This document shows, in pieces, positions 1 to 45,553 of a stretch of DNA of 45,553 nt. Both the position numbers and the translations under genes were made by a program. The DNA is from a virus. The notes beneath the pieces are model-generated. The model was not told the origin of the DNA. It saw only the letters and a list, made by a program, of their open reading frames with translations, and ran no database searches. The stretch spans positions 1-45,553 of the IMG/VR virus record IMGVR_UViG_3300024346_009801; one strand, written 5' to 3'. Position 1 is the stretch's first letter; every line of letters starts with the position of its first letter.

Positions 1-642
1 AACTCAATTGCCTCTACTGCTTGGACACATACTATCTTCAGTGATATTAAAGTTAAAGCTGAAGCAGCTTCACGTCAATTAGCTGCTGAATATGGAGAAC
101 CACTTTGGTGCAAAAATACAGGTATGAGAAATACTCACTTGTTAGCTATTGCTCCAACAGTATCAAATTCTCGCATCAATGCTTGCTCAGCAGGTATTGA
201 ACCTCAACCCGCAAATGTTTATGTATTTAATGGTGCTAAAGGAACATTTATTGTTAAAAATCCTGAATTAGAAAGATTATTAAAATCAAAAGATAAAAAT
301 AGTAGTAAGGTTTGGGATCAAATCTTAGCAGATAACGGATCAGTACAAAATCTATCTAATGATGTCTTAGCTGAAGATGAAAAAGCAGTATTTCTAACAT
401 TCCCAGAAATAAATCAATTAGCTTTAGTACAACAAGCCGCTGCACGTCAACGTTATATTGACCAAACACAATCCCTAAACTTAGCATTTGACCCAACCGA
501 TTCCCCAAGATGGATTAATCAAGTACATATGGAAGCTTGGAAATTAGGAATTAAAACATTATATTACCTACGAACAGACTCAGTTATTAAAGGTGACTTA
601 GGTTCACGTACAGCTGACGATTGCCAATCCTGTGATGGATAA
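1..642 (+). CDS. nrdA: Ribonucleotide reductase class I, large subunit (C-terminal part)
   Basis: The reading frame is open from the left edge, so the N-terminus lies outside the window; 213 residues are visible. The protein reduces ribonucleoside diphosphates to deoxyribonucleotides with a small radical-carrying subunit not seen here. Visible family hallmarks are RNTHLLAIAPT (compare RNSHLLAIAPTAS), the run IEPQPANVYV, and KTLYYLRT near the end. The protein finishes with DDCQSCDG; the C-x2-C pair matches the redox-active C-terminal cysteines that shuttle electrons from thioredoxin or glutaredoxin. Two thioredoxin-like genes lie downstream (8768 and 11622). A homing endonuclease gene starts 41 nt after the stop. 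The C-terminus looks intact. Class I is likely; Ia versus other subclasses cannot be judged from this part. Confidence 0.9.
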   Translation, partial: NSIASTAWTHTIFSDIKVKAEAASRQLAAEYGEPLWCKNTGMRNTHLLAIAPTVSNSRINACSAGIEPQPANVYVFNGAKGTFIVKNPELERLLKSKDKNSSKVWDQILADNGSVQNLSNDVLAEDEKAVFLTFPEINQLALVQQAAARQRYIDQTQSLNLAFDPTDSPRWINQVHMEAWKLGIKTLYYLRTDSVIKGDLGSRTADDCQSCDG

Positions 643-683
643 GCATGTCTTGAATATTTTTCATATATGTATAATTAAAACAT

Positions 684-1304
684 ATGGTAGGAATATATAA
701 GATTACAAACCCTAAAGGACAAACCTATATTGGTTTATCTAAAGATATTGAAAAACGTTTTCAAAGCCATAAAAACCTTCAATTTAAAGGTAATATCAAA
801 TTAAGAGAATCTCTAATCGAATATGGTGAAAATTCTCATTTGTTTGAAGTGTTAGAGGAAGTTAATATTTCAACTCTAGAACGCTCTCAAGCCAATAACT
901 TATTACAAATAAGGGAAAGATACTGGATTAATTATTTTAAAACATTTGAAGATGGTTTAAATGCTAATCGTGGAGGAAGTGGGTGTGGTTCACACACTGA
1001 AGAATCTAAACGTAAAATAAGCGAAGCAAATAGCAAACCCAAACCAGCTAATTTTGGTACTAATAGAAAAAAATGGCAACATACAGAAGAATTTAAAGAA
1101 AAAGTAAGAAATTCTAAACGCCGTCCTATTTTAATGTACGATAAAGAAGGTAATTTAGTTGGAGAATTTCCCAATAATGTAAAAGCCGCTGAATATATTG
1201 GATGTCAGAAATCAGCAATATGGAATGTTTTAAATGGATATAAATCATCAAAAGCACTAACAACAACAACCCACGTAAAAGGTTATACATTTAAATATTT
1301 ATAA
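684..1304 (+). CDS. GIY-YIG homing endonuclease (free-standing)
   Basis: This 206-residue protein starts with a GIY-YIG nuclease domain: GIY at residues 3-5, YIG at 15-17, the catalytic-type Arg at 25 in EKRFQSHK, and a Glu near 78 in ERYWI. Two NUMOD3-like DNA-binding segments follow at about 102-125 and 131-147 (HTEESKRKISEANS and HTEEFKEKVRNS), then a NUMOD1 segment at about 148-202 (ILMYDKEGNLVGEF, KAAEYIG). This is the classic order for phage homing nucleases. It cuts alleles lacking the element and so spreads by repair. It sits directly after the nrdA stop codon, with no sign that it splits the visible part of nrdA. No strong promoter is seen in the 41-nt gap. Confidence 0.93.
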   Translation: MVGIYKITNPKGQTYIGLSKDIEKRFQSHKNLQFKGNIKLRESLIEYGENSHLFEVLEEVNISTLERSQANNLLQIRERYWINYFKTFEDGLNANRGGSGCGSHTEESKRKISEANSKPKPANFGTNRKKWQHTEEFKEKVRNSKRRPILMYDKEGNLVGEFPNNVKAAEYIGCQKSAIWNVLNGYKSSKALTTTTHVKGYTFKYL

Positions 1305-1307
1305 ACT

Positions 1308-2645
1308 ATGAAAAAATACTTACTACCTACCATAATTGCCCTTTCAGCACTATCGGTTAGTTTATCAGCAGCATTTTATTCAGTAACTGGTCTTAGCATG
1401 TTATTTGCTGGGGCTAGTTTTGCTGTTTTAATTATGGCATCTTCTTTAGAGGTTGCTAAATTAGTAATTGCCTCTTTATTATATCAATATTGGGGTAAAT
1501 TAAATAAAATCCTTAAAATTTACCTTACAGTAGCAGCTTGTGTTTTAGTATTAATTACATCAGCTGGTATTTATGGTTTCTTATCCGCAGCATATCAATC
1601 AACAGCCACAAAATCAGAAATTATTGATAAACAGATTGCGGCCTTAGAAACTAAAAAACAACTTTATATAAATTCACGAGATAATATTCTTAAAGAAAAA
1701 CAATCTCTTTCTGAATTAAGAGGTACTTTATCTAAAGGTTCAACAACACAATTTACCGATAGAAAAGGTAATTTAGTAGTTAGAACAAATAATGCTGCTA
1801 TCCGTAATATTGAATCAGCATCAAAATCCGATGAAAAATTATCAGAAAAAGTAGATGTAGTAAATGACTCTATCTTTAGTTTAGAAAATCAAATTTTAGA
1901 AGTTAAAACTAATAGTGAAGCTACAAGTGAGTTAGGTCCTCTTAAGTATATTTCTAAATTAACAGGCCAACCAATGGATAAAATTATTAACTGGTTTTTA
2001 TTAGTTATTATTTTTGTATTTGACCCATTAGCAATAGCTTTAGTAATTGCTGCTAACTTTGCTTTTGCTCAAATTCGTCCTAAAAAAGAATATCCACTTG
2101 AGGAACAAGTAGATGACATGAGAAAAGTAGTTGATACTTATGATGACCTAGAAGATGAAATAAGAGAATGGGAAGAAGCTAGTTTAACTGATCTTTTAGA
2201 CTATGATGATTTAGAATGGGATGAATATGGTAATCCAACCCCAATAATTCCAGAAGAACCTAAACAAACTGGAGTCCCAGTAATGGTAGACCCTAAAACA
2301 GGTAAATTCTTTTATGAAGAACCGGATATTGAATTTAAAAATTTAGATTTAGATAGTGATGGAATAGTTGAAGAAGAAGAATTAAAACAAGTGTTTAATG
2401 AATCTGATACTAATGATGATGGTGTAATTGATAAAGAAGAAGCTAAAGTAGCTAATTTAGATCCTAAAACTGCAGAAAAATTAAATCAATTTAACAATAC
2501 AATCCATCGAATAAAACAAAATTTAGGTCTTAATCATGCTGATACTCAAATGGATTTCGATTTAGAAGAAATAAAAAACATAATCTCAGTAGTACTATCT
2601 AAACAAAATAAAAAAGACGACGACAATACAATAACTTATTTTTAA
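1308..2645 (+). CDS. Membrane protein with coiled coil and paired EF-hands
   Basis: The 445-residue protein has three hydrophobic segments at about 4-26, 30-58 and 70-94, a charged helical region at about 100-205 likely to form a coiled coil, and a fourth membrane segment at about 227-252. The C-terminal 190 residues are strongly acidic and carry two canonical EF-hand loops: DLDSDGIVEEEE (347-358) and DTNDDGVIDKEE (367-378). Both have Asp/Asn at positions 1, 3 and 5, Gly at 6, a hydrophobic residue at 8 and Glu at 12, so calcium binding is credible. It follows the homing endonuclease by 3 nt. I do not recognise a family function; a role at the host envelope is only a guess. The promoter for the next gene starts after its stop. 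Confidence 0.85.
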   Translation: MKKYLLPTIIALSALSVSLSAAFYSVTGLSMLFAGASFAVLIMASSLEVAKLVIASLLYQYWGKLNKILKIYLTVAACVLVLITSAGIYGFLSAAYQSTATKSEIIDKQIAALETKKQLYINSRDNILKEKQSLSELRGTLSKGSTTQFTDRKGNLVVRTNNAAIRNIESASKSDEKLSEKVDVVNDSIFSLENQILEVKTNSEATSELGPLKYISKLTGQPMDKIINWFLLVIIFVFDPLAIALVIAANFAFAQIRPKKEYPLEEQVDDMRKVVDTYDDLEDEIREWEEASLTDLLDYDDLEWDEYGNPTPIIPEEPKQTGVPVMVDPKTGKFFYEEPDIEFKNLDLDSDGIVEEEELKQVFNESDTNDDGVIDKEEAKVANLDPKTAEKLNQFNNTIHRIKQNLGLNHADTQMDFDLEEIKNIISVVLSKQNKKDDDNTITYF

Positions 2646-2662
2646 AAACTTCTGCGAGAAAA

Positions 2663-2695
2663 TTTGGCTGTGTCAGATCCCTTTCGTATATTGAC
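2663..2695 (+). promoter_or_regulatory. Bacteroidota-type phage promoter
   Basis: TTTGG at 2663-2667 and TATATTGAC at 2687-2695 are separated by exactly 19 nt, matching the Bacteroidota -33/-7 layout (TTTG then TAnnTTTG). The context TTCGTATATT recurs at several other gene starts in this window. It lies just upstream of the gene at 2714. It is nearly identical over about 37 nt to the promoter at 43579. Confidence 0.8.
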
Positions 2696-2713
2696 GACAT
2701 AGAAATAAAGGTT

Positions 2714-2956
2714 ATGACAAGAGAAGAATTTAACAAAAAATGGTTTGAAAGAGATTATCCCGATACTCAAGAGGTATTGATGATTATTGCAAGTAATTTA
2801 TCTGATTTCCAACACGAGATTTATTTTTCAAATCCCGATGATATTGAGAAAAAAATGAATACTTTAAAAGAGTATATTTTTGATTACAAAACAGTTCTTC
2901 GCAAAGAAGATTTGGAATCCCAAAAAATAGTTCGTACATTGACGATACAGAAATAA
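2714..2956 (+). CDS. Hypothetical protein, 80 aa, promoter-flanked cassette
   Basis: The protein begins MTREEFNKKW and is rich in charged residues, with a predicted helical middle (EVLMIIASNLSDFQHEI). I do not recognise a family. The gene has its own promoter and the leader AAATAAAGGTTATG. Its last codons (CGTACATTGACGATACAGAAATAA) double as the -7 region and leader of the next promoter. The gene is thus flanked by near-identical 35-nt promoter-leader copies at 2683-2717 and 2931-2965 (32 of 35 identical), which suggests a cassette gained or lost by recombination. Coding status rests on an intact frame and a good start context. Confidence 0.65.
   Translation: MTREEFNKKWFERDYPDTQEVLMIIASNLSDFQHEIYFSNPDDIEKKMNTLKEYIFDYKTVLRKEDLESQKIVRTLTIQK
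2911..2943 (+). promoter_or_regulatory. Bacteroidota-type phage promoter inside the upstream gene
   Basis: TTTGG at 2911-2915 and TACATTGAC at 2935-2943 are 19 nt apart. The site lies within the 3' end of the 2714-2956 gene and would drive the hydrolase gene at 2962. The -7 and leader copy the sequence at 2683-2717 with three mismatches. Confidence 0.75.
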
Positions 2957-2961
2957 AGGTT

Positions 2962-3447
2962 ATGAGAAAGAAAATTTTGTATTTACACGGTTTAGAAAGT
3001 TCCAACGTTTGTGATAAAGTTGACTTCCTTAAAGAGGTATCTGATTGTTATGCTCCTGCTATTGATTATGCAGATCCTTATATTGAGGATTTGTTATTGA
3101 AAATGGTTCGAGCTTTTAAACCCGATGTTATTATTGGTTCTAGTATAGGTGGGATTACAGCATTGTTATTAGGTAATTATTTTGGTATTAGTACTGTTGC
3201 TTTTAATCCTGCTATTCACTCACGTACATTTGATCCTGAGTTTGATAAATTAAATGATGCAGATCCTACTCTTGGTTTTACTCCTGTTGTTATTTTAGGT
3301 ATGGAAGATGATGTTATTAATCCTTTGATTACTAAAGAGATTCTGGATGATGCTTTTATTGAATGTGTAATTGAAGATGTTGAAGGTATGGGACATAGGA
3401 TACCGATTACTAATTTTGTACATATTTATAACAAATATATAAAATAA
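2962..3447 (+). CDS. Alpha/beta-hydrolase, YqiA/UPF0227-like esterase
   Basis: The 161-residue protein begins KKILYLHGLESS, the oxyanion-strand signature of small esterases. The nucleophile elbow is GSSIGG at 59-64, with Ser61 as nucleophile. ILGMEDDVI (111-119) offers the acidic residue and GMGHR (143-146) the catalytic His145. Size and layout resemble the YqiA/UPF0227 group, compact esterases of about 190 residues with unclear natural substrates. It carries its own promoter within the preceding gene and overlaps the next start by one nucleotide. A role in host lipid or ester metabolism is possible, but no substrate can be read from sequence. Confidence 0.82.
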   Translation: MRKKILYLHGLESSNVCDKVDFLKEVSDCYAPAIDYADPYIEDLLLKMVRAFKPDVIIGSSIGGITALLLGNYFGISTVAFNPAIHSRTFDPEFDKLNDADPTLGFTPVVILGMEDDVINPLITKEILDDAFIECVIEDVEGMGHRIPITNFVHIYNKYIK

Positions 3448-3929
3448 TGAGTAATTTCGATTTAAAAAAATATTTGGCTGAAGGTAAACTTTATGAAGCT
3501 GTTGATCCAACAGAGGCAGAAGCAGAAGCACAAAAACTAATAGACATATTAGGGGTAATGGTTGTACCTGATCCTCAAAACTCTAGTGATACAATAAGAC
3601 TCAACATCTACCCAGATAGTAAACCTGGTGATAGATTCTATAATGATAGATCTGCTCAAAGATTTACAATTGCTGTTGAAGATGGTAAATACCTATTTAG
3701 TAATGGTGGTGGATATCGTAGATCTATTCAACCTATTGCTCAATTATTTGGGGTTGAGCCGAATAGTAATACTGGCGTAGCAGGAAGAAGTAGTATTGAT
3801 ATGAGTTTAAAGAAAAAACCGATTGATTTAACTACGATTAAAATGATATCTAATTATTTTCAACAAGGTTTAAAAGACGAATCTAAAGCCCAAGCCGATT
3901 TTTATAAAGGTTGGTCAAATCCCGATTAA
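3447..3929 (+). CDS. Unknown protein with MSNFDLKKYLAE N-terminus, 160 aa
   Basis: I do not recognise a domain. The N-terminus MSNFDLKKYLAEGKLYE resembles the short amphipathic capsid-targeting peptides of T4 internal head proteins (compare MKTYQEFIAEA). It contains L-A-E at 10-12 and L-Y-E at 15-17, both fitting the (L/I)-x-E cleavage rule of T4-type prohead proteases. The following gene shares the start MSNFD-x3-YL. The middle has DTIRLNIYPDSKPGDRF and GGGYRRSIQPIAQLFG; the C-terminal 40 residues are helical and charged. The start overlaps the hydrolase stop by one nucleotide. Delivery to the head interior is inference. Confidence 0.75.
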   Translation: MSNFDLKKYLAEGKLYEAVDPTEAEAEAQKLIDILGVMVVPDPQNSSDTIRLNIYPDSKPGDRFYNDRSAQRFTIAVEDGKYLFSNGGGYRRSIQPIAQLFGVEPNSNTGVAGRSSIDMSLKKKPIDLTTIKMISNYFQQGLKDESKAQADFYKGWSNPD

Positions 3930-3931
3930 TT

Positions 3932-4492
3932 ATGAGTAATTTTGATTACAGATCATATTTAAAAAATAATCCTTTATTAGAGGAATTATCTAAAGGTCAA
4001 TGGACTGATTTAGACAAAAAAGAAACCAAAGAATACTCAGGTGATATTTTTGACCTAATCAACACAGCATATGCGTCAATTGGCGGTAATTTAAATTATA
4101 GTAGCGCAAATGATGTAACAGGCACACAGGGTGATTCTGATTACGAAGTAATCGATATAGACGATGATCCTGAAATTGATGCTGTAATTGTATCTAAAAA
4201 GAAAGGGGCAGGTAATAAAATTACGGCAATGGGTCATGATAACTCATCAATAGCTAAATCAAAATCCATTAATAAACAAGCAGATATGCTTAAAACCCCA
4301 GGCAACTATGTTGAGGTTTCGGGTAAAATAAAAGATATTTTACTTGCTAAAGGGGTTCCTGTAGTAATTGATAAAGACACAATTGAAAAAGTAATGGGTA
4401 AAAAAGCAATAGACATCCAAGATGATGGTTCTTATACTCGTTTCATTAATAACAAAGAAACCATAAAAATTCTTTTAGGAAAGCCGCTATAA
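3932..4492 (+). CDS. Unknown protein with MSNFD N-terminus, 186 aa
   Basis: The frame could begin at 3911, but ATG 3932 is preferred: it lies just after the upstream stop at 3929 and gives MSNFDYRSYLKNNPLLEEL, paralogous at its N-terminus to the gene before. L-L-E at 15-17 fits a T4-type prohead protease site. The rest has an acidic stretch (YEVIDIDDDPEIDAVIV) and a region with KSKSINKQADMLKTPGNYVEV that looks like a small alpha/beta fold. No family is recognised. The pair of adjacent genes with the same N-terminal tag but different bodies is notable. A new promoter begins two nt after the stop. Confidence 0.72.
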   Translation: MSNFDYRSYLKNNPLLEELSKGQWTDLDKKETKEYSGDIFDLINTAYASIGGNLNYSSANDVTGTQGDSDYEVIDIDDDPEIDAVIVSKKKGAGNKITAMGHDNSSIAKSKSINKQADMLKTPGNYVEVSGKIKDILLAKGVPVVIDKDTIEKVMGKKAIDIQDDGSYTRFINNKETIKILLGKPL

Positions 4493-4493
4493 A

Positions 4494-4526
4494 TTTGGTT
4501 TTTTAAAAGGTTGTTCGTATATTCAC
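4494..4526 (+). promoter_or_regulatory. Bacteroidota-type phage promoter
   Basis: TTTGG at 4494-4498 and TATATTCAC at 4518-4526 are separated by 19 nt, preceded by TTCG as in the other copies. It lies in the 56-nt gap upstream of the gene at 4549, whose leader reads AAAATAAAAGTTATG. Confidence 0.82.
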
Positions 4527-4548
4527 ATATATTAAAAAAATAAAAGTT

Positions 4549-4755
4549 ATGACACAAGAAGAAATTAACAATCAACATGTAGACATGATCAATTATTTAA
4601 TTGATCTAAACAACGAAATTGGCGAAGTATGGAAATACCATCCCGAAAATCCTAATCAAATTGATCCAGAACTCTATCATGCTATTTTAGTAGCAAAACT
4701 TGAGAAGATGGAAAAAGAGTTGAAGGAATTGGAAGCCAATATTGACAATGTATAG
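4549..4755 (+). CDS. Hypothetical helical protein, 68 aa
   Basis: A small acidic protein starting MTQEEINNQHVDMINYL and ending in a Lys/Glu-rich helix (KLEKMEKELKELEANI) with heptad-like leucine spacing, so a short coiled coil is likely. No family is recognised. It is the first gene after the promoter at 4494 and overlaps the next gene by 8 nt if that gene starts at ATG 4748. Confidence 0.7.
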   Translation: MTQEEINNQHVDMINYLIDLNNEIGEVWKYHPENPNQIDPELYHAILVAKLEKMEKELKELEANIDNV

Positions 4756-5344
4756 TTTTATAAAAGAAGGTAATATTAGACACAGTCGAGAGGTTGTTAT
4801 GGGGCATATTAAAAAGCTCCAACCTCTTAACTATAACAGATTTATGTGGTGGCGTACACATACTGATAAAGTTATACCACTTGGCAAACGATCATCACTT
4901 AAAGATCGTATTTTAAATGGAGATTTTAATCCATCAACATATTTTTGGCAAGCTCAATTATCATTATATACAGCAAAAGATAAACTTGACTTATCAAAAC
5001 ATGAGACTCGTTACCAACTTGAAATTTGTGCTGTTGACTTTGCACGTCATAAACGTTTGATGGAAGATTTCTGGAAAGAAGAACCAGCACGTTTAGAAGC
5101 ATTATATGATGCTTTCACATCAGCATTTCAACTCACAAGAGAAGAACTTGAAGAAGAATTTCTTAAATGGCCTGGAGATATTCTTAGTTTTTATGAATAT
5201 GCATGTCAATTCCTTAAAACAACCCCTGCTGAAAATAGAAAAGATATGAGAGGTAGAGGTCGTCCTAAAAAAGTTAAGACTGAAACTGTACCTGATGTAT
5301 TAAGAATTAAACGAGGTAAAGGTCGTCCTAGGAAGCAACCTTAA
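4748..5344 (+). CDS. Unknown protein with two C-terminal AT-hooks, 198 aa
   Basis: The frame opens at TTG 4742, but ATG 4748 (MYSFIKEGNIRHSR) is the better start and overlaps the upstream gene by 8 nt. The body contains many aromatic residues (YNRFMWWRTHTDK, STYFWQAQLSLY) and an acidic helical stretch (REELEEEFLKWPGDILSFYEY). The C-terminus carries two AT-hook-like motifs, RGRGRPKK and RGKGRPRK, separated by about 20 residues. AT-hooks bind the minor groove of AT-rich DNA, so this is probably a DNA-associated protein; the function of the N-terminal 155 residues is unknown. A second AT-hook-like motif occurs in the gene at 44141. Confidence 0.75.
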   Translation: MYSFIKEGNIRHSREVVMGHIKKLQPLNYNRFMWWRTHTDKVIPLGKRSSLKDRILNGDFNPSTYFWQAQLSLYTAKDKLDLSKHETRYQLEICAVDFARHKRLMEDFWKEEPARLEALYDAFTSAFQLTREELEEEFLKWPGDILSFYEYACQFLKTTPAENRKDMRGRGRPKKVKTETVPDVLRIKRGKGRPRKQP

Positions 5345-5345
5345 A

Positions 5346-5681
5346 ATGATAGATATTAGAATTATACAAATTAAAACAAATGCCCAAAATCTACATGGGT
5401 GGATTGCTTTAAGTTCAACTGATCATCCTATTGGGCATATATTTATGCATGTTGAAGTGGACAACAAAATAAAATTCATGGATGCTTGGGTCCATGATGA
5501 ATTCAGACGCCAAGGAATTTTTAATAAATTATGGGATACTAGATGGGAGTATGTTCAAATCCATTTTAAAGGTTACACAGCATATGCTTGGTGTTTACCT
5601 ACAAGTATTGATTTATTAAGAAAAAAAGGTTTCACAGAAGGTGAAACTTGTATTTACGTAGAAAAAAAAGTTGAACAATGA
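5346..5681 (+). CDS. GNAT-family acetyltransferase-like protein
   Basis: The 111-residue protein has the core of a GNAT N-acetyltransferase: a beta-hairpin region (GHIFMHVEVDNKIKFMDAWVHDEF), then the acetyl-CoA loop RRQGIFNKLW at 54-63, which fits motif A (Q/R-x-x-G-x-G/A) with Phe at the last position, and the closing strand/helix KGFTEGETCIYVEK. It is shorter than most GNATs (about 150), lacking the usual first helices, so substrate binding may differ. Substrate is unknown; phage GNATs can acetylate host proteins or small molecules. It follows the AT-hook gene closely and overlaps the next small gene by ATGA. Confidence 0.65.
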   Translation: MIDIRIIQIKTNAQNLHGWIALSSTDHPIGHIFMHVEVDNKIKFMDAWVHDEFRRQGIFNKLWDTRWEYVQIHFKGYTAYAWCLPTSIDLLRKKGFTEGETCIYVEKKVEQ

Positions 5682-5767
5682 AATCATTAATTGCTTTTGC
5701 AATAGGGATGCTAGTTTTAATATTAGCTGGAACTTATTGTCTTGTAGAAATGTTTTTAAACGTATAA
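5678..5767 (+). CDS. Single-span membrane peptide, 29 aa
   Basis: Start ATG 5678 overlaps the GNAT-like stop (ATGA). The peptide, MKSLIAFAIGMLVLILAGTY then CLVEMFLNV, is almost entirely one hydrophobic membrane segment. It is too short for database-based assignment. Translational coupling and the intact frame up to the next promoter support it, but very short genes like this are uncertain. Confidence 0.5.
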   Translation: MKSLIAFAIGMLVLILAGTYCLVEMFLNV

Positions 5768-5773
5768 ATTTAA

Positions 5774-5807
5774 TTTGGAATTACAATCCTTTTTAATTAT
5801 ATTTATG
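5774..5807 (+). promoter_or_regulatory. Bacteroidota-type phage promoter upstream of dpdA
   Basis: TTTGG at 5774-5778 and TATATTTATG at 5798-5807 are 19 nt apart. This copy is the closest to the host -7 consensus TAnnTTTG. It lies in the 57-nt gap before the transglycosylase gene and probably starts transcription of the 7-deazaguanine island. Confidence 0.8.
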
Positions 5808-5824
5808 TCAAATAATTAATTGTT

Positions 5825-6622
5825 ATGAAAAAAAGAATTAAGGTTTCTCACGAAGTTCCGTTCTCGTTATTAAATTATAGTCGTGAATTTAACGATTATG
5901 ATTATTGTCTTCCTCATTTATTAGATGAGAATGAAGAGTATTTAGCATATTTTAAAAAAGCAAAATCCGAAGGTCGTTACATTATTATGGATAACTCACT
6001 CCATGAGTTAGGTTCAGCATATAATAGTGAAAGATTATGGCATTGGATTAACGAATTAGAACCCGATGAATTTATTGTTCCTGATGTATGGGAAAATAAA
6101 ACAGCATCAGTTGTAAATGCTCGTCAATGGATTAAATCAATTTATCCTAAAAATACTACACCAGTAGCCGTAGTTCAAGCTCAAACATTACATGAAGCCT
6201 TTGAATGTACTCAAATTTATAAAGATTTGGGATATAAAAAAATTGCTTATTCGTATGGAGCGTCTTATTACAATGATATATGCGTTCATCCAAATAAAGA
6301 TTTAGGTAAAGCATTAGGTCGTGTTTATGTAATTTCAACACTTTATAAACAAGGTGTATTACATCCAAATGATCGAGTTCATTTATTAGGTTGTCAGGTA
6401 CCTCAAGAGTTTGGTTGGTATCAAGGTATTGAATGTATTGAATCAATTGATACATCAAATCCTATTATGGCTGCTTTAGATGGCAATGCTATTGAATACT
6501 CAGGCCTAACAGAAAAACCTGAAGCAAATATGAATACATTCCAAAATATTGATTTTGAATTAATTGATTTGGATTTAGTTGATAATAATATTGAAATGTT
6601 TCGTTTAATAAATAATTTATAA
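5825..6622 (+). CDS. dpdA: DpdA-like DNA 7-deazaguanine transglycosylase
   Basis: The 265-residue protein fits the TGT/DpdA barrel. MDNSLHELG (55-63) corresponds to the DSGGFQ motif, with Asp56 as candidate base. FIVPDVW ends at the conserved Asp87. TPVAVVQAQT (112-121) matches the IVQGG strand, IAYSYG the following strand and VHLLGC the LMGVG strand. SIDTSNP (207-213) supplies Asp209 as likely nucleophile. The tRNA-type CxCxxC zinc site is absent, as expected for a DNA-acting relative. It would exchange guanine in phage DNA for a 7-deazaguanine base. FolE, QueD, QueE and a QueC homologue lie within 7.3 kb downstream. Which DpdA subfamily it belongs to cannot be told by eye. Confidence 0.78.
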   Translation: MKKRIKVSHEVPFSLLNYSREFNDYDYCLPHLLDENEEYLAYFKKAKSEGRYIIMDNSLHELGSAYNSERLWHWINELEPDEFIVPDVWENKTASVVNARQWIKSIYPKNTTPVAVVQAQTLHEAFECTQIYKDLGYKKIAYSYGASYYNDICVHPNKDLGKALGRVYVISTLYKQGVLHPNDRVHLLGCQVPQEFGWYQGIECIESIDTSNPIMAALDGNAIEYSGLTEKPEANMNTFQNIDFELIDLDLVDNNIEMFRLINNL

Positions 6623-6625
6623 GTT

Positions 6626-6865
6626 ATGAATATGTTAAGTTTATATGATCACCTAGGGTATCCCGCAGGTAATGAATTAGGAAAAGAAGTAGCAGCAGCT
6701 GCTACAAAATCTAAAGTGAAATTTGAAACTCGCGAAGTCTCAAATCCAAAGTACACAGGAAAAGTAATGCTTTATCCTGAAAATTTTTTAAAAGAATATT
6801 TTGAATCAAAACAAGCAAAATTAGTATTATCATCTGCGGATGAAGATGATGATTTACCTTTTTAA
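6626..6865 (+). CDS. Small protein with SSB-like acidic C-terminal tip
   Basis: The 79-residue protein follows dpdA by 3 nt and starts MNMLSLYDHLGYPAG. An Ala-rich segment (GKEVAAAATKSKV) precedes a stretch of likely beta strands (KFETREVSNPKYTGKVMLY). It ends SSADEDDDLPF, very like the DDDIPF tip by which bacterial single-strand binding proteins recruit partners. No OB fold is obvious at this size. It may recruit DNA-metabolism enzymes to the DpdA system, or be a partner-mimic; both are inference. Confidence 0.72.
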   Translation: MNMLSLYDHLGYPAGNELGKEVAAAATKSKVKFETREVSNPKYTGKVMLYPENFLKEYFESKQAKLVLSSADEDDDLPF

Positions 6866-6876
6866 AAAATAAATAT

Positions 6877-7125
6877 ATGTTAAATAAACAATCAATTCGA
6901 GGTGGAGTCCAAATATATGCGGACGGATTATCATTAAATAAAGAACAAATTATCACAATAAGTGAAAATTGGAGTGAAAATCAAGAATTATTTTTTCGTA
7001 AAATGCTTAAACAAAGTGGGAATTTTACATTAAAAGGTACTAATTTTAAAATAGTCGCTCCTGAACCAACTAGAGATAGTAAAGGTGAAATTAGTACTTA
7101 CCTTAGAGAAGAATCGGAAGACTAG
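6877..7125 (+). CDS. Hypothetical protein, 82 aa
   Basis: Begins MLNKQSIRGGVQIYADG; the rest is mixed charged and aromatic (ISENWSENQELFFRKMLKQSG). No family is recognised. The gene lies between the dpdA pair and the queC homologue, 11 nt after the previous stop, and its 3' end overlaps a small inverted repeat (7116-7133). A role in the modification island is possible only by position. Confidence 0.65.
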   Translation: MLNKQSIRGGVQIYADGLSLNKEQIITISENWSENQELFFRKMLKQSGNFTLKGTNFKIVAPEPTRDSKGEISTYLREESED

Positions 7126-7133
7126 AATCTTCC
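7116..7133 (+). other. Small inverted repeat before the queC homologue
   Basis: GGAAGA at 7116-7121 pairs with TCTTCC at 7128-7133 around a 6-nt loop. There is no T-run after it, so it is a poor intrinsic terminator; it may be an mRNA structure or chance. Confidence 0.3.
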
Positions 7134-7158
7134 CATTTAATATAAAAAATAAAAAAAA

Positions 7159-8019
7159 ATGAATAAACAAGCAGTATTATCGTTAAGTGGAGGTATGGAT
7201 AGTTCCACTTTGCTGCTTCGTCTACTTGCCGATGGCTACGAAGTAACAGCATTATCATTTGACTATGGTCAAAAACACAACATTGAACTCGAACGTGCTC
7301 AATCATTAGTAAATTATATTAATGGACAATTTATTGTAGACGAAGAATCAAAAACAGTAGAATATCCTTATAATGTAAAATACCAAGTAATTAAACTTGA
7401 TGGTTTAAGTCAATTATTAAATTCATCATTAGTATCAGGTGGTGAAGATGTTCCTGAAGGTCATTATGCTGAAGAAAACATGAAAGCAACTGTTGTACCT
7501 AATAGAAATAAAATATTTAGTTCAATTATTCAAGCAGTAGCTTTATCTATTGCTGAACAAAAGAATACAGAATGTGCTATTGCAATGGGTATCCATGCAG
7601 GTGATCATGCTATTTATCTTGATTGTAGACAAGAATTTAGAGATATTGATTTTGAAGCATTTAAAGCAGGTAACTGGGGTGCTGAAAAAGTAGTATTTTA
7701 TACTCCTTATTTACATACTGATAAATTTGGTATTTTAGAAGATGGTGTAATATGTTGTAAAACATTAGGATTAGACTTTAATGAAGTATATTCACGTACA
7801 AACACATCTTACAAACCAATTAAAATTTATCATCGCCCTGAAACAAATGCCTATAGCTGGTATTCCGATTATAAATCAGCATCGTCTGTTGAACGTGTAG
7901 AAGCATTTATTAAATTAGGTCGTCCTGATCCTGCAGGATATGCAGATGAAACAGGTCAAGTAACTTGGGAACATGTAGTAACAGAAGTATCTAAAGTATT
8001 AGAAAGTCATGCAGGATAA
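7159..8019 (+). CDS. queC: QueC-family enzyme lacking the zinc ligands
   Basis: QueC converts 7-carboxy-7-deazaguanine to preQ0 with ATP and ammonia. This 286-residue homologue has the PP-loop SGGMDSS (10-16), SFDYGQKH and VVPNRNK, all typical. The C-terminal zinc site is gone: by alignment with the family pattern S-C-Y ... C-G-x-C-x-x-C, the four ligand positions are Ser217, Asp237, Ser240 and Ser243, while the surrounding VERVEAFIKLGRPDP is well kept. No CxxC pair suited to zinc is present elsewhere. The fold may be stable without metal, or the chemistry may have changed so that the acid is amidated, decarboxylated or otherwise processed. It lies between dpdA and queD. Confidence 0.85.
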   Translation: MNKQAVLSLSGGMDSSTLLLRLLADGYEVTALSFDYGQKHNIELERAQSLVNYINGQFIVDEESKTVEYPYNVKYQVIKLDGLSQLLNSSLVSGGEDVPEGHYAEENMKATVVPNRNKIFSSIIQAVALSIAEQKNTECAIAMGIHAGDHAIYLDCRQEFRDIDFEAFKAGNWGAEKVVFYTPYLHTDKFGILEDGVICCKTLGLDFNEVYSRTNTSYKPIKIYHRPETNAYSWYSDYKSASSVERVEAFIKLGRPDPAGYADETGQVTWEHVVTEVSKVLESHAG

Positions 8020-8188
8020 AAATATTGATTATAGTAAACTCCCCGATCCAAAAAATCATCAACTAATTAGCTTTCTTAAGTCAGCAGTTAGGATTTCTGG
8101 ATATTTGTTATTACCTTACAGCATTACATTAAGTGTAATAGTATTAGTAGTATCCGAATTAATAGGAATTATAGAAGAATTAGTATGA
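8009..8188 (+). CDS. Small membrane protein, 59 aa
   Basis: Start ATG 8009 overlaps the queC homologue by 11 nt, and the stop overlaps the next start as ATGA at 8185. The first 28 residues are polar (MQDKNIDYSKLPDPKN); residues about 31-56 form one hydrophobic segment (GYLLLPYSITLSVIVLVV). Overlaps on both sides support real translation. No family is recognised. Confidence 0.6.
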   Translation: MQDKNIDYSKLPDPKNHQLISFLKSAVRISGYLLLPYSITLSVIVLVVSELIGIIEELV

Positions 8189-8385
8189 TAAGAAAACGTC
8201 ACAAAATAATCCAACCTGAAACATATGTTGTTGTTAACAGAGATGGTCAAGTATATATTGGATTACAAGGCGGTTATCCTGTATATTCAAATGATTGGGA
8301 TCAAGCAAAACCCTTAGAGGTAAATAGTACACATTACTTATTAAAAGAAAAAGGAACAGAATTAATTAAAGAATCAGAATTATGA
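8185..8385 (+). CDS. Hypothetical protein, 66 aa
   Basis: A small basic-to-neutral protein (MIRKRHKIIQPETYVVVNRD) with a likely beta-rich core (GQVYIGLQGGYPVY). It is translationally coupled on both sides: ATGA with the membrane protein and a 4-nt overlap with the gene at 8382. No family is recognised. Confidence 0.68.
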   Translation: MIRKRHKIIQPETYVVVNRDGQVYIGLQGGYPVYSNDWDQAKPLEVNSTHYLLKEKGTELIKESEL

Positions 8386-8771
8386 CAAAAGAAGAATTTA
8401 TTATTTATGTAAAAGCTATTATCGATATGGAAATCGAAACAGCTAAAAGAACAAATCCTATTATTGTAAAAGATGAAAGATATAAAACAGTAGAAGGATT
8501 AAAAGAATTTGTTGCTGACTCATCAACTCAGGAACCAAGTTATGAATTAGTTGGTGCTCTTAAGCTTATTGAAGAAGCATTAAATAAAGTTGGTAAACCA
8601 ACTCCATCTCCTTCATATCCAAATCCAACACTTCCTTATGGTCCATTTGACCGTCCATTTGACCCAATGCAACCAATTGGAGTACCTAATACATCCCCTG
8701 ATTGGACTTATCGCCCAGAACATCAACCCCTACATGTAGTTTATTGTACAACAAATACATCACAAAAATGA
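8382..8771 (+). CDS. Hypothetical protein with proline-rich C-terminus, 129 aa
   Basis: The first 70 residues are helical and charged (MTKEEFIIYVKAIIDME). From about residue 73 on the protein is rich in Pro, Ser, Tyr and Asn (KPTPSPSYPNPTLPYGPF), probably disordered. No family is recognised. It ends in an ATGA overlap with the thioredoxin gene. Confidence 0.65.
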   Translation: MTKEEFIIYVKAIIDMEIETAKRTNPIIVKDERYKTVEGLKEFVADSSTQEPSYELVGALKLIEEALNKVGKPTPSPSYPNPTLPYGPFDRPFDPMQPIGVPNTSPDWTYRPEHQPLHVVYCTTNTSQK

Positions 8772-9013
8772 AACAATTATTTTATTTTACAGCAGCTTGG
8801 TGTCAACCTTGCCAAACATTAGGTCCTATTATGGATCAAGTAAGTTCCCAAACCCCAGTTAATAAAATTAACGTAGATTACGAAGCAGATATTATTACAA
8901 AATACAATGTAAGAAATATTCCTACAGTAATACTCGTGGAAAAGGGACAAGAAGTTCGTAGATTCACAGGAGTAAAAAGTTTTAACGAAGTACTTAATTT
9001 TATTAACGGATAA
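8768..9013 (+). CDS. Thioredoxin-like protein, WCQPC
   Basis: The frame extends upstream, but ATG 8768, overlapping the previous stop as ATGA, gives the natural 81-residue thioredoxin fold. The active site is AAWCQPCQ with Cys12 and Cys15; RNIPTVI holds the cis-proline. It is shorter than cellular thioredoxin (about 105), as T4-like phage thioredoxins often are. It may reduce the phage ribonucleotide reductase (C-terminal CxxC at 1-642) or QueE-pathway enzymes. A second redox protein with CGPC lies at 11622. Confidence 0.88.
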   Translation: MKQLFYFTAAWCQPCQTLGPIMDQVSSQTPVNKINVDYEADIITKYNVRNIPTVILVEKGQEVRRFTGVKSFNEVLNFING

Positions 9014-9014
9014 C

Positions 9015-9494
9015 ATGGCTAGATATATTTCAACCAAAACATTTGACAACTACTCAGTTGCTATTAGACAATGGAAAGCACAACACTCTCATTGTCAATT
9101 ACTCCATGGATATGGAATTTATTTTAAAGTATGGTTTGCATCAAACGAACCTGATATTGATAAACAATTAGATGATATGAATTGGATTGTTGATTTCGGA
9201 GGATTTAAATCCCAACCAGTTGGAAATGGATTAAAAGATTGGATGAACCATATGTGGGACCATACATTATTAATTGAAAAAGATGATCCATATGCTGATA
9301 TCTTCCAATCAATGGAACAAATGGGTTTAGCTAAAGTTCATTTAATGGATAAAATGGGATGTGAATCATTATCTAAACTAGTATCAGATAAATTTAACGA
9401 TGTATTATCTAAAACAGATGGTGGCCGTTGCAAAGTGATTAAAGTAGAATGCTTTGAACACGGTAAAAATAGTTCAATTTACGAAGCTGAATAA
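9015..9494 (+). CDS. queD: QueD, 6-carboxy-tetrahydropterin synthase-like
   Basis: QueD turns dihydroneopterin triphosphate into 6-carboxy-tetrahydropterin, the second step toward preQ0. The 159-residue protein has HSHCQLLHGYG (24-34): Cys27 is the catalytic cysteine and His31 a zinc ligand. The usual second His of HGH is Tyr33, a variant I associate with a QueD subgroup that keeps an upstream His pair. VDFGGFK (59-65), WDHTLLI (81-87) and CFEHGKNSS near the end are the other family motifs. It follows the thioredoxin gene by one nt and is followed by QueE. Confidence 0.86.
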   Translation: MARYISTKTFDNYSVAIRQWKAQHSHCQLLHGYGIYFKVWFASNEPDIDKQLDDMNWIVDFGGFKSQPVGNGLKDWMNHMWDHTLLIEKDDPYADIFQSMEQMGLAKVHLMDKMGCESLSKLVSDKFNDVLSKTDGGRCKVIKVECFEHGKNSSIYEAE

Positions 9495-9495
9495 C

Positions 9496-10284
9496 ATGAA
9501 AGAAGACAAAAAACCAGGTCGCATTCTCGACTATAATAAAAAATTACCTGTGCTTGAGGTTTACACTTGTATTCAAAGTGAAGGATCAAGACAAGGTAGA
9601 CCTACTGTTGCTATTAGAACCACAGGTTGCACTCATAGATGTTGGTTTGGTGCTGGAGGTTGGTGTGATAGTTGGTATACAAGTATCCACCCAGAAAAAG
9701 GTATTTTTACATTTAATGACATTATTAAAATTTATGATGAAAATCCTGAAATTACTGAAATGATGTTAACAGGAGGTTCTCCAACAATGGTTCCTGACCT
9801 TTGTAATGAATTAACTCACTTTGCTCATGAGCGTGGTATATGCATAACCATTGAAACAGAAGGTAGTCATTTTATTGAAACCGATTTTCCATTTGGGTTG
9901 GTATCTTTATCTCCAAAGTTTAGTAATTCTATACCTAGTCTTGACGCTACCACTCCAATGGGTAAACTCGTTGATCAAAAAATGATCGACCAACATAACA
10001 AACTTAGATTAAATAAAGAGGCAATTCGTAAAACTTTAGATTATCATACTGATTTTCATTACAAACCAGTTTATGATGGAACACAATCTACAATGGATGA
10101 AATTGAGGCATTTAGGGTTGAAATGAATATTCCTAAAAATAAAACATGGTTAATGCCTGCTGGTGATAATAGGGAAGAATTAATTAAACAATATCCTATT
10201 TCATTAGAAAAAGCATTTGAGATGGGTTATAATTGGACAGGTAGAGACCACATTATTTCATACGATACTAAAAGAGCTGTTTAA
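9496..10284 (+). CDS. queE: QueE, 7-carboxy-7-deazaguanine synthase (radical SAM)
   Basis: ATG 9496 is chosen over an in-frame start at 9454 because it follows the queD stop by 1 nt. QueE rearranges 6-carboxy-tetrahydropterin to 7-carboxy-7-deazaguanine using SAM and a 4Fe-4S cluster. The 262-residue protein has IQSEGSRQGRPTVAIRTTGC before the cluster motif, which reads C-THR-C-WFGAGGW-C-D: CX3CX7C rather than the radical SAM standard CX3CX2C. MMLTGGSPTM is the SAM-binding GGE-like strand (here GGS) and IETEGS the next. SLSPKFS and WLMPAGDN match the QueE C-terminal half. Confidence 0.88.
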   Translation: MKEDKKPGRILDYNKKLPVLEVYTCIQSEGSRQGRPTVAIRTTGCTHRCWFGAGGWCDSWYTSIHPEKGIFTFNDIIKIYDENPEITEMMLTGGSPTMVPDLCNELTHFAHERGICITIETEGSHFIETDFPFGLVSLSPKFSNSIPSLDATTPMGKLVDQKMIDQHNKLRLNKEAIRKTLDYHTDFHYKPVYDGTQSTMDEIEAFRVEMNIPKNKTWLMPAGDNREELIKQYPISLEKAFEMGYNWTGRDHIISYDTKRAV

Positions 10285-10297
10285 TAACATTAAAATT

Positions 10298-10972
10298 ATG
10301 ACACAACCCCAAAATTTATATCCTTACACTTTCTATGTAGATTATTCTTCAGGATTAAAAATTACAGTATTTGATAATTTAGATTCTGAAAATGAATTTG
10401 TAATTAGAGCATATACTAAAAAATCTAAAATCCAATCTAAATTAAAATGGACTCATAACTCAGCAGGTAGTAGTTATATTGAAGAAGAAATTATTAATAA
10501 TAAAGATTTTTTAATTGAATGGGGTACCCACGTTGTAAAAAGTAATCATTACTATACTTATTATTATAAAGGTTTAGTTCCTTATTTTATTGAAATAGTT
10601 GATAATAAAACGGATGAATTAGTTCATACAGAAATATTTGATACTCGTCATAAGTTAGTTAATTTTAATTTACATAGTGATAATCTAAATACTTTACACA
10701 CTTGGATGTGTGTTCTTGAAAAATTTAAGAAAGAAAATGAATGTCAAATTTCAATAACTAATGATTATCTTAAAGAAAATCAACAATATGATTTTGTAGA
10801 TTGTTATTGGAGTGTAGAAGAAAATTTTGAACGTTTTTATGCAGGGTATGATATAGGTAGATTTGGTACTGAAGAAGCACCTCATCTTTTTATGAATCCT
10901 GATGGTATTCAAGGTAAAAATGATTTAGAAATTATTGAAGATATTTTATATCATTATACAAAAAATCTATGA
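10298..10972 (+). CDS. Unknown protein, 224 aa, within the modification island
   Basis: ATG 10298 (MTQPQNLYPYTFYVDY) is preferred to an upstream in-frame start inside queE; the leader is TAAAATTATG. The protein is rich in aromatic and acidic residues. The first half looks beta-rich (FVIRAYTKKSKIQSKLKW), the second half alpha/beta (NLNTLHTWMCVLEKFKKE, DYDIGRFGTEEAPHL-like stretch). I do not recognise a family with confidence; the C-terminal part recalls domains attached to phage glycosyltransferases. It overlaps the next gene by 4 nt, so the two may act together, possibly on the modified base or on a glycan. Confidence 0.7.
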   Translation: MTQPQNLYPYTFYVDYSSGLKITVFDNLDSENEFVIRAYTKKSKIQSKLKWTHNSAGSSYIEEEIINNKDFLIEWGTHVVKSNHYYTYYYKGLVPYFIEIVDNKTDELVHTEIFDTRHKLVNFNLHSDNLNTLHTWMCVLEKFKKENECQISITNDYLKENQQYDFVDCYWSVEENFERFYAGYDIGRFGTEEAPHLFMNPDGIQGKNDLEIIEDILYHYTKNL

Positions 10973-11625
10973 ATAATGTTTTAATGATAATGAATGCTAG
11001 AAATCTTTCAGCATTTAAAGAGTGTGTTGACAAATTAGATATTTCTAAGGTTTGGTTTAAAGGATATAAAGAATTTGAATTAAATATAGAAATTAATAAA
11101 TTCATACAAGAAACACAGTTTGATAATTATTTTATTATTCCTGATGATCTTATTATTAATAAAAGTGATTTTGAATTTCTTGAAGAACAATTAAAGTATT
11201 ATCCTATAGTAACTGGATGGGGTGTTTGGAGACAAAATAGTGATTGGACTACTATTTATCGTCAAGATAAAATTCATACCTTTAACCAAGGTGATAAATT
11301 ACCTATATTTAAAAAACATTACAATATTGTTAAAACCTATGAAATTGATTCTCTCCCAGATGTTATAGAAACAGCATTTACAGGATGGTTTTATACAGGA
11401 ATTAGACGTGATATTTGGTTAAAATATCCTTATCAAACAATGTCTACTCATGTTGGTATGCCTGGTGCCTCAACAGATGCTCATTGGTCAAAACGAGTTT
11501 TAAAAGATAATATTTATAGACAAATGTGTTTTAAACGAGCTCGAGTACTTCATCTTTCCTACTCAGGAAAAGATTATATGGATTTAAGTTTTGGAAATAA
11601 ACAAATAATTAAAGAATTCAAATGA
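10969..11625 (+). CDS. Possible glycosyltransferase-like protein, 218 aa
   Basis: The protein starts MNNVLMIMNARNLSAF. A Rossmann-like beginning and the motif FIIPDDLIIN (Asp59-Asp60) resemble the metal-binding DxD region of GT-A glycosyltransferases, and TAFTGWFYTGIRRDIW with PGASTDAHW further along fits the acceptor side of such enzymes. The match is weak and no sugar donor can be named. It is coupled by overlap with the unknown gene before and the thioredoxin-like gene after. Lying within the 7-deazaguanine genes, it could be a DNA base hypermodifier; that is speculation. Confidence 0.5.
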   Translation: MNNVLMIMNARNLSAFKECVDKLDISKVWFKGYKEFELNIEINKFIQETQFDNYFIIPDDLIINKSDFEFLEEQLKYYPIVTGWGVWRQNSDWTTIYRQDKIHTFNQGDKLPIFKKHYNIVKTYEIDSLPDVIETAFTGWFYTGIRRDIWLKYPYQTMSTHVGMPGASTDAHWSKRVLKDNIYRQMCFKRARVLHLSYSGKDYMDLSFGNKQIIKEFK

Positions 11626-11900
11626 ATAAACAACTTTTAATAGAAAACTTAGAAAAAAAGAATAACATTATTCTTTACTTTAACTCAGGGGGATGTGGAC
11701 CTTGTATTCAAGCTCAACCTCTTGTTCAAAAAATAGCAGAAGCTAAAAAAGGATATGTTTATGAAAATATTACTGAAGGTTCTGAAGGGTCAAATGAATT
11801 AGAAAAATTTTGTGGTGTTGAATTTTACCCAACCTTAGTTATTATTGAAGATAATCAAGTTAATAGATATGTTGGGATAAATGAAATTAAAACCTTATAA
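11622..11900 (+). CDS. Thioredoxin-like protein, CGPC
   Basis: The 92-residue protein has NSGGCGPCIQ with Cys25 and Cys28, the standard thioredoxin motif, and VEFYPTLVII with the cis-proline. It lacks the Trp before the first Cys. It overlaps the previous gene by 4 nt and the phosphoribosyltransferase gene by 1 nt. It is the second thioredoxin-like protein in this island; a disulfide partner cannot be named. Confidence 0.85.
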   Translation: MNKQLLIENLEKKNNIILYFNSGGCGPCIQAQPLVQKIAEAKKGYVYENITEGSEGSNELEKFCGVEFYPTLVIIEDNQVNRYVGINEIKTL

Positions 11901-12409
11901 TGAAACCTCAAATATTATTTACAGAACAAGAACTTTCTAATAAAGTAGGTGAAATTGCCTATAAAATTAGTAAAAAAGAACACGATTTTCCTCCCGTATT
12001 TATATGCGTTTTAAACGGCGCTTTTATGTTTTTTACGGACTTGGTGAAGCGTGTAGGTGAATGCGAAATAGACTTTATACGTGCGAAATCTTACACAGGT
12101 ATCACGCAGACTAACGTCTCAATATCTAAATCAATTGAAATAGATATTGCTCGAAAAGACGTATACCTAGTAGATGATATCTATGATACTGGGGAAACAA
12201 TGAAAGCTTTAATTCAACATTTAAATCTTAACAATCCAAAATCAATCACTCCAATTACATTATTTAAGCGTTGGAGCTCCCACAACCCAGACTTAATTTA
12301 TGGTTTTGAACTACACGATGAAAGTTGGTTAGTAGGTTATGGATTGGATGATGAAAATGGTCTTCAAAGAAATCTTAAACATATTGTTGGATTATTGAAG
12401 GAAGATTAG
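11900..12409 (+). CDS. Hypoxanthine/guanine phosphoribosyltransferase-like
   Basis: The enzyme joins a purine base to PRPP to give a nucleotide. The 169-residue protein shows the family layout: VLNGAFMF (37-44) as loop I, AKSYTGI (62-68) as the flexible loop, the PRPP-binding VDDIYDTGET (91-100), and WLVGYGLDDENG plus RNLKHI at the end, typical of HPRT. Its place between queE and folE suggests a link to base exchange: DpdA releases guanine from DNA, which this enzyme could return to GMP and so to GTP, the FolE substrate. Xanthine or a deazapurine as substrate is an alternative. Confidence 0.85.
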   Translation: MKPQILFTEQELSNKVGEIAYKISKKEHDFPPVFICVLNGAFMFFTDLVKRVGECEIDFIRAKSYTGITQTNVSISKSIEIDIARKDVYLVDDIYDTGETMKALIQHLNLNNPKSITPITLFKRWSSHNPDLIYGFELHDESWLVGYGLDDENGLQRNLKHIVGLLKED

Positions 12410-12418
12410 TATATTACA
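12387..12418 (+). promoter_or_regulatory. Probable promoter upstream of folE
   Basis: TTGG at 12387-12390 and TATATTACA at 12410-12418 have the 19-nt spacing of the other promoters, but the first element is GTTGG rather than TTTGG and lies inside the preceding gene. It would drive folE at 12437. Confidence 0.5.
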
Positions 12419-12436
12419 CGAAAATTAATTAGTTAT

Positions 12437-13132
12437 ATGGAAAATAAAAGACGAAAAAACCACACTGATTTAGAGTGTGTTCAAACAGGTTTCGCTAATG
12501 GAGTTGCACCTGGCTTCCCACTTACCGAAAAAGAAAAGTGGTCAATGGTTGATGAAGCCGAAGAAGCATATGGTAAATTCCTAACAGCATTAGGTTGTGA
12601 TTGGGAAAATGATCCAAATTCAATGGAAACACCTCGTCGTGTAGCTAAAGCTTATGTTTTTGATTTATGGGCAGGCCGCTATAACGCTATGTCCGATATT
12701 ACATCATTCCCCTCAGATGGATATGATGGTATTGTAATTGAAAGAAATATTCCAATCAATTCAATGTGTTCACATCACCATCAAACAATTGGAGGTGTAG
12801 TTCATATTGGCTACGTAGTAGGTAAAGATGGACATGTAATTGGATTATCTAAATTAAACCGAATTGTAGAATTATTTGGTCGTAGAGGAGCAATTCAAGA
12901 ACAATTAACATCTGCTATTCACAATGCTGTAGATAAAATTTGTGAAAAAAATAGAGGTGTAATTGTTACTGTAGTAGCAACTCACAATTGTGTTTCATGT
13001 CGTGGTATTAAACATCAAGGTGCTTCAATGGTTACAACTAAAGCATCAGGCGTATTTATGGATAACGATAATCAAGCACGTAAAGAATTTTTTGATTCAT
13101 TAAAAATTAATAATGGAGGACATCAAATTTAA
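12437..13132 (+). CDS. folE: GTP cyclohydrolase I
   Basis: FolE opens GTP to dihydroneopterin triphosphate, the first step of 7-deazaguanine synthesis. The 231-residue protein has ETPRRVAKAY (64-73), then INSMCSHHHQ (107-116), in which Cys111 and His114 are zinc ligands, GLSKLNRIV (136-144), QEQLT (155-159) and HNCVSCRGIKHQGA (183-196), with Cys185 as the third zinc ligand. All catalytic motifs appear intact. It has a probable promoter of its own and completes the GTP-to-7-deazaguanine route with queD, queE and the queC homologue upstream. Confidence 0.93.
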   Translation: MENKRRKNHTDLECVQTGFANGVAPGFPLTEKEKWSMVDEAEEAYGKFLTALGCDWENDPNSMETPRRVAKAYVFDLWAGRYNAMSDITSFPSDGYDGIVIERNIPINSMCSHHHQTIGGVVHIGYVVGKDGHVIGLSKLNRIVELFGRRGAIQEQLTSAIHNAVDKICEKNRGVIVTVVATHNCVSCRGIKHQGASMVTTKASGVFMDNDNQARKEFFDSLKINNGGHQI

Positions 13133-13136
13133 AGTT

Positions 13137-13754
13137 ATGACAAAGTTAGAAAAAAAACAAAAAGAATTAATTGATTTACTTTATTCCCAAGTTGTAGACC
13201 TTTCTATGATGTCTAAGATTGAACTTGGAGATGATGTAATACAAGAAATTAGGAAACTTAATTATGAAGTTATTGAAATAAAAGACAATTATGTGCCGTT
13301 TGTAAGTGAAGTAGAGACGTTTAATGCCACTATGGGAAAACCTAATAATTATGAGCCAATTATTCCAGAAGAAAAAGAATGGATGTTTGTTTACAATTTC
13401 ATCCTTGAGGAACTTGAAGAGTATAAACACGCTTGTGAAACAAACGACATTGTTGAAGTACTTGATGCTTTATGTGACATTGCCTACGTCTCGATTGGTA
13501 ACGGAGCTATGCTACATGGTCTTAAGGATAAGTTATGGCCCGCATATCAAGAAGTACAAGCATCGAATATGTCTAAAGCTTGCATTAGCGAAGAAGAGGC
13601 ACAAGAAACCATTAGAGTTCGTTCCGCAGAACAAAAGGAACCATGTCACTATGAAAAGGTTGGTGAATATTATATCGTCTATAGAACTCGTGACAAAAAA
13701 GTGATGAAAAATATTAATTATTTTCGTCCTGATCTTAAACAATTCCTTAACTAA
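13137..13754 (+). CDS. MazG-like nucleotide pyrophosphohydrolase
   Basis: ATG 13137 with the leader TTTAAAGTTATG, 4 nt after the folE stop, is preferred over an in-frame ATG at 13113. The 205-residue protein carries the all-alpha NTP pyrophosphatase signature: EELEE at 91-95 followed by EVLDALCDIAY (107-117), i.e. the E-E-x-x-E ... E-x-x-D metal-binding pattern. The C-terminal part (VRVRSAEQKEP-like, YRTRDKKVM) is less typical. Such enzymes hydrolyse NTPs or dNTPs to monophosphates and are common beside phage DNA polymerases. Its stop overlaps the polymerase start by one nt. Confidence 0.78.
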   Translation: MTKLEKKQKELIDLLYSQVVDLSMMSKIELGDDVIQEIRKLNYEVIEIKDNYVPFVSEVETFNATMGKPNNYEPIIPEEKEWMFVYNFILEELEEYKHACETNDIVEVLDALCDIAYVSIGNGAMLHGLKDKLWPAYQEVQASNMSKACISEEEAQETIRVRSAEQKEPCHYEKVGEYYIVYRTRDKKVMKNINYFRPDLKQFLN

Positions 13755-16354
13755 TGTATCAATCTGTCTATTACGATAGAGAGGAATACCAATATTATTT
13801 AAGAGATGACAAACGAGGTTGGAAGGTGTTTAAATACCAACCAACCTATTATGTAGCTCATGAAGATGGTGAAGTAGAAACTCTCGATGGAACACGAGTA
13901 GTCCCTGTTAAAAGAATGGATAATTATAAAGATCCAAAGTATTTTGAGAAGGATGTAGATAAAGATACTCGTTTATTAGTTGATTTTTATCATGAATCAG
14001 ATGAAACTCCATCATATCACAATTTAGTTTACTTAGATATTGAGTGTGAAATTGTTGGAGCACTTACACCTGAGAATATTAAAAATCCCAAAGGTAAAAT
14101 TACATCTGTTGCTTTGTATGATAACAATAGTAAAAAATACTACTGTTTGATTTTAGATGAACAACAGTTAATGAGTGAAGCTACATCAGAAAGTAAGGAA
14201 GTTATTCCTTATAAAACTGAAAAAGAATTACTTAGTGGTTTTATTGACTTATGGATTAAATTAGACCCCACAATAATTTCAGGATGGAATAGTGAATTCT
14301 TTGATATACCTTATTTGTATTATCGTATTAGTAAAGTAATAAGTGAAGATATTGCTAATTATTTATCTCCAATTCAAAAAGTTAAAACAAAAATTGTTCA
14401 AACCAAAAACGGTTTAGCAGAACATGTAATTATAGCTGGTCTTAATCACTTAGATTATATGAATTTGTTTAAAAAGTTTATTACTAAACAAGAATCAAGT
14501 TATGCGTTAGGAACAATTGGAGAAAAATATGTTAAATTAGGTAAGATTGATTATCAAGGTTCACTTGATAAGTTATTTAGAGAAGATGTAGATAAATTTA
14601 TTGAATACAACATTCGAGACGTTGAAATTATTGTTGAATTAGAAAAATCACTTAAGTTTATTGAGTTAACAGTTACAATTTGTCACTTATGTCATACACC
14701 TTACGAAACCATTTACTATTCAACAGTATTAAATGATGGAGCTATTTTAACTTATTTAAAACGTAAAGGTATAGTTTCACCTAATAAACCAACAACATAT
14801 AATCCTGGATTAAAAGAAATTAAGGAAGAGTATGCTGGAGGTTATCTAAAAGATCCTATACCTGGTTTATATGAGTGGGTTATTGATCTTGACTTTACTT
14901 CGTTGTATCCCTCAATTATTCGTTCACTCAATATGGGTATTGAAACATTAGTGGGACGCGTTGTTAACACAGGTAAATTCGATAATCAATGGTCATTACT
15001 GGAACTTAAGAAAATGGATCCTGAAAGACTGGTTGAAATTGAAAAAGTTAAGAAAGATAGAAAATTAATCCGTTCTGAGATTAAAGTAAAACATCTGCTT
15101 GAACTTATTGAAGAAGGTGATTTGCTTATTTCTGCTCCTGGAGTGATATTCCGTAAAGATAAATCAAGTGTTGTTTGTGAAATTCTAGCTGACTGGTTTG
15201 CTAAACGTCAAGAATATAAGGCGTTAATGAAAAAAGCATATAAAGTTGATAATGACCCTGTTATGGGAGAATTTTATAATAAACGTCAACACGCGTATAA
15301 AATTAAATTAAATGATGTTTACGGTGTATTTGCTATTAATGGTTGGAGATACACTGATGGACACAAATTTATTAGTAAAGCTATTACTCTTACTGGACAA
15401 AGATTACTACAGGAAAGTATTAAAAATATGAATGCTTATCTAAATAAAGAGATGAACATTGATAAAGATTCAATTATTACAAGTGATACAGATAGTTTAT
15501 TCATACAGTGCTCTGATTTATTACTCCACAAATACCCAGATTTAGATTTAAATGATAAAGATAAAGTAATACCTAAAATATTAGAAATAGCTACTGAATT
15601 ACAAAACATGGCTAATAAATTTATAGGTGAATTTTGTCAAGAAGCATTTAACATTAAACCTAATGAACCACATTACTTTGAATTAAAACAAGAGGTTGTA
15701 CTAGATAGAGGTTATTTTGCTGGTAAACGTAGATATGCTATTCACATTGTAAATAAAGAAGGTGTACCAACAGATGAACTAGATATGAAGGGTTTAGATT
15801 TGATGAAATCAAATTTCCCTCCACTATTTAGAAAATTTGGAGAACATATTTTAAATGAAGTTATGTTCGGTACTAAGAAATCGGATATTGATAAACAAAT
15901 ACTTGATTTTAGAGAATCACTTAGAACAATTGGCTGGGAACAAATCATGAAACCTACAGGATTAAAGAAAATGCAAGAATATATAGCTTCAGGTCCTACT
16001 TCAGGTGAAATATTTTCTAAATTAGGTTTAAAATGTCCTATTAATACTAAAGCTGCTATTTATTATAATGATTTGTTACGTTTTAAAGGTTTAGATAAAA
16101 AACATCCAACATTTCAAATAGGAGATAAAATGTATATTGGATACCTGAAGGAGAATCCGTATCGTATCGACGTGATTGGATTTAATGGACATAGTGATCC
16201 TCCTGAAATTATGGAATTTATTGAAAAGTATATTGACAGAGACGGATTATTTGATTCGGTACTAAAAAATAAACTTGAAAATATTTACTTGGATTTAGGA
16301 TGGGGTATGCCTGTATTTAATAAAAAAATAAACAAATTCTTTATATTTGACTAA
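13754..16354 (+). CDS. gp43: Family B DNA polymerase, T4 gp43-like
   Basis: Replicative polymerase of 866 residues (T4 gp43 is 898). The 3'-5' exonuclease motifs are YLDIECE (Asp95, Glu97), WNSEFFDIPYL and YNIRDVEI. Polymerase motif A is DLDFTSLYPS with Asp380, motif B is KLNDVYG (518-524) and motif C is SDTDSLF with Asp578 and Asp580. The C-terminus ends NKFFIFD, a hydrophobic tip like the clamp-binding tail of T4 gp43. The sliding clamp follows 2 nt later and the clamp loader is 3.5 kb downstream, so the whole T4-type holoenzyme is encoded here. Confidence 0.96.
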   Translation: MYQSVYYDREEYQYYLRDDKRGWKVFKYQPTYYVAHEDGEVETLDGTRVVPVKRMDNYKDPKYFEKDVDKDTRLLVDFYHESDETPSYHNLVYLDIECEIVGALTPENIKNPKGKITSVALYDNNSKKYYCLILDEQQLMSEATSESKEVIPYKTEKELLSGFIDLWIKLDPTIISGWNSEFFDIPYLYYRISKVISEDIANYLSPIQKVKTKIVQTKNGLAEHVIIAGLNHLDYMNLFKKFITKQESSYALGTIGEKYVKLGKIDYQGSLDKLFREDVDKFIEYNIRDVEIIVELEKSLKFIELTVTICHLCHTPYETIYYSTVLNDGAILTYLKRKGIVSPNKPTTYNPGLKEIKEEYAGGYLKDPIPGLYEWVIDLDFTSLYPSIIRSLNMGIETLVGRVVNTGKFDNQWSLLELKKMDPERLVEIEKVKKDRKLIRSEIKVKHLLELIEEGDLLISAPGVIFRKDKSSVVCEILADWFAKRQEYKALMKKAYKVDNDPVMGEFYNKRQHAYKIKLNDVYGVFAINGWRYTDGHKFISKAITLTGQRLLQESIKNMNAYLNKEMNIDKDSIITSDTDSLFIQCSDLLLHKYPDLDLNDKDKVIPKILEIATELQNMANKFIGEFCQEAFNIKPNEPHYFELKQEVVLDRGYFAGKRRYAIHIVNKEGVPTDELDMKGLDLMKSNFPPLFRKFGEHILNEVMFGTKKSDIDKQILDFRESLRTIGWEQIMKPTGLKKMQEYIASGPTSGEIFSKLGLKCPINTKAAIYYNDLLRFKGLDKKHPTFQIGDKMYIGYLKENPYRIDVIGFNGHSDPPEIMEFIEKYIDRDGLFDSVLKNKLENIYLDLGWGMPVFNKKINKFFIFD

Positions 16355-16356
16355 AC

Positions 16357-17097
16357 ATGATTAATAAACTAGATCTTACCTCAGTTATTTCAAAATATTA
16401 CCTTAACGGGCTTGTTGAACCGGTTAAATGGGATATTAAAGATGAAACCATAACTATTAAATTTAACGCTCCATCAAAAGATATGATTGGTAGAGTTGTA
16501 TTTAAAGGAATGCCACTTGAAGATTCAACAATTGCAATTAGTAATACTACTCAATTAAATAAATTAATTGGTATTACAAATGGTTATTTAGAATTAAAAT
16601 ATGAAAAAATTAATAAATTTATTACCAAACTTATTATAGCTGATAATCAATTTACATTAAATTATGCTTTAGCTGATACAATGATTATTCCTAAAGCAGG
16701 TGAATTAGGAGATGTTGGAGAATGGAATATTAAAGCTCCCCTTGATAATGAAAGTATCAATGCTATTGTTAGAGCCAAATCAGCATTAGCTGAAAGCGAA
16801 ACAGTAGTTATTAAACCATATGAAAATGCAGATGGAGAATTCCAAATTGAAATGAGGTTTGGAGGTAATGTAGAACATGCTAATAAAGTATCATTTTACA
16901 TCCCACAAGCAACATCACATAATCTCCCAGATGATTTTAGAGAACATTACAATTCAAATATGATTAAAGAAATTATGTATTGTAATAAAGATATGGCTAA
17001 TGGAACTATTAGTATCAATTTAGAAGGTATTATGAGATTAGAGTTTGAAAACGAAAATTTAAAAAGTACTTACTATCTTATATCAAAAGAAATCTAG
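16357..17097 (+). CDS. gp45: Sliding clamp, T4 gp45-like
   Basis: The 246-residue protein lies directly after the polymerase, as gp45 commonly does in T4-like genomes. Sequence similarity to T4 gp45 (228 residues) is weak by eye, but the layout fits: an N-terminal domain with IAISNTTQLNKLIGI, a middle linker (MIIPKAGELGDVGEW) and a second domain with SINAIVRAKSALAE. The clamp would hold the polymerase on DNA and, in T4, also activates late transcription. The assignment relies mainly on position and size. Confidence 0.78.
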   Translation: MINKLDLTSVISKYYLNGLVEPVKWDIKDETITIKFNAPSKDMIGRVVFKGMPLEDSTIAISNTTQLNKLIGITNGYLELKYEKINKFITKLIIADNQFTLNYALADTMIIPKAGELGDVGEWNIKAPLDNESINAIVRAKSALAESETVVIKPYENADGEFQIEMRFGGNVEHANKVSFYIPQATSHNLPDDFREHYNSNMIKEIMYCNKDMANGTISINLEGIMRLEFENENLKSTYYLISKEI

Positions 17098-17098
17098 T

Positions 17099-17114
17099 CA
17101 TATATTTATATATG
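17099..17114 (+). other. AT-rich palindrome after the clamp gene
   Basis: CATATA (17099-17104), TTTA, TATATG (17109-17114) form a perfect 6-bp inverted repeat just past the clamp stop and before the next promoter. It could be a weak terminator or an operator, but AT palindromes arise easily by chance here. Confidence 0.25.
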
Positions 17115-17123
17115 TTACCTAAA

Positions 17124-17156
17124 TTTGGTTATTTAAAGAATATTTCGTATATTCAC
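17124..17156 (+). promoter_or_regulatory. Bacteroidota-type phage promoter for the chaperonin operon
   Basis: TTTGG at 17124-17128 and TATATTCAC at 17148-17156 are 19 nt apart, within TTCGTATATTCAC, identical to the copy at 4514-4526. It sits in the 79-nt gap before the gene at 17177, which is followed by groES and groEL. Confidence 0.83.
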
Positions 17157-17176
17157 GTTATAAAATATAAAAAAAT

Positions 17177-17476
17177 ATGAGTTATACAATTATCAGAGAT
17201 CCGGCTATTGAGCCGTTCCACATTTCTAAAGATCAATACTGTTATACAGTAGTGGAAACAATTACTCCCGAAGAGAAAAATTTAGAACAAGGAAGTGTTG
17301 GTAAAGATTATGAAAAGCCTGTAGGTCATTACACTAATCTATCACATGCACTTAAGAAAATTGCTAAGTCTAAATTGGACCTTAAGTCTGAGTACGCAAC
17401 AATTATGGATTATATTAATGAGTGGCAACACCAACAAGATGAAATGAATAAGTTATTAGATAAAATTGGAATATGA
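17177..17476 (+). CDS. Hypothetical protein, 99 aa, first gene of chaperonin operon
   Basis: Begins MSYTIIRDPAIEPFHISKDQ and continues with YCYTVVETITPEEK, KPVGHYTNLSHALKKIAKSK and a helical tail (WQHQQDEMNKLLDKIG). The pattern of strand, then HY-x-N-x-x-x-AL-x-KI, recalls small conserved phage proteins of unknown role. It has a strong promoter and overlaps groES by 4 nt. Confidence 0.75.
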   Translation: MSYTIIRDPAIEPFHISKDQYCYTVVETITPEEKNLEQGSVGKDYEKPVGHYTNLSHALKKIAKSKLDLKSEYATIMDYINEWQHQQDEMNKLLDKIGI

Positions 17477-17763
17477 AATTAGAAGCAATTTACAACGCAG
17501 TTATCGTTAAACCGATAGAAACAGAAGAAACATCCTATGGTGGAATTATAGTCCCAGATTTAGGAAATGAAAAAAACAAACTAGCTGAAGTAGTAGCAGT
17601 TGGAGATGGTTATTTTTCAGTAACAGGAGTATGGATTGAAACAGTTCTTAATGTTGGAGATGTAGTAGTATTACCTACTATGGGATTCAGTAAATTAGAA
17701 CATGAAGGTGATGAGTACTGGATAGGTCCTGAGAATCAAGTTTTAGCAAAAGTAAATAATTAA
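17473..17763 (+). CDS. groES: Co-chaperonin GroES
   Basis: The 96-residue protein matches the 10-kDa chaperonin in size and motif order: NAVIVKPIETEETSYGGIIVPD at the start contains the mobile loop (EETSYGGIIVP), followed by AEVVAVGDG, LNVGDVVVLP and the C-terminal YWIGPENQVLAKV. It caps GroEL to close the folding chamber. The gene overlaps the preceding one by 4 nt and groEL begins 8 nt later, the usual groES-groEL order of bacteria, rare in phages. Confidence 0.92.
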   Translation: MKLEAIYNAVIVKPIETEETSYGGIIVPDLGNEKNKLAEVVAVGDGYFSVTGVWIETVLNVGDVVVLPTMGFSKLEHEGDEYWIGPENQVLAKVNN

Positions 17764-17768
17764 TTTAA

Positions 17769-19385
<1,617 letters not shown>

Positions 19386-19395
19386 ATTTAAATAT

Positions 19396-19593
19396 ATGCG
19401 AGACGCAGTAGACCTCATAGGAAAAAAGGTTTTAATAAAAGAAAAAACATATATTATTGATGATGTTTATTTTCTCCCCACCCCAGCCCAACCCCAAAAT
19501 CATATTTGGTTTGGGTTAAAAGATGAAAATTCTATAGTAAATTATCCTTACGAAAGTCTACTGCCTTATCTCCAAGAACAAATTAAGTTATGA
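19396..19593 (+). CDS. Hypothetical protein, 65 aa
   Basis: Begins MRDAVDLIGKKVLIKEKTY, probably a small beta-barrel-like protein (IIDDVYFLPTPAQPQNHIWF). No family is recognised. It follows groEL by 10 nt and may be in the same transcript. Confidence 0.65.
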   Translation: MRDAVDLIGKKVLIKEKTYIIDDVYFLPTPAQPQNHIWFGLKDENSIVNYPYESLLPYLQEQIKL

Positions 19594-19605
19594 ATAAATT
19601 AAGTT

Positions 19606-19857
19606 ATGAAACAAGAAATCGAAAAAAATATTCTCATTGCTGAACGAGTACCACCTGGAGATCAATGGAATGTAGTTGGAGTAAATGAAATTCAAACTTC
19701 ACTTACAGAAGCATTAAATGCTTACTATATGACATCAACAATAAAACCTCAAGCATTTAGACTTGAACCCTTAAAAGGAATGTTGTATATTATCACAACG
19801 GAAGAGGTGGAAGTATTACAACCAAAACCCAAAACATTTAATTTATACGGAGAGTAA
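19606..19857 (+). CDS. Hypothetical protein, 83 aa
   Basis: Begins MKQEIEKNILIAERVPPGDQ, with a helix around SLTEALNAYYMTS and strands at FRLEPLKGMLYIITTEEVEV. The leader is AAATTAAGTTATG. The stop overlaps the clamp-loader start by one nucleotide (TAATG). No family is recognised. Confidence 0.68.
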   Translation: MKQEIEKNILIAERVPPGDQWNVVGVNEIQTSLTEALNAYYMTSTIKPQAFRLEPLKGMLYIITTEEVEVLQPKPKTFNLYGE

Positions 19858-20786
19858 TGAGTAGAAAAGAACATACACTTTGGGTTGAAAAATATAGAAG
19901 TCAAACGTTAGAAGATTATGTAGGGAATGAAACTATTAAAAAATCCATTCAACAATACTTAAACCAAAATGACATTCAAAATTTTATATTTTATGGTCCC
20001 GCTGGTACTGGTAAAACTACTCTTGCTAAGCTCATTGTTAATAATCTTGATTGCGATTATATCTACATTAATGCTTCCGATGAGCGTGGTATTGAAACTA
20101 TTAGAGATAAGGTACAAGGTTTTGCGTCTGTTGCATCTTTTAAGTCACTTAAAGTTATTATCTTAGATGAGGCTGATTTTCTTACTATACAAGCTCAAGC
20201 ATCTCTCCGAAATATAATTGAAACGTTTTCACGTACTACAAGATTTATTTTAACTTGTAATTATGTTGAACGTATTATTGATCCTCTTCAATCACGTTGT
20301 CAAGTACTTAAAATTGTACCACCTTCAAAACAAGAGATTGCAAATCACATTCATACAATTCTATCAAAGGAAAATGTTGAAATTGAATTAAATGATTTAA
20401 AATCAGTAGTTAATCGATTTTATCCTGATCTTCGTAAAATGTTAAACACATTACAGATGAGTACAGATGGGGATGAAATTAAATTAGATAAATCATTACT
20501 AGTATCTAGCAGTTATATGGCTCAAGTTGTAAAAGAATTACAACAAAAATCACCTAATTGGAGAAATATTAGACAAACCATTGCTGATGCTAATGTAGGT
20601 GATTTTGAAGAATTATATAGATACTTGTATGATAATGCAAGTACTTATGCTTCCGGTAATGAAGGAATGGTAGCAATTTATGTAAACGAATATACCTACC
20701 AAGCTAATTTTAGAATTGATAAAGAAATTAATTGTATGGCTTTAATTAGTCGTTTAATTGAATGTTCAAAACCTCAAGTGCTATGA
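19857..20786 (+). CDS. gp44: Clamp loader ATPase, T4 gp44/RFC-like
   Basis: AAA+ ATPase of 309 residues (T4 gp44 is 319) that opens the sliding clamp and sets it on primed DNA. LWVEKYRSQTLEDYVGN is the typical RFC-type opening. Walker A is GPAGTGKT (47-54), Walker B is IILDEAD (101-107), sensor 1 is TCN (133-135), and the SRC motif carrying the arginine finger is at 146-148. The small subunit partner is at 21246. It overlaps the next gene as ATGA. Confidence 0.95.
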   Translation: MSRKEHTLWVEKYRSQTLEDYVGNETIKKSIQQYLNQNDIQNFIFYGPAGTGKTTLAKLIVNNLDCDYIYINASDERGIETIRDKVQGFASVASFKSLKVIILDEADFLTIQAQASLRNIIETFSRTTRFILTCNYVERIIDPLQSRCQVLKIVPPSKQEIANHIHTILSKENVEIELNDLKSVVNRFYPDLRKMLNTLQMSTDGDEIKLDKSLLVSSSYMAQVVKELQQKSPNWRNIRQTIADANVGDFEELYRYLYDNASTYASGNEGMVAIYVNEYTYQANFRIDKEINCMALISRLIECSKPQVL

Positions 20787-20983
20787 AACATTTCCTAAAA
20801 TATACGTTATCTTGGGTATCACAAAATTTAGCAGTACCGTTTTGGACAATAGGTCATATTCATTTAATGACAACAATTTATGCTGATATACATGAAATAA
20901 TAATGTCCTTAGGAATGAATTTAATTGTAGCAGCTGGATTTATCCAAGATTTTATAAAATATAAAAAAACAAAAACACAATAG
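20783..20983 (+). CDS. Small hydrophobic protein, 66 aa
   Basis: ATG 20783 overlaps the clamp-loader stop (ATGA) and is preferred over an in-frame start at 20762. The protein reads MKHFLKYTLSWVSQNL and contains a hydrophobic stretch (HEIIMSLGMNLIVAAGFIQDF) that may cross the membrane once or twice, with a basic tail (KYKKTKTQ). No family is recognised. Confidence 0.62.
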   Translation: MKHFLKYTLSWVSQNLAVPFWTIGHIHLMTTIYADIHEIIMSLGMNLIVAAGFIQDFIKYKKTKTQ

Positions 20984-20985
20984 TT

Positions 20986-21246
20986 ATGAGTCAAAAACCA
21001 CAAATGAATGTCAATATCGACATTAAAAACACAAAAGCAATTACTTCACCTGAAGGTAATCAAGTATTTTCAGAAGGTGTAATTTTACGTAAAGTATCTC
21101 GTTTTATAACAGGTACAGATGAAGACGGAGTTATACCAGTCCCAGTATTTTATGATGTAGTAACAGGTAAAATATTAGTAGAATTATTACCTAAAGAATT
21201 AAGAGCAGAATTTGAAGAGAATTCAACAGATCATTCAATGGATTAA
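20986..21246 (+). CDS. Hypothetical protein, 86 aa
   Basis: Begins MSQKPQMNVNIDIKNTKAIT. The central part GNQVFSEGVILRKVSRFITG and VPVFYDVVTGKILVELLP suggests a compact beta fold. It lies between the two clamp-loader subunits and overlaps the gp62-like start by one nt, a position kept by small conserved proteins in some T4-like phages. Function unknown. Confidence 0.72.
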   Translation: MSQKPQMNVNIDIKNTKAITSPEGNQVFSEGVILRKVSRFITGTDEDGVIPVPVFYDVVTGKILVELLPKELRAEFEENSTDHSMD

Positions 21247-21683
21247 TGAGCAAGGGTGGTTTTACAATATTTGATTGGTTAAATCAGATTACTTACGATA
21301 AAAAACCTTGGGAAGATTTTACAGAAAATCAACAAGAATCATTTAATTCTTACATGATTCATAGATTTTTAAGTATGTATGAGGGATATATTGATATCAC
21401 AAATGTCGTTCAAACATTCCCTTATACTGAAAAGAAACAAATATATAACACATATAAATCTATGATTCCTAAGAAAAAAATGTTCCTGAAGTATGTTAAA
21501 TCAACCCGGAAAAAAACATCAGAAGCTGTACTTGAACACATTGCTGACTTTTATTCAATTTCTCTTGGAGAAGCAGAAGAGTTTACGTATATTATCCGAG
21601 AAGAAGGCGTATACCATTTGTTAGAACGAAGAGGTGTCAATGAAAAGGAAATTAAAAAGTTATTAAAAGAATTAGTTATATGA
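21246..21683 (+). CDS. gp62: Clamp loader small subunit, T4 gp62-like
   Basis: In T4, gp62 is the one non-ATPase subunit of the five-part clamp loader. The 145-residue protein (T4 gp62 is 187) has IFDWLNQITYDKKPW and FNSYMIHRFLSMYEGYI at the start, as in marine T4-like phages. The stretch KYVKSTRKKTSEAVLEHIAD then FYSISLGEAEEFTYIIREEG lines up by eye with the T4 gp62 region KWAKLVED ... LLAKRYQVNTNDAINYKSIL. Together with the gp44-like gene nearby this supports the assignment. Confidence 0.75.
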   Translation: MSKGGFTIFDWLNQITYDKKPWEDFTENQQESFNSYMIHRFLSMYEGYIDITNVVQTFPYTEKKQIYNTYKSMIPKKKMFLKYVKSTRKKTSEAVLEHIADFYSISLGEAEEFTYIIREEGVYHLLERRGVNEKEIKKLLKELVI

Positions 21684-22093
21684 CAAACAATGCTGATATT
21701 TGGGGAGTAACCCGTACAACACAAATGAACATAGAATCCGATCCTACGGGATCTAGAAGAGCAATTACAGATTTTGAAAAAGAATATCCATCTCTAGCTG
21801 AAGCTTTTAAAGAAAATCAACAAGAACAATATGAGTTATTTGCTCGTAAAATGTTAGATTATGGCCTTGGAAATATTGCTTTAGGGTCTACACTTGAAGA
21901 ACCTGATGATATACAGCTTTCGTTGACTGGTATTTGGTTGCGCTGTAGTGACAAGATAAACCGTCTAAAAAACATGTTAAAACGCAAGGGTCGTAACTAT
22001 GTTCAAGATGAACCCATGATTGATAGTTTTATTGATATTGCTAACTACGGAATTATTGCTCAGTTAGTAATGAAAGGTAAATGGAAAAAATAA
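21680..22093 (+). CDS. DUF1599-like nucleotide-modification-associated protein
   Basis: The 137-residue protein has a conserved helical pattern: FARKMLDYGLGNIALG, then RCSDKINRLKNML and SFIDIANYGIIAQLVMKGKW. This matches the DUF1599 (nucleotide modification associated domain 1) layout of K-x-x-DYG ... R-x-x-DK-x-x-RL ... D-x-x-x-DIANY as I recall it. The family is linked to phage nucleotide metabolism but its reaction is not established. It overlaps gp62 by 4 nt. Given the 7-deazaguanine genes upstream, a role in handling modified nucleotides is possible. Confidence 0.6.
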   Translation: MTNNADIWGVTRTTQMNIESDPTGSRRAITDFEKEYPSLAEAFKENQQEQYELFARKMLDYGLGNIALGSTLEEPDDIQLSLTGIWLRCSDKINRLKNMLKRKGRNYVQDEPMIDSFIDIANYGIIAQLVMKGKWKK

Positions 22094-22097
22094 TAAT

Positions 22098-22628
22098 ATG
22101 CCAACAAGTTCCCCAGATTTAAAAGAAGCAATATTTCAACATATTCGCACAGTAGTTTTAGAATATTTACCTCAACGTTATAAAATATTAGATGTAGGTC
22201 CTGGTATAGGAACATATGGTATGTCTCTTTCAGATTTAAATATTGATGCTATAGAAATTCATGAACCTTATGTTGAACAATATAATATTAGACAGTATTA
22301 TAAAAATGTATTTATTGGAGATATTAATGAATTTGAAATAGATGATTATGATTATATTATTATTGGGGATGTTTTAGAACATATTCCTGTTAAAGCAGCT
22401 CAAAAATTAATCCAATCAATTACCGAGAAAAATATTAAGTGTTTAGTTGCTGTTCCTTATTTATGTCCACAAGATGCCGTTGATGGAGTCGAATCAGAAA
22501 TCCACTATCAGTGGGATTTAACATCTCGAATTATGAAATCAAGATATCCTGAATTAGAAGTATTATTAACTAATAATTTTATAGATGGTTATGCTTACTA
22601 TACAAATTACCTTAAATGGGTTAAATAA
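22098..22628 (+). CDS. Class I SAM-dependent methyltransferase
   Basis: Motif I is LDVGPGIG (31-38), followed by the acidic residue of strand 2 (Glu53 in AIEIHEP) and DYIIIGDVLEHIP for motifs IV to post-IV. These are typical of small methyltransferases acting on metabolites or sugars; there is no DNA-methylase (N/D)PP(Y/W) motif. The 176-residue protein has no extra target-recognition domain. Substrate unknown; a sugar of the nearby glycan island is as likely as any. Confidence 0.8.
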   Translation: MPTSSPDLKEAIFQHIRTVVLEYLPQRYKILDVGPGIGTYGMSLSDLNIDAIEIHEPYVEQYNIRQYYKNVFIGDINEFEIDDYDYIIIGDVLEHIPVKAAQKLIQSITEKNIKCLVAVPYLCPQDAVDGVESEIHYQWDLTSRIMKSRYPELEVLLTNNFIDGYAYYTNYLKWVK

Positions 22629-22634
22629 AAAGTT

Positions 22635-23588
22635 TTGGCTAAAAAGAAAAAAATACCACAGGTTTTAAAACAAATAAAGAATCAACCATTACGAGAAATA
22701 AATTACGCTTTCCAAAAATCAATTTCTTACAGCCAATTTTCAGTATTTGCTTCATGCCCACACAAATGGAGTCTCCAGTATAGAGACGGTAAATACACGT
22801 CTGAATCGTCGATTCACATGACATTTGGGACCGCGTTGCATGAAACTTTACAGCATTATATAACAACTATATATGAGATAAGTGGTGCTGCTGCTGATCG
22901 AATTGAATTAGAAGAATATTTTGAGGAACGTTTTAGAGAAACATATTTAAAAGATTATAAATCTAATAAAAGTGTTCACTTTAGTACTCCTGAAGAGATG
23001 AATGAATTCTTTAATGATGGACTTGAAATAATTAAATTTGTAAAGAAAAAACGAGGTGGTTATTTTGGTAAAAAAGGATGGTATTTAGTAGGTTGTGAGC
23101 TACCTTTAGTTGTACAACCAAACCCACAGTATAGTAATATCTTATATAAAGGTTATTTAGATGTAGTTTTATATCATGAAGCTACTAATAAATTCAAAAT
23201 CTTAGATATTAAAACATCAACTAGAGGTTGGGATGATAAAACTAAAAAGGATGAATTAAAACAATTTCAACTTATACTATATAAAAAATACTTTGCCCAA
23301 CAATTTAATGTTTTAATTGATGATATTGATGTTGAATTTTTTATTGTAAAACGTAAAATTTGGGAACAATCCGATTTTCCAATATCAAGGATCCAAGAAT
23401 TTAAACCTGCTTCTGGTAAAGTTAAATTAAATAAAGCATATAATGCTATTAATGAGTTTATAGGAAAAGCATTTAATGCTGATGGTACTCATAATACTAC
23501 AAATCACCAACCAAATCCATCAGCTCATAATTGTCGTTTTTGTCCTTTTAAAGACAATAAAGAACTATGTGATAAAGGGTTAATTTAA
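22635..23588 (+). CDS. PD-(D/E)XK nuclease, Cas4/RecB-like with cysteine cluster
   Basis: The start is TTG 22635, preceded by AATAAAAAGTTT, which resembles the usual leader AATAAAAGTT; no suitable ATG exists. The 317-residue protein has SYSQFSVFASCPHKW (31-45), His69, Glu155, and the nuclease core GYLD (Asp176) plus DIKTS (Asp191, Lys193). Cys41 with Cys300, Cys303 and Cys312 form the split four-cysteine arrangement of Cas4/AddB iron-sulfur nucleases. It probably acts on DNA ends in recombination or host DNA breakdown. Confidence 0.85.
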   Translation: MAKKKKIPQVLKQIKNQPLREINYAFQKSISYSQFSVFASCPHKWSLQYRDGKYTSESSIHMTFGTALHETLQHYITTIYEISGAAADRIELEEYFEERFRETYLKDYKSNKSVHFSTPEEMNEFFNDGLEIIKFVKKKRGGYFGKKGWYLVGCELPLVVQPNPQYSNILYKGYLDVVLYHEATNKFKILDIKTSTRGWDDKTKKDELKQFQLILYKKYFAQQFNVLIDDIDVEFFIVKRKIWEQSDFPISRIQEFKPASGKVKLNKAYNAINEFIGKAFNADGTHNTTNHQPNPSAHNCRFCPFKDNKELCDKGLI

Positions 23589-23600
23589 AAGAATCCACAT

Positions 23601-23616
23601 ATATTTATATACGACA
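23601..23616 (+). promoter_or_regulatory. Candidate -7 element before the RHH gene
   Basis: TATATTTATATACGAC at 23601-23616 has the TAnnTTT core upstream of the gene at 23635, which carries the leader AAAATAAAGATTATG. The expected TTTGG 19 nt upstream is GGGTT, so this is a weak candidate. Confidence 0.3.
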
Positions 23617-23634
23617 TTTAAAAAAATAAAGATT

Positions 23635-23826
23635 ATGAATAAAAAAGACATGACACTAACTTCGGTTAAAGTCCAAGCAGAGTTATTTGACAATTTTAAA
23701 ATTGCTTGTGTAAAATACAAATTTTCACTACAAAAGCTTGCCGACCGTACAATTCATTTGTACCTTACCGATGAAGATTTTAGAAAAAAAGTACATAACC
23801 ACAACAATTTAGAAATCAGTAATTAA
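23635..23826 (+). CDS. Ribbon-helix-helix-like small DNA-binding protein
   Basis: The 63-residue protein has a beta strand (MTLTSVKVQAELF) followed by two helices (DNFKIACVKYKFSLQKLADRT and a second helix ending in DEDFRKKV), the order of Arc/MetJ-type ribbon-helix-helix repressors. Small phage proteins with this pattern are common. It lies immediately before the glycan island and could regulate it; no operator is identified. Confidence 0.65.
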   Translation: MNKKDMTLTSVKVQAELFDNFKIACVKYKFSLQKLADRTIHLYLTDEDFRKKVHNHNNLEISN

Positions 23827-23849
23827 AATTTAAATTAAAAATAAGTTAT

Positions 23850-25292
23850 ATGAACAAAAGTTTTGCTTACCTGCCTCCAGAGCAGAGGAAAAAAATCTTA
23901 TTGATTTGCGACGACATTCGAGTACACTCAGGTGTAGCAACAGTAGGTAGAGAAGTAGTAGTTAACACAGCTCAACATTTTAATTGGGTTAACATTGCTG
24001 GTTCTATCAATCATCCTGAAGCCGGCAAACGTTTAGATTTATCTCAATCAACAAACGAAACAAATGGATTAACAGATTCATCTATTATGCTTTATCCTAC
24101 ACATGATTATGGAGGACCGGATATGCTACGTCAAATTATTCAAATAGAAAAACCGGATGCTATAATGCTAATTACAGATCCACGTTATTTTATTTGGTTA
24201 TTTGCTATAGAAAATGAAATTCGTAAAAATATTCCAATTACTTATTTAAATATTTGGGATGATTATCCCGCTCCACTATATAATAAACCATATTATGAGG
24301 CGTGTGATTTATTAATGGGTATTAGTAAACAAACCGTTAATATTAATAATATTGTTTTAGATGAAAAAGCAAAAAACAAAATTCTTCGTTATGTACCTCA
24401 TGGTTTAAATGAAAATAAATTTTATCCAATAGATCCAAATCATAAAGACTGGAATCCATTACAGGAATTTAAAAAGAATTATTTTCAAGGTAAAGAATAT
24501 GAATTTGTATTGTTTTTTAATTCTAGAAATATTAGAAGGAAACAAATTCCTGATACAATGTTAGCTTATAAATATTTTATTGATCAATTACCAATTGAAA
24601 AAGCTAAAAAATGTTGTTTAGTTCTTCATACTGAATTAGTAACAGAACATGGAACTGATCTCCCAGCAGTACAAGAACTTTTATTAAATGGTGAACAATA
24701 TAATGTTGTTTATACTAATAAAATCTTAGGAACTGAAGAAATGAATCTATTATATAACAGTACAGATGCTCAAATTTTATTAACTTCTAATGAAGGTTGG
24801 GGATTGAGTTTAACTGAAGCTATTTTAGTAGGTAATCCTATTATTGCAAACGTAACAGGTGGTATGCAGGATCAAATGAGATTTGAAGATGAAGATGGTA
24901 ATTGGTTTACTCCAACACCCGAAATCCCATCTAATAATACAGGTCGATATAAAAAACATGGTGAATGGGCATTTCCAGTATATCCAACAAATCGTTCAAT
25001 TCAAGGTTCACCTCAAACTCCTTATATTTGGGATGATAGATGTAATCCTGAAGATGCTGCTGATCAAATTATGGTTATTTATTCTTTAAGTAAAGAAGAA
25101 CGTAAAAATAAAGGTTTAGCAGGTAGAGAATGGGCATTAAATGAAGCCGGATTTACAGGTAAAATCCAAGGTGAAAGAGTTATTGACGCTTTTGATGAAT
25201 TATTTAAAACTTGGAAACCAAGAGAAAAATTTGAATTTATCAATGTAAATGAAGTTAAAGATAGAGTAAACACACATAAATTGTTATATTAA
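23850..25292 (+). CDS. Glycosyltransferase, GT4-like (first of glycan island)
   Basis: The 480-residue protein begins with ILLICDDIRVHSGVATVGRE, a Rossmann start, and carries the retaining GT-B signature EGWGLSLTEA (315-324) followed by NPIIANVTGGMQDQ. VPHGLNENKFYPI is the typical mid-sequence linker of GT4 enzymes, and FNSRNIRRKQ the donor-phosphate region. The C-terminal 100 residues are longer than usual. It would transfer a sugar from a nucleotide donor; donor and acceptor are unknown. It starts a run of sugar genes ending at 40406. Confidence 0.88.
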   Translation: MNKSFAYLPPEQRKKILLICDDIRVHSGVATVGREVVVNTAQHFNWVNIAGSINHPEAGKRLDLSQSTNETNGLTDSSIMLYPTHDYGGPDMLRQIIQIEKPDAIMLITDPRYFIWLFAIENEIRKNIPITYLNIWDDYPAPLYNKPYYEACDLLMGISKQTVNINNIVLDEKAKNKILRYVPHGLNENKFYPIDPNHKDWNPLQEFKKNYFQGKEYEFVLFFNSRNIRRKQIPDTMLAYKYFIDQLPIEKAKKCCLVLHTELVTEHGTDLPAVQELLLNGEQYNVVYTNKILGTEEMNLLYNSTDAQILLTSNEGWGLSLTEAILVGNPIIANVTGGMQDQMRFEDEDGNWFTPTPEIPSNNTGRYKKHGEWAFPVYPTNRSIQGSPQTPYIWDDRCNPEDAADQIMVIYSLSKEERKNKGLAGREWALNEAGFTGKIQGERVIDAFDELFKTWKPREKFEFINVNEVKDRVNTHKLLY

Positions 25293-25293
25293 A

Positions 25294-26586
25294 ATGAAAC
25301 CGTTATTTATTATAAGTTCCCCTTTTGACACCTATTCAGGTTATGGAGCTCGTTCTCGAGATGTTATTAAATCTATTATCCAATCAAATAAATATAATGT
25401 ACGTTTATTATATCAAAGATGGGGTAATACACCTTTAGGATTTTGTAATGATAATCCTGAATGGAAGTATTTATATGATCTAGTTTTACCTAATAATCAA
25501 TTACCTAAACAACCCGAGATTTGGGCTCAAGTAACTATCCCTAATGAATTTCAATCAATAGGAAAATACAATATTGGATTCACAGCTGGAATTGAAACTA
25601 CATTATGTGCTGGGGATTGGATTGAAGGAATGAATAGAATGGATCTTAATATTGTTTCATCAGAGCATTCTAAAAAAGTATTCCAAGACTCTAAATTTGA
25701 AAGACGTAATAAAGAAACTAATGCTTTAGAAGAAAACATTAAACTTAAAAAACCTATTGAAGTATTATTTGAAGGAGCTAATACAGACATTTATAAAGTA
25801 CTTGATACTCCCTGTTCTTTAGATTTCAATGTTAAGGAAAAATTTGCTTATTTATTTGTAGGACATTGGATGCCAGGTGATTTAGGTGAAGATAGAAAGA
25901 ATGTAGGTTTATTAATTAAAGCATTTTATGAAACCTTTAAAAATAAATCTAATAAACCTGCTTTAATTTTAAAAACATCTCAAGTAGGTTCATCCTATAT
26001 GGATAGAGAAGACATTCTTAAAAAGATTAAATTAATTAAAAAAACAGTTAATTCAAATAATTTACCTAATGTTTACTTACTTCATGGTGAATTCACAGAT
26101 GAAGAAATGAATGAAATTTATAACCATTCTAAAGTAAAAGCAATGGTTAGTTTAACTAAAGGTGAAGGTTTTGGTCGTCCATTACTTGAATTTACATTAA
26201 CTAAAAAACCCTTACTTACTACAGGATGGTCAGGACAAATGGATTTTTTAAACCCAGAATTTACTTCTTTAATTGGAGGTGAATTAACTAATGTTCATCA
26301 AAGTGCAGCCAACCAATGGTTATTACCTGAATCACAATGGTTAGCTCCGGATCATGGTCAAATAGGACATTTTTTAAAAGATATATTTGAAAATTATAAA
26401 AATTATACTGATAAAGCTAAACGCCAAGCTTTTTACAGCAAAACAAACTTTAGTTGGGATAAAATGAATGAAAAAATTGAGGTATTATTAACTCAATATG
26501 TTCCTGAATTTCCAAAAGAAGTTACATTAAAACTTCCCACTATTAAAAAAATCGAATTACCTAAAAAAGAAACAACAAATGGATAA
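25294..26586 (+). CDS. Glycosyltransferase, GT4-like
   Basis: The 430-residue protein starts PLFIISSPFDTYSGYGARSR and has VLFEGANTDIYK, LFVGHWMPGDLGEDRKN and the signature KGEGFGRPLLEF (289-300), with the two catalytic glutamates spaced as in GT4 enzymes. It begins one nucleotide after the previous glycosyltransferase stop, so the two are surely co-translated and may add successive sugars. The last 30 residues are Lys/Pro-rich. It overlaps the zinc-ribbon gene by 8 nt. Confidence 0.88.
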   Translation: MKPLFIISSPFDTYSGYGARSRDVIKSIIQSNKYNVRLLYQRWGNTPLGFCNDNPEWKYLYDLVLPNNQLPKQPEIWAQVTIPNEFQSIGKYNIGFTAGIETTLCAGDWIEGMNRMDLNIVSSEHSKKVFQDSKFERRNKETNALEENIKLKKPIEVLFEGANTDIYKVLDTPCSLDFNVKEKFAYLFVGHWMPGDLGEDRKNVGLLIKAFYETFKNKSNKPALILKTSQVGSSYMDREDILKKIKLIKKTVNSNNLPNVYLLHGEFTDEEMNEIYNHSKVKAMVSLTKGEGFGRPLLEFTLTKKPLLTTGWSGQMDFLNPEFTSLIGGELTNVHQSAANQWLLPESQWLAPDHGQIGHFLKDIFENYKNYTDKAKRQAFYSKTNFSWDKMNEKIEVLLTQYVPEFPKEVTLKLPTIKKIELPKKETTNG

Positions 26587-27034
26587 TCTAATTAATTGCG
26601 CCCGTTGTGGTTCAGATGCGTGTTACGTAGAAGAAGTAAACCAAGATATTAAAACTTATTTTTGTTATGGATGTGGTTTTCAAACTAATTCATTAATGAA
26701 AGAAGGAGAAACATTCTATGAAGAACAAATCAAAATCCTCCCAGAACTTTACAAAGATTTAACCGATAAGGATGAAGATGGAATTATGTGGATGCCTTCA
26801 ACAGTTAATTTACCCCAACAGGGTATGGTGTTTGCTAATGGTCCCTCTAAAACAGACTGGGGTTGGGCAGCTGTAAAAGCAGTCCCTGTACTTGAAGAAG
26901 AAAAGGAAAAATATCCTATCCTAAATAAAAAAGGAGAATATTATGAGTGGAGAATGGACATGACTACTCTTCAGATGTTTCCTGAGCGTGATTTTATGGA
27001 AGCTCTTTCGTATATTGGAGTATTACCTGAATAA
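26579..27034 (+). CDS. Zinc-ribbon protein, 151 aa
   Basis: The N-terminus has CARC (Cys7, Cys10) and CYGC (Cys29, Cys32), a four-cysteine zinc ribbon, with an extra Cys15. The rest (KDEDGIMWMPSTVNLPQQG, WGWAAVKAVPV, MQMFPERDFMEALSYIG-like end) is typical of a small conserved phage protein of unknown role. It overlaps the glycosyltransferase by 8 nt. It is the one gene in the island without an evident link to sugar chemistry. Confidence 0.75.
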   Translation: MDNLINCARCGSDACYVEEVNQDIKTYFCYGCGFQTNSLMKEGETFYEEQIKILPELYKDLTDKDEDGIMWMPSTVNLPQQGMVFANGPSKTDWGWAAVKAVPVLEEEKEKYPILNKKGEYYEWRMDMTTLQMFPERDFMEALSYIGVLPE

Positions 27035-27044
27035 AAAAAATATT

Positions 27045-27680
27045 ATGAAAATAAGTTATGGATTAACCGTGTGTAATGAACACGAAGAACTAAAAAATTT
27101 AATTGAGTATTTAATTAAAAGAATTAATGGGGAGGATGAAATCGTAGTAGTTTATGATCAAAATAGAGTCACCCCAGAAGTGTTAAAGGTTATAGAAGAT
27201 TATAAAGAAGAAACAAATGCTTATCCTTTTAATTTTCAACAAAATTTTCTTGAAAATAAGAACTTCATGAATAATAAATGTAATGGAGATTATATTTTTC
27301 AAATTGATGCTGATGAAATTCCTGAAAGTTTTCTAGTAGAAAATTTAAAATCTATTTTAGAAGATAATCCTGTAGATTTAATCATCACACCTCGTAAAAA
27401 TTTAGTTGAAGGACTAACTCCTGAATATATTCAAAAATGGGGGTGGGTTGTAAATGAACAAGGTTGGGTTAATTGGCCCGATGCTCAAAAACGAATTTAT
27501 AAAAATACACCTGAAATTCAATGGTCAGGTCATCAAATACATGGTATGGTAGAAGGTTATAAAACATTTGCTACTTTACCCTTTACGGAAGAATGGAGTA
27601 TTATTCATAATAAAACTATTGACCGTCAAAAAAATCAAAATGAACGTTATACAAAAATCGAAATTGGTGAATTAAAATGA
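27045..27680 (+). CDS. Glycosyltransferase family 2-like
   Basis: ATG 27045 gives MKISYGLTVCNEHEELKNL, the normal GT2 opening, and is preferred to an upstream in-frame start inside the zinc-ribbon gene. GDYIFQIDADEIPE contains the metal-binding Asp88-Ala-Asp90. NWPDAQKRIYKNTPEIQW and HGMVEGYKT match GT2 enzymes related to heptosyl- and glucosyltransferases of the WaaE type. The protein has 211 residues, a single catalytic domain without membrane segments. It overlaps the next gene by 4 nt. Confidence 0.85.
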   Translation: MKISYGLTVCNEHEELKNLIEYLIKRINGEDEIVVVYDQNRVTPEVLKVIEDYKEETNAYPFNFQQNFLENKNFMNNKCNGDYIFQIDADEIPESFLVENLKSILEDNPVDLIITPRKNLVEGLTPEYIQKWGWVVNEQGWVNWPDAQKRIYKNTPEIQWSGHQIHGMVEGYKTFATLPFTEEWSIIHNKTIDRQKNQNERYTKIEIGELK

Positions 27681-28078
27681 GAAAGTACCTACCAACCCTT
27701 AGTGAATTAGTAGATAGATTATCTATTGTTCAACTTAAAGAAGTGTTTATTACTGAACACAAAGAAGAATATTCAAAAGAAATTGCTAACATTGTTCATG
27801 ATATTCAAGTATTACTTGATGAACAAAATGGTAAAATTACAGCCGAAACCATCCGTGCTATAGTTGTATTATCTCAAATGAACTTACACATTTGGCACAA
27901 TGAATCCAATTATCGTAAGGGTATTAAAGACGGTAATAACCTGGAATTAACGCATGGTTTGAATGGTATTCGCAACGTAGCAAAAAACCGAATTCAAGAA
28001 GTAGTAGGTGGACGAAAAGATTATAAAATTGATTGTTTAGCTGCTGATTTTAAAGACTGGGAAATATCATGGGAATAA
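27677..28078 (+). CDS. Conserved helical protein, 133 aa
   Basis: Begins MRKYLPTLSELVDRLSIVQL and is all-helical, with QMNLHIWHNESNYRKGI in the second half. I recall similar small proteins beside glycosyltransferases in marine phages but no known activity. Overlaps of 4 nt upstream and 10 nt downstream tie it to its glycosyltransferase neighbours; it could be an adaptor. Confidence 0.72.
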   Translation: MRKYLPTLSELVDRLSIVQLKEVFITEHKEEYSKEIANIVHDIQVLLDEQNGKITAETIRAIVVLSQMNLHIWHNESNYRKGIKDGNNLELTHGLNGIRNVAKNRIQEVVGGRKDYKIDCLAADFKDWEISWE

Positions 28079-28791
28079 TAGAACGTACTCGAAAACACAC
28101 TCACCCATATATTTCAGTAATTTTTCCTAGTAGAAAAAGGGTAGAGTTATTAAATGAAACTTTATATTCTATATTTTCATTAGCTGATTCACAAAACGTA
28201 AATTTTGAAGTTATTATTAAAATAGATTTTGATGATCATGAAACATTAGATTACATTAAAAATTGGTCTAATGAATATGAAAATTTATATTTTATAATAA
28301 GTTCTAGAAAACAAGGATTTTTAAATGTAGTAGATTTTACTGAAGATATGATTGATTTGGCTAAAGGAAAATATATTCTTGTAGCTAATGATGATATGGT
28401 ATTTAAAACTCAAAATTGGAATACTATTTTAGAATCTAAACTTACTGATTTTAAAATTTATTTTCCATATGTAAATGGATATAGAGAATCTTTTTGGTGT
28501 ATTCCAAAAGAATTATATACTACTTTAGGTCATGTATCTCATCATAACCAAATTGATACTTATTTAAATTGGTTAGGACAAATTTTAGGAATTATAGAAC
28601 ATATTGATGAAGTAGAATTATACCATCGTTTTGATTATGAAGATCAAACAGCTTTAGATAAAGTTAGTGTAATTAATACTAATTATGCTAGTAGAGATTA
28701 TCATAGAAATTCTCCTGAATTTAAAGAAGATATAAGAATACTTCAAAATCTTTTAAAAATAGAAACATTAAACCCCATAACAAAAAATTAA
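28069..28791 (+). CDS. Glycosyltransferase, GT-A fold
   Basis: ISVIFPSRKRVELLNETLYS is a GT-A opening, followed by FEVIIKIDFDD and GKYILVANDDMVF, whose Asp108-Asp109 would bind the metal-nucleotide. The C-terminal half (WNTILESKL, IPKELYTTLGHVSHHNQ) is less conserved. The 240-residue protein lacks membrane helices. Its donor is unknown. It overlaps the upstream gene and touches the epimerase gene (TAATG-type overlap). Confidence 0.8.
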   Translation: MGIIERTRKHTHPYISVIFPSRKRVELLNETLYSIFSLADSQNVNFEVIIKIDFDDHETLDYIKNWSNEYENLYFIISSRKQGFLNVVDFTEDMIDLAKGKYILVANDDMVFKTQNWNTILESKLTDFKIYFPYVNGYRESFWCIPKELYTTLGHVSHHNQIDTYLNWLGQILGIIEHIDEVELYHRFDYEDQTALDKVSVINTNYASRDYHRNSPEFKEDIRILQNLLKIETLNPITKN

Positions 28792-29267
28792 TGATATTTC
28801 CTGAGGTAAAAATATTTAAACCTGATGCTTTTGAAGATTATAGAGGTGAACTTTATACTTTATTTAAACAAGAAGAGCATGATTTAGTTTTTAATCATGA
28901 TAAAGTTTCAATTTCAAGACAAAATGTTTTAAGAGGAATGCATGGGGATTCTAAATCTTGGAAACTTATAACATGCCTTTCAGGTGAAATTTATTTAGTA
29001 GTTGTAGATAATAGACCTAATTCCCCAAATTATTTAAAATGGGATTGGATTGTGATTACATCTAAAAATAGAGCATCTATTTTAGTTCCACCTAATTTTG
29101 CAAATGGTCATTATATCTTAAGCCCAGAAGCAACACTTTTTTATAAATGGTCCTATCTAGGTGAATATCCTGATGTTCAGGATCAATTTACTTTAAAATG
29201 GAATGATCCTAAAATAGGAATTGATTGGCCTACTTTTAATCCTATTTTATCTAAACGTGATTCCTAA
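28791..29267 (+). CDS. RmlC-like dTDP-sugar 3,5-epimerase family (cupin)
   Basis: The 158-residue protein shows the RmlC pattern: DAFEDYRGELYTLF, then VLRGMH with catalytic-type His51, Lys58, VVDNRPNSP, VPPNFANGH (99-107), Tyr118 and NDPKIGIDWP. RmlC epimerises C3 and C5 of 4-keto-6-deoxy sugars. Here the 4-keto-6-deoxy donor made nearby is GDP-linked (GMD at 37778), so the substrate may be GDP- rather than dTDP-linked, or a 3- or 5-only epimerisation may occur. No rmlA or rmlB gene is seen in the window. Confidence 0.85.
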   Translation: MIFPEVKIFKPDAFEDYRGELYTLFKQEEHDLVFNHDKVSISRQNVLRGMHGDSKSWKLITCLSGEIYLVVVDNRPNSPNYLKWDWIVITSKNRASILVPPNFANGHYILSPEATLFYKWSYLGEYPDVQDQFTLKWNDPKIGIDWPTFNPILSKRDS

Positions 29268-29279
29268 AGAAAAAATTAT

Positions 29280-29288
29280 TATATTAAC
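29280..29288 (+). promoter_or_regulatory. Possible -7 element inside the glycan island
   Basis: TATATTAAC at 29280-29288 lies in the 38-nt gap before the gene at 29306, the largest gap between 23850 and 40406. The expected TTTGG 19 nt upstream is absent (CGTGA), so this is weak. Confidence 0.25.
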
Positions 29289-29305
29289 ATCAAAAATAAA
29301 ATAAA

Positions 29306-29866
29306 ATGAAAAAAGCACTTATTATTACTTGGGAACGATTCCAAGATCACGAATTAATTTATCCTTACTATTCATTAAAAGAAAATGAATTCGAAGTAAC
29401 CTTGATGGCAAATAAAGTTGGTAGAATTTATGGTGATATGGGATGTCATATGCCTTGTGATGTTACTACAAACATTTTTGAAGATGAAAATATTCGTAAA
29501 CAATATTTAAACAAATATGATGTTGTATTAATTCCTGGAGGTGTTAAATCACTTGAAAAATTAAGACAAGAACAAGGTGTTCTTAAATTTATCCAAGAAT
29601 GGAATGCTGCTAATAAAACAATTTTCTCCATATGTAATGGAGCCCAATTACTAATTTCAGCTAAAATATTACAAGGAAGAACAATCTCAGGTTATTATTC
29701 TATTGATACTGATATTAAAAATGCAGGAGCAACTTATAGTAGAGGCCCAGTAGTAGTAGATGGTAATATTATTTCAACTCCTCACTATGATTTTATGGGT
29801 GAATGGATGAGAACATGCATCGAAGTATATGAACAAAGAAGTTATAATCCTGAAACTATTATTTAA
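29306..29866 (+). CDS. DJ-1/PfpI-family protein
   Basis: The 186-residue protein has the class I amidotransferase-like fold: ALIITWERFQDHELIYPYY with Glu16, DVVLIPGGV (72-80), and the nucleophile elbow SICNGAQLL with Cys110. Members usually have CHG at the elbow; here it is CNG, which removes the catalytic-dyad His. VDGNIISTPHYDF near the end is typical. Known members include glyoxalase III, deglycase-like and chaperone activities, and some act in sugar pathways. Within a sugar island a role in removing reactive aldehydes is possible but unproven. Confidence 0.82.
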   Translation: MKKALIITWERFQDHELIYPYYSLKENEFEVTLMANKVGRIYGDMGCHMPCDVTTNIFEDENIRKQYLNKYDVVLIPGGVKSLEKLRQEQGVLKFIQEWNAANKTIFSICNGAQLLISAKILQGRTISGYYSIDTDIKNAGATYSRGPVVVDGNIISTPHYDFMGEWMRTCIEVYEQRSYNPETII

Positions 29867-30525
29867 TGAGTTACGAAACAACTATAGTAAAAAAACCTTG
29901 GGGTTATGAATATCTTGCTTATGAAAATGAACATGTAGCTCTATGGTTTCTTTATATTAAACATACTCATTCTACATCATTACATTGTCATCCTAAAAAA
30001 ACAACAGGTTTAATTTTATTAGATGGTCAAGCTGAAGTATCATTTTTCAATCATACTAACAAATTAAACCCAGGTAGTAAAGTAATGATTAGAAAAGGTT
30101 TGTTTCATTCCACTAAAGCTACAGATGAAAAAGGTGCTTTTGTATTTGAAATTGAAACCCCTGTTGACAAACAAGATTTAGTTCGTTTTAGAGATAGCTA
30201 TGGTCGTGAGGGCAAACCTTATGAAGATAGTACTCATGAAATACCTAAAGTTGAAGATTGTTTATGGATTACAAATGAAGTTAAAGATTATAATTTTGCT
30301 AATTGTATTTTATCTATAAAAAATATTACTGATGTTTCTATGTTTAATGAAATCGAAAATCAGTATAATGTAATGTTTTTAAAAGGTGGTTTACAAGCAG
30401 ATTATGGACAAAATGTAGCAGGTCCTGGTGATGTTGTAGTAGCTAGTACTATTAAACAACTTACAGAAGTATTCACTAAAGTAGATCCTCAAACACTTAT
30501 AATGATTATTAAACCAAATGAATAA
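29866..30525 (+). CDS. Cupin, mannose-6-phosphate isomerase type II-like
   Basis: KPWGYEYLAYEN at the start and LHCHPKKTTGLILLDG (His40, His42) match the sugar-phosphate isomerase cupin motif KPWG ... HxHPKK. A second cupin-like half (MFLKGGLQADYGQNVAGPGD) follows, so the protein may be bicupin. It could supply mannose phosphate for GDP-mannose, the substrate of GMD at 37778, but some catalytic residues cannot be checked by eye. A binding or epimerase role is the alternative. The stop overlaps the next gene by 8 nt. Confidence 0.72.
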   Translation: MSYETTIVKKPWGYEYLAYENEHVALWFLYIKHTHSTSLHCHPKKTTGLILLDGQAEVSFFNHTNKLNPGSKVMIRKGLFHSTKATDEKGAFVFEIETPVDKQDLVRFRDSYGREGKPYEDSTHEIPKVEDCLWITNEVKDYNFANCILSIKNITDVSMFNEIENQYNVMFLKGGLQADYGQNVAGPGDVVVASTIKQLTEVFTKVDPQTLIMIIKPNE

Positions 30526-30901
30526 ACACTTCCCCCCAGGTTTTGATTCTGAATTAAATAATTTAGCAATCGATTTTGATGGTGTAATCCATAATTTTGA
30601 TAAAGGATATTATGATGGAACTTGTTATGGAGATCCACTCCCAGGATCATTAGATGCCCTTCGTAATTTATCAAAAAACTATAAAATTATTATTTTTACA
30701 GCTAAAGCTAAACCCAATCGTCCCTTAGTAAATGGTAAAACAGGAACTCAATTAGTAGAAGAATGGTTACAAAAACATGGTGTTTTTGAATGTGTATCTG
30801 AGATTACATCTGAAAAACCAAGAGCATTCCTTTATATTGATGATAATGGGTATAGACATACTGATTGGGAAGACACTTTACAATTTATAAAAACGTTATG
30901 A
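30518..30901 (+). CDS. HAD-superfamily phosphatase-like protein
   Basis: The 127-residue protein has IDFDGVIH with Asp19 and Asp21 (motif I), IIIFTAKAK (motif II, Thr) and FLYIDDNGYRH (motif IV, Asp-Asp). It is a minimal HAD without a cap domain. In this island it could dephosphorylate a sugar phosphate, as GmhB does in heptose synthesis; a kinase related to the HldE kinase domain lies at 38827. The stop overlaps the E1 alpha start as ATGA. Confidence 0.8.
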   Translation: MNKHFPPGFDSELNNLAIDFDGVIHNFDKGYYDGTCYGDPLPGSLDALRNLSKNYKIIIFTAKAKPNRPLVNGKTGTQLVEEWLQKHGVFECVSEITSEKPRAFLYIDDNGYRHTDWEDTLQFIKTL

Positions 30902-31731
30902 ATAAATTTAAATTAGAAACATTTAAAAAGGCTTCACTTTGTAGACATTTTGAAAACCAAGTTTATAAAGTATCTCAAAACAAACATATTAAATTTCCAT
31001 TTTACCTATCAGCGGGTCAAGAATATATTGCTGCCTCTATTTATACTATTTTAGAGGAAAAAGGAATTGATACTAATGTTTTTATTCAACATAGAGGTCA
31101 TTCACATTACCTTTGTAAAGGAGCAGATCCTATCCAATTAATAGATGAATTACTAGGACGTAAAACAGGATGTGCTGGTGGAATGGGAGGTTCAGCTTCA
31201 ATACATTCACACGAAAAAAACATTTTTGGACACGATGGTTTAATGGGGAGTCAAGTTCCTATTGCTGTTGGACATGCTTATGAAACTCGTAAACCTACTA
31301 TTGTAGTAATGGGAGATGCTTCGGCTGAAGAGGATTATGTTTTAGGAGCATTAGGTTGGGCTTCAACAAAAAACTTACCTATTTTATTTATAGTAGAAGA
31401 TAATAATTTATCCATTTTAACTGAGAAAAAGATGAGACGTAATTGGGAAATGGATAAAATTGCTTTAGGATTTAATATGAAGGCTTCAAATATTAGTGAT
31501 GATCCTTTAGTAATAGAAGCATTTTTAAAAGATTATAATTTTGAATATCCAATGCTTTTAAATATTAACACCCACAGAAAATATTGGCATTCAGGAGCTG
31601 GACAAGATGGAAATGAATTTGATCGTTATGAAAAAGAATTAAAATCATTAGGTGATGAAGGTAAAAAAATTGATGAATATAATAAGTTATTTATAGAAAA
31701 GTTATGGCAACAACAGTTAGAGATACAATAA
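30898..31731 (+). CDS. Thiamine-diphosphate enzyme, E1 alpha-like subunit
   Basis: ATG 30898 overlaps the HAD stop (ATGA) and is preferred to 30865. The 277-residue protein matches the alpha subunit of 2-oxoacid dehydrogenases: HRGHSHYL (65-72), GGMGGSASIH (94-103), GHDGLMGSQVPIAVG, and the thiamine-diphosphate motif GDAS (139-142) ending EDNN (167-170). It is shorter than cellular E1 alpha (about 330-400) and lacks the regulatory phosphorylation loop. The beta subunit follows directly. No E2 or E3 gene is present, so the pair probably makes or transfers an activated aldehyde rather than acyl-CoA. Confidence 0.87.
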   Translation: MNKFKLETFKKASLCRHFENQVYKVSQNKHIKFPFYLSAGQEYIAASIYTILEEKGIDTNVFIQHRGHSHYLCKGADPIQLIDELLGRKTGCAGGMGGSASIHSHEKNIFGHDGLMGSQVPIAVGHAYETRKPTIVVMGDASAEEDYVLGALGWASTKNLPILFIVEDNNLSILTEKKMRRNWEMDKIALGFNMKASNISDDPLVIEAFLKDYNFEYPMLLNINTHRKYWHSGAGQDGNEFDRYEKELKSLGDEGKKIDEYNKLFIEKLWQQQLEIQ

Positions 31732-32615
31732 AAGAAATTACACGCAAACATCTTTCAGAAGGTAAAGGTAAATGTTATGGACAATGCTTAACCGCTGTTG
31801 GTTGGGTAGGAGGAACGTTACCTGAAATGTATGAAGAAGAAGGTATGGTTGAATTTTCAATGTCAGATGTTTCTAATGGTTCAATAGCTACAGGTATTGC
31901 TTTAGCCGGAGGTAGACCTATTTACGTAGTTCGTTATCAAGGATTTCAATGGTATAACTTAGTTTCAATAGTTAATTATGCTGCTAAATCTAAAGAAATA
32001 TGGAATCGTCCTTGTCCTATATTTGTAAGAAGTATAGCAATGGAAGGTGGAGTAGGACCAGTAGCTGGTTCTTCACATCACTCATTAGCCCATAGAATGC
32101 CAGGTATTAAAGTTATTTCCCCTATGACCCCCGGTGAATATGAATATGCTTATGAGTGTTTTATGAGTGATGACGAACCATATTATGTTTCCGAACATAG
32201 AAAATCATATGATAATACTGAAGAATTAGAAAATATTATCCACCCCAATTCAGATTTTACTGTTTTTCCTATTTCAATTACTCGTTTAGAAATGAAGAAA
32301 TTAGTTGAATTAGCAGAAAAAGAAAACATTAAATTAAGTATTATTCACCAATTGTGGATTAAACCTTTTAAAGTTGAAGATAGTTGGAAAATCACTCTTG
32401 ATAATTCAAAATTCGGGGGTTTAGTAACTGATGATGATTATGTAGAAGGTACAGCAAGTAGTATAGCTAATGAATTAAGCTTGGCTACTGGAAAAAGAGT
32501 ATGGACATTAGGTCTAGAATCAAGAACAGCAGGTTTTCATCCTACTGTAGATAATTTACCCCCAAGTGCAGAACAAATTATAAAAAAATTAAAACAAATT
32601 AAATATGGGATATAG
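31704..32615 (+). CDS. Thiamine-diphosphate enzyme, E1 beta-like subunit
   Basis: The 303-residue protein has the transketolase-type pyrimidine-binding domain: FSMSDVSNGSIATGIALAGG, then RYQGFQWYNLVSIVNYAAKS, EGGVGPVAGSSHHSLAHRMPG and KVISPMTPGEYEYA, all typical of E1 beta or split transketolase C-halves. The C-terminal domain (GLVTDDDYVEGTASSIANEL) is the regulatory-type domain. It overlaps E1 alpha by 28 nt, and its own end overlaps the sugar 3-dehydrase start by 11 nt, linking the three products. Expected to form an alpha2-beta2 enzyme. Confidence 0.87.
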   Translation: MATTVRDTIKEITRKHLSEGKGKCYGQCLTAVGWVGGTLPEMYEEEGMVEFSMSDVSNGSIATGIALAGGRPIYVVRYQGFQWYNLVSIVNYAAKSKEIWNRPCPIFVRSIAMEGGVGPVAGSSHHSLAHRMPGIKVISPMTPGEYEYAYECFMSDDEPYYVSEHRKSYDNTEELENIIHPNSDFTVFPISITRLEMKKLVELAEKENIKLSIIHQLWIKPFKVEDSWKITLDNSKFGGLVTDDDYVEGTASSIANELSLATGKRVWTLGLESRTAGFHPTVDNLPPSAEQIIKKLKQIKYGI

Positions 32616-33768
32616 TTGGCCTCTTATTAACGATAATATCACTCAAGGTGATAGAAAAATTTTAGCAGACTTTTGTTTAAATGGTGAACGTTTTACAAAT
32701 GGTCCTAAGGTAAAAGAATTTGAAAAAATTTGGTCTGAATGGTTAGGAGTTAAACACTCAGTAATGGTTAACTCAGGAGCATCAGCTAATTTTATTTCCA
32801 TAGCAATGGTTAAAGAATTAGTTGGTATTGGTGAAGTTATTGTTCCTCCAATTGGTTGGGTTTCTGATATATCTTCAGTTGTTCAATTAGGTATGACTCC
32901 TGTGTTTGTAGATATTTCAATGAATGATTTTAATATTACTTTTGAAAATATTAAAAATGCAGTTACACCAAATACAAAAGCTATTGTGTTAGTTCATACA
33001 TTAGGTTTTAATGGTATTAGTGATGAGCTTATTCAATTTGCTAAGGAACGTAATATAATTTTAATTGAAGATTGTTGTGAAGCTCATGGTGCTACTTATA
33101 AAGATAAAAAAGTAGGTTCATTTGGTGATATTTCATTATTTTCATTTTATTTTGGACACCATATTACTACTATTGAAGGTGGTACTGTTTGTGTAAATGA
33201 TGATAAATTATATGATTTGGCTAAGTTATTCCGTTCACATGGTATGACTAGAGAGGCATCACAAGAATTACAACGTGATTATCAATTAATGTGTCCTGAT
33301 TTAAATCCATTGTTTACATTCGCTGTAGCTGGGTTTAATATGCGAAGTAGCGAATTGAATGCAGTCCTCGGCATTGAACAAATGAAACGCATTAATAACA
33401 ATATAGAACGTAGAACTGAAAATTTACACATTTGGTTAAATAATCTTGATCCTAATAAATTTATTACAGGCTTTAAAACACAAGGAAGTAGTAATTTTGC
33501 TTTGCCTTTAGTAATGCAAGGTTTTAATCGTGATAAACTTAAAGATGTTTGTAATATTTTAGAAAATGAAGGTGTTGAGTATCGTTTAGGTACAGCAGGT
33601 GGAGGCAATCAAGCTCGTCAACCATATTTAAATAAATTTGACCACAGAATAAGTGGAGTATTAGCTCAAGCTAATTATATTCATGATAATGCTCTTTATA
33701 TTGGTAATCATACTGATTTAAATAAAGAACAAATTATTAATCTTTGTAAAAAATTAAATAATGTTTAA
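32605..33768 (+). CDS. ColD/RfbH-like sugar 3-dehydrase (DegT fold, His for Lys)
   Basis: The 387-residue protein has the DegT/DnrJ/EryC1 aminotransferase fold: NGPKVKEFEK, VNSGASAN (55-62), EVIVPPIGW, IEDCCEAHGA (154-163) and GSFGDISLFSF. At the PLP-lysine position, where family members read SF-x-x-x-K, this one reads SFYFGHHITTIEGG: His185 replaces Lys. That substitution marks the PMP-dependent 3-dehydrases ColD and RfbH (E1), which remove the C3 hydroxyl from 4-keto-6-deoxy sugars. With GMD at 37778, the natural substrate would be GDP-4-keto-6-deoxymannose, as for ColD. The product is a 4-keto-3,6-dideoxy sugar. Confidence 0.85.
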   Translation: MGYSWPLINDNITQGDRKILADFCLNGERFTNGPKVKEFEKIWSEWLGVKHSVMVNSGASANFISIAMVKELVGIGEVIVPPIGWVSDISSVVQLGMTPVFVDISMNDFNITFENIKNAVTPNTKAIVLVHTLGFNGISDELIQFAKERNIILIEDCCEAHGATYKDKKVGSFGDISLFSFYFGHHITTIEGGTVCVNDDKLYDLAKLFRSHGMTREASQELQRDYQLMCPDLNPLFTFAVAGFNMRSSELNAVLGIEQMKRINNNIERRTENLHIWLNNLDPNKFITGFKTQGSSNFALPLVMQGFNRDKLKDVCNILENEGVEYRLGTAGGGNQARQPYLNKFDHRISGVLAQANYIHDNALYIGNHTDLNKEQIINLCKKLNNV

Positions 33769-34723
33769 TAATCAAAAAGTTTTAGTAACAGGCGGAGCAG
33801 GAATGATTGGCCGTCAATTAGTAGATTTACTTCTAGAAAAAGGAGCCAAAGTAACAATAGCTGATCTAAATGAACCTACTGATCTACCTCAGGGAGTGGA
33901 TTTTATTAAAACAAATCTATTATATTTTGACCAATGTCAAAACATCTGTCAAGGTCAAGATTATGTTTTTAATTTAGTAGGTATTAAATGCTCACCCAAA
34001 GTAACAATGGAACAACCAGCTGATATTATGGGACCAATGATGCAATTTAATACTAATATGTTAGAGGCAGCTATGAAAGCTAATGTTAAATGGTATTTGT
34101 ATACAAGCACTGTTGGTGTTTATACTCCTGCTGAAGTATTTTATGAGGATGATGTTTGGAAAGGTTCTCCATCACCAAATGATTGGTATGGTGGTTGGGC
34201 TAAGCGAATGGGGGAATTACAATGTGAAGCTTATGAAAAACAAAATGGTGAAGGTAGATGTTCAATTGTAAGACCAGCTAATGTTTATGGTCCTTATGAT
34301 AATTTTGATTTAAAAAATGCTATGGTTGTTCCTTCGCTCATCAGAAAAGCAAACGAAAATGATATAATTGATGTTTGGGGTGACGGTTCACCGATTAGAG
34401 ATTTCATTCATGCTAAAGATGTGGCTCGTGGGATGATGTTTGTAGTTGAAAACAAAATTACTAAACCTGTTAATTTAGGTTCAGGTACAGGAGTAACAAT
34501 TAAAGAATTATCTGAAATTGTTGCTAATTATTTTAATAAATCTATTCAATACTCCCCAGAAAAACCATCTGGAGATGCTAAACGTATTTTTAGTATGGAA
34601 AGAGCTAATTCGTATGGTTTTTATCCTGAAGTTTCTATTAAAGAAGGTATAGAAAGTACAATTGAGTGGTTTTTAAATAATCCTGATAAAATAGATAAAA
34701 AATTTAACGCATTAAATAAATAA
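33761..34723 (+). CDS. NAD-dependent sugar epimerase/reductase (extended SDR)
   Basis: The 320-residue protein has the dinucleotide loop TGGAGMIG (10-17), TSTVGVY, VRPANVYGPYDNFD and IRDFIHAKDVARG, typical of nucleotide-sugar epimerases and of GDP-fucose synthase-like reductases. The active-site Lys148 is in WYGGWAKRMGE; the Tyr (143) lies five residues before the Lys instead of four, so the strict YxxxK is not met. It could be the ColC-like epimerase/reductase step after the 3-dehydrase, or another 4-keto reductase. It overlaps the 3-dehydrase gene by 8 nt. Confidence 0.82.
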   Translation: MFNNQKVLVTGGAGMIGRQLVDLLLEKGAKVTIADLNEPTDLPQGVDFIKTNLLYFDQCQNICQGQDYVFNLVGIKCSPKVTMEQPADIMGPMMQFNTNMLEAAMKANVKWYLYTSTVGVYTPAEVFYEDDVWKGSPSPNDWYGGWAKRMGELQCEAYEKQNGEGRCSIVRPANVYGPYDNFDLKNAMVVPSLIRKANENDIIDVWGDGSPIRDFIHAKDVARGMMFVVENKITKPVNLGSGTGVTIKELSEIVANYFNKSIQYSPEKPSGDAKRIFSMERANSYGFYPEVSIKEGIESTIEWFLNNPDKIDKKFNALNK

Positions 34724-35298
34724 TGAATAAAGTTCTTATTACTGGAGCAAACTCAGGCTTAGGGAGACATTTAGTATCTAAATTCAAAAATAATGGATAC
34801 GAAGTGTTTGAACATAATGGTAGTAAACATTATAATTTAACAAACCAGGATGAAGTAAAAAGATTAGCGGATGCTGCTAAAGATTTTGGTGTAAATATTT
34901 TAATAAATAATGCCGCTATAATTTGTCCTGGTAAGGAATTGTTATTATATTCACATGATGAAATTTCGAATATGGTAGAGGTAAATTTAACAGCTCCTAT
35001 ATTATTAACTTTTTACTTACTAAATCAATTAACAGATATTATTAATATTAACTCAATGGTTGGACTTGAAATTAAATCACCTCGAACACTATATTCAGCT
35101 ACAAAATGGGGGTTAAGAGGTTTTGCTCAAAGTTTAAAAGAAGAAAATAAAAATATAAATATTTTAGATGTTTATCCTACAAATATTCAAACAACCCCAG
35201 ATAAACAAAATGCTATGAATATTAATTTTGTAATAGATAGTATTTATGAGTCATTTACAAACAAAGAACAAACACTTATATTAGATGGAAGAAAATAA
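34723..35298 (+). CDS. Short-chain dehydrogenase (classical SDR)
   Basis: The 191-residue protein has the classical SDR motifs: TGANSGLG (7-14), NNAA (62-65), catalytic Ser111, and YSATK with Tyr124 and Lys128, plus a short C-terminus (IQTTPDK). It is smaller than most SDRs (about 250), lacking part of the substrate loop. A 4-keto-sugar reductase role is plausible by context. It overlaps the epimerase stop by one nt and the next gene by 14 nt. Confidence 0.88.
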   Translation: MNKVLITGANSGLGRHLVSKFKNNGYEVFEHNGSKHYNLTNQDEVKRLADAAKDFGVNILINNAAIICPGKELLLYSHDEISNMVEVNLTAPILLTFYLLNQLTDIININSMVGLEIKSPRTLYSATKWGLRGFAQSLKEENKNINILDVYPTNIQTTPDKQNAMNINFVIDSIYESFTNKEQTLILDGRK

Positions 35299-37033
35299 AA
35301 CAATATTAATTTGTGGAGCTACAGGGTTTATTGGTAGAAACTTATTAGATTATTACTACAAACAAAATAAATATAAAATCAAAGCAACTCATTTTAAACG
35401 TCCCGCTGTTAAAGGTTATGATGGTGTAGAATGGATAAATTGTGACTTACGTGATTCTAAACAAGTTCAAGAAGCCGTAAATGGGGTAGATATAATTTTA
35501 CAATTTGCTGCTACAACAACCGGAGCTAAAGATATAGTTTCTAAACCATATATTCATGTTACTGATAATGCTGTAATTAATTCTTTATTGTTACGAGAAG
35601 CTTTTGAACAGGGTACAGAACATTTTATATTCCCAAGCTGTACAATTATGTACCAAAAATCCGAAACAGCAATCAAAGAATCTGATTTTAATCCATCAGA
35701 AGAAATTCAATCATTCTATTATGGGGCAGGATATACTAAAATTTATTTAGAAAAAATGTGTGAATTTTATTCTCGATTGGGTAAAACAAAACATACCGTT
35801 GTTCGTCATTCAAATATGTATGGTCCTTATGATAAGTATGATTTAGAAAAATCTCACGTATTTGGAGCTACTATTACTAAAGTAATGACTTCTGAAGATG
35901 GAAAAGTAAATGTTTGGGGAACCGGAGAAGAAAAACGTGATTTGTTATACGTAGAAGATTTAGTTGACTTTATTGATGTGGCTATTAATAAACAAACTAC
36001 ACCTTATGAATTAGTTAATGTTGGTTTAGGTGAAGGAATTAAAATCAAAGATCTTGTATATAAAATAGTTAAACATTCTGAACGTGATTTAGAAATCATT
36101 CATGATTTAACAAAACCCACAGTACCTACTTCTTTATATTTAGATTGTTCATATGCTAAAAAATTATTTGGTTGGGAACCAAAATACACTTTAGATGAAG
36201 GTATTAAAAAAACTATAAAATGGTATAAAGAAAATAAAATACCAACAACAGCTGTTATTATTCAATCTAGAAATAGAGTTGATATGTTAAATACAACAAT
36301 CCAAATGTTATATGATACTTGTGATGATGAAAATGATTTTGATATTATAGTAGTAGTTGATGATGATCAAAAAGAATTATATGCCCATCTTAAAGACATT
36401 TTTCCCAAAACTATTTGGTTATACCCCGAACATACTCCAAATAACTGGGGAAATTTAAGAAAAATTCAAAATGATTTTATAAAAAATACCAATTACTATT
36501 TCAATTGGTGTATTAGTGATGATATTTTAGGTGTTTATAAAGGATGGGATAGTGCTATAAAAGAAAAAAAACATTATTTTAAAGATGATTTATTTACTAT
36601 GTATCAATCAAATGATTATAGAGGTGGTTTTGGAATATATAACAATATGTTTTGTAATGAAGATTATAAAAATACTTCTAATGAGGATATATCAAACAAT
36701 GTTTATCATTATTGTGAATGTTTACCTATTAGTACTAAAAAATGGGTTGAATTTATGGCTCCTATTTATGAAAATGAAGAATATTCTACTCAACACGAAT
36801 TATTAACAGGACTTATAGTTGGAATTTTAAAGAAAAAATATAATATTGAAAGGTTAATAAAATGTGGTTTAGGTTTTAATACGGTAATTAATGAGGGTGC
36901 AAGTAATGATATTGTTGATACTAATGATGGATTAACAAGAAACGCAGCATATTTTAAATTAGCCGAAGATAACTTTAGTAAACTTTTACCAATTGCAGAA
37001 AAAATTTATAATGAAATTAAAAAAATAAAATAA
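35285..37033 (+). CDS. Fusion: NAD-dependent epimerase plus GT-A glycosyltransferase
   Basis: Residues 1 to about 310 form an extended SDR: CGATGFIG (10-17), FIFPSCTIMY, RHSNMYGPYDKYD, GTGEEKRDLLYVEDL and FGWEPKYTLDEGI. At the active-site Lys the sequence is YYGAGYTK, so the residue four before Lys is Ala, not Tyr. From about 315 a second domain begins with TTAVIIQSRNRVDML, then FDIIVVVDDDQ and FNWCISDDILG, which resembles a GT-A glycosyltransferase. Both domains look complete. A fused enzyme could make a sugar donor and transfer it. Other genes here encode these functions separately. Confidence 0.8.
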   Translation: MEENKTILICGATGFIGRNLLDYYYKQNKYKIKATHFKRPAVKGYDGVEWINCDLRDSKQVQEAVNGVDIILQFAATTTGAKDIVSKPYIHVTDNAVINSLLLREAFEQGTEHFIFPSCTIMYQKSETAIKESDFNPSEEIQSFYYGAGYTKIYLEKMCEFYSRLGKTKHTVVRHSNMYGPYDKYDLEKSHVFGATITKVMTSEDGKVNVWGTGEEKRDLLYVEDLVDFIDVAINKQTTPYELVNVGLGEGIKIKDLVYKIVKHSERDLEIIHDLTKPTVPTSLYLDCSYAKKLFGWEPKYTLDEGIKKTIKWYKENKIPTTAVIIQSRNRVDMLNTTIQMLYDTCDDENDFDIIVVVDDDQKELYAHLKDIFPKTIWLYPEHTPNNWGNLRKIQNDFIKNTNYYFNWCISDDILGVYKGWDSAIKEKKHYFKDDLFTMYQSNDYRGGFGIYNNMFCNEDYKNTSNEDISNNVYHYCECLPISTKKWVEFMAPIYENEEYSTQHELLTGLIVGILKKKYNIERLIKCGLGFNTVINEGASNDIVDTNDGLTRNAAYFKLAEDNFSKLLPIAEKIYNEIKKIK

Positions 37034-37034
37034 T

Positions 37035-37778
37035 ATGGAACAACAAGGTTATCAATTAACACAAGAACAAATTGATTTTTTCCATGAAAATGGATACTTA
37101 CACTTAAAAAAAGTATTTTCAGAAGATCAATGTCAACTGCTTATAGAAGAAGCAGACCAACATGCTGACAATCATTATACTAATTATTTAGATCTTCATC
37201 ACAAACCAGAATTTAAAGAAGTACATACAGGTAAAACTATGTGTGATATTGGAGATGCTTTACTTCCTAATAGAGTTGTTCCTATTGGTAGTATTTTTTT
37301 CTTTTGTAAACCAAACAATCCATTAGAATTAGGTTCTACTTGGCATCAAGATAATTATGCTGGTAAAGCAATAGATGGCGGACATTATTTAAATTTAGCC
37401 TTAGCATTAGATAATGCTGAACCTGAAAATGGTTCTTTAATGATTATACCTAAAAGTCATAAATATGGTACTTTACCTTGTAACCCAAAACCAAATTTTT
37501 CATATGATGAAAATGGTAAAATGTATCAATCATCCCCTATAGGAAATGATTGTGATATTCCTGAGGGGTTAGAAATCGTTCATTTAACATATGAACGTGG
37601 AGATGTTTTAGCAGTTCATGGAGATTTAGCACATAAAGCAGATAAAAATAATCATCCAACAAGATGGAGAAAAACAATGTATTTTGTTTATATAAATGAT
37701 GGTTCAGCGTTTTGGCCTGGTTGGACAGCTCGCAGAGAACTTTTAGAAAGATATGATTCACCTAAACTTATTAAATAA
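37035..37778 (+). CDS. Phytanoyl-CoA dioxygenase (PhyH)-family oxygenase
   Basis: Fe(II)/2-oxoglutarate-dependent oxygenase of 247 residues. FFHENGYLHLKKVFSEDQ is the typical PhyH opening, TWHQDN supplies the iron ligands His104 and Asp106, and VHGDLAHKADKN (194-205) with His200 the third ligand; Arg210 would bind 2-oxoglutarate. PhyH members hydroxylate small molecules, including antibiotic and sugar intermediates. In this island it may hydroxylate a sugar or its branch; that is inference from position. It sits 1 nt after the fusion gene and overlaps gmd by one nt. Confidence 0.87.
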   Translation: MEQQGYQLTQEQIDFFHENGYLHLKKVFSEDQCQLLIEEADQHADNHYTNYLDLHHKPEFKEVHTGKTMCDIGDALLPNRVVPIGSIFFFCKPNNPLELGSTWHQDNYAGKAIDGGHYLNLALALDNAEPENGSLMIIPKSHKYGTLPCNPKPNFSYDENGKMYQSSPIGNDCDIPEGLEIVHLTYERGDVLAVHGDLAHKADKNNHPTRWRKTMYFVYINDGSAFWPGWTARRELLERYDSPKLIK

Positions 37779-38830
37779 TGGGACTTTCAGATTGCGTACC
37801 AGATTACGATTATAAAACACCAAAAAGAGTATTAATTACAGGCATAACTGGAATGGTTGGTTCACATTTAGCTGATTTCCTATTAGAAAACACAGATTGG
37901 AAAATTTATGGTTTTGCTAGATGGAATGATTCATTAGAAAATATTGAACATCTTTCAGAACAAATTAATACTAAAGAACGTATTGAATTAGTTTATGGTG
38001 ATTTAAATGATTTGGTTTCATTGATTACAGCAGTAGATAAATCAAAACCTAATTATGTATTTCATTTAGCAGCCCAATCTTATCCACAAACTAGTTTTGA
38101 TGCGCCTATAGAAACGCTCCAAACAAATATATTGGGGACGGCTAATCTATTAGAGGCATTGCGTAAATCACCATATAAACACGCTATAACGCATGTATGT
38201 GCATCGAGTGAGGTATTTGGTCGAGTACCTAAAGAAAAATTACCAATTGATGAGGAATGTAATTTCCATCCTGCTTCTCCTTATGCCATTTCAAAAGTAG
38301 GTACTGATTTAGTAGGTAGATACTATGCTGAGGCCTATGGGATGAATATTATGACTACTCGTATGTTTACTCATACAGGACCAAGACGTGGAGATGTATT
38401 TTCAGAATCAACATTTGCTAAACAAATAGCAATGATTGAATCTGGTTTACAGGAACCTAAAATTTATGTTGGTAATTTAAATTCATTAAGAACATATGCT
38501 GATGTAAGAGATGCTGTTAAAGCCTATTATATGTTAGTAACAATTAATCCACAAGGTGGAGAATATTATAATATAGGAGGTACATTTACTTGTAAAATTG
38601 GAGACATGTTAAATTATTTAATTGAACGTTCAACTGTACCAAATATTGAAATTATAACTGACCCTGATCGTTTAAGGCCAATTGATGCTGATTTACAAGT
38701 ACCTAATTGTGACAAATTTAAACAACATACAGGATGGCAACCCGAAATCCCATTTGGTAAAACAATGGATGATTTATTAGAATATTGGAGAAATAAAGTA
38801 AAATCAGGACGTAAATTTTTAAGACGATGA
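37778..38830 (+). CDS. gmd: GDP-mannose 4,6-dehydratase
   Basis: The enzyme converts GDP-mannose to GDP-4-keto-6-deoxymannose. The 350-residue protein has TGITGMVG (21-28), HLAAQSYPQTSFD (96-108), the active-site CASSEVFG (141-148) and YAISK with Tyr169 and Lys173, then TRMFTHTGPRRGDVFSES, which is typical of GMD. RLRPIDADLQVPN near the end matches RPAEV(D)-type GMD endings. It would feed the ColD-like 3-dehydrase at 32605. It is longer than some bacterial GMDs only by its N-terminal extension. Confidence 0.9.
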   Translation: MGLSDCVPDYDYKTPKRVLITGITGMVGSHLADFLLENTDWKIYGFARWNDSLENIEHLSEQINTKERIELVYGDLNDLVSLITAVDKSKPNYVFHLAAQSYPQTSFDAPIETLQTNILGTANLLEALRKSPYKHAITHVCASSEVFGRVPKEKLPIDEECNFHPASPYAISKVGTDLVGRYYAEAYGMNIMTTRMFTHTGPRRGDVFSESTFAKQIAMIESGLQEPKIYVGNLNSLRTYADVRDAVKAYYMLVTINPQGGEYYNIGGTFTCKIGDMLNYLIERSTVPNIEIITDPDRLRPIDADLQVPNCDKFKQHTGWQPEIPFGKTMDDLLEYWRNKVKSGRKFLRR

Positions 38831-39564
38831 AATTTTTAGTTATAGGAGATAGTTGTATTGATGTTTTCCGTTATGGAAAAGTAAACAGGTTAGCCCCCGA
38901 AGCACCAGTCCCAATCATTATCCCTGAAAAAGAAACAACCAACCCAGGTATGGCGGGTAATGTTGTAAAGAACATTGAAGCATTAGGACACCAAGTAGAT
39001 TTTATTACAAATACTACAGATATTAAAAAAATTAGATATATTTGTTCTAAATACAATCATTTACTTTTACGAGTAGATGAAAATGACTATTGTCAACCAA
39101 TAACACAAAAAGTATTAGATAAAATTAAATGGGAAAAATATGATGCTGTTATTATAAGTGATTATTGTAAAGGTTTTTTAGATGAAAATGATATTAAATT
39201 TATTATAGCAAAACACTCATTAACATTTTTAGATAGTAAAAAACTATTAGGTGAATGGGCTCATAATATTAGTTATATTAAGATTAATTACCATGAATAT
39301 GAAAAAAATATGGATATTTTATCTAAAGATAATGTATTAATGAATAAAACTATTATAACTAAAGGTCATTTAGGTTGCCAATTCCATAATAAAATATACC
39401 CAACCCAAGAAGTACCAGTAAAAGATATTTCAGGTGCTGGAGATACATTTTTATCAGGATTAGTAGTAGAATATACTAGATCTAAAAACATGGAATTAGC
39501 AATTAATTTTGCCCAAGAATGTACAACAATAGTAGTTCAAAAAACAGGAGTATCAACAATATGA
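38827..39564 (+). CDS. PfkB-family sugar kinase, HldE/RfaE kinase-domain-like
   Basis: The 245-residue protein has the HldE-type opening GDSCIDVFRYGKVNRLAPEAPVP, MAGNVVKNIEALG, and the PfkB catalytic motif ISGAGDTFLSG near the C-terminus, with the Asp base. It corresponds to the kinase half of HldE (heptose 7-phosphate 1-kinase) but is shorter than that domain (about 310 residues), with a reduced middle region. No adenylyltransferase domain follows. A heptose or other sugar phosphate is the probable substrate. The stop overlaps the next gene as ATGA. Confidence 0.83.
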   Translation: MKFLVIGDSCIDVFRYGKVNRLAPEAPVPIIIPEKETTNPGMAGNVVKNIEALGHQVDFITNTTDIKKIRYICSKYNHLLLRVDENDYCQPITQKVLDKIKWEKYDAVIISDYCKGFLDENDIKFIIAKHSLTFLDSKKLLGEWAHNISYIKINYHEYEKNMDILSKDNVLMNKTIITKGHLGCQFHNKIYPTQEVPVKDISGAGDTFLSGLVVEYTRSKNMELAINFAQECTTIVVQKTGVSTI

Positions 39565-40406
39565 AAACAGCAGTTGTATTATTTTGTAGAAATGATGAAT
39601 ATAAAGAAGATGAACGTGTAATTGTTTGTCTTAATTCAATGGTAGAAACATTCGATGAAGTTTGGTATATTGATTGGAATTCTCCTGAAGATAAAGGTTC
39701 ATTACTTTGGAAAATTGAAGATAAACTTATTAAAAAAGGTAAAATTAAACATATAATAATACCTCCATCAGTAGCTAAACAAATTAACCCCAACGGAAGT
39801 GTAGTTAATGGGTTAATCCCACCTAATCTAGTATTTAAAAGAACAGATGCTGATTGGATTGTAGCTACAACTATGGATATTATTGCTCCTAATAAAAAAA
39901 CATTTGATAAATTTTTAAAAACAGCAGATCCTAATACTTTTTATACTGTAGAACGAAGAGATATTGAATATAAAGATGTAGAAGAATTTGGTTTTGATAA
40001 TTGGAGAGAATATAGAGACCATTTAGATGCTACTACAGAACCAAGAAGATGGGGAACTAAAGTAACACCTAATGATAAATATAGTTTAATAAATTGTTGT
40101 GGTGATTTTCAATTAGCATCAAAACATGTTTGGAACACAGTTAAGGGTTTTGAAGAAAAAATGATCTATGCTTGCTACCCAGATACCAATGTTCAGAAAA
40201 AAGCTGTATTAAATGGGTTTGGACTTGAAGCTGTATTTACTATTCCTTTATATCACATGTCTCATGCTGGTATGGAAAATGATGGAAGTTCTCCATCAAA
40301 GCAAAAATATAATGATCCTTGGGAATGGGTTGAATTTTTTGAAGAATCTCAAAATACCGACGATTGGGGGTTAAATGGAGTTGAAATTGAATATGAAATT
40401 ATTTGA
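39561..40406 (+). CDS. Glycosyltransferase-like protein (GT-A fold)
   Basis: ATG 39561 overlaps the kinase stop and is preferred over 39519. The 281-residue protein begins MKTAVVLFCRNDEYKEDERV and has DEVWYIDWNSPED and RTDADWIVATTMDIIAPNK, fitting a GT-A domain with a degenerate DxD. FQLASKHVWNTVKGFEEKM and YPDTNVQKKAVLNGFGLEAV resemble the galactosyltransferase-like C-terminal region that checks the acceptor. Donor unknown. It is the last gene of the glycan run; the next gene has its own promoter. Confidence 0.78.
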   Translation: MKTAVVLFCRNDEYKEDERVIVCLNSMVETFDEVWYIDWNSPEDKGSLLWKIEDKLIKKGKIKHIIIPPSVAKQINPNGSVVNGLIPPNLVFKRTDADWIVATTMDIIAPNKKTFDKFLKTADPNTFYTVERRDIEYKDVEEFGFDNWREYRDHLDATTEPRRWGTKVTPNDKYSLINCCGDFQLASKHVWNTVKGFEEKMIYACYPDTNVQKKAVLNGFGLEAVFTIPLYHMSHAGMENDGSSPSKQKYNDPWEWVEFFEESQNTDDWGLNGVEIEYEII

Positions 40407-40411
40407 TTTAA

Positions 40412-40444
40412 TTTGGATTTTTAAATAATTATAATTAAATTTAC
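40412..40444 (+). promoter_or_regulatory. Bacteroidota-type phage promoter after the glycan island
   Basis: TTTGG at 40412-40416 and TAAATTTAC at 40436-40444 are 19 nt apart. It fills the gap after the last glycosyltransferase and precedes the small gene at 40450 by 5 nt, so the transcript leader is very short. Confidence 0.72.
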
Positions 40445-40449
40445 ATAAA

Positions 40450-40608
40450 ATGGTGTTTGGATATTATTCTAGAAACGATAAAGATCAAGAAATTATTAGT
40501 CGTTTAATTTCAATGTCACGTTTACAAGCAGCAAATTCATTTGCTGAGCGTAAACAATTAGACTTAAAAACATTTTTAAAACTATATGAAGTAGTAACGA
40601 TTATATGA
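40450..40608 (+). CDS. Hypothetical protein, 52 aa
   Basis: Begins MVFGYYSRNDKDQEIISRLI and continues with a helical segment (SRLQAANSFAERKQLDLKTF). It directly follows a promoter and ends in an ATGA overlap with the next gene, both supporting translation. No family is recognised. Confidence 0.62.
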   Translation: MVFGYYSRNDKDQEIISRLISMSRLQAANSFAERKQLDLKTFLKLYEVVTII

Positions 40609-40976
40609 ATCCATTTGGTAAAAATCTTAACATTAAACGTCGTAATGACGAACCCACAGAAAAGGAAATATTCTTAGATATTGTCTTAATTATGGATGAA
40701 TGTTGGGCTAGAACCAACCATATGGAAGAAGTAATGAAATTGGGGACAGCAGATTATGAGGAACCTTTTTATATTGTAATTGAAAACTTAATATTTTTAC
40801 ATTACGGTGAATGGAAAGGTAACATAATACTTTGGTGGTTATTTGAGCGCTTTACAGAAGAAGGTGATTTACTCCCAGTTGAATTAAATGACCAAGATAA
40901 AAATACAACCGAAGAGGTTTTTGTTGAAACACCGGAACAACTTTGGGAATTAATAAAAAAAATAGAATTAAAATAA
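40605..40976 (+). CDS. Hypothetical protein, 123 aa
   Basis: Begins MNPFGKNLNIKRRNDEPTEK. Helical and acidic, with DIVLIMDECWARTNHMEEV and YIVIENLIFLHYGEWKGNII in the middle and an acidic end. No family is recognised. It is coupled to the 52-residue gene by overlap; the next gene starts 5 nt after its stop with the leader AAATAAAAGTTATG. Confidence 0.7.
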   Translation: MNPFGKNLNIKRRNDEPTEKEIFLDIVLIMDECWARTNHMEEVMKLGTADYEEPFYIVIENLIFLHYGEWKGNIILWWLFERFTEEGDLLPVELNDQDKNTTEEVFVETPEQLWELIKKIELK

Positions 40977-40981
40977 AAGTT

Positions 40982-41287
40982 ATGATAAAATATTGTATTG
41001 GATGTAATGAACAGATCCACCCTAAACGAGTAGAAATTTTACCAAACACAAAAACTTGTGTTGCTTGTTCAACAACCGGAGCAAAACGAGGTATTCCTGT
41101 GTTGCATGGTAACGTTGCAAAAGATGATACTTGGGTTGACATGGTGTTTATGGAAGCTGATGAGTATGACAATTACTTAGAACAAGAGGGAAAATTAAAA
41201 CGTATTGTTGCTTCAGCCCCAAAAGCTGAATATCAAGATTATGATGATTTTAAAGAACCTAGTGAACAACCCTTTACAGAAGAGTAA
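40982..41287 (+). CDS. DksA/TraR-like C4 zinc-finger protein
   Basis: ATG 40982 with leader AAATAAAAGTTATG is preferred to 40943. The first 30 residues are MIKYCIGCNEQIHPKRVEIL then PNTKTCVACS, which match the DksA/TraR zinc finger (C-x2-C-x17-C-x2-C: Cys5, Cys8, Cys26, Cys29, and the R-x-E-x-L-P pattern). The remaining 70 residues are acidic and lack the DksA coiled coil, so RNA polymerase secondary-channel binding is doubtful. Possibly a small transcription regulator. Confidence 0.72.
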   Translation: MIKYCIGCNEQIHPKRVEILPNTKTCVACSTTGAKRGIPVLHGNVAKDDTWVDMVFMEADEYDNYLEQEGKLKRIVASAPKAEYQDYDDFKEPSEQPFTEE

Positions 41288-41931
41288 TGCCTAAAGCAAA
41301 ACCACTTGGTAAGGAAATGATTTTAGCTGCTATGGCTAAAACCAAATCAAATAAAGCTGCGGCTCGTTATTTGAATTGTTCCTATATCCATTATAAAAAG
41401 TGGGCTAGAATGTATGAAGCTACAGAACCAGAACATCCAAATCTATTTGAGCAACATAAAAATCAATGTGGTAGAGGCATTCCTAAATTCTTAAGCAATG
41501 GTAATCCAAGAAAAGATTTTGCATTATTAGATTTAATTGAAGGTAGAATTGATCCCTCTTCATTTAACCCTGCTAAAATTAAGTATAGACTTATACAAGA
41601 AGGGTATTTACAAGAGGAATGTAGTTCGTGTGGTTTTCATGAGCGACGCGTATTAGACTATAAAATGCCGCTCATATTAAATTTTAAAGACGGCAACAAA
41701 CAACATTATCGTCTTGAAAATCTAGAAATGCTTTGTTACAATTGTTATTATCTCCAGATTGGAGACATATTTACCGGAAAACAACTTGAAGGTTTAGAAG
41801 ACCATGTATCTAAAAATGAATCGAAAGTTGATTGGGAAGTAGATGATTACACTCAACAACGATTGGTAGAATTAGGTTTATATGAGTCAAAACCAGTTGA
41901 CGATGGTAGCGAATTTATATCACGACTATGA
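41287..41931 (+). CDS. Helix-turn-helix plus degenerate HNH zinc protein
   Basis: Residues about 16-42 (KSNKAAARYLNCSYIHYKKW) form a helix-turn-helix. Later, CSSC (Cys112, Cys115) and CYNC (Cys150, Cys153) bracket LNFKDGNKQHYRLENLEMLC, the scaffold of an HNH nuclease (compare DHIDGNxxNNRLENLxLLC). The first catalytic His is replaced by Asn132 or a neighbour, and the final His by Tyr, so cleavage is unlikely although zinc binding is intact. It is probably a sequence-specific DNA-binding or transcription protein derived from a nuclease. It overlaps the next gene by 4 nt. Confidence 0.75.
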   Translation: MPKAKPLGKEMILAAMAKTKSNKAAARYLNCSYIHYKKWARMYEATEPEHPNLFEQHKNQCGRGIPKFLSNGNPRKDFALLDLIEGRIDPSSFNPAKIKYRLIQEGYLQEECSSCGFHERRVLDYKMPLILNFKDGNKQHYRLENLEMLCYNCYYLQIGDIFTGKQLEGLEDHVSKNESKVDWEVDDYTQQRLVELGLYESKPVDDGSEFISRL

Positions 41932-42113
41932 GAAAAAAAGTCCCATTATTAAAAAAAGGTAAGAATAAAAAACATGATGATGTTGTGAATGATTTTGATA
42001 GTCAAAAACAAAAACATCTTGAAAAACTTGCTACTAAAATGTTAGATGAGCAAGATAAGATTAACAAATTCAAAGAAAAAAACATAAAAACCGATTTTTT
42101 AAAATTATTTTAA
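41928..42113 (+). CDS. Small charged protein with hydrophobic C-terminal tip, 61 aa
   Basis: Very lysine-rich start (MRKKVPLLKKGKNKKHDD), helical middle (KHLEKLATKMLDEQDKI), and end TDFLKLF. The terminal tip resembles the hydrophobic C-terminal clamp-binding peptides of T4 gp43, gp33 and gp55. A gp33-like late-transcription co-activator is possible but shorter than T4 gp33 (112 residues). It overlaps the HNH-like gene by 4 nt. Function otherwise unknown. Confidence 0.68.
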   Translation: MRKKVPLLKKGKNKKHDDVVNDFDSQKQKHLEKLATKMLDEQDKINKFKEKNIKTDFLKLF

Positions 42114-42115
42114 TC

Positions 42116-42457
42116 ATGGCAATAGAATTAACAGTCCAAAACTCAGATGAATTCCAAGAAATGGTAGACAGTAGAGATTTCCGTATTTCGGAAGCTGTCG
42201 TAAGTGAGATTTTAAAAAATATAAAATCAAAAAAGAAACATATTCATGTGTTATCGATTCATTGTATTGAAGATAATGACATTTATGATATTACTATTGA
42301 ACGTAAACACTTTGTTGAAACATTAGAAGAAAATTTACCTTATTATGTTCGTGAAGAACGTTATGAGGATTGTAGAATAATAGCTGATACTATTAAACTG
42401 TTAAAAAATCAAGATGTATTAGATATTGTAAATACCGTTTCAAAATCTAAAAAATAA
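42116..42457 (+). CDS. Hypothetical protein, 113 aa
   Basis: Begins MAIELTVQNSDEFQEMVDSR. A helix with SEAVVSEILKNIKSKKKHIH is followed by strands HVLSIHCIEDNDIYDITIER and a helical end containing YYVREERYEDCRIIADTIKL, which resembles a UVR-like helical hairpin (Y-E-x-C-x-x-x-x-D). No named family is recognised. It lies just before a promoter. Confidence 0.7.
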   Translation: MAIELTVQNSDEFQEMVDSRDFRISEAVVSEILKNIKSKKKHIHVLSIHCIEDNDIYDITIERKHFVETLEENLPYYVREERYEDCRIIADTIKLLKNQDVLDIVNTVSKSKK

Positions 42458-42490
42458 TTTGGTTCCCACAAATATTTTCCGTATATTTAC
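42458..42490 (+). promoter_or_regulatory. Bacteroidota-type phage promoter for the lysin gene
   Basis: TTTGG at 42458-42462 and TATATTTAC at 42482-42490 are 19 nt apart. The site starts at the stop codon of the preceding gene and lies 23 nt upstream of the lysin start at 42514, which has the leader AAAATAAAAGTTATG. Confidence 0.82.
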
Positions 42491-42513
42491 GTAAACAAAT
42501 AAAAATAAAAGTT

Positions 42514-43080
42514 ATGATTTACTGGAAATTTAATTCAAACTCTTTAAAGTGGGAAAAAAACAAAAGAAAAACTAGAATTTTTTGGGGAATAATTATTATT
42601 CTAATTATTGGTTCATTTTTAGGAGGCCAATATTCTAGATTTAAAGTATTAGAAAGTTTTGAAAAAGAATTATTAATTTTAGATTTACAACAAGAACGAG
42701 ATAAGTTTACTAAAGAAAAATTTATTAATGAACTTAAAAGTTTAAATGTAAAATTCCCTTACATTGTAATGGCTCAATCCATTTTAGAAACAGGTCATTG
42801 GAAAAGTCAAGTATTTAAAGAAAATCATAATTTATTTGGTATGAAACAAGCAAATATTAGAATTAATACTGCTAAAGGTACTAATTTAAATCATGCTTAT
42901 TATGATGATTGGAAAGAAAGTGTTTATGATTATGCCTTCTATCAGTGCCGTTATATGGGAAATGCTGATACTGAGGAAGAATACTTTTTAGCATTAGGAT
43001 CTTCATATGCTGAAGCTGGAAATTATGTTGAAGCATTAAAAAATGTTATTGCAAAAGAAAAACTTAAAGAATTGTTTTGA
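42514..43080 (+). CDS. Membrane-anchored glucosaminidase-type lysin
   Basis: The 188-residue protein has a basic N-terminus, one hydrophobic segment at about 22-39 (RIFWGIIIILIIGSFLGGQY) and then a glucosaminidase-like domain: FPYIVMAQSILETGHWKSQV with catalytic Glu92, HNLFGMKQ (105-112), YDDWKESVYDYAFY and the closing YVEALKNVI. This domain cuts the glycan strand of peptidoglycan. The single N-terminal span suggests a signal-anchor lysin that is held at the membrane and released at lysis, or a virion or host-wall remodelling factor. No holin is recognised nearby. Confidence 0.85.
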   Translation: MIYWKFNSNSLKWEKNKRKTRIFWGIIIILIIGSFLGGQYSRFKVLESFEKELLILDLQQERDKFTKEKFINELKSLNVKFPYIVMAQSILETGHWKSQVFKENHNLFGMKQANIRINTAKGTNLNHAYYDDWKESVYDYAFYQCRYMGNADTEEEYFLALGSSYAEAGNYVEALKNVIAKEKLKELF

Positions 43081-43086
43081 TATGTA

Positions 43087-43109
43087 TTAGGGTACGTTTT
43101 AAACCCTAA
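43087..43109 (+). other. Inverted repeat after the lysin gene
   Basis: TTAGGGT (43087-43093) pairs with ACCCTAA (43103-43109) across a 9-nt loop containing TTTT. It lies between the lysin stop and the next start. There is no T-run after it, so it could be a weak terminator, a processing site or an operator. Confidence 0.4.
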
Positions 43110-43113
43110 ATAT

Positions 43114-43254
43114 ATGGCCAAAGCTAAATCACAAACAGTAATTACTAAAAGAGAAAAGAAAGAAATTTCACGCCCCGGAGTTCATGCTAAAACAAAATCA
43201 AGCAAAAGCAAAACATCAAAATTATATAAAAAAATAAACATAGGACAAGGTTAA
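43114..43254 (+). CDS. Small basic protein, 46 aa
   Basis: Begins MAKAKSQTVITKREKKEISR and continues PGVHAKTKSSKSKTSKLYK, ending IGQG. Lys and Ser make up much of it, so nucleic-acid binding is likely. I recall similar short proteins with the pattern PGxHAKxKxSKxKxSKxYKK in many phages of several host groups, with no known role. It has no promoter of its own. Confidence 0.68.
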   Translation: MAKAKSQTVITKREKKEISRPGVHAKTKSSKSKTSKLYKKINIGQG

Positions 43255-43277
43255 AATTAATAAAATATAACAAAGTT

Positions 43278-43409
43278 ATGAGCAAAGTAAGTAATAAACA
43301 AAGATTAGAATGTCTTAAAACTTGGTCTGAAAATCAAAAATACAGAGCAAAGCAAAAACCTAAAAAACAACCAACTTGGTTAAAAGAAGTTTTAAATAAT
43401 GAAAATTAA
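43278..43409 (+). CDS. Small basic protein, 43 aa
   Basis: Begins MSKVSNKQRLECLKTWSENQ and ends KYRAKQKPKKQPTWLKEV then a short tail. The leader is AACAAAGTTATG, close to the standard one. It overlaps the next gene by 11 nt. No family is recognised. Confidence 0.6.
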   Translation: MSKVSNKQRLECLKTWSENQKYRAKQKPKKQPTWLKEVLNNEN

Positions 43410-43560
43410 AGGGAGTGCATTTGAATTTTTCGAAACAATTCCTGATGAGTTATTAATAAAAATAGCTATCAACGATTGGGAATCATTAGAAAAATTATGT
43501 CTTGCCCTTACAGTAGATATTCAGTTATTGAAAGAAGAATTATCAAGAAACCTAAATTAA
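43399..43560 (+). CDS. Hypothetical helical protein, 53 aa
   Basis: Begins MKIKGSAFEFFETIPDELLI and continues as helices to ELSRNLN. It overlaps the previous gene by 11 nt and ends 18 nt before the next promoter. No family is recognised; coupling supports expression. Confidence 0.58.
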   Translation: MKIKGSAFEFFETIPDELLIKIAINDWESLEKLCLALTVDIQLLKEELSRNLN

Positions 43561-43578
43561 AAAATTTCCGTAAAGGAA

Positions 43579-43611
43579 TTTGGCTTTGTCAGATTCCTTT
43601 CGTATATTCAC
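43579..43611 (+). promoter_or_regulatory. Bacteroidota-type phage promoter
   Basis: TTTGG at 43579-43583 and TATATTCAC at 43603-43611 are 19 nt apart. From TTTGG through TATATT it is almost identical to the promoter at 2663 (TTTGGCTxTGTCAGATxCCT), 41 kb away. It drives the SWIM-finger gene at 43634. Confidence 0.82.
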
Positions 43612-43633
43612 CATGTAATAAGAAATTAAGGTT

Positions 43634-44101
43634 ATGGCACTTTGGAGATTTAGTAATTTAAACAAATATGGGAATTGGAGGCACAGAATTATATCTTGGC
43701 CTGATAATAAACCATTTTCACACGGTCCTGGTTTTGGTAAAGCAGTTGGTGTACAACGCTTTAAATACGAGCATACACATGCTTATATTCCACCTGCATT
43801 AGTAATTTCCCCTACAGATGGACAAAAATATATTGTTCCAACTTGGCAAAAAGTCCATCCTGATACTCAATTAAAGGATATTAATTGGATTAAACCTGAA
43901 CCTAAAATAGTTGATTCAAAAAATACTTCAACATTAAATGAAGAATATATGTTTGAATCTAAAAGCGAACCAGGTAGTTTTTATGTTGTTCGAGTAATAG
44001 GCGATAAAGTAAAATGTAACTGTGCAGGCCAATATAGAGCAAAAGATAGAAAATGCAAGCATATGAAAGAAGTTATGCAAAAATTAGGAATTGTAAAATA
44101 G
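43634..44101 (+). CDS. SWIM-type zinc-finger protein
   Basis: The 155-residue protein ends with KCNCAGQYRAKDRKCKH, i.e. C-x-C-x10-C-x-H (Cys128, Cys130, Cys141, His143), the SWIM zinc finger, which binds DNA or proteins. The N-terminal part is aromatic-rich (MALWRFSNLNKYGNWRHRII) with a central PALVISPTDGQKYIVPTW. SWIM domains appear in recombination-linked proteins and helicases; here the finger stands nearly alone. It has a strong promoter. Confidence 0.82.
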   Translation: MALWRFSNLNKYGNWRHRIISWPDNKPFSHGPGFGKAVGVQRFKYEHTHAYIPPALVISPTDGQKYIVPTWQKVHPDTQLKDINWIKPEPKIVDSKNTSTLNEEYMFESKSEPGSFYVVRVIGDKVKCNCAGQYRAKDRKCKHMKEVMQKLGIVK

Positions 44102-44116
44102 GGTTCGTATATTCCC
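44084..44116 (+). promoter_or_regulatory. Probable promoter before the gene at 44141
   Basis: TTAGG at 44084-44088 (one mismatch to TTTGG) and TATATTCCC at 44108-44116 are 19 nt apart; TTCG precedes the second element as in the other copies. The -33 part lies in the end of the SWIM-finger gene. Confidence 0.65.
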
Positions 44117-44140
44117 GTATAAGATAAAAAAATAAAGGTT

Positions 44141-44569
44141 ATGACAGAAAAAACAGAACGTAGAGGTAGACCAGCAGAACAAGTATTTGTTCAACCCGAA
44201 AAATTTACCCGTGAATTTTATGAAGTACCAACTAAACCTGAGTTAGGTTGGAAAACAACATTTTACTATGATCTTAATAAAAGTGTTAATGGTCCTATTA
44301 AATCTGAAATTGTTTATCCTAAAGGTTATAAACATGATAGATTTAAAGCTGAAAAAGGTAAAGCATACAATAAACAACCTGTAGTTTTAGTATTTAAAAC
44401 ATCAAATCGTTCAAATGCTCAAACTAAAATAAAAGTATTTGCTAATGAAAACATTGACTACATTATGTCAGCTGATAAATTAGTAGGTGTACCTGAAACA
44501 GCAATTATTTTAGAATGCGGAGTAGGTGAAGGTTTTATTGAAACTTGGAAATCTAAATATTCTCTTTAA
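44141..44569 (+). CDS. Hypothetical protein with N-terminal AT-hook-like motif, 142 aa
   Basis: Begins MTEKTERRGRPAEQVFVQP; RRGRPAE is an AT-hook-like motif. The remainder looks beta-rich (WKTTFYYDLNKSVNGPIKSE, KQPVVLVFKTSNRSN, AIILECGVGEGF). The leader AAAATAAAGGTTATG and a promoter precede it. A DNA-associated role in AT-rich phage DNA is possible. No family is recognised. Confidence 0.72.
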   Translation: MTEKTERRGRPAEQVFVQPEKFTREFYEVPTKPELGWKTTFYYDLNKSVNGPIKSEIVYPKGYKHDRFKAEKGKAYNKQPVVLVFKTSNRSNAQTKIKVFANENIDYIMSADKLVGVPETAIILECGVGEGFIETWKSKYSL

Positions 44570-44599
44570 TATTTATAACATATAATTAATTTAAAAACA

Positions 44600-45346
44600 A
44601 TGGCTACAAGAGCATTAATCGGATATTTGGATACAGACGGTGTTACCCGACTTACAACAACATATAATCACTATGATGGTTATCCCTCAAATTTAGGTGC
44701 AGCATTAAATAATTTCTTTGATTCTGACACATTAGCAAAAGATATAGCTAATTACGGTTACATCAGCTATATTGATCCTAAAACAGGTGACATTGAAGCA
44801 GCAAATCAACAAAAACCTAAAGTAATTACATTACCTGATAATTTTAATGAAGCTATGATGGAAATAGCTGAAGTAATTGATTCTTATGGGGGTGATTATG
44901 GTTATATTTGGGATAACGAAAATGGTGAGTGGATTACTGTTAAAAACAATGGTATTAGAGGAATGGCTGAGGATTTAGAAATGGAAATGGCTCATTTAAA
45001 AGATAAATTTGCTATGATGCCTGAACGTCCTGATCAAACTATGGAAGCTTATCATGTTGGTGACAATAAAGAAGTAGTTACTAAAGAAGGTAAAGTAGAT
45101 TCAATTAAAAGTTTTAATGATGTTTTAAATCAAGCATTAGATCAACTTAAAGATCAACCTGAAGATACTATTGAAACATATAGAAAATCAATAGCTAATG
45201 ATGTTCGTTTAAATGGTGTTGAACAATATGCTGATTATACAACAGATGATTTTATTGAAGATTTCAATAATTACATTAGTGATAAAATGGAAATTGATGA
45301 ATCATTTATTCGTCAAATGAAATATAAAGCAGGTATAATTAAATAA
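44600..45346 (+). CDS. Hypothetical protein, 248 aa
   Basis: Begins MATRALIGYLDTDGVTRLTT, then TYNHYDGYPSNLGAALNNFF, a pattern I recall from conserved phage proteins of unknown function. A middle part with SYGGDYGYIWDNENGEWITV looks like repeated beta structure, and the C-terminal 100 residues are acidic and helical (KSFNDVLNQALDQLKDQPED). No catalytic motif is evident. The following gene begins 5 nt after its stop. Confidence 0.7.
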   Translation: MATRALIGYLDTDGVTRLTTTYNHYDGYPSNLGAALNNFFDSDTLAKDIANYGYISYIDPKTGDIEAANQQKPKVITLPDNFNEAMMEIAEVIDSYGGDYGYIWDNENGEWITVKNNGIRGMAEDLEMEMAHLKDKFAMMPERPDQTMEAYHVGDNKEVVTKEGKVDSIKSFNDVLNQALDQLKDQPEDTIETYRKSIANDVRLNGVEQYADYTTDDFIEDFNNYISDKMEIDESFIRQMKYKAGIIK

Positions 45347-45351
45347 ACAAA

Positions 45352-45553
45352 ATGAAAAAACAAATTTTAAGCGAAGAATTTTGCAAAATGCAAAAATTAG
45401 CAGGTATTATTACTGAAAGTGAATATAAAAAATTAACAGAAAATCAAGCTTCTGATTTAATAAATGATGGAGTAGTATTATATGTTTCTGATGATTCTAA
45501 ATTAGCACCTGGATTTATTAAGTCTAAAAACCTAGGATTTATAGTATATAATG
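45352..45553 (+). CDS. Partial gene with MQKLAGIITE-type N-terminus
   Basis: Open to the right edge; 67 residues are visible. The N-terminus MKKQILSEEFCKMQKLAGII then TESEYKKLTEN is of a type I recall on many otherwise unrelated proteins in large environmental phages. It contains L-S-E (6-8) and I-T-E (20-22), which fit the (L/I)-x-E rule of T4-type prohead proteases. The following SDLINDGVVLYVSDDSKLAP begins a separate domain that is cut off. It may be a head-targeted protein; function unknown. Confidence 0.65.
   Translation, partial: MKKQILSEEFCKMQKLAGIITESEYKKLTENQASDLINDGVVLYVSDDSKLAPGFIKSKNLGFIVYN

Follow-up and report, generated by a model that had tools for sequence, protein, structure and literature searches.

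Background

Two kinds of described systems come close to the locus studied here. The first is a route through GDP-3,6-dideoxy-4-keto-heptose, known from Campylobacter, in which GDP-3,6-dideoxy-heptoses are made by a GDP-heptose 4,6-dehydratase, a PLP-dependent C3-dehydratase, a C5-epimerase and a C4-reductase (PMC10440746); Cj1427 is a GDP-heptose C4-dehydrogenase (PMC10680097). The second is sugar branching by ThDP enzymes: split E1-type enzymes (alphaKADH2) add two-carbon branches to keto-sugars in the pathways of aldgamycin, kibdelomycin, avilamycin and paulomycin (PMC12247030, PMC4425429, PMC4802897). Three ThDP superfamilies that accept ketones are known, namely decarboxylases (YerE-like), transketolases and alphaKADH2 (E1-type) enzymes, and a 2025 review points to viruses as a source of such enzymes that is still unexplored (PMC12247030).

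The window, that is, the whole stretch of DNA that was analysed, is a virus record of IMG/VR, 45,553 bases long. Its DNA polymerase is of a distant T4-like or cyanophage type (35% to Microcystis phage Mel-JY01), and a dense sugar cluster spans positions 23850-40406. We propose, at a probability of roughly two in three, that this cluster holds a viral cassette that modifies GDP-heptose, and that an E1alpha/E1beta pair acting without an E2 branches the C4 ketone.

Results

A probable heptose cluster with an E1-type pair

The genes described in this section are all on the plus strand, and their order is E1alpha, E1beta, ColD-type dehydrase, SDRs, PhyH, dehydratase, kinase. An earlier note on this DNA had placed the E1 pair between a GMD and the 3-dehydrase, but both E1 genes precede the dehydrase. 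The supposed GMD, said to make GDP-4-keto-6-deoxymannose, is the dehydratase at 37778..38830. It is far closer to the GDP-heptose 4,6-dehydratase 7us5 (369.5 bits, 1.6e-109, residues 5-348) than to the GMD 1db3 (142.3 bits, 2e-40), and scores 177.6 bits against the NCBIfam gmd equivalog model, whose cut-off is 415. The GMD assignment thus falls, and with it GDP-mannose as first-choice substrate: judging from these comparisons, the substrate is probably GDP-heptose rather than a GDP-mannose derivative. The next gene, at 38827..39564, resembles a heptose-7-phosphate kinase of the PfkB/HldE kinase-domain family, in a shortened form (TIGR02198, 4.1e-38; 4e84, 5.8e-11). Since this HldE type belongs to the beta-anomer, ADP pathway, the label GDP is presumptive here, which counts against our preferred reading.

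The four Campylobacter enzymes all have counterparts in the window: an RmlC-like nucleotide-sugar 3,5-epimerase (28791..29267; PF00908, 1.3e-38), also found in 26 of the 43 dereplicated viral loci described below; the 3-dehydrase that starts at 32605; two SDRs that resemble GDP-fucose synthase, starting at 33761 and 35285; and the dehydratase that starts at 37778. Consequently, the first half of the pathway would be of a known kind, acting on a heptose, and homology indicates its two steps, heptose 4,6-dehydration and C3-dehydration. The S-SM2 heptose cluster differs from that of the window.

The first of the two SDRs (33761..34723; 1bsv, 2.4e-33) is a candidate C4 reductase. The second (35285..37033) matches PF01370 (4.1e-39) over residues 7-247 only, and its C-terminal extension, to which Pfam assigns no family, looks like a glycosyltransferase on inspection. 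A short-chain dehydrogenase at 34723..35298 (PF00106, 6.6e-24) may be, as a guess, the reductase of a branch ketone, and a PhyH-family dioxygenase occupies 37035..37778 (PF05721, 2.8e-22).

The dehydrase gene, at 32605..33768 (PF01041, 4.6e-77), encodes a protein with the DegT fold and a histidine in place of the PLP-binding lysine, as in the ColD/RfbH 3-dehydrases. The earlier note had rightly identified both the enzyme and this residue, His185; His185-His186 lie in FYFGHHITTIEGG. Among PDB entries, ColD (2gms, 6e-56) comes ahead of the RfbH-type 3bcx (2.6e-43).

The E1alpha-type gene (30898..31731; PF00676, 9.5e-22) and the E1beta-type gene (31704..32615; PF02779, 3e-10) are adjacent, score above cut-off, and thus belong to the E1 2-oxoacid dehydrogenase (alphaKADH2) fold family; profile alignments tie them to PDH E1alpha and E1beta. 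Their coordinates overlap by 28 bases, and the last 11 bases of E1beta are shared with the dehydrase gene, an overlap that the note had seen. In E1beta, Asp55 aligns with the Glu of 3duf_B at the position of the cofactor-activating Glu of PDH E1beta. This Asp replaces the Glu expected of the E1 family; it is invariant in 15 aligned viral sequences, and found in all of the sequences of the clade whose motif a script could read, about 116 of 125. The clade is very divergent, and sits on a long, fully supported branch of the tree (4.7). When 50,697 deposited phage genomes were searched, no relative of the pair went beyond 20-27% identity. Both the divergence of the clade and its Asp count against our preferred reading.

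Upstream of the pair are a DJ-1/PfpI-family protein (29306..29866; PF01965, 5.8e-35) and a two-domain cupin (29866..30525; weak Cupin_2), which we regard as helpers of this E1 clade, and a small HAD-like protein (30518..30901) that matches phrog_1238, labelled phosphoheptose isomerase, and recurs in 15 of the 43 viral loci. The model of the cupin has a pLDDT of 90.7, and its fold matches in the PDB are generic, for example oxalate decarboxylase and phosphomannose isomerase.

Neighbourhoods of the relatives

Searches of viral and bacterial collections for relatives of E1beta gave 43 viral loci after dereplication, and 30 bacterial loci from Pelagibacteraceae, SAR116, betaproteobacteria, Patescibacteria and others. 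Loci were retrieved by homology to E1beta or to the dehydrase, and the counts are those of a non-random sample. DJ-1 is present in 42 of the 43 viral and 27 of the 30 bacterial loci, the cupin in 42 of the viral loci, and the His-type dehydrase in 39 viral and 22 bacterial ones. A heptose kinase accompanies the pair in 38 viral loci: it is of the HldE-kinase type in 26 and of the HddA type in 12, two unrelated families that never occur together. An enzyme that would form the C4 ketone of GDP-heptose is found in 41 viral loci (C4-dehydrogenase type in 25, 4,6-dehydratase type in 17, both in 1). Among the 30 bacterial loci, 29 have HddA and 27 a ketone-forming enzyme.

Such recurrence of neighbours across the 43 viral and 30 bacterial loci is more than chance, and the pair is associated with a keto-sugar-forming and deoxygenating set, as is expected of alphaKADH2 enzymes that branch sugars. 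Against our reading, the His dehydrase was not found within 10 kb in 8 of the 30 bacterial loci. A survey of the phylum around the Patescibacteria-type genome yielded a match in the starting genome only.

The most compact case is a phage locus, L104, where an operon of eight sugar genes (cupin, B12-radical-SAM, DJ-1, E1alpha, E1beta, HddA, ColD and SDR) stands amid T4-like core genes. Its SDR matches 6vo6, of the Campylobacter GDP-heptose C4-dehydrogenase type, at 1.3e-105; we take 6vo6 to be Cj1427.

A second E1 clade, which has the normal catalytic Glu, was found on Azospirillum plasmids (plasmid p6 of Azospirillum lipoferum 4B, for one, has the E1 and dehydrase genes in an operon) and in about 18 of 289 alphaproteobacterial genomes. 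Its neighbours in 19 loci are the His dehydrase (17), a C4-dehydrogenase-like SDR (15) and HddA (14). One gammaproteobacterial genome carries both clades, about 10 kb apart, and there the Glu-type pair adjoins a dehydrase. This independent clade with the same linkage gives strong comparative support to a partnership of E1 and dehydrase.

An exchangeable ThDP slot

Viral contigs were also scanned with the dehydrase instead of E1, and the best 80 of the 559 dehydrase loci were retained; the counts that follow are those of the 65 loci in which the contig reaches 4.8 kb or more upstream of ColD. In its cassette form, the operon reads B12-radical-SAM, [ThDP enzyme], HddA, ColD, C4-dehydrogenase, followed by three phage core genes: the first resembles gp55 by inspection only, the others gp47 and gp46 by Pfam. 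Every one of these 65 cassettes, drawn from the best 80 of 559, has exactly one ThDP enzyme in the operon, and that enzyme is of four types, whose family assignments were confirmed: a short E1 pair in 29, a split transketolase in 16, the E1 clade of the window in 14, and an acetolactate-synthase/YerE-like protein, a single chain of 611-619 amino acids, in 6.

The exchange occurs between close relatives. For most pairs of ThDP types, the closest cassettes have dehydrases that are 92-99% identical, the figure being 88.6% for YerE-like versus short E1 cassettes. The helpers follow the enzyme: with the E1 clade of the window, DJ-1 is present in 14 of 14 cassettes and the cupin in 13 of 14, and each is found in 0 of the 51 cassettes with the other three types. 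Clusters of the window's own type whose dehydrases are 93-95% identical to that of the window, among them L269 and L271 (93-94%), have a short E1 pair in place of the whole DJ-1/cupin/HAD/E1 block.

These data strongly support a link of the ThDP enzyme to the dehydrase. Carboligation to the keto-sugar has its strongest support in the fact that members of all three superfamilies replace one another in one slot.

Alternative readings

The ThDP enzyme might belong to the same sugar pathway but act elsewhere than on the C4 ketone, making with DJ-1 and the cupin an unusual ketose or acyl block, before or after the nucleotide-sugar steps. We hold this to be unlikely, though it fares best among the alternatives. 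The near-constancy of DJ-1 and the cupin with this E1 clade, and with this clade only, fits it, and so does the fact that the steadiest bacterial partner is the heptose kinase, in 29 of 30 loci, versus 22 for the dehydrase. However, GmhA, the normal heptose-7-phosphate isomerase, occurs in 11 of the 30 bacterial loci, so that E1 and the cupin need not make the heptose; its presence beside E1 also weakens the candidate role of the two as a source of heptose-7-phosphate. Moreover, the alphaproteobacterial clade has neither DJ-1 nor cupin in its 19 loci, yet keeps the dehydrase and the C4-dehydrogenase, and the slot is filled by decarboxylase, transketolase and E1 types, the types known to branch keto-sugars.

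There is also the possibility of an unbranched GDP-3,6-dideoxy-heptose, as in Campylobacter, with the E1 pair serving another surface modification. The full set of Campylobacter counterparts in the window (PMC10440746) speaks for it, and the two GDP-fucose-synthase-like SDRs could reduce the C4 ketone to such a sugar, a point against our preferred reading. Yet the E1beta and dehydrase genes overlap, the dehydrase of close relatives has some kind of ThDP enzyme next to it, and the reductase goes undetected in many cassettes: the L104 operon has neither a C4 reductase nor a glycosyltransferase among its genes, and 28 loci combine a C4-dehydrogenase and the dehydrase with no detected reductase of the GFS/EpiB type. 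In those 28 loci, E1 is consequently the sole candidate within the cassette to consume the ketone, and we consider the unbranched sugar improbable.

Finally, a PDH-like pair that feeds a host E2 and shifts host central metabolism during infection is very hard to sustain: in its favour, the ThDP site of E1alpha aligns with that of human PDH E1alpha, with the motif region GDA...EDNN and H-R-x-H retained, but the E2 family (PF00198) is absent from 14 viral records while control genomes were positive, the E2 motif is absent from every locus examined, the E1 of a PDH complex being encoded or found with E2, the pair always lies within sugar clusters, its E1beta clade is far from PDH and has Asp for Glu, and transketolases and YerE-like proteins take its place in the same slot.

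Discussion

Branching of the C4 ketone by the E1 pair, the reading that we prefer, would proceed as follows. The heptose 4,6-dehydratase-like enzyme would form GDP-6-deoxy-4-keto-heptose, from which the ColD-type enzyme, with PLP and glutamate, would remove the 3-hydroxyl to give GDP-3,6-dideoxy-4-keto-heptose. E1alpha/E1beta, without an E2, would decarboxylate a 2-oxo acid on ThDP, with pyruvate as the default guess; the acyl carbanion would then be joined to the ketone at C4, yielding a sugar that is branched there and bears a tertiary alcohol. The likely task of DJ-1 and the cupin is to supply the donor, or else to act on the branch that this E1 clade makes; the SDR and dioxygenase genes would complete the sugar, and glycosyltransferases would transfer it to the host surface polysaccharide. 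We infer the ThDP ligation, its donor, site and stereochemistry, the final product, and the role of DJ-1 and the cupin.

A broader proposal seems to us evenly balanced: that plug-in cassettes for C4-branched 3-deoxy- or 3,6-dideoxy-GDP-heptoses, with an exchangeable ThDP carboligase module, occur in T4-like and related phages, such that the swap of a gene pair alters the branch displayed on the infected cell, and that marine bacteria and alphaproteobacteria have the same pathway.

The idea of a split E1 that branches a dideoxy-keto-sugar together with a 3-dehydrase goes back to the earlier note. The ThDP slot and the second clade, as read from gene content, strongly favour its core, and the mannose derivative gives way to a heptose. 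The note also took such branching by a split E1 to be undescribed, which is too broad, as it is known in antibiotic pathways; the statement keeps its force for GDP-heptose, for surface sugars and for viruses. In the literature searched, we found no description of E1-type branching on GDP-heptose or in a virus, nor of the cassette or of ThDP enzymes replacing one another in it. What appears to be new is the use of GDP-heptose, the occurrence in a virus and the exchangeable slot.

If the proposal is true, E1-type sugar branching extends from antibiotics to surface polysaccharides and viruses, and branched heptoses of higher carbon number would form a new family. A single place in the operon taken up by three unrelated ThDP superfamilies would offer a natural comparison of ketone-accepting carboligases, and phages would have a chemically specific means of altering the host surface, perhaps against superinfection.

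Comparison with known systems

The pathway of Campylobacter jejuni has the same types of dehydratase, C3-dehydratase, epimerase and C4-reductase (PMC10440746, PMC10680097); unlike in the window, neither a ThDP enzyme nor a branched product is reported for it. ColD, the GDP-4-keto-6-deoxy-mannose 3-dehydratase of colitose synthesis, has in common with the window's dehydrase the fold and the active-site His for Lys, but the substrate in the window is probably GDP-heptose, and the product is probably not reduced to a colitose.

The alphaKADH2 branching enzymes transfer a two-carbon unit from pyruvate onto a sugar ketone (PMC12247030, PMC4425429, PMC4802897, PMC10338323), and the likeness to them is one of description. 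KbDH-alpha/beta of kibdelomycin, the aldgamycin enzyme, AviB1/AviB2, Pau11/Pau12 (= Plm8/Plm9) and EvdU5/EvdS3 are, like the pair of the window, two-subunit E1-type ThDP enzymes encoded in keto-deoxy-sugar clusters without an E2. They belong to bacterial antibiotic pathways, whereas the window has a phage cluster of the surface-polysaccharide type that acts probably on GDP-heptose; compared again by description, the window differs in DJ-1, the cupin, and the Asp in place of the catalytic Glu.

In yersiniose synthesis, a PLP 3-dehydrase takes part in making a nucleotide-bound 3,6-dideoxy-4-keto sugar, and YerE carries out a ThDP-dependent ligation to it, as we propose for the window. YerE is a single-chain flavoprotein of the decarboxylase type that acts on a CDP-hexose, unlike the split E1 pair, and a YerE/acetolactate-synthase-like protein fills the very same slot in relatives of the window (L206).

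Genes accompanying the sugar cassettes

The phage cassettes that combine a ThDP enzyme with a ColD-type dehydrase have another recurrent member, a B12-binding radical SAM protein of the HpnJ/BchE-like kind, present in 27 of the 43 viral E1 loci. It is found at L104:7150-8670 and L206:3649-5166, two of the retrieved loci, and in numerous relatives, and may C-methylate the cassette sugar or change it in another way; the window has no such cassette gene. A protein of 133 residues (window 27677-28078) is strongly conserved, often at 80-96%, beside the sugar cluster in 28 of the loci that were retrieved first; searches of Pfam and PHROG with it gave no match.

Elsewhere in the window, QueC (7159-8019), a radical SAM protein that is QueE-like by context (9490-10284) and GTP cyclohydrolase I (12437-13132) point to a 7-deazaguanine pathway, which may serve to modify DNA. 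A GroEL-type chaperonin is encoded at 17772-19385 (PF00118, 5.4e-69).

E1 pairs in bacteria and in phages

One polysaccharide cluster of a gammaproteobacterial genome (L036/L129) holds two different E1 pairs: the first is of the Azospirillum type, with a dehydrase after it, and the other is of the Asp type, accompanied by DJ-1 and cupin genes. The E1, DJ-1 and cupin module also occurs in Patescibacteria-type and other uncultured genomes (L051, L060, L067, L068, L074, L076-L079), in surface-sugar clusters and often alongside HddA. In one Pelagibacteraceae genome (L061:10902-14784), genes resembling those for NeuB, NeuC and HisF come after the E1 pair, an order hinting that the module can supply a nonulosonic-acid-type cluster.

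Phage cassettes frequently carry a minimal split E1-type ThDP enzyme (L203:5881-7007, L052:10918-12060 and L031:11981-13122), whose subunits have about 200 and 177 residues and which lacks the C-terminal domain of E1beta. To our knowledge, it is one of the smallest ThDP enzymes.
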